Source: Vibrio cidicii (lineage in GTDB: Bacteria; Pseudomonadota; Gammaproteobacteria; Enterobacterales; Vibrionaceae). From it: 64,000 nt of DNA. The stretch covers positions 868,001-932,000 of the forward strand of contig NZ_CP046804.1 of assembly GCF_009763805.1 (NCBI RefSeq). The letters run 5' to 3'. The notes under the pieces are model-generated. The model saw nothing but the letters and a program-made list of their open reading frames with translations, did not search any database and was not told the origin of the DNA. A program made the translations under genes and the position numbers. Each line of letters starts with the position of its first letter. Position 1 is the first letter of the stretch. This document shows, piece after piece, positions 1 to 64,000 of this stretch.

Positions 1-1508
1 GCGCTCTCGATACCGACGTAATAACTAGAAGCAATACCACCGCGGATACGTACACCTTGACCACGACGCACGGCGCCATAGTAAGCCGCGCCGCTCGCCA
101 CCGCGAGATCCAAATCGACGCCGGTGAGTCGTTTTGCCATCTCTGCCCCAGCGTCAAGCAACCATTCGTTGATGGTCTCTTCTAAACGCTCTGCCAATAG
201 CGATGACTTCAGCACACCACCATTAAACAAAATCGCGGTCGGTTTGATGAAATCGACAGCAGCTTGTTGAGCCATGCCAGGCATTCCGCCAACAAACGGG
301 TTGTAATCTTGTGCAGGTAGCGCTTCACCGTTGGCATTGGCTTGCTTCGACAAGAAAGCCGCAATGTGGCGAGTGATGCCTGCGTCTTGTGCATAAGGCA
401 AGCCCATCTGGGTCAGTGCACCGCGGTTACGTTGTACTGGGTGTTCGGTGATCGCGACTTTAGGGAAGAAGCCATCGACGAGCATTTGCTGCACTTCTTG
501 CTGCGTCAGCTCGGTTTTCAGTGTTGCGCCGAGCAACTTAGAACCGCGGCTTGGCACGACAATCGGTACCGATTGCAGTTCGGCATCATTGAGCAGCGCT
601 TCTTTCGCGTCACGACAAGCGTGCGTCATGGCTTGTACTTGCCAAGGTTGCAGTTCTTTGCCTTCCTGAGCCAGCTTCATCTTCAAGCTGTAGGCGAGGG
701 CAAGATCCATGTTGTCACCGCCCAGAAGAATGTGTTCTCCGACAGCGATACGTTTGAGGGTCAGATTGCCTTCTTCTTCGGTCACTTCCACCAAAGAAAG
801 GTCAGTGGTACCACCGCCGATGTCCACCACCAGCACGATATCACCTACGGTGACTTCATCGCGCCATTTGTCATTGCTGTTGTCGATCCAGTTATAAAGC
901 GCCGCTTGAGGCTCTTCCAACAAGGTAAGATGGACAAAACCCACATTGCGCGCTGCTTCTGCAGTCAGATCGCGCGCCGCAGGATCAAACGACGCTGGTA
1001 CCGTAATGGTCACGTCTTGCTCTGATAGCGGGTGATTTGGCTGTGCGTGATCCCACGCCTGCTTTAGATGCTCTAAATAAAGCTCGGTGGCGCGCAATGG
1101 TGAGACTTTTTCAATCTCTTCTGGGCTGCCTGCAGGCAAAAACGCATCACGGCGATTCACGCCACCATGGCAAAGCCAAGATTTCGCACTGGCCACCAAA
1201 CGCAAAGGCGTTTTGCCGCCCAGATTACGGGCGATCGCACCGACAAGGGCAGTCGGTTCTGTCGTCCATGGCAACACGCGTGATGCAGGGTTCATCTCAT
1301 GCTCATGCGGCTGGTAAAGAAAAGAACCAAGCTGGTTGCGAGACTCAACGGTGCCCGGCGCCGTCAATTGTGGAATAGCCATCACTTGTACGCGAGCGTG
1401 CTCGTCTTGTGTATCGAGGAAAGAGAGCACGCAGTGGGTGGTGCCAAGGTCAATACCGATACTGAATTTGGCGGCTTGCTCAGCCGCAGGTGTATTATGC
1501 ATTTCCAT
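1..1508 (-). CDS. Hsp70-family (DnaK-like) chaperone, 3' end beyond window
   Basis: ATP-dependent chaperone of the Hsp70 superfamily; only about the first 502 residues lie inside the window. What is seen: the phosphate-1 loop GIDLGTTHCV near residues 18-27, the phosphate-2 loop VVDIGGGTTDLS in the middle, and the adenosine-motif region LFNGGVLKSS near residue 410, so the actin-like nucleotide-binding domain is present and in frame. The start is the ATG at 1508-1506, which shares one base with the TAA of the upstream DUF2760 gene, so the two are translationally coupled. A second Met two codons later is an alternative start. Hsp70 paralogs paired with DUF2760 proteins are a recurrent arrangement in gammaproteobacteria; the client is unknown. 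It differs from the housekeeping dnaK, which normally sits next to dnaJ. Confidence 0.9.
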   Translation of the reverse strand, partial: MEMHNTPAAEQAAKFSIGIDLGTTHCVLSFLDTQDEHARVQVMAIPQLTAPGTVESRNQLGSFLYQPHEHEMNPASRVLPWTTEPTALVGAIARNLGGKTPLRLVASAKSWLCHGGVNRRDAFLPAGSPEEIEKVSPLRATELYLEHLKQAWDHAQPNHPLSEQDVTITVPASFDPAARDLTAEAARNVGFVHLTLLEEPQAALYNWIDNSNDKWRDEVTVGDIVLVVDIGGGTTDLSLVEVTEEEGNLTLKRIAVGEHILLGGDNMDLALAYSLKMKLAQEGKELQPWQVQAMTHACRDAKEALLNDAELQSVPIVVPSRGSKLLGATLKTELTQQEVQQMLVDGFFPKVAITEHPVQRNRGALTQMGLPYAQDAGITRHIAAFLSKQANANGEALPAQDYNPFVGGMPGMAQQAAVDFIKPTAILFNGGVLKSSLLAERLEETINEWLLDAGAEMAKRLTGVDLDLAVASGAAYYGAVRRGQGVRIRGGIASSYYVGIES

Positions 1509-2140
1509 TACAGCTCAACCTCAGCGGGTGCGATGATCGAAGCGTCGTAGTTTTCCGCCAGTTTAGGTAGCGACATCGCAGAAGCCTTCCAACCTTTGTG
1601 GATTAAGGTGCCGTTAAATGGCGCATTACCCGTTACGTTTCCGACTAAACGGATCGCTTGAGGGTTAAAACCTTCTTCAACCACAATGCGGCTCTCTTCG
1701 TCTTCGTTGCGGATCGCTTCGAGCGTCACGTACTCTTTCAGTACTTTTTGACCACCGCTATGAATAACACGCGCTGCAGCGCCCACTTCTTCATCAGAGA
1801 ATGCGGTGAGATCTTCTTGTAGGAAGTCAATCAAGCGAGCTTCTTGCTGCATGATGGAAAGCAGTTGCATCGCAGAATCAGTGGATGCGGTGGCAAGCTT
1901 AGATTGGACTTCCACCACTTTTTCAATCACTTTTTCAACTTCAACGATTTTCTCTACTTCGACGATTTTTTCGACCGGTTTTTCGACTTCAACGATTTTT
2001 TCAACGGGTTTTTCCACCACCTTTTCAATCACTGTCGATTTGCGTGATACTGCCACCAACAAAAGTAAAACGCTCGACGCTGCTAAACCTGCGTGAAGCA
2101 TATCGAACGTTTGAGGAATTAGGTTTAAATCAATGTTCAT
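1508..2140 (-). CDS. DUF2760 membrane-anchored protein
   Basis: A 210-residue protein of the DUF2760 family, function unknown. Residues about 17-32 form one hydrophobic segment (LHAGLAASSVLLLLVAV), giving a single N-terminal membrane anchor. Residues about 37-79 are an almost perfect charged repeat built from VEKIVE/VEKPVE units, predicted to be an extended or coiled stalk. The C-terminal 120 residues are the DUF2760 domain. The stop codon overlaps the start of the Hsp70 gene by one base, so the protein is probably a membrane-tethered partner or adaptor of that chaperone; this role is inferred from gene order only. Confidence 0.85.
   Translation of the reverse strand: MNIDLNLIPQTFDMLHAGLAASSVLLLLVAVSRKSTVIEKVVEKPVEKIVEVEKPVEKIVEVEKIVEVEKVIEKVVEVQSKLATASTDSAMQLLSIMQQEARLIDFLQEDLTAFSDEEVGAAARVIHSGGQKVLKEYVTLEAIRNEDEESRIVVEEGFNPQAIRLVGNVTGNAPFNGTLIHKGWKASAMSLPKLAENYDASIIAPAEVEL
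1904..2032 (-). repeat. Coding tandem repeat, VEKIVE/VEKPVE units
   Basis: In-frame degenerate tandem repeat in the DUF2760 gene, coding residues about 37-79. Units of 6-10 residues (EKPVEKIVEV, EKIVEVEKV) repeat with little variation. Such a tract can change length by slippage, which would change the stalk between the membrane anchor and the folded domain. Confidence 0.8.
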
Positions 2141-2418
2141 GCTGTTTTCTCTATTCTATTGATTTAAAGGTGCATCGCTGCATGACGACCCACATTCATC
2201 GTTTGATAGAAATGCGTTTTGCACCTAGTATTTAATACGAAAATAGTGGCGAATATTAGCATACTCAAGCCGTAAGGCTGCAATAAATACAAGATCGAGG
2301 ATACTTTACAACTCGATTGTCGAAAAAAACAACACGATTAAGCCCTGACATCATCAGTCGACAGGATGTTTGTCGGCTTTGCTGCTTATTGGTGTTAAAT
2401 AGGGTAGTGGGGAGTTCA

Positions 2419-3978
2419 ATGGGTTTGTTTACAGATAAAACGGTTTCTCTGTTTTCTCCGACATGGTTGATGCGGCATCGAGCGTCTGTAATGGCCTTTA
2501 TCGCAACCCTAGTGGTGACGACCATTTTCCTCATCATTGCCGCTAAAATTCAACGCCACTATACCACCACCATGTTTAACAATCTTGCTCAGCGTCAAGC
2601 CGAATTATTGCGAGAGTCTGTGCAAAACGATCTCGATTATATTGGCTCTGGCGCCAATTTCTTCTCTTCCGTTGCACCAGAAAACTGGGACCGATTTCAA
2701 GTGTTTGCTCGTTATACACTGGCTTCGTCGAACAGTCTCATCGCGTTGCAGTGGATGCAAAAAGTTTCCCCTGAGCAGTTGGATCAGCATGTTGAGCAAG
2801 TCCGTAAATCGTTTCCAGATTTTTCGGTGTATACAATACCGGAAAATGGCCCTAAAACCGAAGGTTACGTCTTTTCTGATGGCCGGCCAATCTACATCGC
2901 CACCGATATTTATCCGCGAACAGAGTAGAACAATGCGTTGATTGGGTTCTACTCGTCTCGTCTGCGTTTTGAGTTGGTCTTAGATAGCATTGTGACCACT
3001 GGAAAGCCCAGTATTTCGGATAAAGTCCGACTGTTACAAGATGGTTATGATCGCTCAATAGCGAAAACGGGATTGTTGGTCTATCACCCGGTTTTTGACC
3101 AGCGCCGCGAAAGCTTGCTTGGTGTTGTGGTTGGGGTGATTCGAAGTGGCGTTTATTTCGACAAACTGTTGCAGAAAACCGCTACTGAGCTGCGTTTGGT
3201 GGCGAGAGTGACCGATGTGGGTTTTGATGCAGAAGACGATCCCATCCTGTATCAGAGTCCTAACTGGTCAAACATTAGCGGTGCGGTGGTGAGTAAAGTG
3301 GTGGCGTTGCCAAACCGTAATTGGCAAATAGAGTTTAAGCTGGAAAGAAGACTTTCAAAGTGGGACGTTACCGTGTTAATAGGGATTGGGATTATTGGTG
3401 TGCTCATAGCGTCGCTGATGGCATACGTGGTGAACTTGCAAACCCGTGAGAAGCAGCGTCTCAGCTATATGCTCAACGAAAAAACCAAAGAGTTGCAGTT
3501 CATGGTCGATCACGATTCGCTCACTCAACTGTTGAATCGTAGGGCGTTTCATCACGACTTAGCCGAGATGATTGACAAACGAGTGTCGTTCAGTTTGATT
3601 GGCTTTGACGTTGACCATTTCAAGCAAATTAATGACCGATATGGCCATTTAGCGGGTGACCAGATGTTGAATGATGTCAGTAACAAGGTCAGTGCGCTGC
3701 TGCAAAAAGGAGATAAACTCTATCGTTTTGGAGGCGATGAGTTTGGCATTCTCTCCTCGGTGACTCAATCAAAAGAACTGACGTGCTATCTTGAGTCGAT
3801 TCGCGATGGGGTTGAAACAATGGTCTGCGGTTATCAAGAAAATCAGATACGTTGCACTCTCAGTATCGGGGCTGCTGTTCACGACAATGAAGATGTGGAG
3901 GGGCTGATTCAAAAGATGGATGTTCAACTGTATCGAAGCAAAGAGAAAGGGCGAAACTGCGTCACGATTGTCGGCTAA
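2419..3978 (+). pseudogene. CHASE-GGDEF diguanylate cyclase interrupted by an in-frame TAG
   Basis: Membrane-bound sensor that would make cyclic di-GMP from GTP. ATG 2419 is preceded by a GGGGAG ribosome site. There is a transmembrane segment at residues 22-44, a CHASE-type periplasmic region to about residue 310, a second transmembrane segment at 315-338, then a GGDEF domain from about 364 with an intact GGDEF at 438-442. The inhibitory-site position reads QKGD instead of RxxD, so product inhibition is probably lost. An amber codon at 2926-2928 (residue 170) splits the CHASE region; the frame is the same on both sides, so this is a base substitution (perhaps CAG to TAG), not a frameshift. 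Unless suppressed or a sequence error, the gene is inactive. A downstream restart at ATG 2938 would lack the first membrane segment. Confidence 0.85.
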
Positions 3979-4066
3979 TTAGACAAACGGCTTGGCTTAA
4001 GTCGAGTTTCTGTTTTTATTGAGGTACACTTCGGCGCTTTATGGCTGGGAAACGAAAAGGCGATTT

Positions 4067-4597
4067 ATGAACCACAACCGAATTGTTTGCTTTGATTTGG
4101 AAATGTGCTGCTGGAACGAAGACGGCGTAGGTCGCACAGGTGAAATCATTGAAATCGGTTTGGCTGAGATCGATTTACTCAAAGGGGAAATCGTCAAGCG
4201 CGCTCAGTATTACGTGAAGCCTGAGCACGATGAAGTTTCTCTGTTTTGTGCTGAGTTAACGGGCATTACACCGCGTAAGATTGAAAAGCAGGGCCGGCCA
4301 TTAGCCGAAGTGATCAAGTCGATGATCAAAAACTTTGGTGGCAGCAATAAAATTTATGCCTCATGGGGGCGTGATGACCAAATCTTGATGAATGAGTGTC
4401 GGGAGAAAGGTATCGATGCGCCATTCAATGAGTTCATTAATATTGCGACGTTGTACAGAATTCAAAATCGCCTCAAAGATAAGCGTATTGCTCATCGAGC
4501 TGCGCAAGAAGCCAAAGGCATTGAGTGGGAAGGGCGTCAACATTCTGGGTATGTGGATGCTTATAACCTGGCCAAACTGGCGTTAACCATGTTCTAA
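4067..4597 (+). CDS. DEDDh-family 3'-5' exonuclease
   Basis: A 176-residue exonuclease of the RNase T/DnaQ fold, closest in type to KapD/ERI1-like proteins. The four acidic residues and the histidine of the DEDDh set are visible: D10 and E12 in CFDLE, an Asp in SWGRDDQ (103-104), H159 and D164 in HSGYVDAYN. It would remove nucleotides from 3' ends of RNA or single-stranded DNA using two metal ions; the natural substrate cannot be told. ATG 4067 is chosen because AAAAGG lies 7 nt upstream and the family begins directly with the exonuclease motif; an in-frame ATG at 4019 lacks a ribosome site. It is a single-gene unit following the broken cyclase. Confidence 0.88.
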   Translation: MNHNRIVCFDLEMCCWNEDGVGRTGEIIEIGLAEIDLLKGEIVKRAQYYVKPEHDEVSLFCAELTGITPRKIEKQGRPLAEVIKSMIKNFGGSNKIYASWGRDDQILMNECREKGIDAPFNEFINIATLYRIQNRLKDKRIAHRAAQEAKGIEWEGRQHSGYVDAYNLAKLALTMF

Positions 4598-4722
4598 ATC
4601 GTTAGCAAAGCATGCCTGTTAAACGTCATGTTTGTTTCATCTCACTGTCGCAGTTTCGCCATTTTTTCTCTCTACACTGGACATCAATATAACAACAAAG
4701 TTGGCTTGGTAGAGGGCTCATT

Positions 4723-4809
4723 ATGACCGCATTAATGGTGTTGTGGACGATAGCAATAGTGGTTGGGAGTGGCTTAATTTATCGCTGGCATCAAACACCA
4801 GTGTTATAA
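4723..4809 (+). CDS. 28-residue single-span membrane peptide
   Basis: A very short open frame reading MTALMVLWTIAIVVGSGL followed by IYRWHQTPVL. It is preceded by AGAGGG 7 nt before the ATG and followed within 10 nt by a strong terminator. Residues 3-19 are hydrophobic, then a basic/aromatic tail (YRWH), the usual pattern of small inner-membrane peptides. It resembles no named family that I can recall. The ribosome site, terminator and clean hydrophobic profile favour a real gene, but length alone makes this uncertain. Confidence 0.5.
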   Translation: MTALMVLWTIAIVVGSGLIYRWHQTPVL

Positions 4810-4818
4810 CCAACTCAA

Positions 4819-4853
4819 TGACAAAAAAACGCGCTTTGGCGCGTTTTTTGTCA
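4819..4853. terminator. Bidirectional rho-independent terminator
   Basis: ACGCGC-TTTG-GCGCGT stem extended by A/T pairs (TGACAAAAAA against TTTTTTGTCA). It lies between convergent genes: the small membrane peptide on the plus strand and the TerB-like gene on the minus strand, and has a T-run in both directions. Confidence 0.9.
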
Positions 4854-4864
4854 TAAAGAGTCGG

Positions 4865-5311
4865 CTACTTGTCGAGAACCTGAAGTTTGGCACGAATGAA
4901 GCTGCTGTGGTCGACATAGAGTAGCTCAGCCGTTTTGCGGATCACTGAGTCCTCCAATGGGTCAATATCGCCATCGGCGTGCGCCACCTCCCACATACCT
5001 TTGATCAACTCAAAACGCGTCTCTTGCGAAAGCTCTCTTAGTTGTGATGTGAACTCATACAGCGACGCGGCTTGAGCAACGCCACTTTGCGCCTGAGTAA
5101 GCAAAGTTTCCACTTCGTTATCGCTTAAATTGAGCAGGCGCTTGAGCAACTGACGTTTGACCGCTTGCTCGCGCTCGTCGATTTGATGATCGGCGCCAGC
5201 AACTTCACACAATAAGCTGGCAATGGCCAGATTGGGGTTGTGGGCGGCGTTTTGGCTCAAATCTGTGCCATCAAGCAACTGTTTAAAGAGAGTGGTGAGT
5301 TTGTTAAACAT
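4865..5311 (-). CDS. TerB-like protein
   Basis: A 148-residue all-helical protein of the TerB (tellurite-resistance B) family. The two acidic repeats typical of the fold are visible: AGADHQIDEREQA near residue 40 and AHADGDIDPLEDS near residue 113, both candidate metal-binding loops. There is no signal peptide, so it is cytoplasmic. Stand-alone TerB-like proteins without a ter operon are common and their role is not known; there are no terC, terD or terE genes nearby. It lies about 90 bp downstream of the PhoD-like gene on the same strand. Confidence 0.8.
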   Translation of the reverse strand: MFNKLTTLFKQLLDGTDLSQNAAHNPNLAIASLLCEVAGADHQIDEREQAVKRQLLKRLLNLSDNEVETLLTQAQSGVAQAASLYEFTSQLRELSQETRFELIKGMWEVAHADGDIDPLEDSVIRKTAELLYVDHSSFIRAKLQVLDK

Positions 5312-5403
5312 GTCGGTGACCTTTTCAATCGCAATACTCTTTTAACATGATAGCGTTAATGCCGTTTCACAACCGCTATCGATAATTTTATTCTGCCGCG
5401 CTG

Positions 5404-7333
5404 TTACTCTTCTGCACTGGTCGCTGGAAAATCGACACAACGGCCATCACTGGTGAGCAAGCTGACTCGCTTTGGCTTTCCGTCAGCATCAAGATAGAGC
5501 TCGCCAATGGCGCTGTGGTTAACTAAACGGTAAAAACGCTGGTTATCTGGGCTACGCTTTTTGATTTTCAAGCGCTTACGTTTGGTGAACCAGTTAAGCG
5601 GCGAACGAGGGCTGTAAAGCAGTCTATCCATCGCATCACAAAAGCGCAGCAGTCGCGCAGGAAAATGATTTTTTAATCCGCTGCAGGTGATTTGGTAGAT
5701 ATTGGGGCTGGATTTGCGAAAGCGCAACTTGATGTCATAAACAAACGAGTAGTGCACATCCCCCGAGAGAATGACAAAGTTGGTTGGCGTTTTGGTGTGG
5801 GTAAAAATGCTGATGAGCGTATTGGCGCTGCCCGGATGCGCCATCCAGTTTTCGGCGTCGATCAGTAAAGGTTGGCCGAGTTGCGTCATGATACGTTGCA
5901 GCATTTCAATAAATTTGACGCCAAACATCGGCGCGGCAGAAACAATGATCACTTTTTCTTGATGCATCAGCTCTTGTTGCAGTTCGACCAGTGCTTCCCA
6001 ATCCATCAAACCAGACGGCTTATTCATGCGTGATTCCGAGCGCCAGCGTCGGGTTCGGGTATCCAGCACCACCACTTTGGGTTCGGTAGGAATGGTGTAG
6101 TGCCAATCTTCAAAGCGATAGAGCAGTTGAATAAACGCGTCTTGATGCTCCGCGGTCGGAGAGTGAAAATAGCGCTGCGCCGCGATGAAAAAGCGCTCGT
6201 CAAACTTTTCCGGTGCGTTACCCCAACCTTGACAGAGCCAGTAGGAGAGCAAACCGTTGCCAATCACGCGGCGAGAAAATGGATGCTGATAGGCCGCCGT
6301 CTCCCAGCCAATGGTGAGGTTCCAGTCATCGGTCACGTCGTGATCATCAAAAATCATGTAAGTCGGCAAGTGAGCGAGCAGGCGTTGCACACTCGGCAAA
6401 CCGGCAACAAAATCGTCAATCTGCTTGATTTCTTTGTGCCACAACTGTTGCCATTTCTCGCTCAGTGTCTGCCCAGCCCACTCAAATGCATGCTCTTTCA
6501 GGCGCTCTCGGTTAACCAGTTGCCACGCTTGCGGCGACCACACCAGCAGGTACATGGCAAAAAATTCGGCAAAGCTGATGAGATGATTTTCACTTTCAGT
6601 GGAACTGAACACCGGTTGGCGGCGAAAACGCATTAAACGAGCCAACAGTGTGGATTGGTCGTGATAGTCGGGTAGAATTTGATCGCGGCCGTAAAAGCTG
6701 CGTGGATCTTGATAGAGCGCCAAGCTGTCTTGAAAAGGCGCGTCGACAAACGTTTCGTTGGCTAAACCGAGCCGCTCAATGAGCTGCGTGATGGCGTCTA
6801 ATGTCGGTCCGGCCACATGATCAGCGTAAATTTGATCGCCACTTAGCAGCAAGAGATCAGGGCGCTCTGCTGGCGAAAGCGAGGCGACTTTTTTATCCGC
6901 TGCGACCAAGGCATCAGCGCTGCGATGGTGCGGGTTACGACAGGAGCCATGCAGAATGTAATCTGCGGTTGTTCGCACAGAAAATGCAATCCCTTTTGTT
7001 TCATCTCCCTCGTAGCAAAGGTGCGGCACAAGCTCAGTGATCGCTCCCGCTTGAGTATGAATTTGATAAAACAGCGCGCAGTTGGTTGGGTATTCGCCAG
7101 CAAAATGCCACAGCGCGACAAAAGCATGCTCACCCACTTGTTGTTGCAGAGAAAGGCTCAGCGGCGCTTGATAGAGTAATTTTTCGCCGCTTTCATCGAA
7201 GACCTGAAAAGTGCCCTCAACCGGTTTCGCTGCTCACCAGCCAAAGGTTAATTTCGCTTGCGGTCGTTTTCCTGAGAATTGGGCCTGCCAGAATCAGCGG
7301 CAGAGAAGAGTGCGGCGGGTTTGTCTGGGTCAA
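5404..7333 (-). CDS. PhoD-like metallophosphatase (frameshift near the start)
   Basis: Calcineurin-type metallophosphatase related to alkaline phosphatase D. Metal-ligand motifs in order: LLLLSGDQIYAD, FDDHDVTDDWN and ILSGDVHYSF. No signal peptide is evident, so it may act in the cytoplasm. The probable start is TTG 7333 with an AGGAGTAAGGA ribosome site; from there the frame reads to SSETG and meets TGA, while the downstream frame continues VEGTFQVFDESGEKLL and then the whole enzyme. One extra base in the CCGG at 7221-7224 explains the break; removing it gives a protein of about 642 residues. Without correction, translation could only begin within the gene, near 7137. It lies 21 bp downstream of the 119-residue hypothetical gene, probably the same transcript. 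Confidence 0.8.
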
Positions 7334-7354
7334 TCCTTACTCCTAGCGGTGTAA

Positions 7355-7714
7355 CTAGTTATCGTTAGTGTCGTCTTCAAGCACTTCGATCACTTCAGCG
7401 CTGGAAAGTTCGTGTCCCATGAGAAAAATCGCCAACATCGCATCGGCTTTGGTTTTGGTGTCGCTGGCCTCGGCTAAAATCTGTTCGAAACGATGGCGGA
7501 TCATGGCGATTTCATGTTCAACAAAGCCGCGTCCTTCCTCTTCACCTTGCAGATCATCGGGCGCGTTATCAAATTCAAGAAACAGCAAATCGCCGTCTAA
7601 GCGAGTGTTCACCAGCCTTTCGGGTAGCCATTCCTCTCCCATCACAAGGTCAGGATCGCAATCATCGGGTAATGAGATGAGGATGTTTTTAAGTTCGGAA
7701 GCTTTCACATTCAA
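7355..7714 (-). CDS. Hypothetical acidic protein, 119 residues
   Basis: Not recognised. The product is strongly acidic, without membrane segment or signal peptide, and ends in a run of acidic residues (EVLEDDTNDN). It is the first gene of a probable operon with the PhoD-like phosphatase, whose TTG start is 21 bp further on. The reading frame is clean and the protein looks like a folded helical domain, so it is likely real. Confidence 0.6.
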   Translation of the reverse strand: MNVKASELKNILISLPDDCDPDLVMGEEWLPERLVNTRLDGDLLFLEFDNAPDDLQGEEEGRGFVEHEIAMIRHRFEQILAEASDTKTKADAMLAIFLMGHELSSAEVIEVLEDDTNDN

Positions 7715-7835
7715 TTCAAATCAAAGGCAATATCTATTATTGTAACGGCTAAATATCGATGAGCCTAAACCGTTTTTCATGGTTTTGTTAATTATTTACG
7801 TTTGACGCACTGTCATTGATGGAATGTGTATATAG

Positions 7836-9140
7836 ATGAAGAAAAAGTTATTCATTGTGGGGCTTGGTGCAGTTTTTTTTCTGCCTAGTCAGACGGTTAA
7901 AGCTCAGCAACCGGATTGGGGGATCGCGGCTATGTATCGAGTTGCCTCGATTCCATTTGATACTAGCGGCGGCGACCAATCAGTGAGCACGTTTGTCCCG
8001 ATGATGTTTTACAACGATGACAACCTGTTTATTCGTGGCACCGAAGGCGGATTTTATCTACTCGAATCCGAAAATCAAAAGTGGCAGCTCAACGCGTTAA
8101 CTCGACTGCGCTTTATCGATATCCCTAAAGTGGCGCAAAATTCGATTGAAGGCGACAAAGCGGATTTCGGTCTGCAGCTAGCGCATCATTGGGACGAAAA
8201 CTGGCGTTTGGAAGCGGAAATTATGGCTGACAACGAGTACCGTTTTCACTCCAATTATCGTTTGGCGGCCAAATATGATTGGGGCGATTGGGAATTGGAG
8301 CCGTCGTTTACGCTCAGGTATAAAGAAGCCGATTTCAACAGCACCTACTTTGCCTTCTCTGATATCACTCAGGAGCATATTGGGGCAGGAATTGATGCGA
8401 ACTTGGGTTTGAAAACGCGCTATCACGTGGCGTCAAATCTCTATCTGCTCGGGCAAGCCAGTGTGACTCGTTTAGACAGCAATGCCTACCATAGCCACGC
8501 CGTGGAAGATCGCTATCAAGGCGAGTTTTTTGTCGGGTTTGGATTTTTCAACGACAAGAACAAAGAACGCAAGTCGTCTTTGAGCAATAAAGCATACGTA
8601 CGTGTGGCTCACGGTTGGGCAACGCCGTCCAATATTGGCGAAATCTTTAAATTTGAACAAGAAAAAGATCCGTACAACAACCAAATGAGCTCATTTTTTT
8701 ATGGTCATCCTTTAACTGATGAGCTATTTGGCCTGCCTTTGGATATCTACCTGCATTCGGGAATCGCCCATCATTGGGCATCGCAAGTGCAGAGCTCGAG
8801 TACCGAAACAGTTGTGTCCATTAAAGCTTATTACACCTTCAATTGGCCGACTAAGTGGCGTTTTGGTTTTGCCGAAGGGATGTCCTACATCGACAACATT
8901 ACCTATATCGAACAGACCGAAATGGATGAAAAAGGCTACACGCCAAGCCATTTGCTCAACTATCTCGACTTTTCGTTTGATGTGAATGCCGGAGAGTTGT
9001 TCGGGCAATCAGAATGGAAGAATGTCTGGTTTGGCTACTCGCTTCATCATCGTTCGGCGATATTTGAAAATGCCTCGCAATTTGGCCGGATTAAAGGCGG
9101 CAGCAACTACAACACTGTGTATCTGCAGTTTGATTTTTAA
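7836..9140 (+). CDS. MipA/OmpV-family outer membrane protein, long form
   Basis: A 434-residue outer-membrane barrel protein. A signal peptide ends at VKA-QQ near residue 23, and the protein ends in phenylalanine (YLQFDF) as expected for BamA-dependent insertion. Residues about 24-240 match the MipA/OmpV pattern (IAAMYRVASIPFD, strands alternating with charged loops, FVGFGFFNDKN). Family members are usually 230-280 residues, so the C-terminal half (about 245-434) is extra and itself looks like further beta strands (GYSLHHRSAIFE). MipA interacts with murein hydrolases in E. coli; OmpV proteins are general porin-like antigens. The exact role here is unknown. It is a single gene with its own downstream hairpin. 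Confidence 0.75.
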   Translation: MKKKLFIVGLGAVFFLPSQTVKAQQPDWGIAAMYRVASIPFDTSGGDQSVSTFVPMMFYNDDNLFIRGTEGGFYLLESENQKWQLNALTRLRFIDIPKVAQNSIEGDKADFGLQLAHHWDENWRLEAEIMADNEYRFHSNYRLAAKYDWGDWELEPSFTLRYKEADFNSTYFAFSDITQEHIGAGIDANLGLKTRYHVASNLYLLGQASVTRLDSNAYHSHAVEDRYQGEFFVGFGFFNDKNKERKSSLSNKAYVRVAHGWATPSNIGEIFKFEQEKDPYNNQMSSFFYGHPLTDELFGLPLDIYLHSGIAHHWASQVQSSSTETVVSIKAYYTFNWPTKWRFGFAEGMSYIDNITYIEQTEMDEKGYTPSHLLNYLDFSFDVNAGELFGQSEWKNVWFGYSLHHRSAIFENASQFGRIKGGSNYNTVYLQFDF

Positions 9141-9177
9141 GCCCTAATGCTGTAACTCAGCACGCAGTTGTAAAAAG

Positions 9178-9198
9178 GCCCTCACATCATGTGAGGGC
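9178..9198. terminator. Hairpin after the OmpV-like gene
   Basis: Perfect 9-bp stem GCCCTCACA / TGTGAGGGC with a 3-nt loop, 38 nt after the stop codon. No T-run follows on the plus strand, but AAAAA precedes it, so as a minus-strand terminator for the azoreductase gene it has the T-run. Confidence 0.6.
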
Positions 9199-9278
9199 AC
9201 AAACTAACCGGCACGAAAGTGGGCAAAATGCGTTCAGTCCATTGGTGTACCAGACAGTGGATATGGCTCGCTTTGTGA

Positions 9279-9866
9279 CTAAGCGCTCAGCGCAGCCAAG
9301 TGCTGCGTTGCTGAAGCGATGCCTTTGCTGGCAAAGTCGTCACCCATGTTGAGCGCTTCTGCGTAGACAAATTCAACCTCAGTGATACCGATAAAACCCA
9401 ATACGGTGCGCAGATATGGTGTGACGTTATCGCTGGCGGCGTCTTTGTGGATCCCGCCGCGTGTGGTGATCACAATTGCTTTTTTGCCTTCAATCAGACC
9501 TTGTACGCCCGCTTCGGTGTATTTGAACGTCACACCAGCGCGCGCAATCAGATCAATCCAGTTTTTCAACTGAGTCGGTACCGTGAAGTTGTACATTGGG
9601 GCCGTGATAACCAGCGTATCTGCCGCTTTCACTTCGGCAATTAGCGTGTCTGAAAGCGCAACAATCGCTTGTTGCTCCACGCTCAACTCGCCGCTGGCAC
9701 GCAGTGCTGTCGCCACTTGGAAGTCCAATACAGGCAGAGGTTGCTGCGCTAAGTCACGCACCGTAATTTCTTGTTGGTCGATATTTTTGACCAATTCATC
9801 GACCAGTTTATTGGATTGAGAGTAGTCGCCAAGAATGCTGGATTTAAGTACGAGAAGACGAGACAT
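9279..9866 (-). CDS. azoR: FMN-dependent NADH-azoreductase
   Basis: A 195-residue flavodoxin-like quinone/azo reductase of the AzoR family. It reduces azo bonds and quinones with NADH through FMN by a ping-pong mechanism and protects against electrophilic quinones. Visible motifs: [14 protein letters not shown] (FMN phosphate loop, residues 4-17) and the flavin-facing [17 protein letters not shown] near residue 95. The start at 9866 ([10 protein letters not shown]) is chosen because AGGA lies 7 nt upstream and the family begins here; an upstream in-frame Met at 9914 would add residues not found in the family. Single-gene unit. Confidence 0.93.
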
Positions 9867-10025
9867 AGGAGATTCCTTAAGCTTTGTTGCAAAGTATGTG
9901 GCCATTTTAGTCACTTTTTGTTGAGTGAGAAGTCAAGGAACTTGGTAATCTCATTCGAAAAATTAGAATAATGCTCGTTGGTGGCTTTTCTTGAGGCTGT
10001 GGTACAATCCGCGCAGTTTTAAGTC

Positions 10026-13000
10026 ATGAAAAGAATAGGAAATGCTTTGACGTCGTCACAGCCCAATACACAATCCAAGCCGCCGGAGCAAAAGGCTCAG
10101 GCGAATACCGCCGCCTCTTTACGCCAAGCGCTCAGTCAGTGCTTGATCAAAGATCGCTTCCGTCTCAGTAAGCGCATTTCGGGTGCCAGCAAAATCAAAA
10201 AAGAGTCAGCACGTCACGCCGTGTTTGATGAGATAGCACTAGATATCGCTAAATCGATGATGGAAGTGGAGCAGCGCTGTCGTCTGCAACCAAAAATCGA
10301 CTACCCTGAAATCCTGCCTGTTAGCCAGAAGAAAGATGACATCGCGAAAGCGATCGCTGAGCATCAGGTGGTGATTGTGGCCGGGGAAACAGGGTCAGGG
10401 AAAACCACCCAGCTACCGAAAATTTGCGCCGAGTTGGGCCGAGGTAAATTTGGCCTGATCGGTCACACTCAGCCACGCCGTTTGGCCGCTCGTTCTGTCG
10501 CCAGCCGCATTGCCGAAGAGATGGAGACCCAGCTTGGCGATTTCGTCGGCTACAAAGTGCGTTTTAACGATCAAATCTCTGAAAATACCCAGATCAAACT
10601 GATGACCGACGGTATTTTGCTGGCGGAAATTCAGCACGATCGTTTTCTCAATCAGTACGACACCATCATCATTGATGAAGCGCATGAACGCAGCCTCAAT
10701 ATCGATTTTATTCTCGGCTACCTCAAAGAGCTGTTGCCGCGTCGTCCAGATCTCAAAATCATCATTACGTCCGCGACGATTGATCCGGAGCGTTTTTCTA
10801 ATCATTTTAGCGGCGCACCGATCATCGAAGTTTCTGGCCGAACCTATCCGGTAGAGACCCGCTATCGTCCGCTAAGTGGCGAAGATGAAGACGACCGCGA
10901 TCAGCTCGAAGGCATTTTTGAAGCCGTTGATGAGCTGTGTGATGAAGGGTTGGGCGACATCCTGATCTTCATGAACGGTGAGCGTGAGATCCGCGATACT
11001 GCCGATGCCTTGGCGAAACGAAAGCTCAAAGACACCGAAATCATCCCTCTGTACGCGCGTTTGTCAGCAGGCGAGCAGAATAAAATCTTCCAGCCGCACG
11101 CTGGGCGTCGTATTGTGCTGGCGACTAACGTCGCGGAAACCTCGTTGACGGTACCGGGGATTAAATACGTGATTGATCCGGGTACAGCGCGTATCAGCCG
11201 TTATAGCTATCGCACCAAAGTGCAGCGTTTGCCGATAGAACCCATTTCGCAAGCCAGTGCCAACCAGCGTAAAGGCCGTTGTGGACGGGTGGAAGAGGGG
11301 ATCTGTATTCGGCTTTACTCTGAGGAAGATTTTAACTCACGCTCAGAGTTCACCGATCCGGAAATTCTGCGCACCAACCTAGCTTCGGTCATTTTGCAAA
11401 TGACGGCGCTCGGCCTTGGCGATATTGAAGCGTTCCCGTTTGTTGAAGCGCCGGATAAACGCAATATCCAAGACGGCGTGCGTCTTTTAGAAGAGCTGGG
11501 CGCGATTGACTCGCAAGCGAAAGAGGCCAACAAACGTCTGACCGCGATAGGCAAGCAGTTGGCCCGTTTGCCGATTGACCCACGTTTAGCGCGCATGGTG
11601 CTGGAAGCGCCTAAGTATGGCTGTTTAAAAGATGTGATGATCATTGCCGCTGCGCTCTCCATCCAAGATCCGCGCGAGCGCCCATCGGACAAACAGCAAT
11701 CGTCGGACGACAAACATCGCCGCTTCTTTCACGAAGAGTCTGATTTCCTTACTTTCGTCAATTTGTGGAACTACATTCAAAAGCAGCAAAAAGCGCTTTC
11801 GGGTAACCAGTTTCCGCCGCCAGTGTAAAGAGGATTATCTCAACTATTTGCGGGTGCGCGAATGGCAAGACGTCTATTTCCAAATCCATCAGTCGATGCG
11901 GGAAATGGATTTCAAGTTGAATGATGAACCGGGCTCATTTGATGCGGTTCACAGTGCCATCTTGGTCGGTCTGTTATCGCACATCGGCATGAAAGATCAG
12001 GAGAAGAACGAATATCAGGGCGCACGCAATGCCCGTTTCCATCTTTTCCCTGCCTCCGGCCTGTTTAAGAAGCAGCCGAAATGGGTGATGTCGGCTGAGC
12101 TGGTGGAAACCTCCAAACTGTGGGGACGCGTGGTGGCGAAAATCCAACCAGAATGGATTGAACCACTCGCTAAGCACCTGATAAAACGCAGTTATAGCGA
12201 GCCGCATTGGTCGAAAAAGCGTGCAGCGGTAATGGCTTATGAGAAAGTGATGCTGTACGGCATTCCTATCGTGCCAAAGCGTTTGGTCAACTACGGCAAT
12301 ATTGACGCCGCAGTGAGCCGGGAGATTTTCATTCGCAGCGCACTGGTGGAAGGAGAATGGGAAACCAAACACGCTTTCTTCAAGCAAAACCGCAAGTTGC
12401 TGCAAGAGGTGGAAGAGCTTGAGCATAAGTCGCGTCGCCGTGACATCTTGGTCGACGATGAGGAGCTGTTCCAGTTCTATGACCAGCGTGTAGGCACAGA
12501 CGTTGTCTCCGGGAAGCACTTTGACTCTTGGTGGAAACAAGCGGCGAAGAAAGCCCCTGAACTGCTGAACTTCGAAAAAGAGATGCTGTTTAAAGGCGAC
12601 GCCAGCCATGTCACAGATTTGGACTATCCGAATTTCTGGCATCAAAACGGCCTGAAACTCAAGCTCAGTTATCAATTTGAACCGGGCGATGACAGCGATG
12701 GCGTGACGGTGCATATTCCGCTGCCGATTCTCAACCAAGTGGATGCGGCTGGGTTTGACTGGCAGATCCCGGGCTTGCGCCATGAGCTGGTGGTGAGCTT
12801 AATTAAGTCGCTGCCAAAGACACTACGCAAGAATTTTGTGCCCGCACCGAACTATGCAGATGCGTTTTTGGCGCGTGTGAGCGCGATGGAAATGCCGTTA
12901 TTGGACGCGTTGGAGAAAGAGCTGCGCCGTATGACAGGTGTGGAAGTGCTGCGCGAGGATTGGAAACTCGATCAGGTACCCGATCACTTGAAAGTCACTT

Positions 13001-13980
13001 TCCGCGCGGTGGACGAGAAAAATCGCAAATTGAAAGAGCACAAAGATCTGCACGAACTGAAAGAGAGTTTGAAAGAGAAAGTGCAGGAGACGCTCTCCAA
13101 AGTGGCTGATGACGACATCGAGCAGCAAGGTTTGCATACATGGAGCTTTGGTGAGCTTCCACAGGTCTACCAGCAAAAACGCGGTGGTTATCAAGTCAAA
13201 GCCTACCCAGCGATTGTCGATAACAAAGACAGCGTGGAGATCAAGCTGTATGAAACTGAGCAAGAGCAGGTTGCGGCCATGCGCGCAGGTCAGCGCCGTC
13301 TGATTTTACTCAACGTGCCATCGCCGATTAAGTATCTGCACACCAATTTGCCGAACAAGTCGAAGCTTGGCCTCTACTTCAACCCGTATGGCAAAGTGCT
13401 CGATCTGATTGACGACTGTATCGCCTGTGGTGTGGATAAGCTGATTGAAGAGCAGGGTGGTTTGGTCTGGGAGCCCGAAAAATTCGAGGCGCTCAAAGAG
13501 CATGTTCGCGCCGAATTGGGTGACACTGTGGTTGAAATCGCCAAACAAGTGGAAACTATCCTCACCACCGCCTTTAATATAAATAAGAAGTTGAAAGGTA
13601 AGATTGATTTCACCATGGCGTTTGCACTGTCTGACATCAAGGCGCAAATTGAAGGTTTGATCTTCAAAGGGTTTGCTACGGAGTGCGGCTGGAAGCGTTT
13701 GCCAGATATTCTGCGCTACATGCGTGCAATTGAGCGTCGCATGGAGAAGCTGCCGATCGATCCAAACAAAGATCGTCTGCATATGCTTAAGATCGAATCG
13801 GTGGTGAATGACTACAAAGAACTGCTGAATAAAATTCCGAAAGGGATGGCCGTACCAGACAATGTGAAGGAAATTCGCTGGATGTTGGAAGAGCTGCGCG
13901 TGAGTTATTTTGCCCAGCAGCTTGGCACGCCGTATCCGGTTTCGGATAAACGGGTTAAAAATGCAATAGATGCTTGCTAA
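10026..13980 (+). CDS. hrpA: ATP-dependent RNA helicase HrpA (one frameshift)
   Basis: Large DEAH-box RNA helicase, about 1,310 residues when corrected, like E. coli HrpA (about 1,300). Motifs in order: GETGSGKTTQLPK (Walker A), IIIDEAHERSLN (DEAH box), ITSATIDP (motif III), ATNVAETSLTVPG, QRKGRCGR (motif VI), then the HA2/OB region and the long HrpA C-terminal domain. HrpA helps rescue stalled ribosomes and mRNA processing in E. coli. The frame breaks at 11814-11815: the sequence reads FPPPV-stop where the family has FRRQCKEDYLNYL; one extra C restores it. The start is ATG 10026, without a good ribosome site; TTG 10047 with AGGA 7 nt before it is a reasonable alternative. Confidence 0.93.
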
Positions 13981-14017
13981 TTCCGCACTTGGATGTAGGC
14001 ATATTAATTGCAGAATG

Positions 14018-14069
14018 TATAATAGCGGGCATTGATACGTCTATCAGGAGGCAAAAACCTGCCTCCTGA
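14018..14069 (+). promoter_or_regulatory. -10 box and 5'-UTR hairpin before the small outer-membrane gene
   Basis: A perfect TATAAT lies at 14018-14023 and a perfect 9-bp inverted repeat, TCAGGAGGC / GCCTCCTGA with an 8-nt loop, at 14044-14069. The hairpin falls in the expected leader of the gene that starts at 14102. With no T-run it is more likely an mRNA-stabilising leader structure than a terminator for hrpA, though the latter is possible. No clear -35 box was found. Confidence 0.45.
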
Positions 14070-14101
14070 CAGACTGACAAACAAACGAGAGAAGGTTAAC
14101 G

Positions 14102-14599
14102 ATGAAAAAGACTCTTTTAGCACTAGCGCTTGTTGGCGCGTCATCAACAGCGATGGCGGATTCATGGATTTACGGCGGTGCGACGGTCGGTCAGTCTGAC
14201 TTTAAAGGCGAAAGCGGCACTTCCTACTCAATTCACGCGGGTACAGGCATTCTGCCAATCATTGGTATCGAAGCTGGCCTAACTCAACACGGTACTTTTG
14301 ATATCGATTACTCAGGCACGAAGCGTGATACCAAGCTACGTTCTTACTACGCAGCACTTAAACCAAGTATCGATGTAGGCCCACTGCACGTTTGGGCAAA
14401 AGGTGGTCTTCATCAGTGGGATAAAGAAGTCACTGGCTTGTCAGCACAAGACGACGATGGCGTCGATATCATGTACGGTGTTGGCGCAGAATACTTTATC
14501 TTTGGTCCACTTTCTGTTGGCGCAAGCTACATGAACTACACTACAGATAAAGACGATGTGGGTACCTTCTCACTCAACGCGACAATTCATCTCCTATAA
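14102..14599 (+). CDS. Small outer membrane beta-barrel protein
   Basis: A 165-residue protein with a signal peptide ending AMA-DS near residue 19, followed by about eight alternating amphipathic strands (WIYGGATVGQSDF, SYYAALKPSIDV, LSVGASYMNYT). The size and pattern match the OmpA-like eight-stranded barrel superfamily (OmpX/OmpW-like Vibrio proteins). The last residue is Leu rather than Phe. Role unknown, probably envelope integrity or adhesion. The ribosome site is GAGAAGG, 8 nt before the ATG. Followed directly by a strong terminator. Confidence 0.75.
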   Translation: MKKTLLALALVGASSTAMADSWIYGGATVGQSDFKGESGTSYSIHAGTGILPIIGIEAGLTQHGTFDIDYSGTKRDTKLRSYYAALKPSIDVGPLHVWAKGGLHQWDKEVTGLSAQDDDGVDIMYGVGAEYFIFGPLSVGASYMNYTTDKDDVGTFSLNATIHLL

Positions 14600-14625
14600 G
14601 CCGCTCGACTTATCATGGTAAATCC

Positions 14626-14656
14626 AATAAACCGCTAATTTATTAGCGGTTTATTT
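14626..14656. terminator. Rho-independent terminator
   Basis: AATAAACCGCTAA / TTAGCGGTTTATT stem followed by TTTT. It ends the small outer-membrane gene; its 3' arm overlaps the stop codon of the convergent minus-strand gene at 14643. Confidence 0.9.
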
Positions 14657-15095
14657 TTATCCCCACTTTGTCAAAGCGCGCACCAATTGTTGGTTGATCG
14701 GTCTGATACCACTCGCTTTGCATCGACTTTTCCAACCCTGCCTGTTTTAAGGCTTTCAGTTCCTCCTTGCTAATCACCACATACTCTAGCCAAGTTGCCA
14801 GCAAACGCTCTAGCTGCTCCAAGGTAATGTTTTCATTATCTTTCCAAAAACCTTTCAGTAAGCCAACCACACTGAGTTCAGGAACTAAAGGTTCAATCAC
14901 GCTCTGTTTGCGGTGAGTTATCTTGCTCGAACGCGGCAGTTGCTCTCGCGCTAAGTTCCAGTCCGGTTTGCCGTGGCGACTCACCAGTCGATGGCGATAG
15001 CAGTAGTAGGGAAACAGAAAGCGTTCAATCGCATGCCAGCGTTCGGCTTTGATTTCTAAGAGTATGTGTTGCAGCTCAAAATGTTCATCGTACAT
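14643..15095 (-). CDS. Hypothetical protein, 150 residues
   Basis: Not recognised. Soluble protein without signal or membrane segment; rich in aromatic and basic residues at the start (RFLFPYYCYRHRLVSRHGKP) and helical in the second half (LEQLERLLATWLEYVVISKEE). No strong ribosome site precedes the ATG. It is a single gene, convergent with the outer-membrane gene and divergent from the secreted protein at 15219. Confidence 0.6.
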   Translation of the reverse strand: MYDEHFELQHILLEIKAERWHAIERFLFPYYCYRHRLVSRHGKPDWNLAREQLPRSSKITHRKQSVIEPLVPELSVVGLLKGFWKDNENITLEQLERLLATWLEYVVISKEELKALKQAGLEKSMQSEWYQTDQPTIGARFDKVGIKINR

Positions 15096-15218
15096 GGTGG
15101 TTAGGAGGTTTGCTCGAGACGATTTTATAGCGTTATAAAATATCAGAATCGGGATTTAGTTGATACTCAAGGCGTTTTTTTCATCATCTGCTTTGTAAAG
15201 CTAACTGGATGAATTTTA

Positions 15219-15593
15219 ATGAAAACAGGAAAAATCTCCGTCCTCGGATTGCTCTTTTTTCTTCCGCTCAGCCACGGAGTACTTGCCGAGACAACTAGTG
15301 TGGATGAGACACTGCTTAACCGTTATGTGAAAGGCCGAGTGTTTGTTGAACAAGTGGTTGGCGACCACAGTGACACCCGTTGTTTGGCTTGCACGGCGCA
15401 AAGTGTGATCGAATTTGACACTCAGACGCCCACCGCAATGTACAGTTTGCCCGGTGAAGAAAACGGCTACACCAGCATTTATAAATATGAAAATCAGACT
15501 ATTCGCCTTAATGGTGTGCTGTTTCACATCAAAGCTGATGGCAGTCAAGTTGTACTAGAGAGCGAAACTGGGGTAGTGTTTCTTTCCAACTGA
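15219..15593 (+). CDS. Secreted hypothetical protein, 124 residues
   Basis: Not recognised by family. It has a clear signal peptide (KTGKISVLGLLFFLPLSHGVLA, cleavage near residue 23) and a mature domain of about 100 residues with two cysteines in RCLACTAQ, close enough to form a disulfide or bind a ligand. Probably periplasmic. It lies 46 bp before the OsmC gene on the same strand and may share its transcript. Confidence 0.6.
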   Translation: MKTGKISVLGLLFFLPLSHGVLAETTSVDETLLNRYVKGRVFVEQVVGDHSDTRCLACTAQSVIEFDTQTPTAMYSLPGEENGYTSIYKYENQTIRLNGVLFHIKADGSQVVLESETGVVFLSN

Positions 15594-15639
15594 GAGGACG
15601 ACTTCGACTTGTTGTCCCCGTTTCAAGGAGAGAAAAGTC

Positions 15640-16101
15640 ATGTCTCAATACACCGCGACAGTTCATTGGCAGCGTCAAGCCCACGAGCCGTTTTCTGATA
15701 ATCTGTATAGCCGCGGACATGAGTGGCGTTTTGATGGTGGCGTAGTGGTTCCCGCTTCTGCCTCGCCGCATGTGGTTCCTCTGCCTTTATCGGTGGAGCA
15801 AAACGTCGATCCTGAAGAGGCTTTTGTCGCCGCGCTGTCGAGCTGCCACATGTTGACTTTTCTGGGAATTGTGGCGAAAAAGCGTTACGTGGTGGAAGAG
15901 TATATCGATCACGCGGTTGGCAGCATGGAAGAAAATGAACAGGGCAGAATGTGGGTTTCGCAGGTGGTACTCAGGCCGAAAATTCGCTTCGCTGGTGAGT
16001 TGCAGCCGACACGTGAGCAACTAGAAAAGTGGCATCATTTGGCTCATCAGCACTGCTTTATTGCCAACTCGGTAAAAACGCAGGTAACTACGGAGTTTTA
16101 G
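15640..16101 (+). CDS. OsmC/Ohr-family peroxide reductase
   Basis: A 153-residue OsmC-like protein. The two redox cysteines are in SSCHM (about residue 68) and HQHCFIANS (about residue 139), the pair by which OsmC/Ohr enzymes reduce organic hydroperoxides, with lipoylated or thiol partners recycling them. The length is close to the family norm. The start is supported by an AAGGAGAG ribosome site. It could also be one of the OsmC proteins of unknown substrate; the exact subfamily was not assigned. Confidence 0.88.
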   Translation: MSQYTATVHWQRQAHEPFSDNLYSRGHEWRFDGGVVVPASASPHVVPLPLSVEQNVDPEEAFVAALSSCHMLTFLGIVAKKRYVVEEYIDHAVGSMEENEQGRMWVSQVVLRPKIRFAGELQPTREQLEKWHHLAHQHCFIANSVKTQVTTEF

Positions 16102-16302
16102 CAAATAATTGTAACACATGTGAAAATGTCCGTTTGCCGAACAGTAATTTACATATGTGATACGATGTTTATAAAATTTGTTGAGCATTGAGTGGTTATC
16201 ACAAAAATTAACAAATAATTTACAAATTCAATCGGTCCTTGAAAATCTATTCTACGGTTAATGAGCTCCTCAGAGGTCTGACTAGTTATAAGGAATAGAA
16301 AA

Positions 16303-17244
16303 TTGAAAAGGAAACTACTCTTTGCTGCTCTCTGGATAGTGAGTGTCAGTAGCTTGGCCGGAACCAGCGCTGCCTCACTTGATCAAACAGGCTATACCCA
16401 AACTCGTTATCCCATCGTGCTTGTGCACGGCTTATTCGGCTTTGATAAGTTAGCTGGAGTCGACTATTTCTACGGCATTCCAGAATCGCTCACCAAAGAC
16501 GGCGCTAAGGTGTACGTGGCGCAGGTCTCCGCGACCAACAGCAGTGAGGTGCGTGGCGAGCAGTTGCTCGCGCAAGTTGAAACCTTGCTCGCAGCCACTG
16601 GGGCCGAAAAAGTGAACCTGATTGGCCATAGCCATGGTGGGCCGACAGCACGTTATGTTGCTTCTGTTCGGCCTGATTTGGTGGCGTCGGTGACCAGTAT
16701 TGGCGGTGTTCACAAAGGTTCAAAAGTGGCAGATTTAGTGCGTGGCCACGTTGCTGAAGGCTCTGTCACGGAAGCGCTGGCGGTGAAACTTGCCGAAGGG
16801 CTCAGTGGGCTGATTGGTTTGCTTTCTGGTGGCAGCTCGCTTGAGCAAGATCCACTCGCCTCGCTTGATGCCTTGACCACGCAAGGTTCGCTGCGCTTTA
16901 ACCAGTTTTACCCTGAAGGCATTCCAAGTTCAGAGTGCGGTGAAGGGGATCTTCTCGCTGCGAATGGCGTCTATTACTACTCTTGGACAGGTGCAAGCAC
17001 GTTCACCAATGTGTTAGACCCCATTGATGCGCCGATGGCGATTTTGGGTTTGGCATTTAGTGAGCCAAGCGATGGTCTGGTCAGTACATGCAGTGCGCAT
17101 TTGGGCAAAGTGATCCGTGATGACTACAAAATGAATCATTTAGATGAAATCAATGGCCTGCTTGGCATTCATCATCTGTTTGAGACCGATCCGGTGACCT
17201 TGTATCGTCAGCACGCGAATCGTTTGAAACTGCAAGGTTTGTAA
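16303..17244 (+). CDS. lipA: Secreted lactonizing lipase (triacylglycerol lipase, family I.1/I.2 type)
   Basis: A 313-residue secreted lipase. The signal peptide is about residues 1-24. The oxyanion segment is VHGLFGF (41-47), the nucleophile Ser110 is in GHSHGG, Asp257 in SDGLVS and His279 in MNHLDEIN complete the triad, and Cys212 and Cys263 match the disulfide of Pseudomonas-type lipases. It hydrolyses triacylglycerols and needs a dedicated foldase, which is the next gene (9 nt gap). Export is expected through Sec and then type II secretion. The start is TTG 16303, with AAGGAA 8 nt upstream. Confidence 0.93.
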   Translation: MKRKLLFAALWIVSVSSLAGTSAASLDQTGYTQTRYPIVLVHGLFGFDKLAGVDYFYGIPESLTKDGAKVYVAQVSATNSSEVRGEQLLAQVETLLAATGAEKVNLIGHSHGGPTARYVASVRPDLVASVTSIGGVHKGSKVADLVRGHVAEGSVTEALAVKLAEGLSGLIGLLSGGSSLEQDPLASLDALTTQGSLRFNQFYPEGIPSSECGEGDLLAANGVYYYSWTGASTFTNVLDPIDAPMAILGLAFSEPSDGLVSTCSAHLGKVIRDDYKMNHLDEINGLLGIHHLFETDPVTLYRQHANRLKLQGL

Positions 17245-17253
17245 GGATAGCCA

Positions 17254-18118
17254 ATGAAAAAGACCGTATTGAGCATAATTATTGTGATCGCCTTGGGGAG
17301 CTTCATTGCGGTCTTTTATCCAACGGCAGAAACGAGCGGCGGTGCAAGACATTCGCACCGCTGCTCAAAAGGATACCGAGCTCGATATCGCCTCTGGTCG
17401 GGCGCTAATGGAGTACTCTCTCAGCGCTTTGGGTGAAAAACCGTTGCATCAGATACAAAGTGAATTCACCGCGCTTGGCGAAGTGATTCAACCATTGCAA
17501 ATTGACGAGCGTCTGTTTGCGACCTACTTACAATATAAGCAAGCACTCGTTGAGTTAGAACCCAATTGGAGTACGCTCGATAGCCTTGCTTTCACCGAGT
17601 TACACCAATCTTTGTTGGCGCTACAGCAGCGCTTTTTTACCGACGAGCAAATTATGCTGCTTTTTGCCGAAGAAAATCAGTTGAGAGCCCTCGCGATAGA
17701 GAAAATGCGCCTGCAGAGCAGCGCACTCAATCAGCAAGAGCAGCAGGTCATGTGGCAAGCTCAATTAGCCGATTTACCAGAGTATATTCAGCAAAGTGAT
17801 GCGAATCGCAGCTTGATTGGTGAACTTAGCCAAACTGAGCAAGAGGACAGGCAAAGTGCCTACTTAAAGCGAGCTGAGTTGGTGGGAGAGGCTGGGGCAC
17901 AGCGGTTGAGTCAACTCGACGCGCAGCGCCAGCAGTTTGCCGATGAGTTGCAGAGCTATCTGCTTGCCCGCAGCGAGATTCTGCAGGCAGACTTTCTTAG
18001 TGCAGAACAAAAGCAGCAGCAGATTGAGGCGATGCGAGCCAGCCGCTTTGCTCAAAAGCAGTGGCGACGAGTCGAAGCATTAGAGCGCATTCAAGACGCA
18101 TCGCAATCTGTAAACTGA
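17254..18118 (+). CDS. lifO: Lipase-specific foldase (one frameshift)
   Basis: Inner-membrane-anchored steric chaperone that folds the neighbouring lipase in the periplasm; about 287 residues when corrected. The N-terminal anchor is LSIIIVIALGSFIAVF. The family signature appears as RALMEYSLSALGE, followed by the long helical arms (rich in Q/E/L) that wrap the lipase. The anchor and the rest are in different frames; one extra T in the TTTT at 17314-17317 joins them as IAVFIQRQKRAAVQDIR. Same operon as the lipase. Confidence 0.88.
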
Positions 18119-18120
18119 AA

Positions 18121-18139
18121 GAGCAGGGGATACCTGCTC
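18121..18139. terminator. Short terminator-like hairpin
   Basis: GAGCAGG / CCTGCTC stem with a 5-nt loop between the convergent foldase and exporter genes, 3 nt after the foldase stop. Only a short CTCTT follows, so it is a weak terminator. Confidence 0.55.
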
Positions 18140-18145
18140 TCTTGA

Positions 18146-19351
18146 TTAAATCGCCAGCGGCATTTCGTTGGATGAATCAGGTTTACGAAACACCAAACGC
18201 AGCCCAAGCATGGCAAGAATGGACATGACGAGCATCAAGCAGCCCAGCGGCAGTTGATCTTGTGCTGGAAACAGCGATGCGATGAGCGTTGCAATGCCCG
18301 CTCCTAGGTTTTGCATCCCGCCTAATATCGCTCCTCCCGTCCCGGCATGATAAGGAAAAGGGGCCAGTGCGCCAGTGGTTGCCGCTGGGAATAAAATACC
18401 TGCGCCAAGAAAGTAGATGGTCGCGCCGCCAACAAGCGTGAGTGCCGTCGTCTGACCAAATACGCCAGGGATCAAAACGATGGCCGCGCCAAGCAAAATC
18501 GCCACCAAACCCACATTGAGCGCACGTTTTTGCGAGCGGCGCTGAGCGATGTAGCTCGACAGACCAGCACCGATCAGATAACCGGGAATGGGCAAGACAA
18601 ACAAAATACTGACGGTGGTGGCTGGTAGATTCAGCACGCCGCCTAACAGCACGCCTGCCGCGGCTTCAAAGACTGCCACGCCAGCAAAAGTCGCGACCAA
18701 ACAGAGCAAATAGCCTTGGAAACGTGGGTTGGAAAGCACATAGCGGTAACTGCGTGCGACGGACTCAACTTTGCGTTTCTCTTTTGGCAATGTTTCCATC
18801 ATGCTGGTCATCATGGTGATGATGACCGCGATCGCAAACAGAGCAAGGAAGAGGTAACTTGAGCGCCAACTAAAGGTTTCCGTCAAGTAGCCACCCAGCA
18901 CCGGAGCCAACAAGGGAGAAAAGATCACGCACATGCTAATCAGGCTGTTGGCGCGGTGCAGCTCTGATCCTTCAAAGCAATCGCGTGTCAAGGTGCGTGA
19001 CATCGCTCCGCCGCAGCCAATGCCCAAGCCTTGAATAAAGCTACCCGCCAAAAACCACTCATATTGCTTGGCAAACAGCGTCACAAGTGTGCCAAGAATG
19101 TAGATCACCAAGCCGATGATGATGACCGGTTTACGGCCAATGCGATCAGACAGCGGCCCGTAGAAAAACTGCGATAAGCCATACGGGATCAGATAGCAGG
19201 CCATGACCGCCTGCAAAGCGGCTGGCGAAACGAGGAATTCGTCGGCCATGTAACCAATCGAGGGCACGTACATGGTTTGTGTCATTTGACCGACAGCCGT
19301 CAGTATAGCGATTAAAAAGGTAAGTTTGACTAATGGAAATGACGCGGACAT
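18146..19351 (-). CDS. Bcr/CflA-EmrD type multidrug exporter (MFS)
   Basis: A 401-residue major facilitator with 12 predicted membrane helices. The MFS signature between helices 2 and 3 is visible as GPLSDRIGRKPVII (about residue 65), and helix 5 carries the drug/H+ antiporter-type pattern SPLLAPVLGGYL. Best grouped with EmrD-like drug:H+ antiporters, which expel hydrophobic drugs and detergents across the inner membrane. Substrate not predictable. Single gene with its own promoter region upstream (19352-19550), where I recognise no operator. Confidence 0.85.
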   Translation of the reverse strand: MSASFPLVKLTFLIAILTAVGQMTQTMYVPSIGYMADEFLVSPAALQAVMACYLIPYGLSQFFYGPLSDRIGRKPVIIIGLVIYILGTLVTLFAKQYEWFLAGSFIQGLGIGCGGAMSRTLTRDCFEGSELHRANSLISMCVIFSPLLAPVLGGYLTETFSWRSSYLFLALFAIAVIITMMTSMMETLPKEKRKVESVARSYRYVLSNPRFQGYLLCLVATFAGVAVFEAAAGVLLGGVLNLPATTVSILFVLPIPGYLIGAGLSSYIAQRRSQKRALNVGLVAILLGAAIVLIPGVFGQTTALTLVGGATIYFLGAGILFPAATTGALAPFPYHAGTGGAILGGMQNLGAGIATLIASLFPAQDQLPLGCLMLVMSILAMLGLRLVFRKPDSSNEMPLAI

Positions 19352-19552
19352 CTGCGTATTTTCTCCGGAAAAAAGACAACAATATTCCCCGGCGCTTTAG
19401 TAAAAAAGTGCCAATAAATGACGTAAACATAGGAGGTTACGGCGCGAGATGTTAGTCCTTGCTCGGAGGGTAAGCAATGAGAAAATGTGATCTAAAGCAA
19501 GATTAATTTCTATCGTTCACATTAGAAAAATTAATGAGAAAGTAAGAGTAAT

Positions 19553-19579
19553 AAAAAGGGAGCTTGCGCTCCCTTTTAT
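19553..19579 (-). terminator. Terminator of speA-speB
   Basis: GGGAGC-TTGC-GCTCCC stem flanked by AAAAA and TTTT, 16 nt past the speB stop. Functional for the minus strand. Confidence 0.9.
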
Positions 19580-19594
19580 CAATCATTCAACGAA

Positions 19595-20530
19595 TTAGAA
19601 CTTCTCTTCGAACTCTTTGTTCGCTGCCCATGCGTAGATAAGCTCAAGCGCGATGGTTGCTCCTGCTAATGCGGTCAGGTCGCTCTGATCGTATGGCGGA
19701 GAGACTTCCACAACGTCCATGCCGACGATGTTGACGTCTTTCAAACCACGGATGATCTTGAGGATCTTATCGGAGTTGAGACCACCACAAACAGGCGTAC
19801 CGGTTCCGGGCGCAAACGCCGGATCCAAGCAGTCAATATCAAACGTCACATACACTGGCTTATCTGCCACGATTCGGCGAATGTCGGCCAGAATCTCTTC
19901 GGCCGTCATGTCGTTGGCTTGCATCGCGTTGATGACGTTAAAGCCATGACCGTCTTGTTTGTATTCAGTACGAATACCGACTTGTACTGAGTGCTTCGGT
20001 GAGATCAAACCTTCTTTCGGCGCATGGTAGAACATGGTGCCGTGGTCGTAGCTACTGCCGTTTGCATAGGTGTCGGTGTGCGCGTCGAAGTGGATCAGTG
20101 CCATCTCACCGTAGTGTTTGGCATAAGCACGCAGCACTGGTAGCGTGATGAAGTGATCGCCACCCAGCGCCAACATGGTTTTGCCACTCTGCAAAATAGC
20201 CGAGGTCGCGGCTTCCATACGGTAGGTAAAGTCTTCTGCATCACCACAGTCAAAGACCAAGTCACCGCCGTCGATCACTTTTACTTTCTTGAACAGGTTA
20301 AAGTCCCAAGGAAACTTTTTGCCTTCCCAAGCGAGGTTAACGGAGGCGCGACGGATCGCATCCGGGCCCATACGCGCACCCGGGCGGCCAGAGGTTGCCA
20401 TATCCAATGGGGCACCAAACACCACCAGATCCGCGTCTGCGGCGACTGGATCTTTAACATACGGGCGACGCACGAAACTCATTGAGTTCGAGTAAAGCGA
20501 ATAATCAGTTTTAGTAAACAAATCATTCAT
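19595..20530 (-). CDS. speB: Agmatinase
   Basis: A 311-residue ureohydrolase that cleaves agmatine to putrescine and urea with two Mn ions. The metal ligands are in [21 protein letters not shown] and [13 protein letters not shown], exactly the arginase-family set. It starts directly after the speA stop (TAA followed by ATG with no gap), so the two enzymes of the pathway are made from one message. Ends at a strong terminator. Confidence 0.95.
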
Positions 20531-22454
20531 TTAGAAATCCTCTAAATAAGTATAACCAGACAGACCTTGTTCGAGTTCTGCCAGGATTTGTTGCTGCTCT
20601 TTGGCCTCAACACGAAGTGAAACCAGAGATTGGTAGTTCTTACGGATCTGGTCCACATCAATATGCACATAACGCATCATGTCTTCGACGGTGTCACCTT
20701 CGTTGACAAAATCGATATTCATTTCGCCTTGATCACCGACATTGACCACCACACTGTGGGTGTCACCAAACAGGTTATGCATGTCACCGAGAATTTCTTG
20801 GTAAGCCCCCACAAGGAAGAAGCCCATCAGATAAGGTTCGTCCGCGTTCCAAGCGGGAACGGGGAGGGTACTTTCGATACCTTGACCATCTACGTACGCA
20901 TCAATCGCACCGTCTGAATCGCAGGTGATATCCAGCATTACAGCGCGGCGGTCTGCGGTATTTTGCAGCCCAGACAGAGGCATCACCGGGAAAACCTGAT
21001 CGATACCCCAAGAATCAGGCAGCGACTGGAATAGCGAGAAGTTCACAAAGAACTTGTCTGCCAGACGCTCGGCCAATTCGTCCAAAATTGGGCGATGGAA
21101 ACGGTTTTTGTTGCTCATCAAACGATTGAGCTCGTAATAGATGCGCAGCGATGTTTGCTCTGCCCAAGCACGGTGCTCAAGCGTCAACACGCCTGTGGCG
21201 AAACTGAGAATGCACCTCAGCCAAATCGCTCTGGGTGTCGTTGTAAATCTCAATCAATGCACGTGCGTCGGTTCCGTTGTGCAGATTCAACCAACTGCGC
21301 CACATGTTGTTGAGCAGCATTGGGAAATCTTCGTCCGGTTCGGTCACCGTTTCTGGCTTGTAGGTCTCTGTACCGATGACGTTGGCAATCAACACTGCGT
21401 GATGCGCTGTTAATGAACGACCGGATTCAGAGATGATCACCGGCATTGGCTGCTTGTAATCTTTACACACGTCACCGACCGTATTGACGATGTTACGTGC
21501 GTACTCGACCAAACCGTAGTTCATTGAGTTAGACGATTGGCTGCGCGTGCCGTCGTAGTCGATCGCCAAGCCACCGCCTACGTCAAAATATTTAATGTTT
21601 GCGCCAAGGGTACGCAGTTCGCAGTAAAAACGCGCCGATTCGTTCACTCCATTACGCACATCGCGAATATTGGCCATTTGTGAGCCAAGGTGGAAGTGAA
21701 CCAGTTGCAGCGTATCGAGCTGGTTCTCTTGCTGCAAACGGGTAATCACATTCAGCACTTGCGAGGCAGAGAGGCCAAATTTTGACTTTTCACCACCGCT
21801 AGCTTGCCATTTGCCTGTACCTTGAGAAGCAAGGCGAATGCGAATGCCCAGACGTGGCGTCACACCAAGACTTTTGGCTTCACGCAGTACCAAGTCCAGC
21901 TCCGACATCTTCTCAAGCACGATGAACACTTTATGGCCCAGCTTCTCGCCAATCAGCGCTAAACGGATGTACTCACGGTCTTTATAGCCATTGCAGACGA
22001 TCACAGAGCTCGCTTGTTGCGCCATGGCAAGCACTGCGAGTAGCTCTGGTTTACTGCCGGCTTCAAGGCCCAGCTGTTTTGTTTCAAGTTGTGCCTGGCT
22101 TGCCAGAATCTCATCCACCACTTCACGCTGTTGGTTTACTTTAATTGGGTAAACCAGCAGGTATTTATTGGGGTATTGATATTCCTCAATCGCCTGGTTA
22201 AACGCGTCACAGATCGAATGAACACGCTGATGCAGAATTTGTGGAAAGCGAACCAACACCGGCACATTGAGCTGACGCTCTTCTAGTGCTCTGACGATTT
22301 TGCTTAACTGAATCTGGTGAGCATTGTCACTACGAGGTGAAACGTACATTTCTCCATGATCGTCAATGCCGTAAAAGCCTTGGCTCCAGTAATGTACGTT
22401 GTAATCTGCGCGAACGCGGTCTAGTTTGGATGTTTGTTCCACATCTAATCTCAC
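20531..22454 (-). CDS. speA: Biosynthetic arginine decarboxylase (one frameshift)
   Basis: PLP-dependent decarboxylase converting arginine to agmatine; 640 residues when corrected, the usual length. The PLP lysine lies in [11 protein letters not shown] (about residue 100), with HFHLGSQ and [14 protein letters not shown] typical of the family. The C-terminal part carries the conserved region [25 protein letters not shown]. The frame shifts between SQF and [12 protein letters not shown]; one extra A (plus strand) in the AAA at 21201-21203 explains it. The start codon is GTG 22454, just downstream of a hairpin that holds the only GGA near the start. Confidence 0.94.
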
Positions 22455-22459
22455 AGAGT

Positions 22460-22484
22460 ATATCCGCAGAACTGCAACGGATAT
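22460..22484 (-). promoter_or_regulatory. Hairpin over the speA ribosome-binding region
   Basis: Perfect 7-bp inverted repeat ATATCCG / CGGATAT five nt before the GTG start of speA; inner bases can pair further or alternatively (GCAG/CTGC). The only GGA near the start lies in the 3' arm, so folding would hide it. Suggests translational control; ligand or trigger unknown. Confidence 0.4.
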
Positions 22485-23019
22485 TTAAGAACAAAACATG
22501 AGTGGGCTGAGCCTCTCATGGCCTGACACGCAACGCGTGTTGCGCGAATTAACGGACAATTTATCATTTGAGTCTAATGAATAAAATTAATTTTTACGAC
22601 AATAGTTTCTTATTGTGACCTCGACGAAAAACAAACGAATTTTCATTGAATAACAGAAAGTAAACACTTGATATTCATGAGGTAAAATGTTGCCCGCTCT
22701 AGGTGTGGAAACCCCGGTTTGTTGTCAGAGTAATCGCCTTTTATTCAGATAGTTATCCGGTTTTTTTTGCGCTTTTCGAGTCGTGAGAGAACGTTGTAAT
22801 TGGCCATAAGGCCTCACGTTGCTAATGCAAATAATGAATATATTCATTCATGCAAAAATCACTTTCGAGCGGTGCCTGATTTTCCAGCAGCGCTTAATTG
22901 ATTAAACATCATTCAACGGTCATTAAATAGGGTAGCTCTCTGGAGAAAGGGACTGATGGCCGCAATATCACATCTGTTTGAGAAGGAAGAACCAATGAGA
23001 TTGCGACCTTGTCATTTGA
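22485..23019. other. 535-bp intergenic region between speA and the HDOD gene
   Basis: Holds the speA promoter region and the 3' region of the HDOD gene. ACACGC-AAC-GCGTGT near 22527 is a small perfect hairpin. Otherwise AT-rich, with no gene, RNA or known operator recognised. Confidence 0.4.
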
Positions 23020-23850
23020 TTAAGCTGCCACCATTTGTTGCGCCAATTCTCGGCCGTTGCCGCGAATCTTATCAAGCTTGTCGACAAAGGCGGCAGAGAT
23101 GCAAAGCAGTCTTGAATCGGGGTGGTTGGCGAGGAAAAGGGCTTTTTCGCTGGGTTCTGTCATTTCATCCCAACAGCTGTTGATAGCACGCGCAAAGTGC
23201 AAAATGCTGGCGAGTTTTGGGGACACGTCCGCTTCGCGTGGCTCTGGGAAATGTTCTATTGCATCCGCCATTTCTTCGGGGAAGTTCCAGCTACGTGCTA
23301 GTTTTGCGCCCAAAGTGGGAGAGGAGACGTTCAATAGTTCTTCCTGTACCGCTATCGGATCTTCACCGTTGGCGACACGTTGATTAATCAATAGTGCTTC
23401 ACTTGGTGCAAGGGTATGGATCATCAGCTCACCAATGTTGTGTAAAACGCCGGTGGTAAAGGTCTCATTGACATCCATGCCCGCTTCTCCCGCCAATTTG
23501 GCGGAAATCACCGAGACTTCAAAAGTGTCGGTCCAGTATTTCTCCATATCTAGCGTGGTGATTTTAGGAAAGGCGCTGGAAAGCACAGAAGCAACGACTA
23601 AAGTTCTTACCGCTTCGGTGCCAACGCGGATGAGTGCATCGTTGATGGTAGCGACATTTTTACTTCCGCCAAAATGGGCGGAGTTGGCCATTCGCAATAA
23701 GCGGGCACTGAGCACTTGATCCATGGAAATTTTCTTCGTGAGTTGAACAAAATCGACTTCGTCACGATTGACCATTTCCAGTAGCTCTTGCAGCAGACTT
23801 TGAATGCGTGGTAGTTCGTTTAGTCTTGTAATTAACGCAGCCTGACTCAT
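23020..23850 (-). CDS. HDOD-domain protein
   Basis: A 276-residue protein whose core is an HDOD domain (LPRIQSLLQELLEMVNRDEVDFVQLTKKISMDQVLSARLLRMAN in the first 60 residues, then GVLHNIGELMIHTLAP). HDOD domains resemble HD phosphohydrolases but lack the full metal set and act in signalling, often with cyclic di-GMP or chemotaxis systems. No other domain is present. The start at 23850 (MSQAALITRL) follows a CGAGGAG ribosome site; an upstream in-frame Met at 23892 has none. Single-gene unit, so the partner is unknown. Confidence 0.88.
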   Translation of the reverse strand: MSQAALITRLNELPRIQSLLQELLEMVNRDEVDFVQLTKKISMDQVLSARLLRMANSAHFGGSKNVATINDALIRVGTEAVRTLVVASVLSSAFPKITTLDMEKYWTDTFEVSVISAKLAGEAGMDVNETFTTGVLHNIGELMIHTLAPSEALLINQRVANGEDPIAVQEELLNVSSPTLGAKLARSWNFPEEMADAIEHFPEPREADVSPKLASILHFARAINSCWDEMTEPSEKALFLANHPDSRLLCISAAFVDKLDKIRGNGRELAQQMVAA

Positions 23851-24011
23851 GATTTTTCTCCTCGTTGTGTGGGCAATTTTAATATAGGTCACACTTTGAG
23901 ATTATGACAAAAGCCGATAGCATCGTGGCAAAGTAGGCTTGGCAGAAAATAGCCTGATAAGCAGCAAATATTAGCTTATCGAGCTTGATCGAAATAAAAG
24001 AAGGTGTCGCA

Positions 24012-24542
24012 GTGACAGTCACACTCAGATTACTTAGTGAGAAAGACAGTAACGCTCTGCTTGAGTTTGAGCTAGAGAATCGTCAGTGGTTTGAACGATT
24101 TATCGCACCAAGGGAGGCTTCTATGCTCTCCTCTGACGGCATTCTAGAACATATCGAGTTTTGCTTAGAAGAGTATGAGGAGAAGCGCCTGCTGCCGATG
24201 GTGGTGGTTGATAGCCAAGGTGAGATCCTCGGGCGGATCAATTTCCACGATGTGAAGTTTAACCAAGGGCAAGCGGCGCTGGGCTACCGATTCGCCGAAC
24301 GCGCATGTGGCAAAGGGTTGGCGAGTGAAATGATAAAAGAGGGCATTGATACCGTCAGGGAAATCGGGTTTCGACGTCTTGTCGCTGTTGCGGCAGTGGA
24401 TAATTTGGCATCGCAACGAGTACTAGAAAAGTGCGGGTTTTCTCAAGTCGCTTTAGTGCCAAACTATGTGCGATTGCATGGCCATTATGTGGATTGTTTT
24501 CGCTATCAATTGAACCTGCGTAAATTGAAAAACACGGTTTAA
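24012..24542 (+). CDS. GNAT acetyltransferase (RimJ/RimL-like)
   Basis: A 176-residue N-acetyltransferase. The acetyl-CoA loop is visible as YRFAERACGKGLASEMI (about residue 94 on), followed by AVDNLASQRVLEKCGF, the standard ending of RimJ/RimL-type GNATs, which acetylate protein N-termini or small amines. Substrate unknown. The start is set at GTG 24012, with AAAGAAGG 8 nt upstream; a TTG at 23985 in frame is an alternative. Confidence 0.85.
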   Translation: MTVTLRLLSEKDSNALLEFELENRQWFERFIAPREASMLSSDGILEHIEFCLEEYEEKRLLPMVVVDSQGEILGRINFHDVKFNQGQAALGYRFAERACGKGLASEMIKEGIDTVREIGFRRLVAVAAVDNLASQRVLEKCGFSQVALVPNYVRLHGHYVDCFRYQLNLRKLKNTV

Positions 24543-24863
24543 TGTGGCTATGACGGGAAATTATTCTTTCAAATCGATGCTATTCCTCTCTTTGCCTGAT
24601 TACTTTTTTATCTTGGTAAAGCACTATCTCTGTTATTCTGCTAATCTTTTGATTATTAATAAATTGTTAAAGTTAACTGACGTGAATAATTGACTGCCTC
24701 ACATTTATTAAACAGAGTATTGTTGTTTTTGTGATATTGAATGCATAAATGGAAAAAGTGTATCTATATCAAATTATTTATTAAAAAATCACGGTAACGG
24801 TTGCGAAAGATTTTTTTCACGCTACAAATATAGTCCGGTTGTAAAATAAAAAGGAAAGAAGAT
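24543..24863. other. 321-bp AT-rich intergenic region
   Basis: Very AT-rich sequence ahead of the HTH regulator gene, which has an AAGGAAAGAAG ribosome site. No repeat, hairpin or RNA gene is recognised. Confidence 0.4.
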
Positions 24864-25674
24864 ATGCGAGGAACTACTCCCGAGTATCTGTTAGCCGCAT
24901 TAAGGCAGATCATTAAAAGCAAAGGGCTAACGTATCGAGAGTTGTCTGACAGATTAGGAATTCCTCTTTCTACATTCAAACGCCATCTTTATAGCTCGAA
25001 CATTACGCTTGATAAGTTGATTGAATACTGCCGAGAGATTGATTCTACCCTTGATGAGCTGCAGAAAATTGCAGTGCAGTTACAGACAAATGATGAAAAC
25101 TACTTCAACCATACTCAGGATGAAGTGTTTTTTAACCATCCAGAACTTTATGATTTTTACAGAGAAATCCGTCATTTGCGCGACAAAGACGGTTTTCTCT
25201 GGATGAAAGACAAATATCAGTTAGATGACTCAACTACTTATTCCTACTTTCGCGCCCTGGAAATGTTGGGTTTGATTAAACTCACCGAAGACAATAAATT
25301 CAGCTTGGTTGGACCGATGTATTACCGTTTTGCCGACAATTCAAAGCTGAACAAAAAGTACACCGAAACGCTGAAAGAGCAGACAACCGCTTACAAAGAC
25401 TGTGTACGGATCGGCTTTTCGCGTATGAAACCTGACGGATGATCAGCTTACTGCGATTGGCAAGACGTTAGCGAAAGAGGTACTGAAGTACCACAGCGAG
25501 AATATGGCGGATGGTAATTTTGAAGTGTCTGACTTTAAAAATGTGTTGCTGATTGCCAGCCCACACGAGCCGTTGATGTTCTCCGACGGCATTGGTAAGC
25601 TGCCTAATGATTTCCTCAATCAAATCAAAGAGGCGATTGATAAAGCTGGGCAAAAGCCAAGTTTGGCACTGTAA
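24864..25674 (+). CDS. Cro/C1-type HTH transcriptional regulator (one frameshift)
   Basis: About 269 residues when corrected. The N-terminal 60 residues form an XRE helix-turn-helix (GLTYRELSDRLGIPLSTFKRHL). The rest is an unassigned helical domain; the end reads FKNVLLIASPHEPLMFSDGIGKL. The frame breaks at the GG of 25437-25438: KPDG-stop against KPDDDQLTAIGKTLAKEV in the next frame; one extra G explains it. Single-gene unit next to the rhamnose cluster but convergent to it; nothing links it to rhamnose. Confidence 0.75.
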
Positions 25675-25738
25675 TGTTGGTTGGCGGCTTTATTAGGTCG
25701 TCAACCAGCCTCTCTCCTAATCCCTACCTGTAGAGCCA

Positions 25739-26542
25739 TTAATTGCATTTTCTGAGGTAGCTTCTTGGTGATTCACCAGTGGTACTTTTAAATTTCGTAC
25801 TGAAGTAGTTGCTGTCGTTATATCCCACGGAAAATGCAACTTGAGTCACCGACTTTCCGGCTTTTAGTAGTGACATTGCTTTGCGTATGCGCAGTTGGTT
25901 AATGAAGGAATTGCTAGATAAGCCAGTCAACGATTGCAGTTGCGTGCTGAGGCTTTTGGGCGATATTTGAAAAAGCTCGCAGACACCTTGCACCGAGAGA
26001 TCTTGATCGCTGTAGTTGTTGCATAAATAGATGATTGCCTGCATGACTGGGGCGTGCTGATATTTATCACACTCTAAGCGATCGAGACAAAGTAGCAACT
26101 GCTCAAACAGCAGTTGTACAAGCGCATTAGAATGTTTCTCTGCACTGAGTTGCTCTTGCTTGATCTGTTGCCCAATGGCGTGAAGCTGTCCAAAGGTCTG
26201 AGCGTTAATCAGAAAATGGCTGTGATTACTTTCCAAGCGTTTGATCACATCTGCGGCGCAGCGACTGATTGGTAAATGGTTCTTGTTGTAGAGAATATTC
26301 AGCAAATTGACATCTTTATTGTCAATGTATTGATGGTAGTCACGATCGCTGACGCAAGCGACAGTGTTAGGAAGCACCACCGAATGGTGGCCGTTGACAA
26401 TGTGTATTCCGCAGCCTGAACTGATCAGCACAAGTTCAGAAAAATCATGGCGATGCTCTGGATAATCCACTTGAGGCTCGCGGCTCAACACTCTAATTGA
26501 GTGGTCGTGGCCAACATATTCGTCAGATTTGAGAAGCAACAC
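25739..26542 (-). CDS. AraC-family regulator of the rhamnose cluster
   Basis: A 267-residue AraC/XylS protein. The N-terminal cupin half contains the sugar-binding pattern PEHRHDFSELVLISSGCGIHIVNG, and the C-terminal 100 residues carry two HTH motifs (LSVQGVCELFQISPKSLSTQL and VTQVAFSVGYNDSNYFSTKFKSTTGESPRSYR-type ending). The architecture and size match RhaS/RhaR, which activate rha genes when L-rhamnose is bound. It is transcribed in the same direction as the rha genes but after a terminator. RhaS or RhaR cannot be distinguished from sequence alone. Confidence 0.85.
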   Translation of the reverse strand: MLLLKSDEYVGHDHSIRVLSREPQVDYPEHRHDFSELVLISSGCGIHIVNGHHSVVLPNTVACVSDRDYHQYIDNKDVNLLNILYNKNHLPISRCAADVIKRLESNHSHFLINAQTFGQLHAIGQQIKQEQLSAEKHSNALVQLLFEQLLLCLDRLECDKYQHAPVMQAIIYLCNNYSDQDLSVQGVCELFQISPKSLSTQLQSLTGLSSNSFINQLRIRKAMSLLKAGKSVTQVAFSVGYNDSNYFSTKFKSTTGESPRSYLRKCN

Positions 26543-26593
26543 GATTAATTTATTCCTGCAATAAAATGGCCTTAATAATATCGTGGAGATAAT

Positions 26594-26625
26594 AAAAAAG
26601 CCGAGAGTGACCTCTCAGCTTTTTT
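26594..26625 (-). terminator. Terminator of the rhamnose operon
   Basis: AAAAAAGC-cGAGAG-tgac-CTCTCa-GCTTTTTT, a nearly perfect stem with T-runs on both strands, just after the stop of the alcohol dehydrogenase and before the AraC regulator. Confidence 0.9.
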
Positions 26626-26628
26626 CTC

Positions 26629-27771
26629 TTACAGCGCTTTCTTGTAAAGTTCTATCACTTGCTGTTTATCCATTGCGACAGGATTACCACCTGCACATGG
26701 ATCAGCGAGCGCATCATCAACCCAAGCGAGGATATCAGTCTCAGTGATGCCAAAGGCCCCAAAGCCTGATGGGATGCCAACGCGCTGGTTAAGATCTTTG
26801 ATGGCTTGGATGGCAGCAAAACTGGCTTCTTCACTCGTCATTGTCGAGGTATCGACGCCCAGCGCGACAGCAATGTTGGCAAATTTCTCGACTTGATGTG
26901 GTCGGTTAAATTCACATACGATGGGCAGCAAGATAGCGTTACAGACGCCATGTGGGAGATCTTTCTGTGCGCCGGCAGGGTGAGCCATGGCATGCACCAT
27001 GCCAAGACCTGCACTGTTAAATGACAGACCCGCCACAAACTGGCCATAAGCCATCATGGTCCGCGCATCGATGTCTTGTCCATTGTCTACCGCTTTCGGC
27101 AAGCTCTGTGCGATAAGTTTGATTGATTCCAGCGAAATGTAGTCTGTCAGGGTATGAGCACCGACAGAAACATAGGACTCAATCGCATGCGTCAGTGCAT
27201 CGATTCCCGTTGCCGCTGTCACCGCGCTAGGGATACCGAGCATGACACTGGGATCGTTAACCGACACATCAGGAATGATCTTATCTGAGATGATCACGTG
27301 CTTAACGTGAGTCAGTGTGTCGGTGATCACCGCATTGCTGGTGACTTCTGCCGCTGTTCCAGCTGTGGTGTTGATCGCATAAAGAGGTACCCCCAGTTTG
27401 CTAACTTTCTCCACTCCGTTGTACGCGGCAATTGGCAGTGGGTTAGCCGACAAGATGCGAATGGCTTTTGACGTATCGATGGCGCTACCACCCCCAAAAC
27501 CGATGAGGTAAGTCGCGCCTGATGTCTCAAAAGCATCCAGCGCGCTTAGGACCGTGTTGGTGTCTGGATTTGGTCTGACGTCCTGGAAAAGGTGGATATT
27601 CAACGGGCTATCGATAAGTTTGCTGGCAAACCCAAGTTCAACCATTGCAGGATCACAGATGAGCAAGCCCGGCTCTTGGCCGTGAGTTTGCAAAATGCGT
27701 TCAACTAACGCTTCAATTGCGCCTACGCCAGACAGGTTAATTTTGGGAAAGGCTAATTTAAATACACTCAT
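26629..27771 (-). CDS. fucO: Iron-containing alcohol dehydrogenase, lactaldehyde reductase-like
   Basis: A 380-residue group III alcohol dehydrogenase. It has the NAD loop GFGGGSAIDTSKAI (about residue 95) and the metal-binding region GIDALTHAIESYV, GMVHAMAHPAGAQKDLPHG with the Asp and three His ligands. In this operon it would reduce the L-lactaldehyde formed by rhamnulose-1-phosphate aldolase to 1,2-propanediol, as FucO does in E. coli. It lies 14 nt after rhaD and is the last gene of the operon. The symbol reflects function by context; other Fe-ADH specificities are possible. Confidence 0.85.
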   Translation of the reverse strand: MSVFKLAFPKINLSGVGAIEALVERILQTHGQEPGLLICDPAMVELGFASKLIDSPLNIHLFQDVRPNPDTNTVLSALDAFETSGATYLIGFGGGSAIDTSKAIRILSANPLPIAAYNGVEKVSKLGVPLYAINTTAGTAAEVTSNAVITDTLTHVKHVIISDKIIPDVSVNDPSVMLGIPSAVTAATGIDALTHAIESYVSVGAHTLTDYISLESIKLIAQSLPKAVDNGQDIDARTMMAYGQFVAGLSFNSAGLGMVHAMAHPAGAQKDLPHGVCNAILLPIVCEFNRPHQVEKFANIAVALGVDTSTMTSEEASFAAIQAIKDLNQRVGIPSGFGAFGITETDILAWVDDALADPCAGGNPVAMDKQQVIELYKKAL

Positions 27772-27785
27772 ATTCGTCTCACAGG

Positions 27786-28580
27786 TTAAAAACGTTTTTC
27801 AAAATATCCATGTTTCTCTTGTGTCACGCCCTCTGGCTCATACCCTGCAGCAAGACACATCAGGTACAACTTAGCTCCTTTGTTGGCGACGTCGATGTAG
27901 TCGAATGCTTGTAAAACGTCATCACCTGAGGCAGTTGCGCCATGCTTTTCCCAAATGGCCACATCACGTTGAAGTAAAGATTCGGTAGTGAGATCCGCAA
28001 GCTCTTCCGATGACGGTAAGCAGTAAGGGATCATGCCGACACCTTTCGGCACGAATGCACGCACTTCAGGCAACATTTTCCAGCAAGTATGCGTAAAGAG
28101 ATCGCTGCTCTTTGATACGTCTGAATGGTGTGAAAGAGCGATCAGTTCCAGTGGATGAGTGTGTACCACGGATTTGTGACTCGAACCTTGCGCACGTTTT
28201 GTTTCTAGGATTTTGATATGACTAATAAATTCGGAAGTCGGTGCGAAGTCAGTTGACGCATTGCCTCCCCACAAAATCGCAAAACTATCCGCTTCTGGGC
28301 TGATCTGTAAAATACAGCCAGCATAGGCCGCGTCACGTAGTTCACGAATTCGCTGCCCGGTTCCTTTCACGTAGTAAATTCGGCTCGCACAGCTGTTGGG
28401 TAACGGCAGAGGCAATTTTTTATAGACGACCTCAGTGTTGGCGACGGGGCCGAAGATATCGGTGAGGTCGACAGAAATGTTACCGCCATTGCGCTCAGCC
28501 CACTCTCGCTGCCACAAGTATTGAGATACTTCGCTGACTTTGGCAATTTCGTGTAATACGGTGCTGTTTAATGAAATCAT
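27786..28580 (-). CDS. rhaD: Rhamnulose-1-phosphate aldolase
   Basis: A 264-residue zinc class II aldolase splitting L-rhamnulose-1-phosphate into dihydroxyacetone phosphate and L-lactaldehyde. Family marks: REWAERNGGNIS near residue 25, VKGTGQRIRELRD, and the zinc pair in VVHTHPLELIALSH. The length is close to E. coli RhaD (274). Its ATG overlaps the rhaM stop by 4 nt. Confidence 0.95.
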   Translation of the reverse strand: MISLNSTVLHEIAKVSEVSQYLWQREWAERNGGNISVDLTDIFGPVANTEVVYKKLPLPLPNSCASRIYYVKGTGQRIRELRDAAYAGCILQISPEADSFAILWGGNASTDFAPTSEFISHIKILETKRAQGSSHKSVVHTHPLELIALSHHSDVSKSSDLFTHTCWKMLPEVRAFVPKGVGMIPYCLPSSEELADLTTESLLQRDVAIWEKHGATASGDDVLQAFDYIDVANKGAKLYLMCLAAGYEPEGVTQEKHGYFEKRF

Positions 28581-28891
28581 TTTAAATAGAAAACCTCTTT
28601 AAGTGGTTTAGAAATTGGGGAATTATCCGGATTGGATGGCATGACATCCTTCATATAAGCCCACCATTTCCGACAGATAGCTGTATTTGCGATCGCATTC
28701 CATTGCGCTTCGCTTTGCACTTCGGCATATCCGAAGAGCATGTTTTGTTCAGCAAACAGATGAATCGAGTAATTTGTTACCCCGTGAGATTGCAGGAGAT
28801 GGGTCATCTCCTGCCAGATCTCATCGTGGCGCTTTTGGTATTCAACATGACATTCTGGATTAACGAACATCAAAAATGCTTTGCGTTCCAC
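28577..28891 (-). CDS. rhaM: L-rhamnose mutarotase
   Basis: A 104-residue mutarotase that interconverts alpha and beta L-rhamnose so that the isomerase gets the right anomer. The full family length is present, with the conserved YQKRHDEIW (about residue 18), NYSIHLFAEQNMLFGY and KWWAYMKDVM. Overlaps rhaD by 4 nt and follows rhaT by 12 nt. Confidence 0.95.
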   Translation of the reverse strand: MERKAFLMFVNPECHVEYQKRHDEIWQEMTHLLQSHGVTNYSIHLFAEQNMLFGYAEVQSEAQWNAIANTAICRKWWAYMKDVMPSNPDNSPISKPLKEVFYLK

Positions 28892-28903
28892 GAGTTTGAC
28901 TCC

Positions 28904-29933
28904 TTATGCTGCCATGCCCATACCAACGACGTTTGCCGCAGCGGTGATAACCAAAAGTCCAAACACTAGGATACGTACTGGACGGGTTCCAACGCCTTTC
29001 CATTCGGCCATGATGAGGCCAATGACGCCACCAAAGAGCACATAACCAGACATGTGCAGCATCCAGTTGATATAACCAAGATGCTCAGGAAACTGAGGCT
29101 TCTCCCCATCCGTAGAAGAAGAATTGTAGATACCACATGATCCCGCCCATAGCGGTGAAGAGGAGGTTGCGAATCATCAGCCCTTTAGCGAGCGACAGAT
29201 CGCGGCGTACGGAAATCTCTTTATTGGAAAAAATGTTGTAGAGACAGAAAGCAAAGTTGACCAGTGCGCCGCCGCCCATGATGAAGCCATAAGCAGGCAT
29301 TGCGACATATAGGTAATTGATGCCAAGCAGTTCAGACTGTTCACGGATCGGGCCAGAGGCATCCAAGCCAAAGGCAAACCCAGCGGAGAAAATGCCGCAG
29401 ACAATGGCCAAAGTGACCCCTTTTTTCAGGTCAAACTCTTCGACTTTCTCGCCCATGGCTTTCTCTTTCTCATTGCCGGCGTAAGTCACGATAGCAATTC
29501 CGACGAGTGCAATCGCAATACCTATCATCGTCAGGCTGCCACCCGCAGAGCTGATGAGTGCACCAAGTTCACCTTTTAAAATAGGCGGAAGCAGGGTGCC
29601 AACCGCTAGGTTGAGACCGATAGCAATGCCGATGCCCATCGATAGGCCCAAATAACGCATGGTTAAGCCATAGGTGATGTTGCCAATACCCCACATCGCG
29701 CCACAAAAGATCAGCATGGCGAAGGTGGACATTGGAACGTTGGCATAGAACTCACTTAGGTTTGGCACCAGCATAGCGGTGACGAGCCAAGGCATGATCA
29801 CCCAAGAGAACAAGCCTCCAATCGACCACATCAGTTCCCAAGACCATCCTTTCACTTTTTTATACGGGGCATAGAAGGCCGCAGCAGATGCCGCCCCCAC
29901 TAAATGCCAGCCAATACCAGCTACTACAGACAT
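28904..29933 (-). CDS. rhaT: L-rhamnose/H+ symporter (one frameshift)
   Basis: Ten-helix inner-membrane rhamnose permease, 342 residues when corrected (E. coli RhaT is 344). Recognised by GIGWHLVGAASAAAFYAPYKKVKGWSWE at the start and MWYLQFFFYGWG near residue 270. The frame then stops at EASVS; the other frame continues QFPEHLGYINWMLHMSGYVLF to the expected C-terminus. One extra G in the GG at 29097-29098 explains it. The start at 29933 lies 84 nt after rhaA. Confidence 0.94.
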
Positions 29934-30017
29934 ATTGATTTCCTTTTTTATTATCTATTATTTCGGGGTGAGGTAAGTGGCACTGCGGCGGTGTCGCCAA
30001 CAGTGCCCGAGTTAGGG

Positions 30018-31277
30018 TTAACGAGTGGCGAGCACTGTTGCTTCGTAATCTTTCACTTGGTTGATCCAGTCAAAGCCGACAGGCACGCCGTTTTGTTGAC
30101 AGTGGTAATCCCAGACTGCGCTCCAAGGTAGAGAGTGTGTTTCTTCAATCAGACCAAAACGCGTGGTGTAGTCGAACGCTTGCTCCGCTTGATGAAGTTT
30201 CTCTGTTGGCTCTAGCAAGGCTTTCAGCAGCGCTTTTTGTGCATTACGTGTACCGATAACCCATGCGGCGATACGGTTAATCGATGCATCAAAGAAATCT
30301 AAGCCGATTGCAACGCGATCGAGTAAGTCGTTACGTACGATCTCACGCATGATCGCTTGTGTTTCATCATCAAACGAGACCACGTGATCTGAATCCCAGC
30401 GGATTGGACGCGTGACATGCAGTAGCAGATCTTGCACGTACAGAGAGCAGGCGCTTATCTTGTCGCTGATGACTTCGGTGGGGTGGAAGTGGCCAGCATC
30501 AAGACACAGAGCGGTGCCACGTGTCGCGGCATAAGCGAGATAAAACTCATTGCTGCCGACGGTAAACGCTTCCGCTCCGATACCAAAAAGCTTACTTTCC
30601 ACAGCGTCTTTGTGGTATTTGCTATCAATTTTCTCTGCGAGGGCTTTATCGAGAGAATCGGCTAAACGCGCCCGTGGAGAGAGGCGGTCGACGGGCTGGT
30701 CTTTCATACCATCTGGAATCCAAATATTCATGAACGACGGTGTACCAAGCTCGCGGCCAAAGTATTCTGAAATTTTACGGCTGGCGATAACGTGCTCAAT
30801 CCAGAATTGACGCACTTCTTCATTCGGATGAGAAAGGGTAAAACCATCATCGGCTAATGGGTGAGAAAACAGCGTAGGGTTAAAGTCCAATCCCAAATCG
30901 TGCTTTTTCGCCCATTCAACCCAACGAGAAAAGTGCGCTGGGGCGATCTGGTTGCGCTCGACTTTTTCATCACTGTCTAGGTAAATGGCATGCAAGTTAA
31001 CACGCTTTTTCCCGGGGATGAGTGAGAACGCTTGTTCCATGTCCGCACGCAGTTGCGTTGGCGTGGTGGCAGCGCCGGGATAGTTGCCCGTCGCTTGAAT
31101 ACCGCCGCTCAAAGCCACATCAGGAGATTCGAAACCGCGCACGTCGTCGCCTTGCCAACAGTGGATGGAAATTGGCGTTTTACTAAGGATTTCAAGCGCT
31201 TTATCGGTATCTACCCCATGTTGTTTAAACGCTTCTTTTGCGTATTGGTAGGCCGATAAGATTTGCTGTTCGTTCAT
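30018..31277 (-). CDS. rhaA: L-rhamnose isomerase
   Basis: A 419-residue metal-dependent isomerase converting L-rhamnose to L-rhamnulose. Conserved elements: [14 protein letters not shown] near residue 33, [26 protein letters not shown] and [15 protein letters not shown], which carry the metal ligands. Full family length. Starts 12 nt after rhaB. Confidence 0.96.
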
Positions 31278-31289
31278 ATTTTCACCTGG

Positions 31290-32729
31290 TTATTTTACTA
31301 ATTGATACTGTGCTTTGATGTTTTCTAAGCCAGCAATAGGGTTCGGTTGATAGACATTGACTTGAGATGATGCATCAATGATTTTTCTGCCCTCATCCAA
31401 GCAGGAGATAATGTCGAGGGCGATAAACTGGTTGATTACGTTGCCCAGTGCCGAGGCTTCTTTTGGCTGTGTTGATACAGAGATCTGGCATACATCAGCA
31501 CAAAGTTGGTTGAGAAATTCGTCTTGCACACCTCCGCCTACGATGCGTAGCTCGGTAATTGAACGTTGCGTCGCGTGTGCGATTTGTTCGATGGTGTCGT
31601 TGTAGGCGAGTGCTAGGCTGTCGTAGATACAGCGCACGACTTGAGCCAAGCTCTCTGGGGCGGGTAAGTGGCGCACCTTAAACCAGTTTTTAATTGCCTC
31701 TGCCATCGACGGCGGATTGAGAAAATCATCATCATTGGGATTAATGACGAATTCAAACGGTGTTGCTTGTTTCGCAAGTAAAGCGATGTCAGAGAATGCC
31801 AGCGAAGGGTTTTCCGCTTTAATTCGTTGAATAAGCCACAACCCCATGATGTTTTTTAAGATGCGGTAGCGGCCATCCACACCACCTTCGTTAGTGAGGT
31901 TGTAGGCGAATGCTTGATTTGAAGTGACGGGTTCAAGGCTTTCAACCCCAACCAAGGACCAAGTTCCTGAACTTAAGTATGCAGTGTTGTCGTTGAAAAT
32001 CGGTGTGGCGGCGACGGCCGACGCGGTATCGTGACTTGCCACGGAACAGACAGGGATATGAATATCTCCCAGTTTGTATTGGCCAACAATACGGTTTGGC
32101 ATTTTGGGTGGTAGGAACCAGTTCATCTTCGCGCCACAGGCATCGATCAGCGTTTTATTCCAGCTTCTCTCATGACAATCAAGCAATTGACTGGTGGACG
32201 CATTGGTGTATTCACAATGTTTCACGCCACTGAGTTTGTAGTTCAGGTAGTCAGGAATAAAAAGCAGTGTATCAATCTCATCAAACCAATCTGGCTGTGC
32301 GTCAGCGATCGCTTTGAGTTGATAAACGGTGTTGAAGGTGAGAAATTGAATCCCCGTCGCAGCATAGATTTTTTCTTTGTTCATACCGCTGTCGGCGAGA
32401 AGTTTGTCCAACATGCCTGCAGTGCGCGCATCACGATAGCTGACGAATGCCCCAAGGTGTTTACCAAATTTGTCGAGGAGCACAAAGTCGACTCCCCATG
32501 TATCGATGGCTAATGAGCGAACATCGATATTGCTTGCCAGCACTTTATTGATGCCAACTTTTATCTCTTCCAAAATGGAGTAAAGGTCCCAGCAAGATTG
32601 GTTGTTATGGGTCACCTGTTGATTTTGAAAGCGGTGAAATTCTTCTAAACGAATTTTCCCATCTTCTAAAAAGCCGACCATGACGCGACCACTTGATGCG
32701 CCTAGGTCAATGGCAATGACTGAATTCAT
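31290..32729 (-). CDS. rhaB: Rhamnulokinase
   Basis: A 479-residue FGGY-family sugar kinase phosphorylating L-rhamnulose at C1. The N-terminal ATP/phosphate motif AIDLGASSGRVMVG is intact; DTWGVDFVLLD carries the catalytic Asp region, and IVGGGVQDEFLNQ is the adenosine motif. It is the first gene of the operon rhaB-A-T-M-D-fucO. The region upstream (32730-32900) should hold the rhamnose-controlled promoter. Confidence 0.95.
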   Translation of the reverse strand: MNSVIAIDLGASSGRVMVGFLEDGKIRLEEFHRFQNQQVTHNNQSCWDLYSILEEIKVGINKVLASNIDVRSLAIDTWGVDFVLLDKFGKHLGAFVSYRDARTAGMLDKLLADSGMNKEKIYAATGIQFLTFNTVYQLKAIADAQPDWFDEIDTLLFIPDYLNYKLSGVKHCEYTNASTSQLLDCHERSWNKTLIDACGAKMNWFLPPKMPNRIVGQYKLGDIHIPVCSVASHDTASAVAATPIFNDNTAYLSSGTWSLVGVESLEPVTSNQAFAYNLTNEGGVDGRYRILKNIMGLWLIQRIKAENPSLAFSDIALLAKQATPFEFVINPNDDDFLNPPSMAEAIKNWFKVRHLPAPESLAQVVRCIYDSLALAYNDTIEQIAHATQRSITELRIVGGGVQDEFLNQLCADVCQISVSTQPKEASALGNVINQFIALDIISCLDEGRKIIDASSQVNVYQPNPIAGLENIKAQYQLVK

Positions 32730-32900
32730 CTTTTAGTCCTCGTTTGTGATGAGGTTATTAGACGAAATCTCGCGTTGGAAAAACTTTAAAAAAATGGCGA
32801 GAAAGGAAAAGCAGTGGCGTTTTTCTAAAGATTCCCTGTGTAGAAATCACAGTTCAGAGAACTCTTTTATCGAGCCTGTGTAGGGGGGAGTTGATTGGGC
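32730..32900 (-). promoter_or_regulatory. Promoter region of the rhamnose operon
   Basis: The only sizable gap before rhaB. It contains CTGTG at 32836-32840 and CACAG at 32848-32852, an imperfect CRP-like palindrome whose spacing is one base short. No -35/-10 pair is certain. Confidence 0.4.
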
Positions 32901-32936
32901 AAAAAAAGCGCCGTCATGGTGACATGACGGCGCTTT
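32901..32936 (-). terminator. Terminator hairpin used as group II intron landing site
   Basis: 14-bp perfect stem AAAGCGCCGTCATG / CATGACGGCGCTTT with a GTGA loop. On the minus strand it is followed by seven T, so it originally ended the minus-strand metalloprotease operon. The intron begins 4 nt after its right arm and now separates it from that operon. Confidence 0.88.
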
Positions 32937-32940
32937 GCTT

Positions 32941-34829
32941 GTGCGCCGAGCATGGCGTTGATCTAGGAGGTGAAAGTCCTCTACGGGCTCAGTCGAGCGA
33001 GAACCGTTAGCCTATGCAAGGGTGTTCACCGTGAGGTGAAACCTGAAGGAAGCAAACGGCAAAACTTGGTTGTGACGAACAGAAATCTGATAGTAGGCCT
33101 GTACAACTTGGGTAACCTAGCAATAGATAGAATAGCCCAATGCCTCGACGGGAAGTGTGTATAGGTAAATCAGGCATGACCAAGGGAAAGAGCAACGTCT
33201 TACCTCGGGAGATCTCATTGCCTGTCTCAGATGAGACTAGCACAACAGTGATGTTGTGTGATGGGTAATGAGAAGTCAGCAGAAGGCATAGTACTTTGAG
33301 GAAGTACAACTCAAAGGAAGGCCAGAACTGAATATATCAAGAAGCAGTCACTAGACACTCAATCATGTGGAGTCATAGCAAGATGAAAATCATCTCTACG
33401 TCCCAATGGGCGATACCGCAAGTAAAGCTCATGGTCACGAAGAATGACAAACATGATCGGCGTAGAAAGGAGGACGAGTCTTGGTGACCCCCACTCCGCT
33501 GATGGAACAAATCAGCTCCTCAGCGAATTTGAACCATGCCCTTCGACGCGTGAAGAAGAACAAGGGGTGCGCAGGTGTCGACAGACTCGACATCGCAGCG
33601 ACCATCTCTAAACTTCGACAAGCTTCAAACGGGCAAGCGCTCCGCCAGAGTCTTCTGGACGGAAGCTACCAAGCTCAACCTGTTCTGGGTGTAGAAATCC
33701 CTAAAACGACTGGTGGCGTCAGGCAATTAGGCATCCCCACGGTACTGGATAGGATAGTCCAACAGGCGATCACATCAGTACTGTCAGACATCTATGAGCC
33801 GAAGTTCTCCAACAGTAGTTATGGGTTCAGGCCAAACCGCAGTGCGCATCATGCGCTTGCGGCAGCAAGCCGCTATATCAGAGAAGGGCGGGGTTATGTA
33901 GTGGATATCGATCTAGCCAAATACTTCGACACGGTGAACCATGATAGGCTGATGCACAGATTATCTAAGGACATCAGTGATAAACGAGTATTAAAGCTCA
34001 TCAGGTCCTATCTACAGGCAGGCTTAATGCGAGATGGGTTAGTAGAGCGAAGACAACGAGGAACACCACAGGGTGGTCCATTATCTCCGTTACTCTCTAA
34101 TATCGTATTAGATGAACTGGACAAAGAGTTAGCGCGAAGAGGGCATAAGTTCTGTCGATATGCAGATGACTGCCAAATCTACGTTCGTAGTGAGGAAGCC
34201 GCCCATCGAGTCAAAGAGTCGATAACGGAGTTCTTGGAGCAGAAGCTAAAGCTCACGGTAAACCGTGAGAAAAGTGCAGCGACAAGAGTGACGGAGCGAG
34301 CCTACCTAAGCCATAGCTTCAAGATAGACGGAACCCTTCTGATATCAAAATCGGCACAAGCTCAAATGAAGAAGCGAGTGCGGAAAATAACGAAGCGAAA
34401 TCGAGGTCGAGAGTTATCGGTAATCATCACCGAGTTAACCCAATACCTACGAGGTTGGCAGCACTACTTCAAGCTCGCCATAGGTCAAAGTGCGATGCAG
34501 CGCTTGGACGAATGGATACGGCGTCGGTTGAGATGTTACCGCCTGAAACAGCGCAAACGCAGATACAGCATAGCGACATGGTTACAACGCCAAGGTGTAA
34601 CAGAGCGAAATGCGTGGAAACTGGCGATGTCTGATAAAGGGTGGTGGCGCTTAGCACTCTCGCCCCAGTTGAATCACGCCATGCCAATCAAATGGTTCAA
34701 GGAGAGGGGGCTTTACTCATTGAGAGATGGGTATGAGTCACTAAAGGTATATTCGGAACCGCCGTATGCGACCCACGCTTGTACGGTGGTGTGAGAGGGC
34801 GGAGGCCGTGAGGCCTCCTCCTACTCGAT
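32941..34829 (+). mobile_element. Group IIC intron
   Basis: A complete-looking mobile group II ribozyme of about 1.9 kb. The 5' end is GTGCG (consensus GUGYG), directly after a terminator hairpin, which is the known target type of class C introns. The 3' part shows domain V as a hairpin with CCGCCGTA / TACGGTGG arms (34758-34794), whose CGC matches the class C catalytic triad, then a domain VI hairpin GGAGGCC-GTGA-GGCCTCC and the end CTACTCGAT. AAGCAAA at 33050-33056 is a perfect 7-nt complement of TTTGCTT, the last 7 nt of the 5' exon, so these are the likely EBS1-IBS1 pair. The exact 3' boundary is inferred. Confidence 0.85.
33481..34794 (+). CDS. ltrA: Group II intron reverse transcriptase/maturase
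   Basis: A 437-residue intron-encoded protein that splices the intron RNA and copies it into DNA at the target. Reverse-transcriptase blocks: KKNKGCAGVDRLD, QLGIPTVLDRIVQQAI, SYGFRPNRSAHHAL, VVDIDLAKYFDTVNH (catalytic Asp), RGTPQGGPLSPLLSNI and FCRYADDCQIY (YADD). An X/maturase domain follows (ELTQYLRGWQHYF). There is no HNH endonuclease, as usual for class C. The first codon is TTG or, one codon later, GTG, after AAAGGAGGA. The 3' end of the frame runs into domain V, so the last about 12 residues are coded by catalytic RNA sequence. Confidence 0.94.
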   Translation: MVTPTPLMEQISSSANLNHALRRVKKNKGCAGVDRLDIAATISKLRQASNGQALRQSLLDGSYQAQPVLGVEIPKTTGGVRQLGIPTVLDRIVQQAITSVLSDIYEPKFSNSSYGFRPNRSAHHALAAASRYIREGRGYVVDIDLAKYFDTVNHDRLMHRLSKDISDKRVLKLIRSYLQAGLMRDGLVERRQRGTPQGGPLSPLLSNIVLDELDKELARRGHKFCRYADDCQIYVRSEEAAHRVKESITEFLEQKLKLTVNREKSAATRVTERAYLSHSFKIDGTLLISKSAQAQMKKRVRKITKRNRGRELSVIITELTQYLRGWQHYFKLAIGQSAMQRLDEWIRRRLRCYRLKQRKRRYSIATWLQRQGVTERNAWKLAMSDKGWWRLALSPQLNHAMPIKWFKERGLYSLRDGYESLKVYSEPPYATHACTVV

Positions 34830-34873
34830 TGGCAGGGATAATTAGGCCGGCATCGGGCTTACCGGCCAGTGAT

Positions 34874-37800
34874 TTAGTCTATCAAAGGCAACTGCTCAAT
34901 GGCGCGGCGGTAACGACGGTACTCGCCAGTGCTCCATAGCCAGATGCTTTCTGCTGGGATGGCGTAGAACTTGGCATGCTCAGGATTGTCTGCGATCTGT
35001 GCTGCGATTTCCGTTGCCTGAGTTGCTGAGAAGTTAAGTAGAGCCTCCAAGTACTCCGGATCGCTATCTTTATTCTCATTAATGCTTTGCCAAGCAAGCA
35101 GTAGGTCATCCTTGTTATGGCAGCCCTCATCGGCACTTTTCTTCGCTGGGTAGTAGCATTTTTGGCTACTGTCGTAGGCGAATTTAGCCGGAGTGAAAGG
35201 GGTACCTCTAAACAGCGATTCAAAATAAACGGCTGATTTCAGGAGGTTCACTGCATCGGTATCACGCAGCAGGTACAAAGTGGCGTCTTTTTGCGTACGA
35301 ATGCCTAACTGAGTGAAACGCAAGTTTTGTTTTACGGTGTAAGGTGAATTCTCCAGAAGCTCACGTTGCTCATCACGTCCGTCAATTAACATCGCTTTAA
35401 GTGCCATGTTTTTGGCCAAACCGTTACGACGCGTCACCATGTAGTTGCGTGTTTTCCAGCTAAATTCATAACCACCATTTAGGTCAACAGACATACTTGG
35501 TTTTCTGATTGAAATGTCATCGATCAGGTGTTGAGCGCTGTCGGCTAATCCGTACTCATCTGCCTGTCCGAACGCCACCAAGTTGGTCAGCAATGCATTA
35601 AACAATGGTGTCACTGTGGTTGGTGACAACTGGAAATAACCCTTAAGTACATCGTAATACGGAAGCACTTCAATAGAGCTACGTAAATCCGGTAGATATC
35701 GTGTTTTGGTTTGGACACTCTCACCATTCTCGTCAACAAATACCGGGCCGCGGAAGCTGGTCGCGCCGTAACCTATGTAGCCCAGGTACTCTTTCATTTT
35801 TACTGGCGTTCCTTTGGTGCCACTGCGAACGTCAGAAACATCCATCAGCGCCATATTGGATTTGTCACGCGAACTACGCCAATCATTTCTTTGCACCAGT
35901 GTCTGTGCTGCCAGTAATTTGTCTGGCCAGATCCCCATCAAATCGATTGCCGATGAGTAAATCTGGTTGGGGTTGTTGGCTCTCATATCCGAATATGGAC
36001 GGCCATCACGGGTTTCTGATAATACCTTGATTGGTTGAGAACCACTAGCCAATTTAGCGACCAAGTCCTTGTCGAAACAAGATTCTGGTAGCGTGGTTTT
36101 ATAGCTCATGTCTGGACCGTATTGCGCCCACAAATCATTTAATGAGGAAAATAGCTGTAACGGCTGACCGCTGCCAGTGGTGACCTCAATTTCGCAAACA
36201 TGATCCGGCTGTGCCATCACTTCAACAAAGAAATCTGCCGCTAATAAGGCTGCATCAAAGGTGTCACAAATCATTTGTGCACCTTGTGGCAGTCGACTGC
36301 GAGTTGACGCATTTTGACAGTTGTCGGTGTAGAAATTCGCTACGTTTTGCCCGTAACTCTCTTCTTCTTCGCCTTTTAGCTGGGCAAAGTAGTAGTCAAT
36401 TTCACCAAGATCCTCAACCACTTCACGGATCTCATTGAACTGGTTAAGGCGAGCCACCGTGTAGCCGAACAATCTACTCTCATAAAAGCTATCACGGCCA
36501 TTGCGTTTGTTGAGGTAGTCGTAACTGTCCCAGTAACGCTGAATGCGGAACTTGGTCAACTCAAGGATATTGGTCCCTTCGTCAAAGCGGTTACAGGTGG
36601 TCGTGCTGCTGGTGTTTTCATCAGTACAGTAGTAGTAGTTTTTAACGCTTTGAGTCGGTTGACTATCGTCTTGTTTTGCCAACTGCTCTTTGAGCGCTTC
36701 CAAAGTACCGAGTGGGTAACCACGGTAGTTCTGACGCACTTTAGCGTCAATGGCGTCTAAGCTAGCGTATGCGACAGTAGGTTCACCTTGATCATCAACG
36801 GTATTCACTTCGGCTTGGCGATTGTATCCGAAACGCAGTGCAGCGATGTCGTACTTACCATAGGTTGGCAGTTCGTCAAAAATCGAAGCGCCGTAATCCA
36901 TGATCGAACTGTAAGCGGGGACCTTATCATAGCCAAGCGCGGTGATTTCTTGCTCGCTGTAGAAGTTATTCTTGTCCATTGAGCCCATGAAGTTATGGCG
37001 TAAACCGAGATTGTGGCCAAGTTCGTGGACTAAGGTCGAGGTATAAATGTGCTGCGAAATCTGTTTGGTCACTTGCGCTTGCTGATCTGCGTTGAGATCT
37101 TCCCACGCTTTGAGCTTAGTATTGACCTTGTCGGCGTAATCTGGCTGTGAAGGATCCAAATGCGCGTTATCAAAGTAACCGCCGTTGATATAATCAATGC
37201 CCTTAATTAACCCTTTCGATTGAGTGCTCACCCAAAGGAACTGATCAGAATACATGTTCTGCTCAGCGTACGCTTGAAACTGCTTCGCATAGCTTAGGGC
37301 CTGCTTGTTAAAGCTGTGTTCCTGCTGCATATCTGGACGAAGCCAAGAGACGACGCCATTATCGAAACGAGGTTCGCTGGCCGCGACCATAGGAAGTGAT
37401 GCTCTAATATTGGTGATGTTTTTCGCCATGACCAAGTTAGAAACGCGCTCGCCGCCAAAGGTCATTATCGCTGGTTCAGAAGCGGCAGTATTGTCGTCGT
37501 TCGTCGTGGTTTGGTTATTATCGAGATCGTTTTCAGTCGGGCGTGCAATCTCTTGACGGTTGTAGTGCACCGTCAGGCGACGCCACATGTCACGTGCGGA
37601 AGCACGGATAACGCCAGCGTACTGATTGACGTGCGCATGAACAATTTCACCGGTAAGCGGGTTGGTGGCTGAAGGGCCATAACCGAGCAAACCATTGTCG
37701 ACCGGATCGGTGATGAGGTTAAACATATTGATGCGCAAGTCACCAGGGTGCTTACCTGCTGGTGTCTCTTTATTGACAATGTTAATTGTCGGCACACCCG

Positions 37801-38766
37801 TTCCAGCAAGCACTTCGTTGACATGATCGATAGTATTAATAGTGGTTTCTAGGAACTCACGTCCCTCTTGCGTGAAGTAGCTGTCACTTAAGTAGTAATC
37901 GATCGACGCTTTTTTCGGGTTAAAACGATTGATAAGGCGGTATTTTTCACCTTCTAAGTCCGCTTCACCATTGGTTGAAAGCGGCGTTTTTCTTGGTTAA
38001 AGAAGCCATAGCGCTGAGAGTCACGACCGGGGTAGTGCACGACTTCATAATCTTTGCTGGCTAACTTGTCGAGCTTGACCAAAGAGTAGAAAAAGCGCGT
38101 TTTGAAGGAGAGATCTTCTAGTTCAGAACCAAACTGGTACATATCGTCGGCATCGGCGGTGAAAGTCCGCTCGACTTCGACGTTAATCACGCCAGCATCG
38201 GCATCGTACTCCCAATGGACCAAGCGCGGATCGGCCGACTCTGTGACGTTGTCTGCGGTCCACCAAGCATCGACGGTATCGACGGCCAGCGACTTAATGC
38301 CGGTGTAATCTGGCGTGAAATGGGTGGTCTCTTCCCATTTTAAGCTCGCATCGGTGTTGAGCTCTTCTTTGTTGGTGCATTCATCAAACTGATCTTCGGC
38401 ACAGCGATACTGTTGAAATTCGCCAGGGATTTTCAACACCGGAGCAAGGTTGATGCTGCTGTCGTAGCGGCTCGGTTTACCATCGACTAGGGTATCACGA
38501 TCCACTTCTTCGGCGATGATGCCGTTCTTCTGGTCAAAACGTAAGGTGACCAATTTTGGCGTGCCTTGGAAGAAGCCACGTTGTGTGGCCGCATAGCGCG
38601 GCGCAGCACCCGTTGATGGCATATAAAGCCAAAGTGATTCTGTGTCTAAAGAGCTTTTGCTGATCTGCTCAGCCGCTCTCGGTTCGTATTCATATGCGCG
38701 TTCCTCTGCGCCACAGCCATACAATGCCACAGACACCATAGTGGCGAGTAATAACTTTCTATACAT
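34874..38766 (-). CDS. Lipoprotein zinc metalloprotease (one frameshift)
   Basis: About 1,297 residues when corrected. A lipoprotein signal is seen (LLLATMVSVALYGCG, lipobox LYGC). Near residue 580 is the extended zinc motif VHELGHNLGLRHNFMGS (HExxHxxGxxH), with the downstream Met-turn SSIMDYG, so it is a metzincin-like protease on the outer or inner membrane surface. Long flanking domains are unassigned but resemble the large zinc-dependent metalloproteases with DUF4953/DUF5117 regions. The frame breaks at the run of five T at 37987-37991: GFFNQEKRRF against KTPLSTNGEADLEGEKY; one missing base is the likely cause. It lies 13 nt after an outer-membrane barrel gene, so the two probably function together. 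Confidence 0.8.
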
Positions 38767-38779
38767 GTTGTGCACCAGA

Positions 38780-39610
38780 TTAGTAGTTATAAGTGATTGA
38801 TAGGTAGTAAGTTGGCTTGTCCAAGTCGAATAAGGTGTCGATTGGGTTTGGTCCTCGGTCGGCATCGAAATACCGTGCGCTGTTGGTTAAACCAACAGCC
38901 AGTGAGATGTTTTCAGTTACGTTGTAACCAAGTTCTTCTGAGTGACTGAACTCAGGAGAATATTCATTGCCGCGATAGGTCCAAGACGTTGAGCTGTCTA
39001 TGGTCGTAGAAAGCCACCAATCGCCAAATTCATACGTCAAACCAAAAGAGTTGCTGAGGCGATACTCTTCCAGTTGTGTTGTCCCCACGGTGGTGTAGCG
39101 GTGGAAGTTCTTTCGAATACGCACCGAATCGGTCAGAGTCAGGCCTTCGAGCAAAAAAGCCATGTCGTAAGAGAGATTGAGATCGGCGCGGATCGCAGTA
39201 GAAAGGTCGCTTTTTTGCGCTGTCTCGGACAGGGGAATCAAGACACGCATGCCTGCGGAGAAGCTCAGATTCTCTGTAGGTTGGTACAGATCGGCGTATT
39301 TGGCTTTGATCCACGCGTTTTGCCAGTATTGGCCTTTTTCACCATCAAATTGGTGAATGCCTGCAATATCGGCACTCAGTGACCAGTTATCGTCGAATCG
39401 ATAGCCAAGGGTTACGCTGGCATCTATCGAACGTGAGGCAAGGTAGCTGGTATCACGATAGGCGTTTCGGCTGTAAGAGCTCGACGCAGAGAAACTCCAG
39501 GGCTGGTCGCTTTCCACGCTGGCTTGTTCGTCGGTGGGACTTTCTGCATGTGCTGTTAACGGCAAACAAGTCGCAAAGAGCGCACACAGTGCATAGTGAC
39601 ACTGTTTCAC
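38780..39610 (-). CDS. Outer membrane barrel protein, partner of the metalloprotease
   Basis: A 276-residue protein with a signal peptide (CALFATCLPLTAHA) and a series of amphipathic strands with aromatic ends (WSFSASSSYSRN, ASVTLGYRFDDNWSLSADIAG, NSFGLTYEFGDWWLST). Ends YLSITYNY, with an aromatic C-terminal residue. It is not assigned to a named family. It is the first gene of a two-gene operon with the metalloprotease. Confidence 0.65.
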   Translation of the reverse strand: MKQCHYALCALFATCLPLTAHAESPTDEQASVESDQPWSFSASSSYSRNAYRDTSYLASRSIDASVTLGYRFDDNWSLSADIAGIHQFDGEKGQYWQNAWIKAKYADLYQPTENLSFSAGMRVLIPLSETAQKSDLSTAIRADLNLSYDMAFLLEGLTLTDSVRIRKNFHRYTTVGTTQLEEYRLSNSFGLTYEFGDWWLSTTIDSSTSWTYRGNEYSPEFSHSEELGYNVTENISLAVGLTNSARYFDADRGPNPIDTLFDLDKPTYYLSITYNY

Positions 39611-40087
39611 GAAACTTTCCTTGTAATTTGTGAGTAATGTTGTGTTTTTTGTAATTGACGAATACTAAAGGAACTAAGTCAACAAGAGAACTTATTCATG
39701 TAAAGTATCAGTATTTAATGCGACTGGTACAATCAGGTGGGTCTGATGACTTTTTGCTCAATAATTGGATTGTGTTGTGCGGAATTTATAATTTAACAGA
39801 ATGGTCTTTTATATTTATTGAGTCAATATAATCGTTTTTAAATCTACAATTATGAAGCGTTAATCTCTTTTTAAACAAAAATACGCTGATTTTTGGGCTG
39901 TAAACAAGCGTCTTACTCAGCGGTTCGATCTGTATGGACTTTCATCAGAACGTTTAGGTATAACAGAATGAGGTTCTATATTTCTGTGTTCTAAAACTGG
40001 TGGTTTGTCACACTCTACTCATCTCATATTGACTAAGAAAATGAATCTTTTATGAAAGGCTTGCTTTGAGTGATTAATACGCTATTA
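39611..40087. other. Long AT-rich intergenic region before the TetR regulator
   Basis: About 480 bp between divergent genes. Very AT-rich, no open frame with a ribosome site, no RNA gene recognised. Its right end merges into the TetR operator pair. Confidence 0.45.
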
Positions 40088-40117
40088 TGACGAAGTGTCA
40101 TTTATGACGGTTCGTCA
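40088..40117. promoter_or_regulatory. Operator pair upstream of the TetR gene
   Basis: Two adjacent palindromes, TGACGAAGTGTCA (40088-40100) and TGACGGTTCGTCA (40105-40117), both of the form TGACGnnnCGTCA with one mismatch in the first; a half-site GCGTCA follows at 40125. The same element recurs twice before the exporter gene, so it is probably the binding site of the TetR protein. Confidence 0.75.
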
Positions 40118-40193
40118 CCATTGTGCGTCATTTCTTTAGTAAAGAATCATGTTACAATCGCGGCAGGAGTAAATCGATACGGGTGAGTGAAAG

Positions 40194-40983
40194 ATGTTTA
40201 ACTTTGGCTGTAAGAAAAGCGATGAACGCAAAGAGTGTGCCTTTTCGTCAATCAAGACGAAAAAGCAACAAGCGATCGCCGATAGAGAAGTTGAATTGAT
40301 CCTGCTGGCGAAAGGCATTGTGCAGAAGGAGGGTTTTGCCAACCTGACGATGGACAAGTTGACCGCGGCAAGCTCGTATTCGAAAGGGACAATCTACAAC
40401 CATTTTTGCAGTAAAGAGGACGTAGTTTCTGGCTTTATGCATCCATTCTTTAAAGAATGAAGCGATGTTTTTTAACCGCACAGCCGCTTTTGAAGGGTCA
40501 ACGCGGGAAAAAATGATTGCGATGCATGTAGGCTTTCGCATTTACGCACGGTTGGAGCCCATCTTATCTACCTGCGCGATCATGGCGAAAACGCCATGGG
40601 TACTGGAGAAAGCGTCTCCAAGTCGAGTCAGTGAACTCAATGAGTTGGAAGAGCGGATGATCGATGGCGCGGATGCGCTCGTCAGTCATGCGGTAGCCAT
40701 CGGGGATTTAAAGTTCTCTCCTGCGATTGGTTCGGATGCGATTGTGTTTGCTAACTGGTCGATTGCATTTGGTTCTAATGCGTTAACGCAGAATGCATCA
40801 AACAGCCGTTGTATCAATCGTTTGCAAGATCCGTTTACCGTACTGCACAATGCGAACATGCTGCTAGACGGGCTGGGTTGGAAACCACTTTCCAGCGAAT
40901 GGGACTACCGCAAAACCTGGAGAAGGGTGGAGCAGGAGCTATTCGCTGAAGAGTTGGCTTACTTAGAATCTGTCGGACGTTAG
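40194..40983 (+). CDS. TetR-family repressor (one frameshift)
   Basis: About 262 residues when corrected. The N-terminal DNA-binding domain is recognisable: LLAKGIVQKEGFANLTMDKLTAASSYSKGTIYNHF-type helices (residues 36-70). The C-terminal ligand domain starts at ALCIHSLKNEAMFFNRTAAF. The frame breaks in the TTT at 40426-40428; one extra T separates SKEDVV from LALCIHSLKNEAM. It is the first gene ahead of an RND exporter and carries the same palindromes in its own promoter, so autoregulation and control of the exporter are likely. The inducer is unknown, probably a lipid-like compound given the downstream genes. Confidence 0.85.
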
Positions 40984-40989
40984 TGGCTG

Positions 40990-41015
40990 AAAACCAATCT
41001 GAGGATTGGTTTTTT
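40990..41015 (+). terminator. Terminator after the TetR gene
   Basis: AACCAATC-TGAG-GATTGGTT followed by TTTT, 8 nt after the stop. Separates the repressor transcript from the exporter operon. Confidence 0.88.
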
Positions 41016-41027
41016 CATCACGCTTAG

Positions 41028-41040
41028 TGACGAATCGTCA
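41028..41040. promoter_or_regulatory. TetR operator, TGACGAATCGTCA
   Basis: A near-perfect 13-bp palindrome identical in its outer arms to the sites in the TetR promoter. Confidence 0.72.
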
Positions 41041-41140
41041 AAAATGACACGAGATTGCACGGAGGTGAGTGAGTTTCCGTGTAATAACTTACACATAAGT
41101 TAATAACGCCAGCATTTGCTGGTTTTTAAAGACTTGTATT

Positions 41141-41153
41141 TGACGAAACGTCA
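41141..41153. promoter_or_regulatory. TetR operator before the RND exporter, TGACGAAACGTCA
   Basis: Palindrome with arms TGACG/CGTCA, ending 15 nt before the exporter ATG. Occupancy would block initiation or elongation. Confidence 0.72.
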
Positions 41154-41168
41154 CAAACGGAGAGTGTG

Positions 41169-43538
41169 ATGAAATACCCAACTTCTTCCCACAGCGCGCC
41201 CTTTTCTTGGTCATCCATCCCAACCAAGTGGAGTTTTTGGACGCTACTGATCTCAATCGCCTTGATTGTAATTGCCACCCTCGGAGCCCGTAATCTCTAC
41301 TTTCGTGGCGATTACGATATTTTCTTTGATGGTTCGAATACGCAGTTGCAGGCGTATGATGAAATCCAAACCACTTTTGCCAAGAGCGATAGCATTGCGC
41401 TGGTGATTGCGCCGCAAAACGGCAACATTTTTGATGCTGAAAACCTAACCCTGCTGCAAAAGCTTACCGAAGCGGCGTGGCAAGTTCCTTTTTCTAGTCG
41501 CGTCGATTCACTGGCGAACTATCAGCATACCGAGGCGCTGGAGGATGATCTCGTCGTGGAAGATCTGCTGTATCGCGACTACGCATTCACGGCGGAGCGG
41601 ATTGCCAAAGTAAAAGCCATCGCATTAAGTGAACCCGCGGTAGTGAATTCACTGGTCTCGCAGCGTGGTGATGTGGCGGTTATTAACGTCACGGTGCAGT
41701 TGCCAGAAATTGACAAAACCGCCGAAGTACAGCAAGTGATAAATGCGATCAATGACTTGGTCGCCAGCTATCAAGCGCAATATCCGCAAATCAGTTTTTA
41801 CAAAGCGGGTATTATTGCTTTAAACGATGCTTTCATGGTTGCAGCGCAAGAAGACAGTGCAACGCTCGTTCCGGCGATGCTGTTGGTGATTTTGCTGTTC
41901 CTTACCTTGATGTTACGCACCTTTTTGAGCGTTCTGGCCACGCTTGCGGTGATCATTGGGGCGATTCTCGCCACGATGGGGTTGTCGGGTTGGGCGGGAA
42001 TGTTCTTACATACTGCCACGGTGAACGTGCCTACGTTGGTGATGACATTAGCGGTTGCCGACTGTGTTCATGTGATTGCGACCATGCGCCAATCCATGCT
42101 GTCTGGGATGTCACGGGCGCAAGCGGTAGAGCGCAGTATCGCCATCAATTTTGTGCCGATTGTGATTACCTCTGTCACCACCGCGATTGGCTTTTTGATG
42201 ATGAACATGTCGGATTCTCCCGTACTGCGTGATTTCGGCAATCTCTCTGCACTTGGGGTAATGCTGGCTTGTCTGCTGTCAGTCACCTTGTTGCCAGCAC
42301 TGCTGACGCTGCTGCCTATCCACATCACGGCAAAAGCGCAAAGTGACAGCTCTGATTTTATGGACAAGCTGGGCGATTTTGTCGTCGCCAAACGCCGCAT
42401 GCTCTTACCTCTGTCGGTTGCGGTGATTGCCCTTGGCGGCGCGCTTATCCCTCTCAATAAAGTTAACGATGAATCGGTGAAGTATTTCGGCCACAGCAGT
42501 GAGTTTCGCCAAGCGGCTGATTTTATGGAGGCGCGCATCAGTGGCATGACGAATATCAGCATTGCGATCAAAACCAATCAAGCGCAAGGGATTGCCGATC
42601 CGCAATTTTTGACTGCACTGGGCGATTTCACCGCGTGGCTGCGAGCTCAGCCAGAAACAGACCATGTGGCTTCGTTGGCCGATGTGTATAAACGCCTCAA
42701 CAAAAACATGCACAACGACGATGATGCCTACTACCGCTTGCCGCAAGACAGAGAGTTGGCCGCGCAATATCTGCTGCTGTATGAGATGTCTCTCCCATAC
42801 GGTTTGGATCTCAACAACCAAATTAACGTGGATAAGTCCTCGCTGAAGCTGGTGCTGACCACCGCCAATCTCGGTAGTGTCGAGCTGGTTGATCTGGAGC
42901 AGCGTATTTACGCTTGGTTTGCTCAACATGCGCCGCAATACCAAGTGGTTGCATCGAGCCCGTCTCTGATGTTTGCCCACATTGGTGAAACCAATATGGC
43001 AAGTATGCTCTCAACGCTACCGATCACACTGGTGCTGATTTCCGCCTTGATGATATTTGCTCTGCGCTCATGGAAATTGGGCGTGATCAGCCTCGTCCCC
43101 AACATCGCACCAGCCATTATCGGCTTTGGTCTTTGGGCGCTACTTTCTGGTGAAATCAACTTGGGTTTGTCGGTGGTCGTGACGCTGACGCTCGGGATCG
43201 TGGTGGATGATGCGGTCCATTTCTTAGCTAAGTATCAACGGGCGCGCAAACAAGGCCAAAACGCTGAGCAAGCGGTGCGCTACGCCTTCCATACCGTTGG
43301 ACGCGCGCTGTGGATCACCACCGTTGTGCTGGTGGCTGGATTCTCGGTACTGGCGATGTCCAGTTTCCGCTTAAACGCGGATATGGGCCAGCTCAGCGCC
43401 CTGGTGATTTTCCTCGCTCTCGTCATCGATTTCGTCCTGCTGCCAACGTTATTGATGCTGTTTGACAAAGCTGAGTATCCGCTTGAGGCGCCTGAGCAAA
43501 GTGGCGTCACGGCAGAATTATCACAAACCCAAGCCTAA
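41169..43538 (+). CDS. RND/MMPL-family exporter
   Basis: A 789-residue inner-membrane transporter with two halves, each with one membrane helix, a large periplasmic domain and a five-helix bundle. A helix near residue 25 (LLISIALIVIATLGA) is followed by the loop domain, then VPAMLLVILLFLTLMLRTFLS and the VMTLAVADCVHVIATM motif; the second half repeats this with VVTLTLGIVVDDAVHFLAKYQ, which has the acidic pair used in proton relay. It resembles MMPL/HpnN lipid exporters rather than AcrB (no funnel or hairpin docking domains; half-length). First gene of an operon with a LolA-like protein and an outer-membrane protein. The start is ATG 41169 (a GTG lies directly before it), after GGAGAG. Confidence 0.85.
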   Translation: MKYPTSSHSAPFSWSSIPTKWSFWTLLISIALIVIATLGARNLYFRGDYDIFFDGSNTQLQAYDEIQTTFAKSDSIALVIAPQNGNIFDAENLTLLQKLTEAAWQVPFSSRVDSLANYQHTEALEDDLVVEDLLYRDYAFTAERIAKVKAIALSEPAVVNSLVSQRGDVAVINVTVQLPEIDKTAEVQQVINAINDLVASYQAQYPQISFYKAGIIALNDAFMVAAQEDSATLVPAMLLVILLFLTLMLRTFLSVLATLAVIIGAILATMGLSGWAGMFLHTATVNVPTLVMTLAVADCVHVIATMRQSMLSGMSRAQAVERSIAINFVPIVITSVTTAIGFLMMNMSDSPVLRDFGNLSALGVMLACLLSVTLLPALLTLLPIHITAKAQSDSSDFMDKLGDFVVAKRRMLLPLSVAVIALGGALIPLNKVNDESVKYFGHSSEFRQAADFMEARISGMTNISIAIKTNQAQGIADPQFLTALGDFTAWLRAQPETDHVASLADVYKRLNKNMHNDDDAYYRLPQDRELAAQYLLLYEMSLPYGLDLNNQINVDKSSLKLVLTTANLGSVELVDLEQRIYAWFAQHAPQYQVVASSPSLMFAHIGETNMASMLSTLPITLVLISALMIFALRSWKLGVISLVPNIAPAIIGFGLWALLSGEINLGLSVVVTLTLGIVVDDAVHFLAKYQRARKQGQNAEQAVRYAFHTVGRALWITTVVLVAGFSVLAMSSFRLNADMGQLSALVIFLALVIDFVLLPTLLMLFDKAEYPLEAPEQSGVTAELSQTQA

Positions 43539-43551
43539 TAAGGAGATTGCT

Positions 43552-44337
43552 ATGAAACCTACAACTAAAATCACCACCGCACTTATTCTCGCCTCCAGCC
43601 TGATGTTCTCTTCATTGGCGCTGGCGAACAAAGGATTGGAGATTGCCACAGAGCGCAAAAGCCGTGACCTCGGCTGGCAAGACTCGGTCGCTACCATGGA
43701 AATGTTGCTGAAAAATGCGCAAGGTGAAAGCAGTTCAAGACTGATGCGTTTGCAATCTTTGGAAGTGGATGGCGACGGCGACAAAGGGCTGACGATTTTC
43801 GACGAGCCGCGCGATGTCAAAGGCACGGCATTTCTTAACCATTCGCACACCAGCGAAGCTGACGATCAGTGGCTTTATCTACCAGCACTAAAACGCGTGA
43901 AGCGCATCTCATCGCGTAATAAATCGGGGCCATTTATGGGCAGCGAGTTTGCCTATGAAGATTTGAGTTCATTTGAGCTGGAAAAGTACCGCTTTAACTA
44001 CCTGCGAGACGAAGTGCTCAATGGCCAGCCGAGTTTTGTGCTGGAACAAATTCCGACCGACGAAAACTCAGGTTACACCAAACAGGTCGTTTGGCTGGAT
44101 CAACAGTTCTACCGTCCGCTTAAAGTGGAGTTTTATGACCGCAAAGATGCACTGCTCAAAACACTCACCTTTGATGATTACAAGCAATACCTCAACCAGT
44201 ACTGGCGTGCGCACCTGATGACCATGATCAACCATCAAACAGGCAAAAGCACCGAACTCTTGACCACCGATTTGGCCTTTCGTACTGGCCTGAGTGCGGA
44301 CGACTTTGAGCAGAATGTACTCAAACGGATTAAATAA
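43552..44337 (+). CDS. LolA-like outer membrane lipoprotein-sorting protein
   Basis: A 261-residue periplasmic protein with a signal peptide ending ALA-NK near residue 24. The mature part matches the LolA-like family found next to RND/MMPL exporters (DSVATMEMLLKNAQGESSSRLMRLQSLEVDGDGDKGLTIFDEPRDVKGTAFL in pattern, and LPALKRVKRISSRNKSGPFMGSEFAYED). LolA-fold proteins carry lipids through the periplasm, so this is the probable shuttle between the exporter and the outer-membrane protein. ATG 43552 follows TAAGGAG, 13 nt after the exporter. Confidence 0.82.
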   Translation: MKPTTKITTALILASSLMFSSLALANKGLEIATERKSRDLGWQDSVATMEMLLKNAQGESSSRLMRLQSLEVDGDGDKGLTIFDEPRDVKGTAFLNHSHTSEADDQWLYLPALKRVKRISSRNKSGPFMGSEFAYEDLSSFELEKYRFNYLRDEVLNGQPSFVLEQIPTDENSGYTKQVVWLDQQFYRPLKVEFYDRKDALLKTLTFDDYKQYLNQYWRAHLMTMINHQTGKSTELLTTDLAFRTGLSADDFEQNVLKRIK

Positions 44338-44349
44338 AGAGGGAGTGAT

Positions 44350-45534
44350 ATGACGCGTTGGACAATCAATGGAGGCCAGATTTTGGCCTCCGGACTTGCG
44401 ACGGTGATCGCCTTGCCTTGTTTTGGCGTTGAGTTGGCTGGACAGGTTAGCGTGGAGCATCGGCAGTTTTTTCAATCGGGTTTGCAAGGGCAAGATTTAG
44501 GCCAGAGCGCGTTGCTGTTGCAGCCGGAATTTTACTGGCAACAAGCAGAAGGAAATGGCCGTTTTACTTTCACGCCTTTTTACCGCTTAGACAGCGAGGA
44601 TGAGGAGCGCAGCCACGGTGATATTCGCGAAGCGCTGTACCTGAATTACTGGGGTGACTATGAACTCAGAGCGGGTGTTGGCAAAGTATTTTGGGGCGTG
44701 ACGGAATCGGCGCATCTGGTGGATGTGATCAATCAAACCGATGCGGTGGAATCGGTTGATGGTGAAGACAAGCTAGGCCAGCCGATGCTACATTTCACCA
44801 GTGTTAAAGAGTGGGGCACGCTGGATGCGATGCTGCTGCCCTATTTTCGCGAGCGCACCTTTTCAGGTGAAGATGGGAGGCTGAGAAGCGACCCAGTCGT
44901 CGATGGAGAGGCTCGCTATGAATCTTCCCGAAAAAAGCACCATCTTGACTATGCGCTGCGCTACACGCGCATGCTTGGCGATTGGGATCTTGGGCTAAGT
45001 TATTTTCACGGCACCAATCGCGACCCCTATTTCCAGTTTCAGCAAGGGAAACTTCATCCTTATTACGCGCAGATGAGCCAAGTTGGGCTGGATGTCCTAG
45101 GCATTGTCGGAGATTGGCTGTGGAAGCTAGAAAGCATTTATCGCGACAGCCTAGACAACCATACCGCCGTAGTGACGGGTTTTGAATACACTTGGGTTGG
45201 CGCGTTTGACAGCCAGATGGATGTCGGGTGGATCGCCGAGTATCTTTACGACAGCCGAGGTAGCAAGGCGCAGAGTATTGGTCAAAACGATCTATTTGCT
45301 GGCATGCGCCTAGCGTTTAACGACGAGCAGGGAACGGAAGTGCTTGCAGGCGTCACGCAAGATCTCGACAACCACGATGTGTACAACGGCAAACTGGAAG
45401 CGAGTCGGCGCATCAACAATCAATGGAAATGGCGCTTGGATGCTTGGCTGTTTGCCAACGATACGCCAAGCGATCAGCTCTACTTCGCGCGTCGGGATGA
45501 TTTTGTTGAACTGGCGATTGACTATTACTTTTAG
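44350..45534 (+). CDS. Outer membrane protein of the RND/LolA-like cluster
   Basis: A 394-residue protein with a signal peptide (GLATVIALPCFGVELA) and many aromatic-ended strands (FTFTPFYRLDSED, YELRAGVGKVFWGVTES, YALRYTRMLGDWDLGLSYF). It ends LAIDYYF with the aromatic C-terminal residue of outer-membrane barrels. Family not named with certainty; DUF1302-like proteins occupy this place in similar clusters. It starts 12 nt after the LolA-like gene (GAGGGAG site) and ends the operon. Confidence 0.75.
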   Translation: MTRWTINGGQILASGLATVIALPCFGVELAGQVSVEHRQFFQSGLQGQDLGQSALLLQPEFYWQQAEGNGRFTFTPFYRLDSEDEERSHGDIREALYLNYWGDYELRAGVGKVFWGVTESAHLVDVINQTDAVESVDGEDKLGQPMLHFTSVKEWGTLDAMLLPYFRERTFSGEDGRLRSDPVVDGEARYESSRKKHHLDYALRYTRMLGDWDLGLSYFHGTNRDPYFQFQQGKLHPYYAQMSQVGLDVLGIVGDWLWKLESIYRDSLDNHTAVVTGFEYTWVGAFDSQMDVGWIAEYLYDSRGSKAQSIGQNDLFAGMRLAFNDEQGTEVLAGVTQDLDNHDVYNGKLEASRRINNQWKWRLDAWLFANDTPSDQLYFARRDDFVELAIDYYF

Positions 45535-45745
45535 GGTCTGTTTTCGCTAGTGGCGCAAGTTTGATGCTGAATAATTGAGGTGGATTATAAGTAACTGAGC
45601 ACAGATAGCCGCTCAAACTCGATCTACCTCATTTTTTCAACATTTGCCTAAAGCCCTTATTGGATAAAGAGGATAAAATTCTCTTATAGTCTGAGCAACG
45701 ATGGGCGACGTTCTGTAATCGCGGAGCTGCAGTAAGGATGGCAGG

Positions 45746-46912
45746 TTGAATTCATTCAAGTGGGATAAAAACTTCGAGACGGGCCTTGATGATGTCGATG
45801 AGCAGCATCAATTTCTGGTGGGATTTATCAATAAATATGGTGAACTTCTGTCGGAAAACAACATCTCGCTGCAAGGAATCCAGATGGCGCTGTTTGAGCT
45901 GTCGCGTTATGCGGAGTTTCACTTCAAAGAAGAAGAAAACTTGATGCGTCAGGCGGGCATTTACCATCAGCATCTAGAACACCACATTCAGATCCATCGC
46001 GCTTTTATGAGCGATGTTATGACGATGCAAAGCTTCATTAGCGAGCAAAATCGTGAATCGGCCGAACAACTCCTCAATTTCCTCATCCACTGGCTGGCGT
46101 ACCATATTCTTGGCATCGATCAAAATATGGCAAGGCAAGTGCGCGCCATCGAATCGGGTCTTTCTCCCCAAGCTGCGTTTGAGCAGGAAGAGCGTAAAGC
46201 CGATGCGTCAACCAAACCGCTGATAGATGCACTTAGCGCGCTCTTTATGCAAGTGTCTGAGCGCAACCGTGAGCTGCTGATGCTCAATCAATCTCTTGAA
46301 CAAAAAGTCGAAGAGCGTACCCGTCAGTTGGTGGAAGCCAACAAGCAACTGGAAGTGCTTTCGTTTACCGATTCACTGACCAAGCTACCAAATCGGCGTT
46401 TCGCCATTCGTACCTTAAAAGAGCTGTGGGAAGAGGATCACGTCGAAAGCGACATGATGGTGTGCATCATGGTGGATGCCGATTACTTTAAACAGGTCAA
46501 TGACAGTTGCGGCCATGACGCGGGCGATGCGGTGTTAAAAGAGCTGGCGCACAGCTTAAAACACAGCTTCCGCAGCGACGATATTGTGTGCCGTTTGGGG
46601 GGCGATGAGTTTCTGGTTATCTGCCCTAACACCGAATTGCAAGGTGGCCTGTACATTGCTGAGCTTGTACGCAAGCAGGTGACTAATTTGCTGATCCCAA
46701 CGGGGATGGAGCCATGGCGCGGCAGTATCAGTGTCGGCGTGGCGCAGCGTACCAAAGAGATGCAAACCTACACCGATCTGATCAAAGCGGCCGATGACGC
46801 GGTGTACCTCGCTAAATCCCAAGGCAAAAACCGAGTCATGACCACTCAGGGCGAGCATTTTTCCGAGAAAAACGCGAGGGGGCTGCCTCCTTGCCAATAT
46901 CAAGTTCAATAA
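45746..46912 (+). CDS. Bacteriohemerythrin-GGDEF diguanylate cyclase
   Basis: A 388-residue cytoplasmic cyclase. Residues 1-135 are a bacteriohemerythrin domain with the di-iron histidine/acid set ([35 protein letters not shown]). A coiled-coil linker follows ([22 protein letters not shown]), then the GGDEF domain with [11 protein letters not shown] and the inhibitory-site RSDD five residues before it. Such proteins change activity with oxygen or the redox state of the iron; the V. cholerae homologue (Bhr-DGC) lies near pheST too. Start TTG 45746, with AAGGA upstream. Single gene. Confidence 0.9.
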
Positions 46913-47005
46913 CCGCATCTATTTCATTTTCTTGTCGCAATTCAGGCGTTAAATTTGTTTGATAAAGCCTGAATTGTGCTGCTTTGACGCCTTTTTATTC
47001 AATAA

Positions 47006-48106
<1,101 letters not shown>

Positions 48107-48124
48107 TCCAGAGGTTTAAGCACA

Positions 48125-50513
48125 ATGAAATTCAGCGAATCATGGCTTCGTGAGTGGGTAAATCCTGCGATTACCACTGACGAACTTACTCATCAAATTA
48201 CCATGGCTGGCCTAGAGGTCGACGATGTTCTGCCTGTGGCTGGCGAGTTTAACGGGGTTAAAGTTGGCCACGTTGTAGAATGTGGTCAGCACCCAGATGC
48301 CGACAAACTACGTGTAACGAAAGTAGACGTAGGTGAAGCAGAGCTGCTTGATATCGTCTGTGGCGCGGCCAACTGTCGCCAAGGGCTGAAAGTGGCCGTG
48401 GCAACCGTCGGTGCCACTTTGCCTGGTGATTTCAAAATCAAAAAAGCCAAACTGCGTGGCCAGCCTTCACACGGCATGCTTTGCTCGTTTACCGAGCTAG
48501 GTATCGATGTGGAATCAAACGGCATCATGGAACTGGCACCAGATGCGCCAGTGGGTATGGATTTCCGTGATTTCCTTGCCCTGAACGACGTGACGGTGGA
48601 CGTGGATCTAACGTCTAACCGTGCCGACTGTTTCAGCATCCGTGGTATGGCGCGCGAAGTGGGCGTACTTAACCGCGCTGACGTCACTGAACCTTCGGTA
48701 GAAGCGGTGGCGGTTTCGATTGAAGACAAAGTGTCTATCGACGTAAAAGCACCGGCGGCGTGTCCACGTTACCTTGGTCGTGTGGTGAAGAACGTAAACG
48801 TTCAAGCGCAAACGCCACTGTGGATGCAAGAAAAGCTGCGTCGTTGCGGCATCCGCTCTATCGATCCTGTGGTGGACATCACTAACTACATCTTGCTTGA
48901 GCAAGGCCAGCCGATGCATGCGTTTGATCTGGCGAAGATCGAAGGCGGCATCGTGGTGCGCATGGCAGAGCAGGGCGAGAAGCTGACTCTGCTTGACGGC
49001 AGCGAAGCAGAACTCAACGCAGATACTCTTGTTGTGGCAGACCACAACAAAGCGCTGGCAATTGCTGGGATCTTTGGGGGCGAGCACTCAGGCGTTAACA
49101 CAGAAACCAAAGATGTATTGCTTGAATGTGCCTTCTTTGCACCAGACCACATTCGTGGCCGTGCGCGTAGCTATGGCTTGCACACCGATTCTTCAATGCG
49201 CTTTGAACGCGGTGTCGATTACGCACTGCAAGTGAGCGCAATGGAGCGTGCGACCGCGCTGCTGGTGGAAATCTGTGGTGGTGAAGTTGCGCCCGTTGTG
49301 GCGGTAGAATCACAAGCTGATTTACCTAAGCCAAACAAAGTGGCACTGCGCCGCACGAAGCTGGATAACCTTCTAGGCCATCACATTGCCGATAGCGATG
49401 TGGTTGAAATCTTAGAGCGTCTTGGTATGGCAGTCGAAACCACAGCGGAAGGCTGGGTTGCGGTAGCGCCAACATGGCGTTTCGATATTGCAATCGAGCA
49501 AGATTTGGTGGAAGAAGTGGGCCGTATCTACGGTTACGACAACATTCCAAACCAAAACCCAACCGCCGCGCTTAAGATGCACGATCATCAAGAAGCCAAA
49601 CTGCCACTAAAACGCGTGCGTGATTTGCTGGTTGACCGTGGTTACCACGAAGCGATCACTTACAGCTTTGTTGAACCAGAGCAACAAAAACTGGTTGTTC
49701 CAAGTGTCGATGCACTCATTCTGCCAAACCCAATCTCTGCAGAAATGTCAGCGATGCGCCTTGGTCTGATTCAAGGCTTGCTAAACACTGTGGTTCACAA
49801 CCAAAAACGCCAACAGCCACGCGTTTCGTCTGTTCGAATACGGCCTACGTTTCATCCCATGTGAATCAGCGGAAAATGGCATGCGTCAAGAGCCGATGTT
49901 GGCGGGCGTGATTGCCGGTACTCGCAGCGAAGAGCATTGGAACATCGACACCAACACGGTGGATTTCTTTGATCTTAAAGGCGATGTGGAAGCGATTCTT
50001 GAACTCTCTGCCAACGACAAAGCGTACAGCTTCGTGGCAACCAAGCACCCAGCGCTTCACCCTGGTCAGTCGGCGGCTATCGTGCTCGATGGAAAAGAAA
50101 TCGGTGTGATTGGTACGGTTCACCCAGAACTTGAGCGCAAGTTTGGTCTAAACGGCCGTACTATCGTGTTTGAAATCGAATGGTCTGCGATCAATCGCAA
50201 AGTGATCCCAGAAGCGGTGGCGCTGTCTAAGTTCCCTGCTAACCGTCGTGATATCGCAGTAGTGGTTGATCAAACGGTTGCTTCTGGCGACATCATCAAT
50301 GCGTGTTTGGAAGCGGGCGGTGAGTTCCTGAAAGCGGCAAAACTGTTTGACGTTTATGTCGGTAAAGGCGTGGAAGAAGGCAAGAAGAGCCTCGCTATTG
50401 CCCTGACACTGCAGTCAAACGAACGCACGTTGGAAGATGCCGATATCGCAGGCGCGGTTGATGCAATCGTCGCGCACGTTGCTGAGAAATTTGGCGCGTC
50501 ACTACGCGATTAA
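48125..50513 (+). CDS. pheT: Phenylalanyl-tRNA synthetase beta subunit (one frameshift)
   Basis: 795 residues when corrected, the normal length. It contains the EMAP-II-like tRNA-binding domain ([24 protein letters not shown]), the B3/B4 editing domain, B5, and the C-terminal anticodon-binding FDX-ACB domain ([18 protein letters not shown]). The frame breaks at the TTT of 49824-49826: [11 protein letters not shown] against [22 protein letters not shown]; one extra T explains it. The gene is essential, so this is almost certainly a sequence error. In related genomes ihfA follows pheT; here a terminator and a fimbrial cluster follow. Confidence 0.96.
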
Positions 50514-50555
50514 GCACAAACCAATAAGTTGCTCACAAGCAGAACTTAGCTTTGA

Positions 50556-50583
50556 CAAACGGCCCAAATGGGCCGTTTTTTTA
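50556..50583 (+). terminator. Terminator of pheS-pheT
   Basis: ACGGCCC-AAAT-GGGCCGT stem followed by seven T in all. Confidence 0.92.
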
Positions 50584-51358
50584 TCGATAGAACAGTGCCA
50601 CACCATGCAATAGTTAATACTTCTCGATAATCATTTTGCAATTAAGCGAAAATCGCTGCGCAATTTTGCATCCAATGGGGCGGTGGCCAAAAAAGTACTT
50701 TTTACAGCGATTATTTACTTTGAAAGTTTACTTCTCACACTCTAAGAAAAAAGGAATGTGTGCAAGACAGCTTAAATTTCACTGTATGAAGTCATTAAGC
50801 GAGACCATTTCTTCAAATCAACGCTTGTAAACTCGTAATAGCTTTCTCGTTTAAGTTCTAAGTTAAAGAGATCGCGTTAGAATATCTAGTAATTTTCCTC
50901 ATCCATTTGTCTCAAGGTACGAATAATTGCCTTATTTTGTACAATTCCAGCTCTCACTTCTCGTTATATAGTGATTTTTTATCATTGATAGAGAGAATTT
51001 TCATTCCCATGCATGCAAGCGATAAGATTTAGTAGAACAACTTGGGTATCTCTGATTTTTTCCGCTGTTTTGCATCTTCTTTGCCGCTTTTTCTGCATTC
51101 CATTTTATTCCATTTTCACGTAAGACTTTGTTTTTAAATGGTATTTTGTATTAATATTTAGGATTTTTACTTGCGGGTTCAGTTTGATGATAATTCACCT
51201 CGTTGATTTGAGCTCGCAAGCCAAATCACAAAAAATTAAATCGAGCTGACGACTAAACTGCCTAGATAAAATAAAAGGCAACAGTTTAGGAAAATGAAAT
51301 GTCGACCCGTAAAATATGAAATACTTACATACAAACTGAAATAAATAGGAAAAGTAAA
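50584..51358. other. 775-bp AT-rich leader region of the fimbrial operon
   Basis: No gene supported; a 64-codon frame at 50636-50830 has no ribosome site or recognisable product. Near the pilin gene is an inverted repeat CTAAACTG (51253-51260) / CAGTTTAG (51282-51289), with inner CCT/AGG also able to pair, about 70 nt before the ATG: an operator or leader hairpin. The composition is much more AT-rich than the flanking core genes. Confidence 0.5.
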
Positions 51359-51881
51359 ATGAAAAAAACAATTATCGCTTCTGCAATGATGATGCTCTCT
51401 GCTTCTGTATTCGCTGCTGAAGATACAGGCCACGGTGTGGTTAATTTCACTGGCGCTATTATTGATGCACCATGTTCAATTGCGCCTGAAAGTATGGACC
51501 AAACTGTAAACATGGGTCTGATCTCTAATGTTTTACTAGAAAAGCAAGGTGAAACACCGGTTCGTCCTTTTAGCATTCAACTTGAGTCTTGCTCTACTGA
51601 AACGGCAAAAGCAGCAACCATTACCTTTAGCGGTAACACAGATGGTACAGATAAAAAGCACTTAGCGCTTTCTGGTAAAGGTAAAGGTGCTGCGATTGCT
51701 CTTGTTAACCAAGATGAATCTGAGATTGAACTTGGCTCAAAAGCCAAAGCGATCTCTCTTGTTGAGGGCGACAACAAACTGCAATTTGGTGCGAAGCTGG
51801 TCAGCAACCTAAAAGATGGTGACTCAGCGACTCCGGGTGAGTTTCACGGCAACCACCAACTTCATCATCAGCTACGAGTAA
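51359..51881 (+). CDS. Type 1-like fimbrial major subunit (frameshift near the end)
   Basis: Chaperone-usher pilin, 173 residues when corrected. The signal peptide (IIASAMMMLSASVFA) is followed by the typical GVVNFTGAIIDAPCSI, with the first disulfide cysteine, and the second in LESCSTET. The corrected C-terminus is GEFTATTNFIISYE, with the pilin penultimate aromatic. In the present sequence the end reads GEFHGNHQLHHQLR because of one extra T in the TTT at 51842-51844. The ribosome site AGGAAAAG is present. As the first gene, before an attenuator-like hairpin, it should be the most abundant product. Confidence 0.92.
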
Positions 51882-51911
51882 ACGGCGAGTTCGTTTTTCT
51901 TATCGTGGAAA

Positions 51912-51938
51912 TAACGCGCAGGGATGCGCGTTTCTTTT
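51912..51938 (+). terminator. Attenuator hairpin between pilin and usher
   Basis: AACGCGC-AGGGAT-GCGCGTT stem followed by TCTTTT, 30 nt after the pilin stop and 30 nt before the usher. Partial termination here would give more pilin than usher. Confidence 0.8.
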
Positions 51939-51968
51939 AGCTAAAGTTTGACTTGGTGAAAAAAACTC

Positions 51969-54452
51969 ATGAATAAAGCACTGCTGTCTTACACCATTTC
52001 TTTTATTGTGATCAGTTGGGCGAAAACTGCTCATTCGAGCGATATTGAGTTCAATACTGATCTACTGGATATCAAAGAGAAAGAAAGCATTGATGCGGGG
52101 GCATTCAAACAAGCTGGGTATATCGTTCCAGGCGAATACACTATGCAGCTGGTGGTGAATAATAACCCAATTGGTGAGCGTAAAGTGCGCTTTTATGAGC
52201 AAGAAACAAACAGCTCACAACTCTGTTTGAACGCCAGTTTGGCCGACGAGTTGGGTTTAAAAACGCATGAACAGGAACGTTTATTGACAGAGCCTGCGCT
52301 GACGAGTTTGCAAGGAGAGACCTGTTACGATCCTGCGGTACTGGAAGGCATGCTTATTAAAGCGGATCTTGGTAAGGACACGCTGAGTATCTCAGTTCCA
52401 CAAGCTTATCGAGATTATGTCAGCGAATATTGGGATCCGCCGTCACGTTGGAATGAAGGGGTGAACGGAGCACTGCTTGACTATAACCTCAACCTTCGTG
52501 AAAGCCATACACAGCGCGGTGATAGCACTAGCCTAAGTGCTTATGGTGTTGCCGGTGCCAACATAGAGGCGTGGCGACTAAGAGCTCATTGGCAAAGCCG
52601 TTACGAGCATAGACAAGACAAAGATGGCCAAGATCAGTCGCAAAGTGATTTTGAAGTTAACCGCGTTTACGCCTACCGTGCTTTGCCGGAATTACGCGCG
52701 AAATTAACCTTGGGCGAGCAAGATCTGGGCAATTCCGTCTTTGATGGCTTCCAGTTTACTGGTGCATCGCTGAATAGCGATGACAGAATGCTACCGCCAA
52801 ACTTACGTGGTTATGCGCCTGAAGTGGTCGGCATTGCTAAAACCAATGCCAAGGTAGTGATCAGTCAACAAGGTCGAGTTTTGTACGAAACCCAGGTCGC
52901 CTCAGGGCCATTTCGTATTCAAGACATCAGTAGCGCCGTGAGTGGTACGCTGGATGTCCGTGTGGAAGAACAAGATGGCTCGGTACAAACCTTTCAGGTC
53001 AACACCGCCAACATCCCGTATCTTTCACGCCCAGGTTCAGTTCGCTACAAGTTTAATGGCGGCAAAATCAATACCGCAACTCATGAAATGGATGGCCCGG
53101 CGTTCGCCAGTGCCGAGTTTTCTTGGGGGGTGAGTAATGGTTGGTCGCTACTGGGTGGCGCACTGCTCAGTGATGGCTACGATGCTTTGTCGATTGGTGT
53201 CGGTCGAGACTTGCTGCAATTTGGTGCCGTTTCCTTTGATGTTACGGAGTCTTATGCGCGTCTGGATGAAGGCAGCAAAATGGGCAGTTCATACCGAATC
53301 AACTACTCGAAGAGTTTTGAAGAGTATGAAAGCCAAGTTGCGTTTGCCGGATACCGCTTCTCGGATCGTGATTTCATGAACATGAACGACTACTTGGCGG
53401 CACAAAAGGTCGGTGAGCCTTATCGCGGCGGCTCTAAAGAAGTGTACAGCGTAGTACTCAGTAAGCAGTTTAAAGAGGCTAGCTTGGGCGCTTATCTTGA
53501 CTATACGCATCAATCTTATTGGTCACAGGAAGACAGTGACAGGATCAGCCTTTCTCTGTCACACAGTTTTGATATTAAAGACTGGCGCGGGCTATCCGCT
53601 TCACTGAATGCTTACCATAACAAACAAAGCAACCTGACTGACAATGGACTCTATTTTAGCCTTTCAGTGCCTTTCGGCGGTAGCAAACATGTCAGTTACA
53701 ATGTATCGAGTAATGCAGGTAAAACCACCAATAGTATGAGCTATTACGATCGCATTGATGAACGTAACAGCTACTCGGTCACGGCTTCAACGTCGCCTAG
53801 CGGCGAAAGTGCCAGTGGCTTCTATACTCATACAGGTGACAAAGCCACGGTGATGGCCAACGTTAGCCATATGTCGGGGAATTCAACTTCCCTTGGGCTT
53901 TCCTTAAACGGTGGCATTACCGCGACAGGCGAGGGCGCTGCGCTGCATCGCGTCGGAATGATGGGCGGTAGCCGGATCATGATCGATACCGATGGTGCGA
54001 AAGATGTACCTGTGCATGCAGGTGGTCTGGTGACCTACAGCGATAAGCATGGTAAGGCCGTGGTTGCGGATGTTTCGAGTTATCACCGTCAACGCACCAG
54101 CATTGATGTGGATAAATTAGGTGAAGAAGCTGAACCTATGGGCACACCCGTCTCGATGGGCACCCTAACGGAAGGGGCGATTGGCTACCGTCACTTTGAC
54201 ATGCTCAGCGGCAGCAAACGCATGGTTGAACTGGTGAAAGCCGATGGTAAAGCCATTCCGTTTGCGACTGAAGTGTTTAATGAGAAAGGGCAACCCCTTG
54301 GTATGGTTGGTGAAGATGGTATGGCGTACTTAGCCGGCTTACATGAAGGCGGCATCATCGAAGCGCGTTTGGGTAACAACAAACAGTGCCATATTCAATT
54401 GCCAGCACCGTTACCGAGTGCAGAAACCTTGGCAAAACTAGCATGCCTGTAA
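51969..54452 (+). CDS. Fimbrial usher
   Basis: An 827-residue outer-membrane usher of the FimD/PapC family. The order is: signal peptide, N-terminal chaperone-binding domain (IEFNTDLLDIKEKESIDAGAFKQAGYIVPGEY in pattern), 24-strand barrel, plug domain (LRGYAPEVVGIAKTNAKVVISQQGRVLYETQVASGPF in pattern), and C-terminal domains ending with a cysteine pair (CHIQLPAPLPSAETLAKLACL-like). It exports and polymerises pilin-chaperone complexes. The reading frame is intact. Confidence 0.94.
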   Translation: MNKALLSYTISFIVISWAKTAHSSDIEFNTDLLDIKEKESIDAGAFKQAGYIVPGEYTMQLVVNNNPIGERKVRFYEQETNSSQLCLNASLADELGLKTHEQERLLTEPALTSLQGETCYDPAVLEGMLIKADLGKDTLSISVPQAYRDYVSEYWDPPSRWNEGVNGALLDYNLNLRESHTQRGDSTSLSAYGVAGANIEAWRLRAHWQSRYEHRQDKDGQDQSQSDFEVNRVYAYRALPELRAKLTLGEQDLGNSVFDGFQFTGASLNSDDRMLPPNLRGYAPEVVGIAKTNAKVVISQQGRVLYETQVASGPFRIQDISSAVSGTLDVRVEEQDGSVQTFQVNTANIPYLSRPGSVRYKFNGGKINTATHEMDGPAFASAEFSWGVSNGWSLLGGALLSDGYDALSIGVGRDLLQFGAVSFDVTESYARLDEGSKMGSSYRINYSKSFEEYESQVAFAGYRFSDRDFMNMNDYLAAQKVGEPYRGGSKEVYSVVLSKQFKEASLGAYLDYTHQSYWSQEDSDRISLSLSHSFDIKDWRGLSASLNAYHNKQSNLTDNGLYFSLSVPFGGSKHVSYNVSSNAGKTTNSMSYYDRIDERNSYSVTASTSPSGESASGFYTHTGDKATVMANVSHMSGNSTSLGLSLNGGITATGEGAALHRVGMMGGSRIMIDTDGAKDVPVHAGGLVTYSDKHGKAVVADVSSYHRQRTSIDVDKLGEEAEPMGTPVSMGTLTEGAIGYRHFDMLSGSKRMVELVKADGKAIPFATEVFNEKGQPLGMVGEDGMAYLAGLHEGGIIEARLGNNKQCHIQLPAPLPSAETLAKLACL

Positions 54453-54502
54453 GGCGTGCTAGGTTGCCGATGACTGTTTAAACCAGATTGAGATAAACCG
54501 AT

Positions 54503-55247
54503 ATGATCAATAAACTTCTATGTAGTGTTTCACTTTTACTGACTTTGCTTGCAGGTCAGGCACAGGCGGCGGTCTCGTTAGACAGAAACCCGGGTGATTT
54601 ACCCGGGGGAAGCCAAATCCATGAGCTTAACTATTCGCAACAACAACAAAACCTTGCCTTATCTCGCTCAAGCTTGGCTTGAAGACAGTGAAGGCAACAA
54701 AATCAACAGCCCTTTTACCGTGTTACCGCCAGTGCAACGTTTAGAGCCCGGCGCGGAAAGCTTAATTAAAATTCAAGCATTGCCGATGTTTAAGCAACTA
54801 CCTCAAGATAGAGAAAGCTTGTTCTACTTTAGCCTGCGAGAAGTGCCACCACGCAGTGATAAGCCGAACACGCTGCAGTTGGCTCTGCAAACGCGCATTA
54901 AGTTCTTTTACCGCCCAGCGAGCCTCTTGATCGAGCCCGGCAGCAACAAAGCTCCGTGGCAGGAGAAATTAACACTGCAGCAAGTGGCGGGAAAATATCA
55001 GCTGAACAATCCCACCCCTTATTATGTGACGATTGTGGCCGCAGCAACGAGTGTAAAAAATGAAGGCATTGAGGGATTTGAAGCAGTCATGATTGCGCCA
55101 AACAGCAGTGTTGAGCTCAACGTAGCGACTGCCAAACTCGGCGCAAATCCAACCTTTACTTATGTCGATGACTTTGGCGGGCGCAGAACCATCAGCTATC
55201 AGTGTGAAAACAGTTGTCGTTTCGTGGCAGAAAAAGAGGCCAAGTGA
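54503..55247 (+). CDS. Fimbrial chaperone (one frameshift)
   Basis: PapD/FimC-type periplasmic chaperone, 247 residues when corrected. Signal peptide LLCSVSLLLTLLAGQAQA; the corrected sequence reads AVSLDRTRVIYPGEAKSMSLTIRN, the standard start with the basic cleft residue. The subunit-binding strand is PNTLQLALQTRIKFFYRP. In this sequence one extra A in the AAA at 54586-54588 shifts the frame. It lies 50 nt after the usher, in the same operon. Confidence 0.92.
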
Positions 55248-55257
55248 GGAAGTAAAC

Positions 55258-55833
55258 ATGATGTGCAGTTCACATGAGGCGGCGCAGGCTGCCAACCGGG
55301 GCAAAAGATGGCGCAAAAGCTGGGTCGCCGCGCTGCCACTGTTGCCACTCTGGCTACCTTTTTACGTCGTGGCGGGCAGCCAAGAACTGCTGCTGACCAT
55401 TACCGCCGAGGTGGTGGGTCAGCCATGCTCACTGCGTCCGGGGGATGAAATCATTCCTGTCGATTTTGGCAATATTAACAATAAAGAACTGTTACGCGAT
55501 GGCAGAACCCCAAGTAGGTCGTTTCAGTTGCATCTTGATGAGTGCGAGCCCTCTATCGCAGACAGTGTCAGCGTCACGTTTTCCGGGGTAGCCAGTGAAG
55601 AGAGCGCGCTATTGGCACTCTCTGCTAACAGTCAGGCAAAAGGCATTGCGATAGGGCTAGAGCAAGGTGGCCAAGCGTTACCGATTAACAAGCCAAGCCG
55701 AGCTTTAACGATAACGCAGGGCAGTAATGTACTTGATTTTGCCGCTTATGTGCAGCTATTGCCTTCAGCACAAACCGGGGTGACGCCGGGGAACTTTAAT
55801 GCCACCGCCAATTTTACGCTGGATTATGACTAA
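55258..55833 (+). CDS. Minor fimbrial subunit
   Basis: A 191-residue pilin with a long basic signal region (RGKRWRKSWVAALPLLPLWLPFYVVAG) and the pilin pattern TITAEVVGQPCSLRPG, LHLDECEPS and the end GNFNATANFTLDYD. It resembles the major subunit but is shorter at the end and more divergent; likely adaptor or tip subunit. The stop codon lies inside the start of the reverse transcriptase gene (8-nt overlap). Confidence 0.88.
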   Translation: MMCSSHEAAQAANRGKRWRKSWVAALPLLPLWLPFYVVAGSQELLLTITAEVVGQPCSLRPGDEIIPVDFGNINNKELLRDGRTPSRSFQLHLDECEPSIADSVSVTFSGVASEESALLALSANSQAKGIAIGLEQGGQALPINKPSRALTITQGSNVLDFAAYVQLLPSAQTGVTPGNFNATANFTLDYD

Positions 55834-56785
55834 CCCCTATCCCTTGATGCATTTGGAGCAGGCTTGGCAACTGGCGTTCCAATGGGTGTGCAAACGCCGA
55901 CGCCATTACCCAGCTAACGCGGATATATGGCATTTACGTTTTCACTGGCCGAACCATTCGCAAAAACTGTTAAGTCGTGTTCTGGCCGGCGATTACCGAT
56001 TAAGTGCCATGAAGGTGATAGGGCAGCATGCCTTATGGTCCGCTCAAGATGCATTAGTGCTTAAATGGGTCGCATTGCAATGCGCGCCATGGCTTCCTAT
56101 ACATCCACGTTGTGAGCATGGTTTAGGAATGGGGGTGACAGCGTCCAGAACTCGTCTAGAGCGGTTTTTAAATGAGGCCAAAGGCAGTTCCCCATTTGTG
56201 ATGCGTACCGATATTCGTGGTTATTATCGGCATATCAATAAAAATCAGGTACTAGAACGGGTAGTGGCTTCGCTGCCATCGCCGATTTGGCGAGAGTTGA
56301 TTCGGCAATACCTCTATTACACGGTGGAAGATGGCGGGGAGTTTTACACACCCGAATCTGGCATTGGGCGGGGTTGTGCTTTGAGCCCACTGATCGGGGC
56401 CAGTTTGCTTTACGCCATAGACAGCGATTTTGCACAGCGCCCCGATCTCTATTACGCCCGCTATATGGATGATTTTATTATTCTAGCCCGTAGCCGTTGG
56501 CGGCTTCGACGGGCCATTGCCACCTTACGCAGCCATTTGGCCGAAGGCGGCTTTTCACTTCACCCAGACAAAACCCAGATAGGTAAACTCACCAAAGGGT
56601 TCGATTGGCTGGGTGGTTGGTATAACGAGCAGGGAAGAGTGGGCATTGCGCTGCGCGCCCTGCACCATTACCGTACCCGATCTCTGCGGCTTTATGAGCA
56701 AGCTCGTCGGCTAGGATATTCCCATCAGGAGTGCCTAGTGCGAGTGCAGAATTATCGGGTACGGTGGAGAAGATGTTTTATATGA
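55826..56785 (+). CDS. Reverse transcriptase embedded in the fimbrial operon
   Basis: A 319-residue free-standing RNA-dependent DNA polymerase. Catalytic residues: D129 in RTDIRGYY and the YMDD pair D215-D216 in YARYMDDFIIL. GRGCALSP (181-188) has the SP ending of group II/retron-like enzymes, not the SQ of diversity-generating retroelements. HPDKT at 246-250 and GFDWLGGWY at 258-266 follow. No endonuclease, maturase or partner domain is seen. ATG 55826 overlaps the minor pilin stop by 8 nt and its TGA overlaps the next gene's ATG by 4 nt (ATGA), so it is read with the pilus genes. The family subgroup cannot be named; it is not an intron remnant as no domain V or VI was found around it. Function unknown. 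Confidence 0.9.
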   Translation: MTNPYPLMHLEQAWQLAFQWVCKRRRHYPANADIWHLRFHWPNHSQKLLSRVLAGDYRLSAMKVIGQHALWSAQDALVLKWVALQCAPWLPIHPRCEHGLGMGVTASRTRLERFLNEAKGSSPFVMRTDIRGYYRHINKNQVLERVVASLPSPIWRELIRQYLYYTVEDGGEFYTPESGIGRGCALSPLIGASLLYAIDSDFAQRPDLYYARYMDDFIILARSRWRLRRAIATLRSHLAEGGFSLHPDKTQIGKLTKGFDWLGGWYNEQGRVGIALRALHHYRTRSLRLYEQARRLGYSHQECLVRVQNYRVRWRRCFI

Positions 56786-57662
56786 TAGGAATCTCTAACA
56801 CATTCCATATACAATCTCGGAACATGTACGGGACTTGCGTGAAGTTTCTAGCTGGTAACAGCAAAAAGTTATCTCGTACCGTTATGATACTAGCTGGTAT
56901 AATCGTTGGAGGTCTCCAGGAAACCTCCGCTGCTCCATACACGGTCTATAAAACTGATGAAACACACTACAAAATACAATTCGATGTTAACTACCCTGGG
57001 TTCTACGAGGAGTGGGGCACAGGCTCGGCGGAGAATCTAGGTTCTGCTATTGAAGTGACATACTACTACTTGGCAGGTCACAAACGCTTGGGTACCACCG
57101 GCCAACAATGCGTTCAAGACAAAATGTATCCTCGTCAGGTGTATACGGACGTGGACCACGAAGACCACGTGCGCGCGATCCGGGGGTGTTGGAAAAGGTA
57201 AACTCGTGCGTATTTGACGTCGAGGTTATAAACAGTAGTGAACCTGGGGACATACGATGGAGTGGGTTACTAATCAGGGTTACCACGGAAGAAAACAGCG
57301 GACAACGAGTCAACATACGTTTTATGGAAGAGATGTCGCTGGAACCTGAACCTAACTCGTGCTCTGTTTCGCTCGACCCTATGGATTTTGGGATAATACC
57401 TCCTAACTCGACACCGTCGCACTCGGCCGATCTACTCATATCTTGCTCGCGGGACGCTTCTATTACCGTGACCACCAACGGAGGTCTACCGTTCAACGAT
57501 CAGGCTTCTGGTACCGTTATCGAATTTACTGATCCACCGGAGTTCGTACTCAGTTCCTGTTCCAAGTTTTGTATTGTACCTATAGAGGGGCGTATGAAAA
57601 AGACTCCTAACCGTGCTGGAACGTATAAATGGTTCGTTCCTGTTGTAGTGGAGTATCTATAG
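56782..57662 (+). CDS. Putative fimbrial tip subunit or adhesin (one frameshift)
   Basis: About 293 residues when corrected. A long N-region leads to a signal-like segment (LSRTVMILAGIIVGGLQETSAAP). The second half has a pilin-like domain: CSVSLDPMDFGIIPPNS, ADLLISCSRDASITVTTNGGLPF and the end GTYKWFVPVVVEYL, with paired cysteines. The first half (APYTVYKTDETHYKIQFDV on) is not recognised and may be the binding domain. The frame breaks in the G run at 57182-57186; one missing G joins HVRAIRG to VLEKVNSCVFDV. Codon choice (many ATA, CCT, TCG) differs from the neighbouring genes, which suggests separate origin. The reading across the break is inferred. Confidence 0.65.
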
Positions 57663-57753
57663 GTTACGTCCTAAACCCGACTCGTGAAGTGCCTACTCGC
57701 CTCCGTCGTCGTATGCTGGTTCTTTCCTTTTCTTCGGCTGGATGGCTTCCGTG

Positions 57754-57819
57754 GTGGGTGTAACCCACTTTTGGTCACCAGTGAACGGATACCCGCCTGA
57801 ATGCTTCCGGCGGGCTTTT
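57754..57819 (+). terminator. Two consecutive hairpins ending the fimbrial operon
   Basis: First GTGGGT-GTA-ACCCAC-TTTT at 57754-57772, then CCCGCC with inner GAA/TTC and GGCGGG followed by CTTTT at 57792-57819. Both have T-runs; tandem terminators about 90 and 130 nt after the last subunit gene. Confidence 0.75.
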
Positions 57820-58509
57820 CCGTCTTAGAATACTAAGAACTATGTGCTTGGGCCTCCCTCACCCTCCAGCGTATGCTTAAACCCGTAGCTGGGAGCGGGC
57901 AACTAATGGTGATGGACTTGCTAGACTATTCGCTTTTACCATATGGGCCTGCCGGGTGTTATATTTATCCTCGGGTGGCCTCATATGGTCGAAAATACTC
58001 TATGAGTTTTACTACAGGATCTCCTCAATCCCTGATGTGATATCCGTGATGATTGCGGTTCTCAGCATGATCCGGTCCAGTACTGAAAGGTCTCCCTTCG
58101 GTTGGGATCCTCCGTCTTAATCTGTCGTCCTTCTCTCAGCCTGTTCAGTATTATCGTTACTGTGCTGGTATACTGGAAACCGGAGTTAACGAATTTACTC
58201 GCTGTCGACGGGGGTCTCATTATACCTCTGGAGTGAGGATGGGTTAATCTTCCGACTTATTGGTAGTACTAAATGTCTAAATTCAGCTAAACGATGGTGT
58301 TTGTACCTAACTAGTCGTCGAGCTAAAACCATGTTTTAGAACGGTTACAACTCCAATTCCCTTCACTTGATATTCCATATGAATGTGGATGCGATAGACA
58401 TCCGCCTTCAGGGGTAAGGCAAACCGGCGACCTATCAGCCAAAGGCTTCTCCCACTTTCTTTATCTCTCTTTTTCACCTCTGGCCCCTGAACGACAAAGT
58501 GGCTATCCC
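57820..58509. other. Non-coding tract after the fimbrial operon
   Basis: About 690 bp with stops in all frames at short intervals, no ribosome site and no gene recognised. The composition is unlike the core genes (mixed, many CCTCC/TCGTC runs). No copy of the reverse transcriptase or tip-subunit sequence was spotted by eye. Its right part leads into the decayed copy of the small secreted gene. It could be decayed DNA or hold an unrecognised RNA. Confidence 0.5.
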
Positions 58510-58737
58510 TTCTCTCTTTTCATGGTCCGCCTTATCTCATTTTTTGGTGCACCTGGTCACGTTATCAAACTGTGAACGATTCATCACCCCACCAGTGCGG
58601 TTAGCACTCAAGCCTCTGCCATGGCGATCGGTTCTGCCACTGCCATCAGCTTGGGGATAAGTAAGGGGTAAAGCTAGCGGTGAAAGGCCCAGCTCCTAAG
58701 ATCCTGTAATATGTACCGTCCACCCGCTACTACGTGC
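58510..58737 (+). pseudogene. Decayed copy of the small secreted-protein gene at 58986
   Basis: Aligns with about 59000-59227 of the intact gene: CTGGTCACG in the signal region, then a 53-nt block differing at one base (58594-58646), then about 70% similarity to CCGCTACTACG. It has frame breaks and stops (for example TAAGGGGTAA) and no start codon. A duplicate that has lost function. Confidence 0.75.
58594..58646 (+). repeat. 53-nt near-identical direct repeat, copy 1
   Basis: Begins AGTGCGGTTAGCAC and ends GCCACTGCCAT. It differs at one position (T/C) from 59088-59140, though sequence on both sides is only about 60-70% similar. Confidence 0.85.
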
Positions 58738-58749
58738 CTTTCTTTACTA

Positions 58750-58900
58750 GGCGGCTGGCTCTGAACGAGACCGCGCAATTTGTTTCAATCGCGCTTTGTA
58801 GCAAAAGAAAGATATATTCTCAATGTGCTGATTTTTATAATTATTCCGAATTATTCTCCGCATGACATTCCTCGTTATCGTGATGGATTATGGTTGTGCC
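58750..58900 (+). repeat. Leader repeat, copy A (before the intact gene)
   Basis: Resembles 60533-60660: both contain GCTGG-TCTG, CAATCG-GCTTT-TAGC, AAAGAAAGAT-TATTCTCAA and a CCGAAT-TTC-C-GCATG segment in the same order. Each copy lies about 90-110 nt before a member of the small secreted-protein family, so it is an old duplicated promoter or leader. Confidence 0.7.
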
Positions 58901-58985
58901 TAAAGGGTTTAGGCTAACGGAGGATTAGTCTGTCCTTGGCTTCTCTCCCTACCATTAACTCTCATTGTAATTACAGGAACCTATA

Positions 58986-59417
58986 ATGAAAAAGATGCAA
59001 TTCACCTCTTTAGTGGCGTGTACCGCTTTGGCATTGTTTGGCGCAGCTGGTCACGCTCACGCTACTACGAGCGAATTTTCGCCTGTTAGTGCGGTTAGCA
59101 CCCAAGCCTCTGCCATGGCGATCGGTTCTGCCACTGCCATTCAGATTGCGGATAAGCAAGGGGTAAAGCTTGCAGTGAAGGCCAATGCCCTGAAGCAGCT
59201 GTATGAAACACTGTCTATCCGCTACTACGATCAAAACGGTGTACTTCTCGCACAAGACGAATATGGCTATGGTACGCACGATATTGATCGATTGCTCAAT
59301 GTTGAAGCGATCAAAACCTTTTCACAACCGATTAAAGTGATTCTCGTGACTATTCAAGACGAAAGTGGGGTTGCACTAGAGAGTAAAGAGGCAGAGTTAA
59401 CCAATATCGGTGTGTAG
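58986..59417 (+). CDS. Small secreted protein (DUF3316-like?)
   Basis: A 143-residue protein with a signal peptide (LVACTALALFGAAGHAHA, cleavage near residue 27). The mature part of about 115 residues is a beta-rich domain with VKANALKQLYETLSIRYYDQNGVLL and IKVILVTIQDESGVALESKEAELTN. Length and pattern suggest the Vibrio DUF3316 group, but this assignment is from memory and weak. The ribosome site is CAGGAACC. It is the only intact member of three local copies and has a strong terminator. Likely periplasmic; role unknown. Confidence 0.7.
   Translation: MKKMQFTSLVACTALALFGAAGHAHATTSEFSPVSAVSTQASAMAIGSATAIQIADKQGVKLAVKANALKQLYETLSIRYYDQNGVLLAQDEYGYGTHDIDRLLNVEAIKTFSQPIKVILVTIQDESGVALESKEAELTNIGV
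59088..59140 (+). repeat. 53-nt near-identical direct repeat, copy 2
   Basis: Inside the intact secreted-protein gene, coding SAVSTQASAMAIGSATAI. Partner of 58594-58646. Confidence 0.85.
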
Positions 59418-59443
59418 TTTTTTAGCGCATTGTTAACTGGTTT

Positions 59444-59473
59444 AAGCGCCCACATATAACGGGCGCTTTTTTA
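59444..59473 (+). terminator. Terminator of the small secreted-protein gene
   Basis: AAGCGCCC / GGGCGCTT stem followed by TTTT. Confidence 0.9.
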
Positions 59474-60058
59474 TGCCCGCCATGTGGCCTTTTGCGGTTA
59501 AGTTGAGCCTGCCGGTGGGATTCTTCGGTTACTTATGAACGGTGTTGCTCTGAGACTTACAACAAGTGAAAAAGGAGCCCAACAAGCCGCTGGGATTAAG
59601 TCTGACAGATTTCGCTACTGTTACTTGCAAGCAGATACTCTGAGCGCACAACTATTGTTACGTTTCTCGGCGATGCTTACCTAGGGCTTCGCTTCCCTTG
59701 ACTATCCGCTGCATGAACCTTGGTTGCGACTTCATTGGTTCCATCATGCTAATGAATTCGTTTATTTCTATCATCATTATCTATTATTCCGCTTAATGTA
59801 AATATTTGTTTTTATGGAGATTATTTGTCAATCTTTGGTATTTTTACATTCTCATTCGCTTCTATAACAATGGCGCTTGGTTGAGGGTGTTTGCACTGGT
59901 CGAATTTTCTTGTGTGTCTAGTGCACGAGGAAAGGGCTTTGACTCTTAGCTACACGGACTTTGTCTTATCCAACTGCTAAAGCGTATCGATCGAATTTGA
60001 CCTCGCTTTTTTTCCGTTGAGAACTCAATCAGCATTTTCACTATTGTGGAGTACCAAG
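59474..60058. other. 585-bp intergenic region
   Basis: Nothing recognised except the ribosome site of the receiver-like gene (GTGGAG at 60046-60051). AT-rich in its right half. Confidence 0.4.
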
Positions 60059-60463
60059 ATGAATATTTTAGTTGTGAGTGAATACCCTATTATTCGGGAG
60101 CTCCTCCGTTCTGCTCTTAGACCGCTCAGTCATATCACCCATATCCAGTTATCTGGTGGGAATGATCTCAACGTTATTAAACAAAAAGTGGATACGGGCA
60201 GTCATGATCTAGTGATTTATGATTTGGATTCAGTCAAAAAGGATACCGCAAACGTCATTGCTTCCATGCTGGATGCGATTAACGATAAGCAGTTGGTCAA
60301 GTATGGTTTGTCCTCATTGATTGTCATGTCTAACGAGGCTCAAATTGGCCATTTTCACAGCGTGCTCGATTTTTGTCAGCACTGTGTGATAACCAAACCT
60401 TTTACATTCAAGGATGTTCAGCAGGTTGTAAAAAATATTGGTTTTTTCCCGAACCTCAACTAA
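60059..60463 (+). CDS. Stand-alone receiver-like (CheY-fold) protein
   Basis: A 134-residue protein with a response-regulator receiver fold: NILVVSEYPIIRELLRSAL at the start, HDLVIYDLDS with the candidate phospho-accepting Asp, SLIVMSNEA and the conserved Lys in VITKPFTFKDV. The acidic pair after strand 1 is reduced (SEY), so phosphorylation may be weak or absent. No output domain. ATG 60059 is chosen because GGAG lies 8 nt upstream; an in-frame alternative codon at 60017 adds an unlikely N-terminus. No kinase gene is in the window. Confidence 0.75.
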   Translation: MNILVVSEYPIIRELLRSALRPLSHITHIQLSGGNDLNVIKQKVDTGSHDLVIYDLDSVKKDTANVIASMLDAINDKQLVKYGLSSLIVMSNEAQIGHFHSVLDFCQHCVITKPFTFKDVQQVVKNIGFFPNLN

Positions 60464-60769
60464 TAAAAGCGGAGCTAACCCCGGGCCAAAGTGATATCCC
60501 CCCTGGCTAGGTTGCGTCCCGTTCTGCCATATACGGCTGGATCTGTTCGCCACTCGGCCTTTTTGTGCCAATCGTGCTTTTTAGCGAAAGAAAGATTTAT
60601 TCTCAACGTACAGATTTTGAATCATGCCGAATGTTCCCTGCATGGCATACTGCTTTCTCCCGTTGGACTATAAGATTGCCTCTTGGCGTGGGCTTATTGG
60701 TGTGCAAAATAATCAACCGTTTTAAGTCCTCGATATTTACTTTTATCAAACTCCCAACAAAGGACACTC
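60464..60769. other. 306-bp intergenic region with leader repeat B
   Basis: Holds the leader repeat (60533-60660) and the presumed promoter of the deleted paralog; otherwise nothing recognised. Confidence 0.4.
60533..60660 (+). repeat. Leader repeat, copy B (before the deleted paralog)
   Basis: Partner of 58750-58900; shared order of short blocks as described there. Confidence 0.7.
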
Positions 60770-60910
60770 ATGAAAACAATGCCATTGACGACGCTCAAAG
60801 AGAGCAAAACTTTTGCTCGACCAAGAGAGACGATTCTGCTCAGCGTCAAAGATGAGAGCGGGGCGGTTCTAAGTCGCAAATCGACGGAGATAAATAACAT
60901 CCATATGTAA
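60770..60910 (+). pseudogene. Paralog of the small secreted protein with in-frame internal deletion
   Basis: A 46-residue frame. The first nine residues, MKTMPLTTL, match MKKMQFTSL of the intact paralog; the rest (SKTFARPRETILLSVKDESGAVL on) matches its C-terminus (IKTFSQPIKVILVTIQDESGVAL on). About 97 codons including the signal peptide core are missing, but the frame is kept. It still has an AAAGGA ribosome site and a strong terminator. Either a remnant or a short cytoplasmic derivative. Confidence 0.7.
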
Positions 60911-60936
60911 TCTGTTTTGCTAATTTAATCGTTTAT

Positions 60937-60972
60937 AAAGCGCCAAGTTTGTGCAAACTTGGCGCTTTTTTA
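60937..60972 (+). terminator. Terminator after the deleted paralog
   Basis: 15-bp perfect stem AAAGCGCCAAGTTTG / CAAACTTGGCGCTTT followed by TTT. Confidence 0.92.
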
Positions 60973-61212
60973 CATCTATTAAAAGTCGGCCATGAAAAAA
61001 GGGGGAGGGCTTGCCAGCGGTCAGGCAAAAACAAAACCAACATCGCTGTCGGGGCCAAGCGTTATGGCTGCTAATGTCCGTTAAGGGGGTATCGAAGCGA
61101 TGCAGCCAAAAACTGAACCAGTGTGAGTGAACGTTACCTGCTGAGGCCAGTGCCTCAACTGGCTGATGGAATGCTGGTTCGTGCCGAAAGCAAGAAAGCA
61201 AAAGTAAACAGT

Positions 61213-61244
61213 AAAAAAAGACCTCAGACATTGCATCTGAGGTC
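61213..61244 (-). terminator. Terminator of the OmpA-family gene
   Basis: GACCTCAGA / TCTGAGGTC stem with a 7-nt loop; seven A on the plus strand give seven T on the minus strand. The gene stop is at 61316. The remaining sequence at 60973-61212 shows nothing recognised. Confidence 0.88.
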
Positions 61245-61315
61245 GATCGCTGAGGTTACTAAGATCCATTAATAGGTGTAGCTGAGGATACGCAACCAAA
61301 GTCTAAAACAAATTG

Positions 61316-62387
61316 TTACCAAGGTGAGGCGAGTTCTTCGACTTCGTGGTAACCAGTGATTTTAATTTCTACGTGGCGATCTGGTGCTAAACACGCAATT
61401 TGCTCGCTCTTGTTTTTGGTGTTGTAACATGCATCACCTTCGCGCAGCTTAGCTTTGCTTTGTGCTTGAACACGAATTTGACCTTCTGGTAGGCCTAAGT
61501 AGGCGAGGTAACTTGCTACCGCTTCTGCACGCGCTTTCGCCACGCGATCTTTAACCGTATCAGAGCCCAAGCTGTCGGAGTAACCAATCACTATGGCTTC
61601 CACCTCTTTTTTGGCGCTGATTTCCAGTAGTTGTTGGTTCAACTTGTCTAACGCTTGCAAAGCATCACGATCTAGCGTGGTTTGGTTTAAGCCGAAGGGA
61701 ATGTCTTCACTCAGTTCAAACGGTTTGTCCACCACTATCGTTGCAGGCGCTTCTTGCACTTGAGTAAAGGCGATTTCTTCGACCTGATCGTTGGCAAGTT
61801 CGAGAGTATCGTTCTTGCTTGAACGGAATGGGTGGTAAACCAGCTCAAGCATGGCGATGTTTTCATTCGGTTCGAAGCGCGTCTGATAGCGTTTCGCTTC
61901 GGATATCGGCCACATCTCGGATATAACGCCAACGAGCTTGTACGTCGAGCTGGTCGTTAATTTGGTAAGACAAACCCGCCCCAAGCATAGGTGATACTTT
62001 ACGGTCTTTTTCTCCCAGACCTTCGGTGGTTGACCAATAAGCGCCAGCTTCGGCAGTCAGTGACAGATCGCCAATCAGGGGAACATGGCCATTGAGGCTA
62101 AGCGTTGCTCCTTGGTTTTGAAATGGCAGTTCATCGCTTTTTCCCTTACCGACGTAGAGGTAACCTGCTTCTGCAGAGAGATAGTCGTTGAAATCATACC
62201 CCAGAAATAGAGTGCCTCCAGCAGCATCATCAACTGATGACTGTACACCGTCAATTTTGCTTAGACCGTGAATATGGCCCACGCCGACCCCCGCGCCTAA
62301 ATAAATATCCGACTCATCGGCGAATACGGAGGTTGAGGTTGCCATAAGAATCATAGAGCTGATTAAAGAAATACGGAATTTTTTCAT
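61316..62387 (-). CDS. OmpA-family outer membrane protein (one frameshift)
   Basis: About 356 residues when corrected. Signal peptide ILMATSTSVFA; an eight-stranded barrel domain (DIYLGAGVGVGHIHG, GGTLFLGYDFNDYLSAEAGYLY, SPMLGAGLSYQINDQLDVQARWRYI); then the C-terminal OmpA domain with FGLNQTTLDRDALQALDKL and IVIGYSDSLGSDTVKDRVAKARAEAVASYL, which binds peptidoglycan. The frame breaks at the GG of 61902-61903 (plus strand): DIRSETLSD against DIEAKRYQTRFEPNENI; one extra base. It lies between the small-protein cluster and a ToxR-like regulator that could control it. Confidence 0.9.
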
Positions 62388-62591
62388 TTGTCTATCCTAA
62401 TACTTTATATCTCTAAAATAACCATTTATTACACAATGTGTGAACACAATTGGTAACACAGCGGTGAATATGCAATGGATATCTTTATATTTTGTTAATT
62501 TATGGGAATTTTAAGCCGGGGATAATACCAATAGATATTTATCTTGATGGCTTACATTTTACTAAAAGGAGATTAACGGTTCGACACGTCG

Positions 62592-62647
62592 ACATTCCTC
62601 GGTAATGACTGCTTTAGGATAGAATGCTGCAATCAGCCGAGGAATGT
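62592..62647. repeat. 11-bp inverted repeat, 34-nt spacer
   Basis: ACATTCCTCGG (62592-62602) and CCGAGGAATGT (62637-62647), 25 nt beyond the 3' end of the ToxR-like gene. No T-run; possibly a 3' UTR structure. Confidence 0.5.
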
Positions 62648-62671
62648 AAGTTTTAAACTATTCTGTTTAAT

Positions 62672-63922
62672 TCAGAATCTATCTACATGAAAAAGAATGC
62701 CGCCAAATACAGATGATGCGTAAATTTCGTGTTCTTTATCAATGGTTTTTAGAAATATTTCATCTTGAGTGAACTGGTTAAAAATAGCGTGTATGTCATC
62801 ATCCAGCTGCAACGATTCCTGGTTTACATGGTCAACATGAAACGATTTTATTTCTAGTTCCATGGCTTTTTTATCATTGTGCGCGCGTGAGAATCGTTTT
62901 AAATGAAATAGTGCTTCGCCACTTATGTCGGTAAATGTAAAATCTTGTGTCCAAGTTGATACTTTATCCTCTTTAACAGTGCTTTTAATGAGTAAAGAAC
63001 CGAGGAATGCATCTTCAACCCCACATGGACGGTAGAAATTTAACCGTACAAAAGACATGCCTGCCAAATTCTTCACTTTAATTGGTTGTGCTTTGTAATC
63101 ATTGATGTATTTGGCGATGCATTTTATTTGTGTTGAAATCTCTCGATTTGGATCCATCAAAAAAGTTTTTTGCCACATTTTACTTGGCGATGAAGATAAG
63201 TGAATAAATGATACGGCTTCTTTAGAAGCGAATGCATAGTAACTTATTTCTTCTTTTACATATTTGGACAATGCCATATATTTATCATGATCACTCTCGG
63301 ATATGCTTTCAGCATATAACAAAGTTCGCCCTTGTTCTTGATCGTGGGGCTTATCTATTAAAATATCTGGCTCTTTGGGCTCTGAACTTTTATCTAAAAG
63401 ACCTAATTTGTTAGTTAGAAAAGCCAGTAGGCAGGATAGTAGAACGATTGAAGTAGCCCAAAAAATCTGCGCTTTGGTCAACACAAATTTTTTTGCCGCC
63501 GGTTTTACAAGGGGCTTGCTCTCTTCAGATTGTTCACCCTCTTGATCAAAAGATTGATCAACTGATTGTTCAACCATCTCCTCTCGATGTGAAAGTGAGT
63601 CACCTTGCTGCGTCTCTATGGCTAACTTTAGAATATACCCAACGCGAGGAACGGTATCGATAGCACCGTCGATGCCGATCGATTCGAACTTTCTTCTTAG
63701 TTGCAAAATGGTTTTATTTAAGCTGATGTCGCTGCTTTCTCTATCTCCCCATATCTCACTGAGCATGACTCGACGATCAACGACACGCATTGAACTTTCA
63801 CATAACTGTTGTAAAACCGCCGACTCTTTGTGACTAAGTTTGAGCTCTTTGCTCTCCAGAACCAGTCTAAACGTCTCTGGTTCAAATATGAATATGTCTG
63901 AGTGTTTGTATTGTATGGTCAT
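62672..63922 (-). CDS. ToxR-like transmembrane transcription regulator
   Basis: A 416-residue protein with an N-terminal OmpR/ToxR-type winged helix (LKLSHKESAVLQQLCESSMRVVDRRVMLSEIWGDRES and LNKTILQLRRKFESIG in pattern, residues about 25-95), an acidic/Gln-rich linker, one membrane segment at about 155-172 (IFWATSIVLLSCLLAFLT), and a periplasmic domain of about 240 residues with one Cys pair (IKCIAKY, RPCGVED). In the ToxR group, such proteins sense envelope signals and control outer-membrane genes. The adjacent OmpA-family gene is the obvious candidate target; no ToxS-like partner is seen. Confidence 0.85.
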   Translation of the reverse strand: MTIQYKHSDIFIFEPETFRLVLESKELKLSHKESAVLQQLCESSMRVVDRRVMLSEIWGDRESSDISLNKTILQLRRKFESIGIDGAIDTVPRVGYILKLAIETQQGDSLSHREEMVEQSVDQSFDQEGEQSEESKPLVKPAAKKFVLTKAQIFWATSIVLLSCLLAFLTNKLGLLDKSSEPKEPDILIDKPHDQEQGRTLLYAESISESDHDKYMALSKYVKEEISYYAFASKEAVSFIHLSSSPSKMWQKTFLMDPNREISTQIKCIAKYINDYKAQPIKVKNLAGMSFVRLNFYRPCGVEDAFLGSLLIKSTVKEDKVSTWTQDFTFTDISGEALFHLKRFSRAHNDKKAMELEIKSFHVDHVNQESLQLDDDIHAIFNQFTQDEIFLKTIDKEHEIYASSVFGGILFHVDRF

Positions 63923-64000
63923 TGCTTTATTCTTTTAGTGTTGTAGTGATTTATTTTGCAAAACCCAGTCCGCAGAGTTGCTTAAGTGAGTTATTCCTAT

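Follow-up and report, generated by a model that had tools for sequence, protein, structure and literature searches.

The locus described here raises the question of what a free-standing reverse transcriptase (RT) does inside a chaperone-usher pilus operon. The window, i.e., the whole stretch of 64,000 nucleotides of Vibrio cidicii DNA that was analyzed, encodes successively a pilin, an usher, a chaperone, a second pilin and the RT, as identified with Pfam profiles (Table 1). An earlier inspection of the letters alone (the sequence-only reading) had taken the RT to be built into this operon and had offered tip-subunit variation as one of three possible roles. Based on a comparison with related loci, we propose that RTs of this class (UG4) are probably error-prone diversifiers that act in place on the receptor-binding part of the adjacent surface protein.

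Table 1. Features in and around the RT-containing pilus operon (positions in the window).
Feature	Position	Strand	Basis and remarks
Major pilin	51359..51940	+	Fimbrial PF00419, E=7.8e-13; 3' end seemingly frame-broken in the assembly (by eye)
Outer-membrane usher	51969..54452	+	Usher E=2.3e-152, PapC_N, PapC_C
Periplasmic chaperone	54594..55247	+	PapD_N E=9.4e-33, PapD_C; frame break near the start, stops in the upstream extension
Minor pilin	55258..55833	+	Fimbrial E=3.3e-20 for 55243-55833; start taken from the sequence; 8-nt overlap with the RT gene
UG4 reverse transcriptase	55826..56785	+	319-aa ORF; profile match, alignment, AlphaFold2 model
Similarity border	56765..56770	+	DNA match to Aeromonas locus L102 stops at 56767
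Putative tip adhesin, piece 1	56773..57201	+	ORF; negative codon score; same-strand location after the RT shared with relatives
Putative tip adhesin, piece 2	57108..57662	+	ORF in another frame; codon score computed separately
Stretch with degraded copies of DNA further downstream	57663..58980	.	No similarity to L102, no ORF of at least 80 aa starting inside
Degraded copy (68%) of 58856-59229	58361..58734	+	Sequence comparison
Degraded copy (71%) of 60515-60671	58733..58891	+	Abuts the copy at 58361..58734

The window RT belongs to the UG4 class. The sequence-only reading had suggested a profile search against the RT classes; this search returned the PADLOC model RT_UG4 with 404.9 bits (E=4.7e-122) against 81.6 bits for the second-best model. 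RVT_1 matches as well (E=1.8e-18), and the nearest NCBIfam model, that of a group II intron RT, reaches 79.6 with a cut-off of 300. RT_UG4 also matched 20 of 20 UG4 proteins (E up to 1e-5) and all ten plasmid RTs (E up to 1e-30). In an alignment of 20 UG4 proteins M214, D215, D216, L186, S187 and P188 are invariant and D129 is nearly so, and the AlphaFold2 model of the window RT has a mean pLDDT of 91.6. With these residues conserved and no internal stop upon translation, the RT is intact over its 319 residues, as had been claimed. It does lack the residues found after Y-x-x-R-W in its enterobacterial relatives.

The integration of the RT into the operon, which had been deduced from its overlaps with both neighbors, is borne out by the related loci (see below). 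The minor pilin frame indeed ends 8 nt inside the RT gene, and the 4-nt overlap with the following gene is possible with an ATG at 56782, an alternative start being 56773. The gene behind the RT, read before as a tip-subunit gene, has the expected same-strand position, but not a single open frame: it is split into two pieces, neither of which has a Pfam match at E 0.01. Their codon scores are -0.19 and -0.22 bits per codon relative to the usher. Further frame breaks, noticed by eye in pheT, at the chaperone start and at the major-pilin end, suggest that this two-contig assembly (3.43 and 1.32 Mb) contains indel errors, and the split of the adhesin frame may therefore be a sequencing fault too. 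In pheT, as we read it, ORFs 48125-49864 and 49881-50513 form one split gene. The same genome contains 16 RVT_1 matches; seven lie in frames of equal length (442 aa), which are probably group II introns, and one is found in the window at ~33697-34314.

UG4 RTs are rare. At an E-value of 1e-40 they were found in three of 100 near relatives and nine of 369 genomes of the class, and at 1e-60 in six of 394 genomes of the order, the source genome included each time. Fifty plasmid records, mainly enterobacterial, match the window RT (tblastn, 1e-15). Phage records gave no match to a UG4 RT at 1e-10, and the best of 80 loci kept from viral contigs is 35% identical. The class has been described as limited to Proteobacteria (PMC4244168) and as co-occurring with fimbrial domains at 66%, no function being given (myRT, PMC8934634). 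The window RT shares with the class as defined there both the profile membership and the fimbrial link. The link with fimbriae is thus already published; the hypervariable zone, the border and the non-pilus partners described below, such as convergent invasins and eCIS proteins, do not appear in the passages of PMC8934634 considered, which likewise name no function. Among the titles and abstract openings surveyed, with subscription literature mostly outside this scope, no report of a UG4 function or mutator role was recognizable.

The sequence-only reading had also asked whether homologues recur in pilus operons. This is the case: after leaving out near-duplicates, the RT gene is preceded by fimbrial genes in the same orientation in 13 of 16 distinct UG4 loci. 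As exceptions, the RT of L109 faces a fimbrial operon, and L110 and L121 have no such genes in the stretch examined. In many Escherichia and Salmonella plasmid relatives the annotated PefC-type ushers and, in part, FedE-type pilins resemble the plasmid-borne F18/Pef-type fimbriae, from which the UG4 loci differ in having an RT after the pilins and before the next gene. A pair of genes for a phosphoadenosine phosphosulfate reductase and a ParB-like protein recurs beside the plasmid pilus operons (L104 9529-11387, L105 10080-11941, L127 11907-13756). The E. marmotae plasmid locus L120 has, besides one gene after the RT, three hypothetical genes between FedE and the RT (2633-5816) that resemble adhesins by eye and are perhaps retired copies.

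The closest plasmid relative, an Aeromonas locus (L102), has an RT with 76.6% amino acid identity, and its operon is 70% identical to that of the window over 5.4 kb of DNA. This similarity stops 18 nt before the end of the window RT gene, and collinear matches resume at 61488-62052. The next gene (by eye) and an OmpA-like region (BLAST) in 58986-62387 of the window resemble those behind the RT in L102, so the two seem to share one island apart from the zone directly behind the RT. The window itself shows only the anatomy, the loss of similarity and the poor codon choice; the variation is seen in the relatives.

In these relatives, variation is concentrated directly behind the UG4 gene: the flanks of this zone vary far less, and the zone begins abruptly at the RT 3' end. 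Our comparison covered every near-identical set fetched. The E. albertii plasmids L106 and L114 differ by 12 substitutions over 14.9 kb, all of which cluster between 8079 and 8276, within the gene that follows the RT (RT stop at 7966). Nine of the 12 sites are replacement sites, six residues change and no stop arises; three single-base indels all lie outside this gene. Six goat E. coli plasmids (L104, L115, L116, L123, L124 and L125; 8.9-14.9 kb) have three substituted sites (8200, 8265 and 8273), again confined to the gene that follows the RT. They define four haplotypes, with three alleles (T/A/G) at 8265, and only short indels and alignment-end gaps occur elsewhere. Any probability attached to such clusters is post hoc, the clusters having been noticed first. 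The pair L105/L112 lends no support to a hot zone, since only one of its six substitutions lies in the adhesin gene, and the pairs L107/L117 and L109/L126 have no differences over the stretch compared. At a larger distance, the RT genes of L105, L106 and L113 are 97-99% alike in DNA, while the genes behind them have no full-length DNA similarity. When used as a query in one near search against plasmids, the zone of L106 was matched in L106 and L114 only. Together with the pair L209/L208, the border and the fusions described below, these plasmid sets strongly support, in relatives of the window locus, the option of tip-subunit variation.

To locate the border, 91 possible pairs of 14 enterobacterial loci were filtered for one alignment of >78% and 400 nt spanning the RT end, which left 46 pairs that are not independent of each other. 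The alignment stops 24-106 nt past the Y-E-x-R-W codons in 45 of them, and at 24-43 nt in 40. A small hairpin lies beside the border; its 5' arm (TGGGC...) is similar among loci and its 3' arm varies, yet pairs (e.g., L106, L111 and L118). The hairpin z is below -1.5 in 20 of 44 scored loci (out of 46 submitted), many of which are close kin; the motif search was misplaced in L048, L058 and probably L027. L102 has the hairpin (z -2.2), the window does not (z +0.7). As a universal feature the hairpin was rejected, being clear mainly in enterobacterial loci and L102. The border is also present inside fusions and with convergent partners. In the genome contigs L025 and L026, RT and adhesin are fused in single ORFs of 719 and 703 aa. 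The RT parts match with 91.7% DNA identity up to 21 nt past the motif; from there, within the same ORF, dS rises from 0.28 to between 1.2 and saturation, and the proteins are 17-51% identical by segment. In the convergent pair L216/L217 the RT genes are 81.5% identical and the similarity stops 9 nt past the motif.

Where sequences can be aligned across the zone, divergence fades over roughly 1-1.2 kb. In the E. marmotae plasmids L209 and L208, an upstream adhesin-like gene of 308 codons has no synonymous and two replacement changes and the part of the RT compared (231 codons) has a dS of 0.032, against a dS of 0.648 and a dN of 0.264 in the gene after the RT. Counted from the RT stop, the differences per 150-nt bin are 40, 56, 52, 29, 23, 16, 5, 12 and 5. 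The identity per 100 nt drops to 58, 61, 66 and 55, then recovers to 74, 86, 88, 85 and 93, and is back at 100 about 1.4 kb further. The zone is transversion-rich, with synonymous and replacement sites alike changed: transitions to transversions are 99:139 in L209/L208 and 24:34 in L105/L113, against ratios of 1.1-2.0 in five controls. A decay gradient extending into the insertion-sequence DNA behind the adhesin was considered and rejected, L105 and L113 being 97% identical there from +747. Codon choice points in the same direction as divergence: in eight of ten loci no gene scored lower than the zone ORF (exceptions L104 and L120), and in L216 codon choice worsens toward the RT (0.51 at more than 3 kb, -0.29 next to the border), with a weaker trend in L217. 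The long same-strand targets L047 and L058 have no codon trend or gradient.

The partners of UG4 RTs are not limited to pili. Among 19 loci, the best from named genomes (L022-L040), a surface or secreted protein starts or ends, by eye, within ~350 nt of the RT 3' end or is fused to the RT in 12; one (L036) is uncertain and six (L028, L031, L033, L034, L035 and L037) have none at this position. Tip adhesins are read in the same direction as the RT and thus have their N-terminal domain nearest to it, whereas convergent partners, read in the opposite direction, present their C-terminal end. The latter include PEP-CTERM-like proteins by eye (L030, L039, L040), a Big_1 protein below cut-off (L027), a protein with Invasin_D4 and similarity to invasin 1cwv (L059; E=2.4e-4), a protein without a Pfam match (L010), one with Lcl_C below cut-off (L012) and the annotated inverse autotransporters of the Salmonella plasmids L216 and L217. 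The fimbrial adhesin domain MrpH_C exceeds its cut-off in L024 and L103 and falls short of it in L032; the other seven partner proteins scanned with Pfam comprise five without a match and two fusions matched in the RT part only. A PDB sequence search with one adhesin gave no match. In the cyanobacterial loci L044 and L049, UG4-related RTs in short frames face genes with eCIS-core domains. The plasmid of L216 also carries, at 1-5709, a second inverse autotransporter whose 3' end is faced by a partial UG4 RT match. From the border and the codon data we infer that the zone may mutate at convergent partners as well. The sequence-only reading had held that homologues scattered without a pilus link would speak against its proposal. 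Many UG4 loci do lack pili, but these often face another surface protein, which generalizes the idea of tip variation rather than refuting it.

We infer that the RT causes the variable zone, and a simple scheme may be put forward. The RT would copy, with many errors, an RNA that continues from the 3' end of the RT gene into the target. The hairpin would halt cDNA synthesis, giving the fixed border, and the cDNA would replace the resident DNA with variable far ends, giving the gradient. Selection on binding would then retain useful variants, and the target gene would drift continually since no preserved template copy exists. A fixed border with a fading far side indeed fits copies with a common stop point and scattered starts. 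Alternatively, error-prone synthesis could start from a nick at the hairpin, with the same expected pattern, an option of interest in view of the likeness to the G2L4 RT; the template could be RNA, or nicked or snap-back DNA. In L107, a 90% copy of an internal UG4 stretch (7450-7612) lies in the same orientation at 9521-9686, ~1.6 kb behind the RT. Together with the abutting degraded copies of the window, it hints that nearby sequence may be copied into the zone. The UG4 copy of the window may itself be inactive, decayed or mis-assembled, because it lacks both the hairpin and the RT tail and is followed by a split adhesin frame.

Tip adhesins are known targets of recombination and selection, and either process might be held responsible for the zone. 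Under an exchange of cassettes, plasmids would trade adhesin alleles by homologous recombination, the breakpoint falling close to an RT that is itself a passenger. We regard this as the main rival, though unlikely. The L209/L208 pair is a mosaic with a second diverged block well upstream of the RT, in which 100-nt identities drop to 46-67% around the pilin gene FedE (dS 0.736; transitions to transversions 60:75); plain exchange of diverged segments thus also occurs in these operons and can look similar. FedE is accordingly the exception when the low ratio of the two zones (0.71) is held against exchange. The unrelated genes behind the nearly identical RTs of L105, L106 and L113 would follow from exchange as well, and an imported diverged allele could yield a patch like that of L106/L114, although the one near search matched the L106 zone in no other plasmids. 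Exchange accounts poorly for the smooth decay over ~1.2 kb in L209/L208, for the triallelic site and four haplotypes in otherwise unsubstituted goat plasmid stretches, and for an equal border whether the target lies on the opposite strand (L216/L217) or in the same reading frame (L025/L026). That diversifying selection alone would act on the adhesin at a normal mutation rate is barely credible: it would explain the frequent replacement changes of L106/L114, but it is insufficient because synonymous sites in the L209/L208 zone change at an elevated rate as well, and it is already contradicted by the dS contrast there and past the border of L025/L026.

A further comparison is that with diversity-generating retroelements (DGRs), which in the BPP-1 type consist of bRT, Avd and TR/VR and are featured by SQ in RT motif 4. 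They resemble the UG4 loci in fold and in placing an RT beside a surface-protein gene with locally hypervariable coding sequence. The UG4 RTs differ by an invariant LSP instead of SQ in 20 proteins, by the border at the RT's own 3' end and by a target that is sometimes fused to the RT. A classical DGR with an overlooked template repeat is, in our opinion, very improbable. BLAST revealed no further copy of the target, either in the source genome or, along with one A-tolerant scan, in the plasmid records L104, L106, L115, L208 and L209, and self-BLAST found no template repeat. On a complete 42.5-kb plasmid, the scores of the A-tolerant scan lay within the shuffle range; the corresponding C-tolerant scan had a best score of 19.0, against up to 16.0 in three shuffles, with the match ending at query base 178. 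Adenine-specific mutagenesis was rejected: ten of the 15 sites in the closest sets involve A, but over all zones there is no per-allele excess (differences per allele in three pairs: A.154, C.133, G.120, T.140). As neither a template repeat nor adenine specificity was found, UG4 is not a classical DGR.

The absence of a group II ribozyme and of a retron RNA, stated in the sequence-only reading, agrees with our Rfam scan of 50500-62000, as far as Rfam goes. The scan gave two chance-level matches (E 0.59 and 0.91), neither of them an intron, and no msr-msd RNA, although Rfam may not cover all retrons. The window RT differs from group II intron RTs and the G2L4 RT in its lack of a nearby intron RNA family, its RT-only length of 319 aa and its genomic setting. 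That UG4 is an antiphage DRT-type system sitting in pilus operons by chance can hardly be maintained: PADLOC does place RT_UG4 under DRT, but beyond this label we found nothing for the phage-defence option of the earlier reading. The ten window ORFs scanned have no effector-like domain, the locus has no known RNA family, and the zone and the surface-protein partners would stay unexplained.

In summary, in-place diversification by the UG4 RT predicts the zone, the border and the gradient, all dependent on the catalytic site of the RT. More tentatively, with the balance just short of even, UG4 RTs may represent a separate invention of programmed hypermutation: donor-less and self-templated, continually rewriting the end of a surface protein behind the RT 3' end on either strand, by a logic nearer to somatic hypermutation than to DGRs. 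It would extend across proteobacteria, and perhaps cyanobacteria, and act on tip adhesins, invasins, PEP-CTERM and eCIS-core proteins. If true, a second and simpler anatomy of RT-driven diversification has arisen, one that lacks a template repeat, and a function would be provided for an RT class characterized so far, in the parts of the literature at hand, by name and neighborhood. This would bear on the variation of pili and invasins in enteric bacteria.
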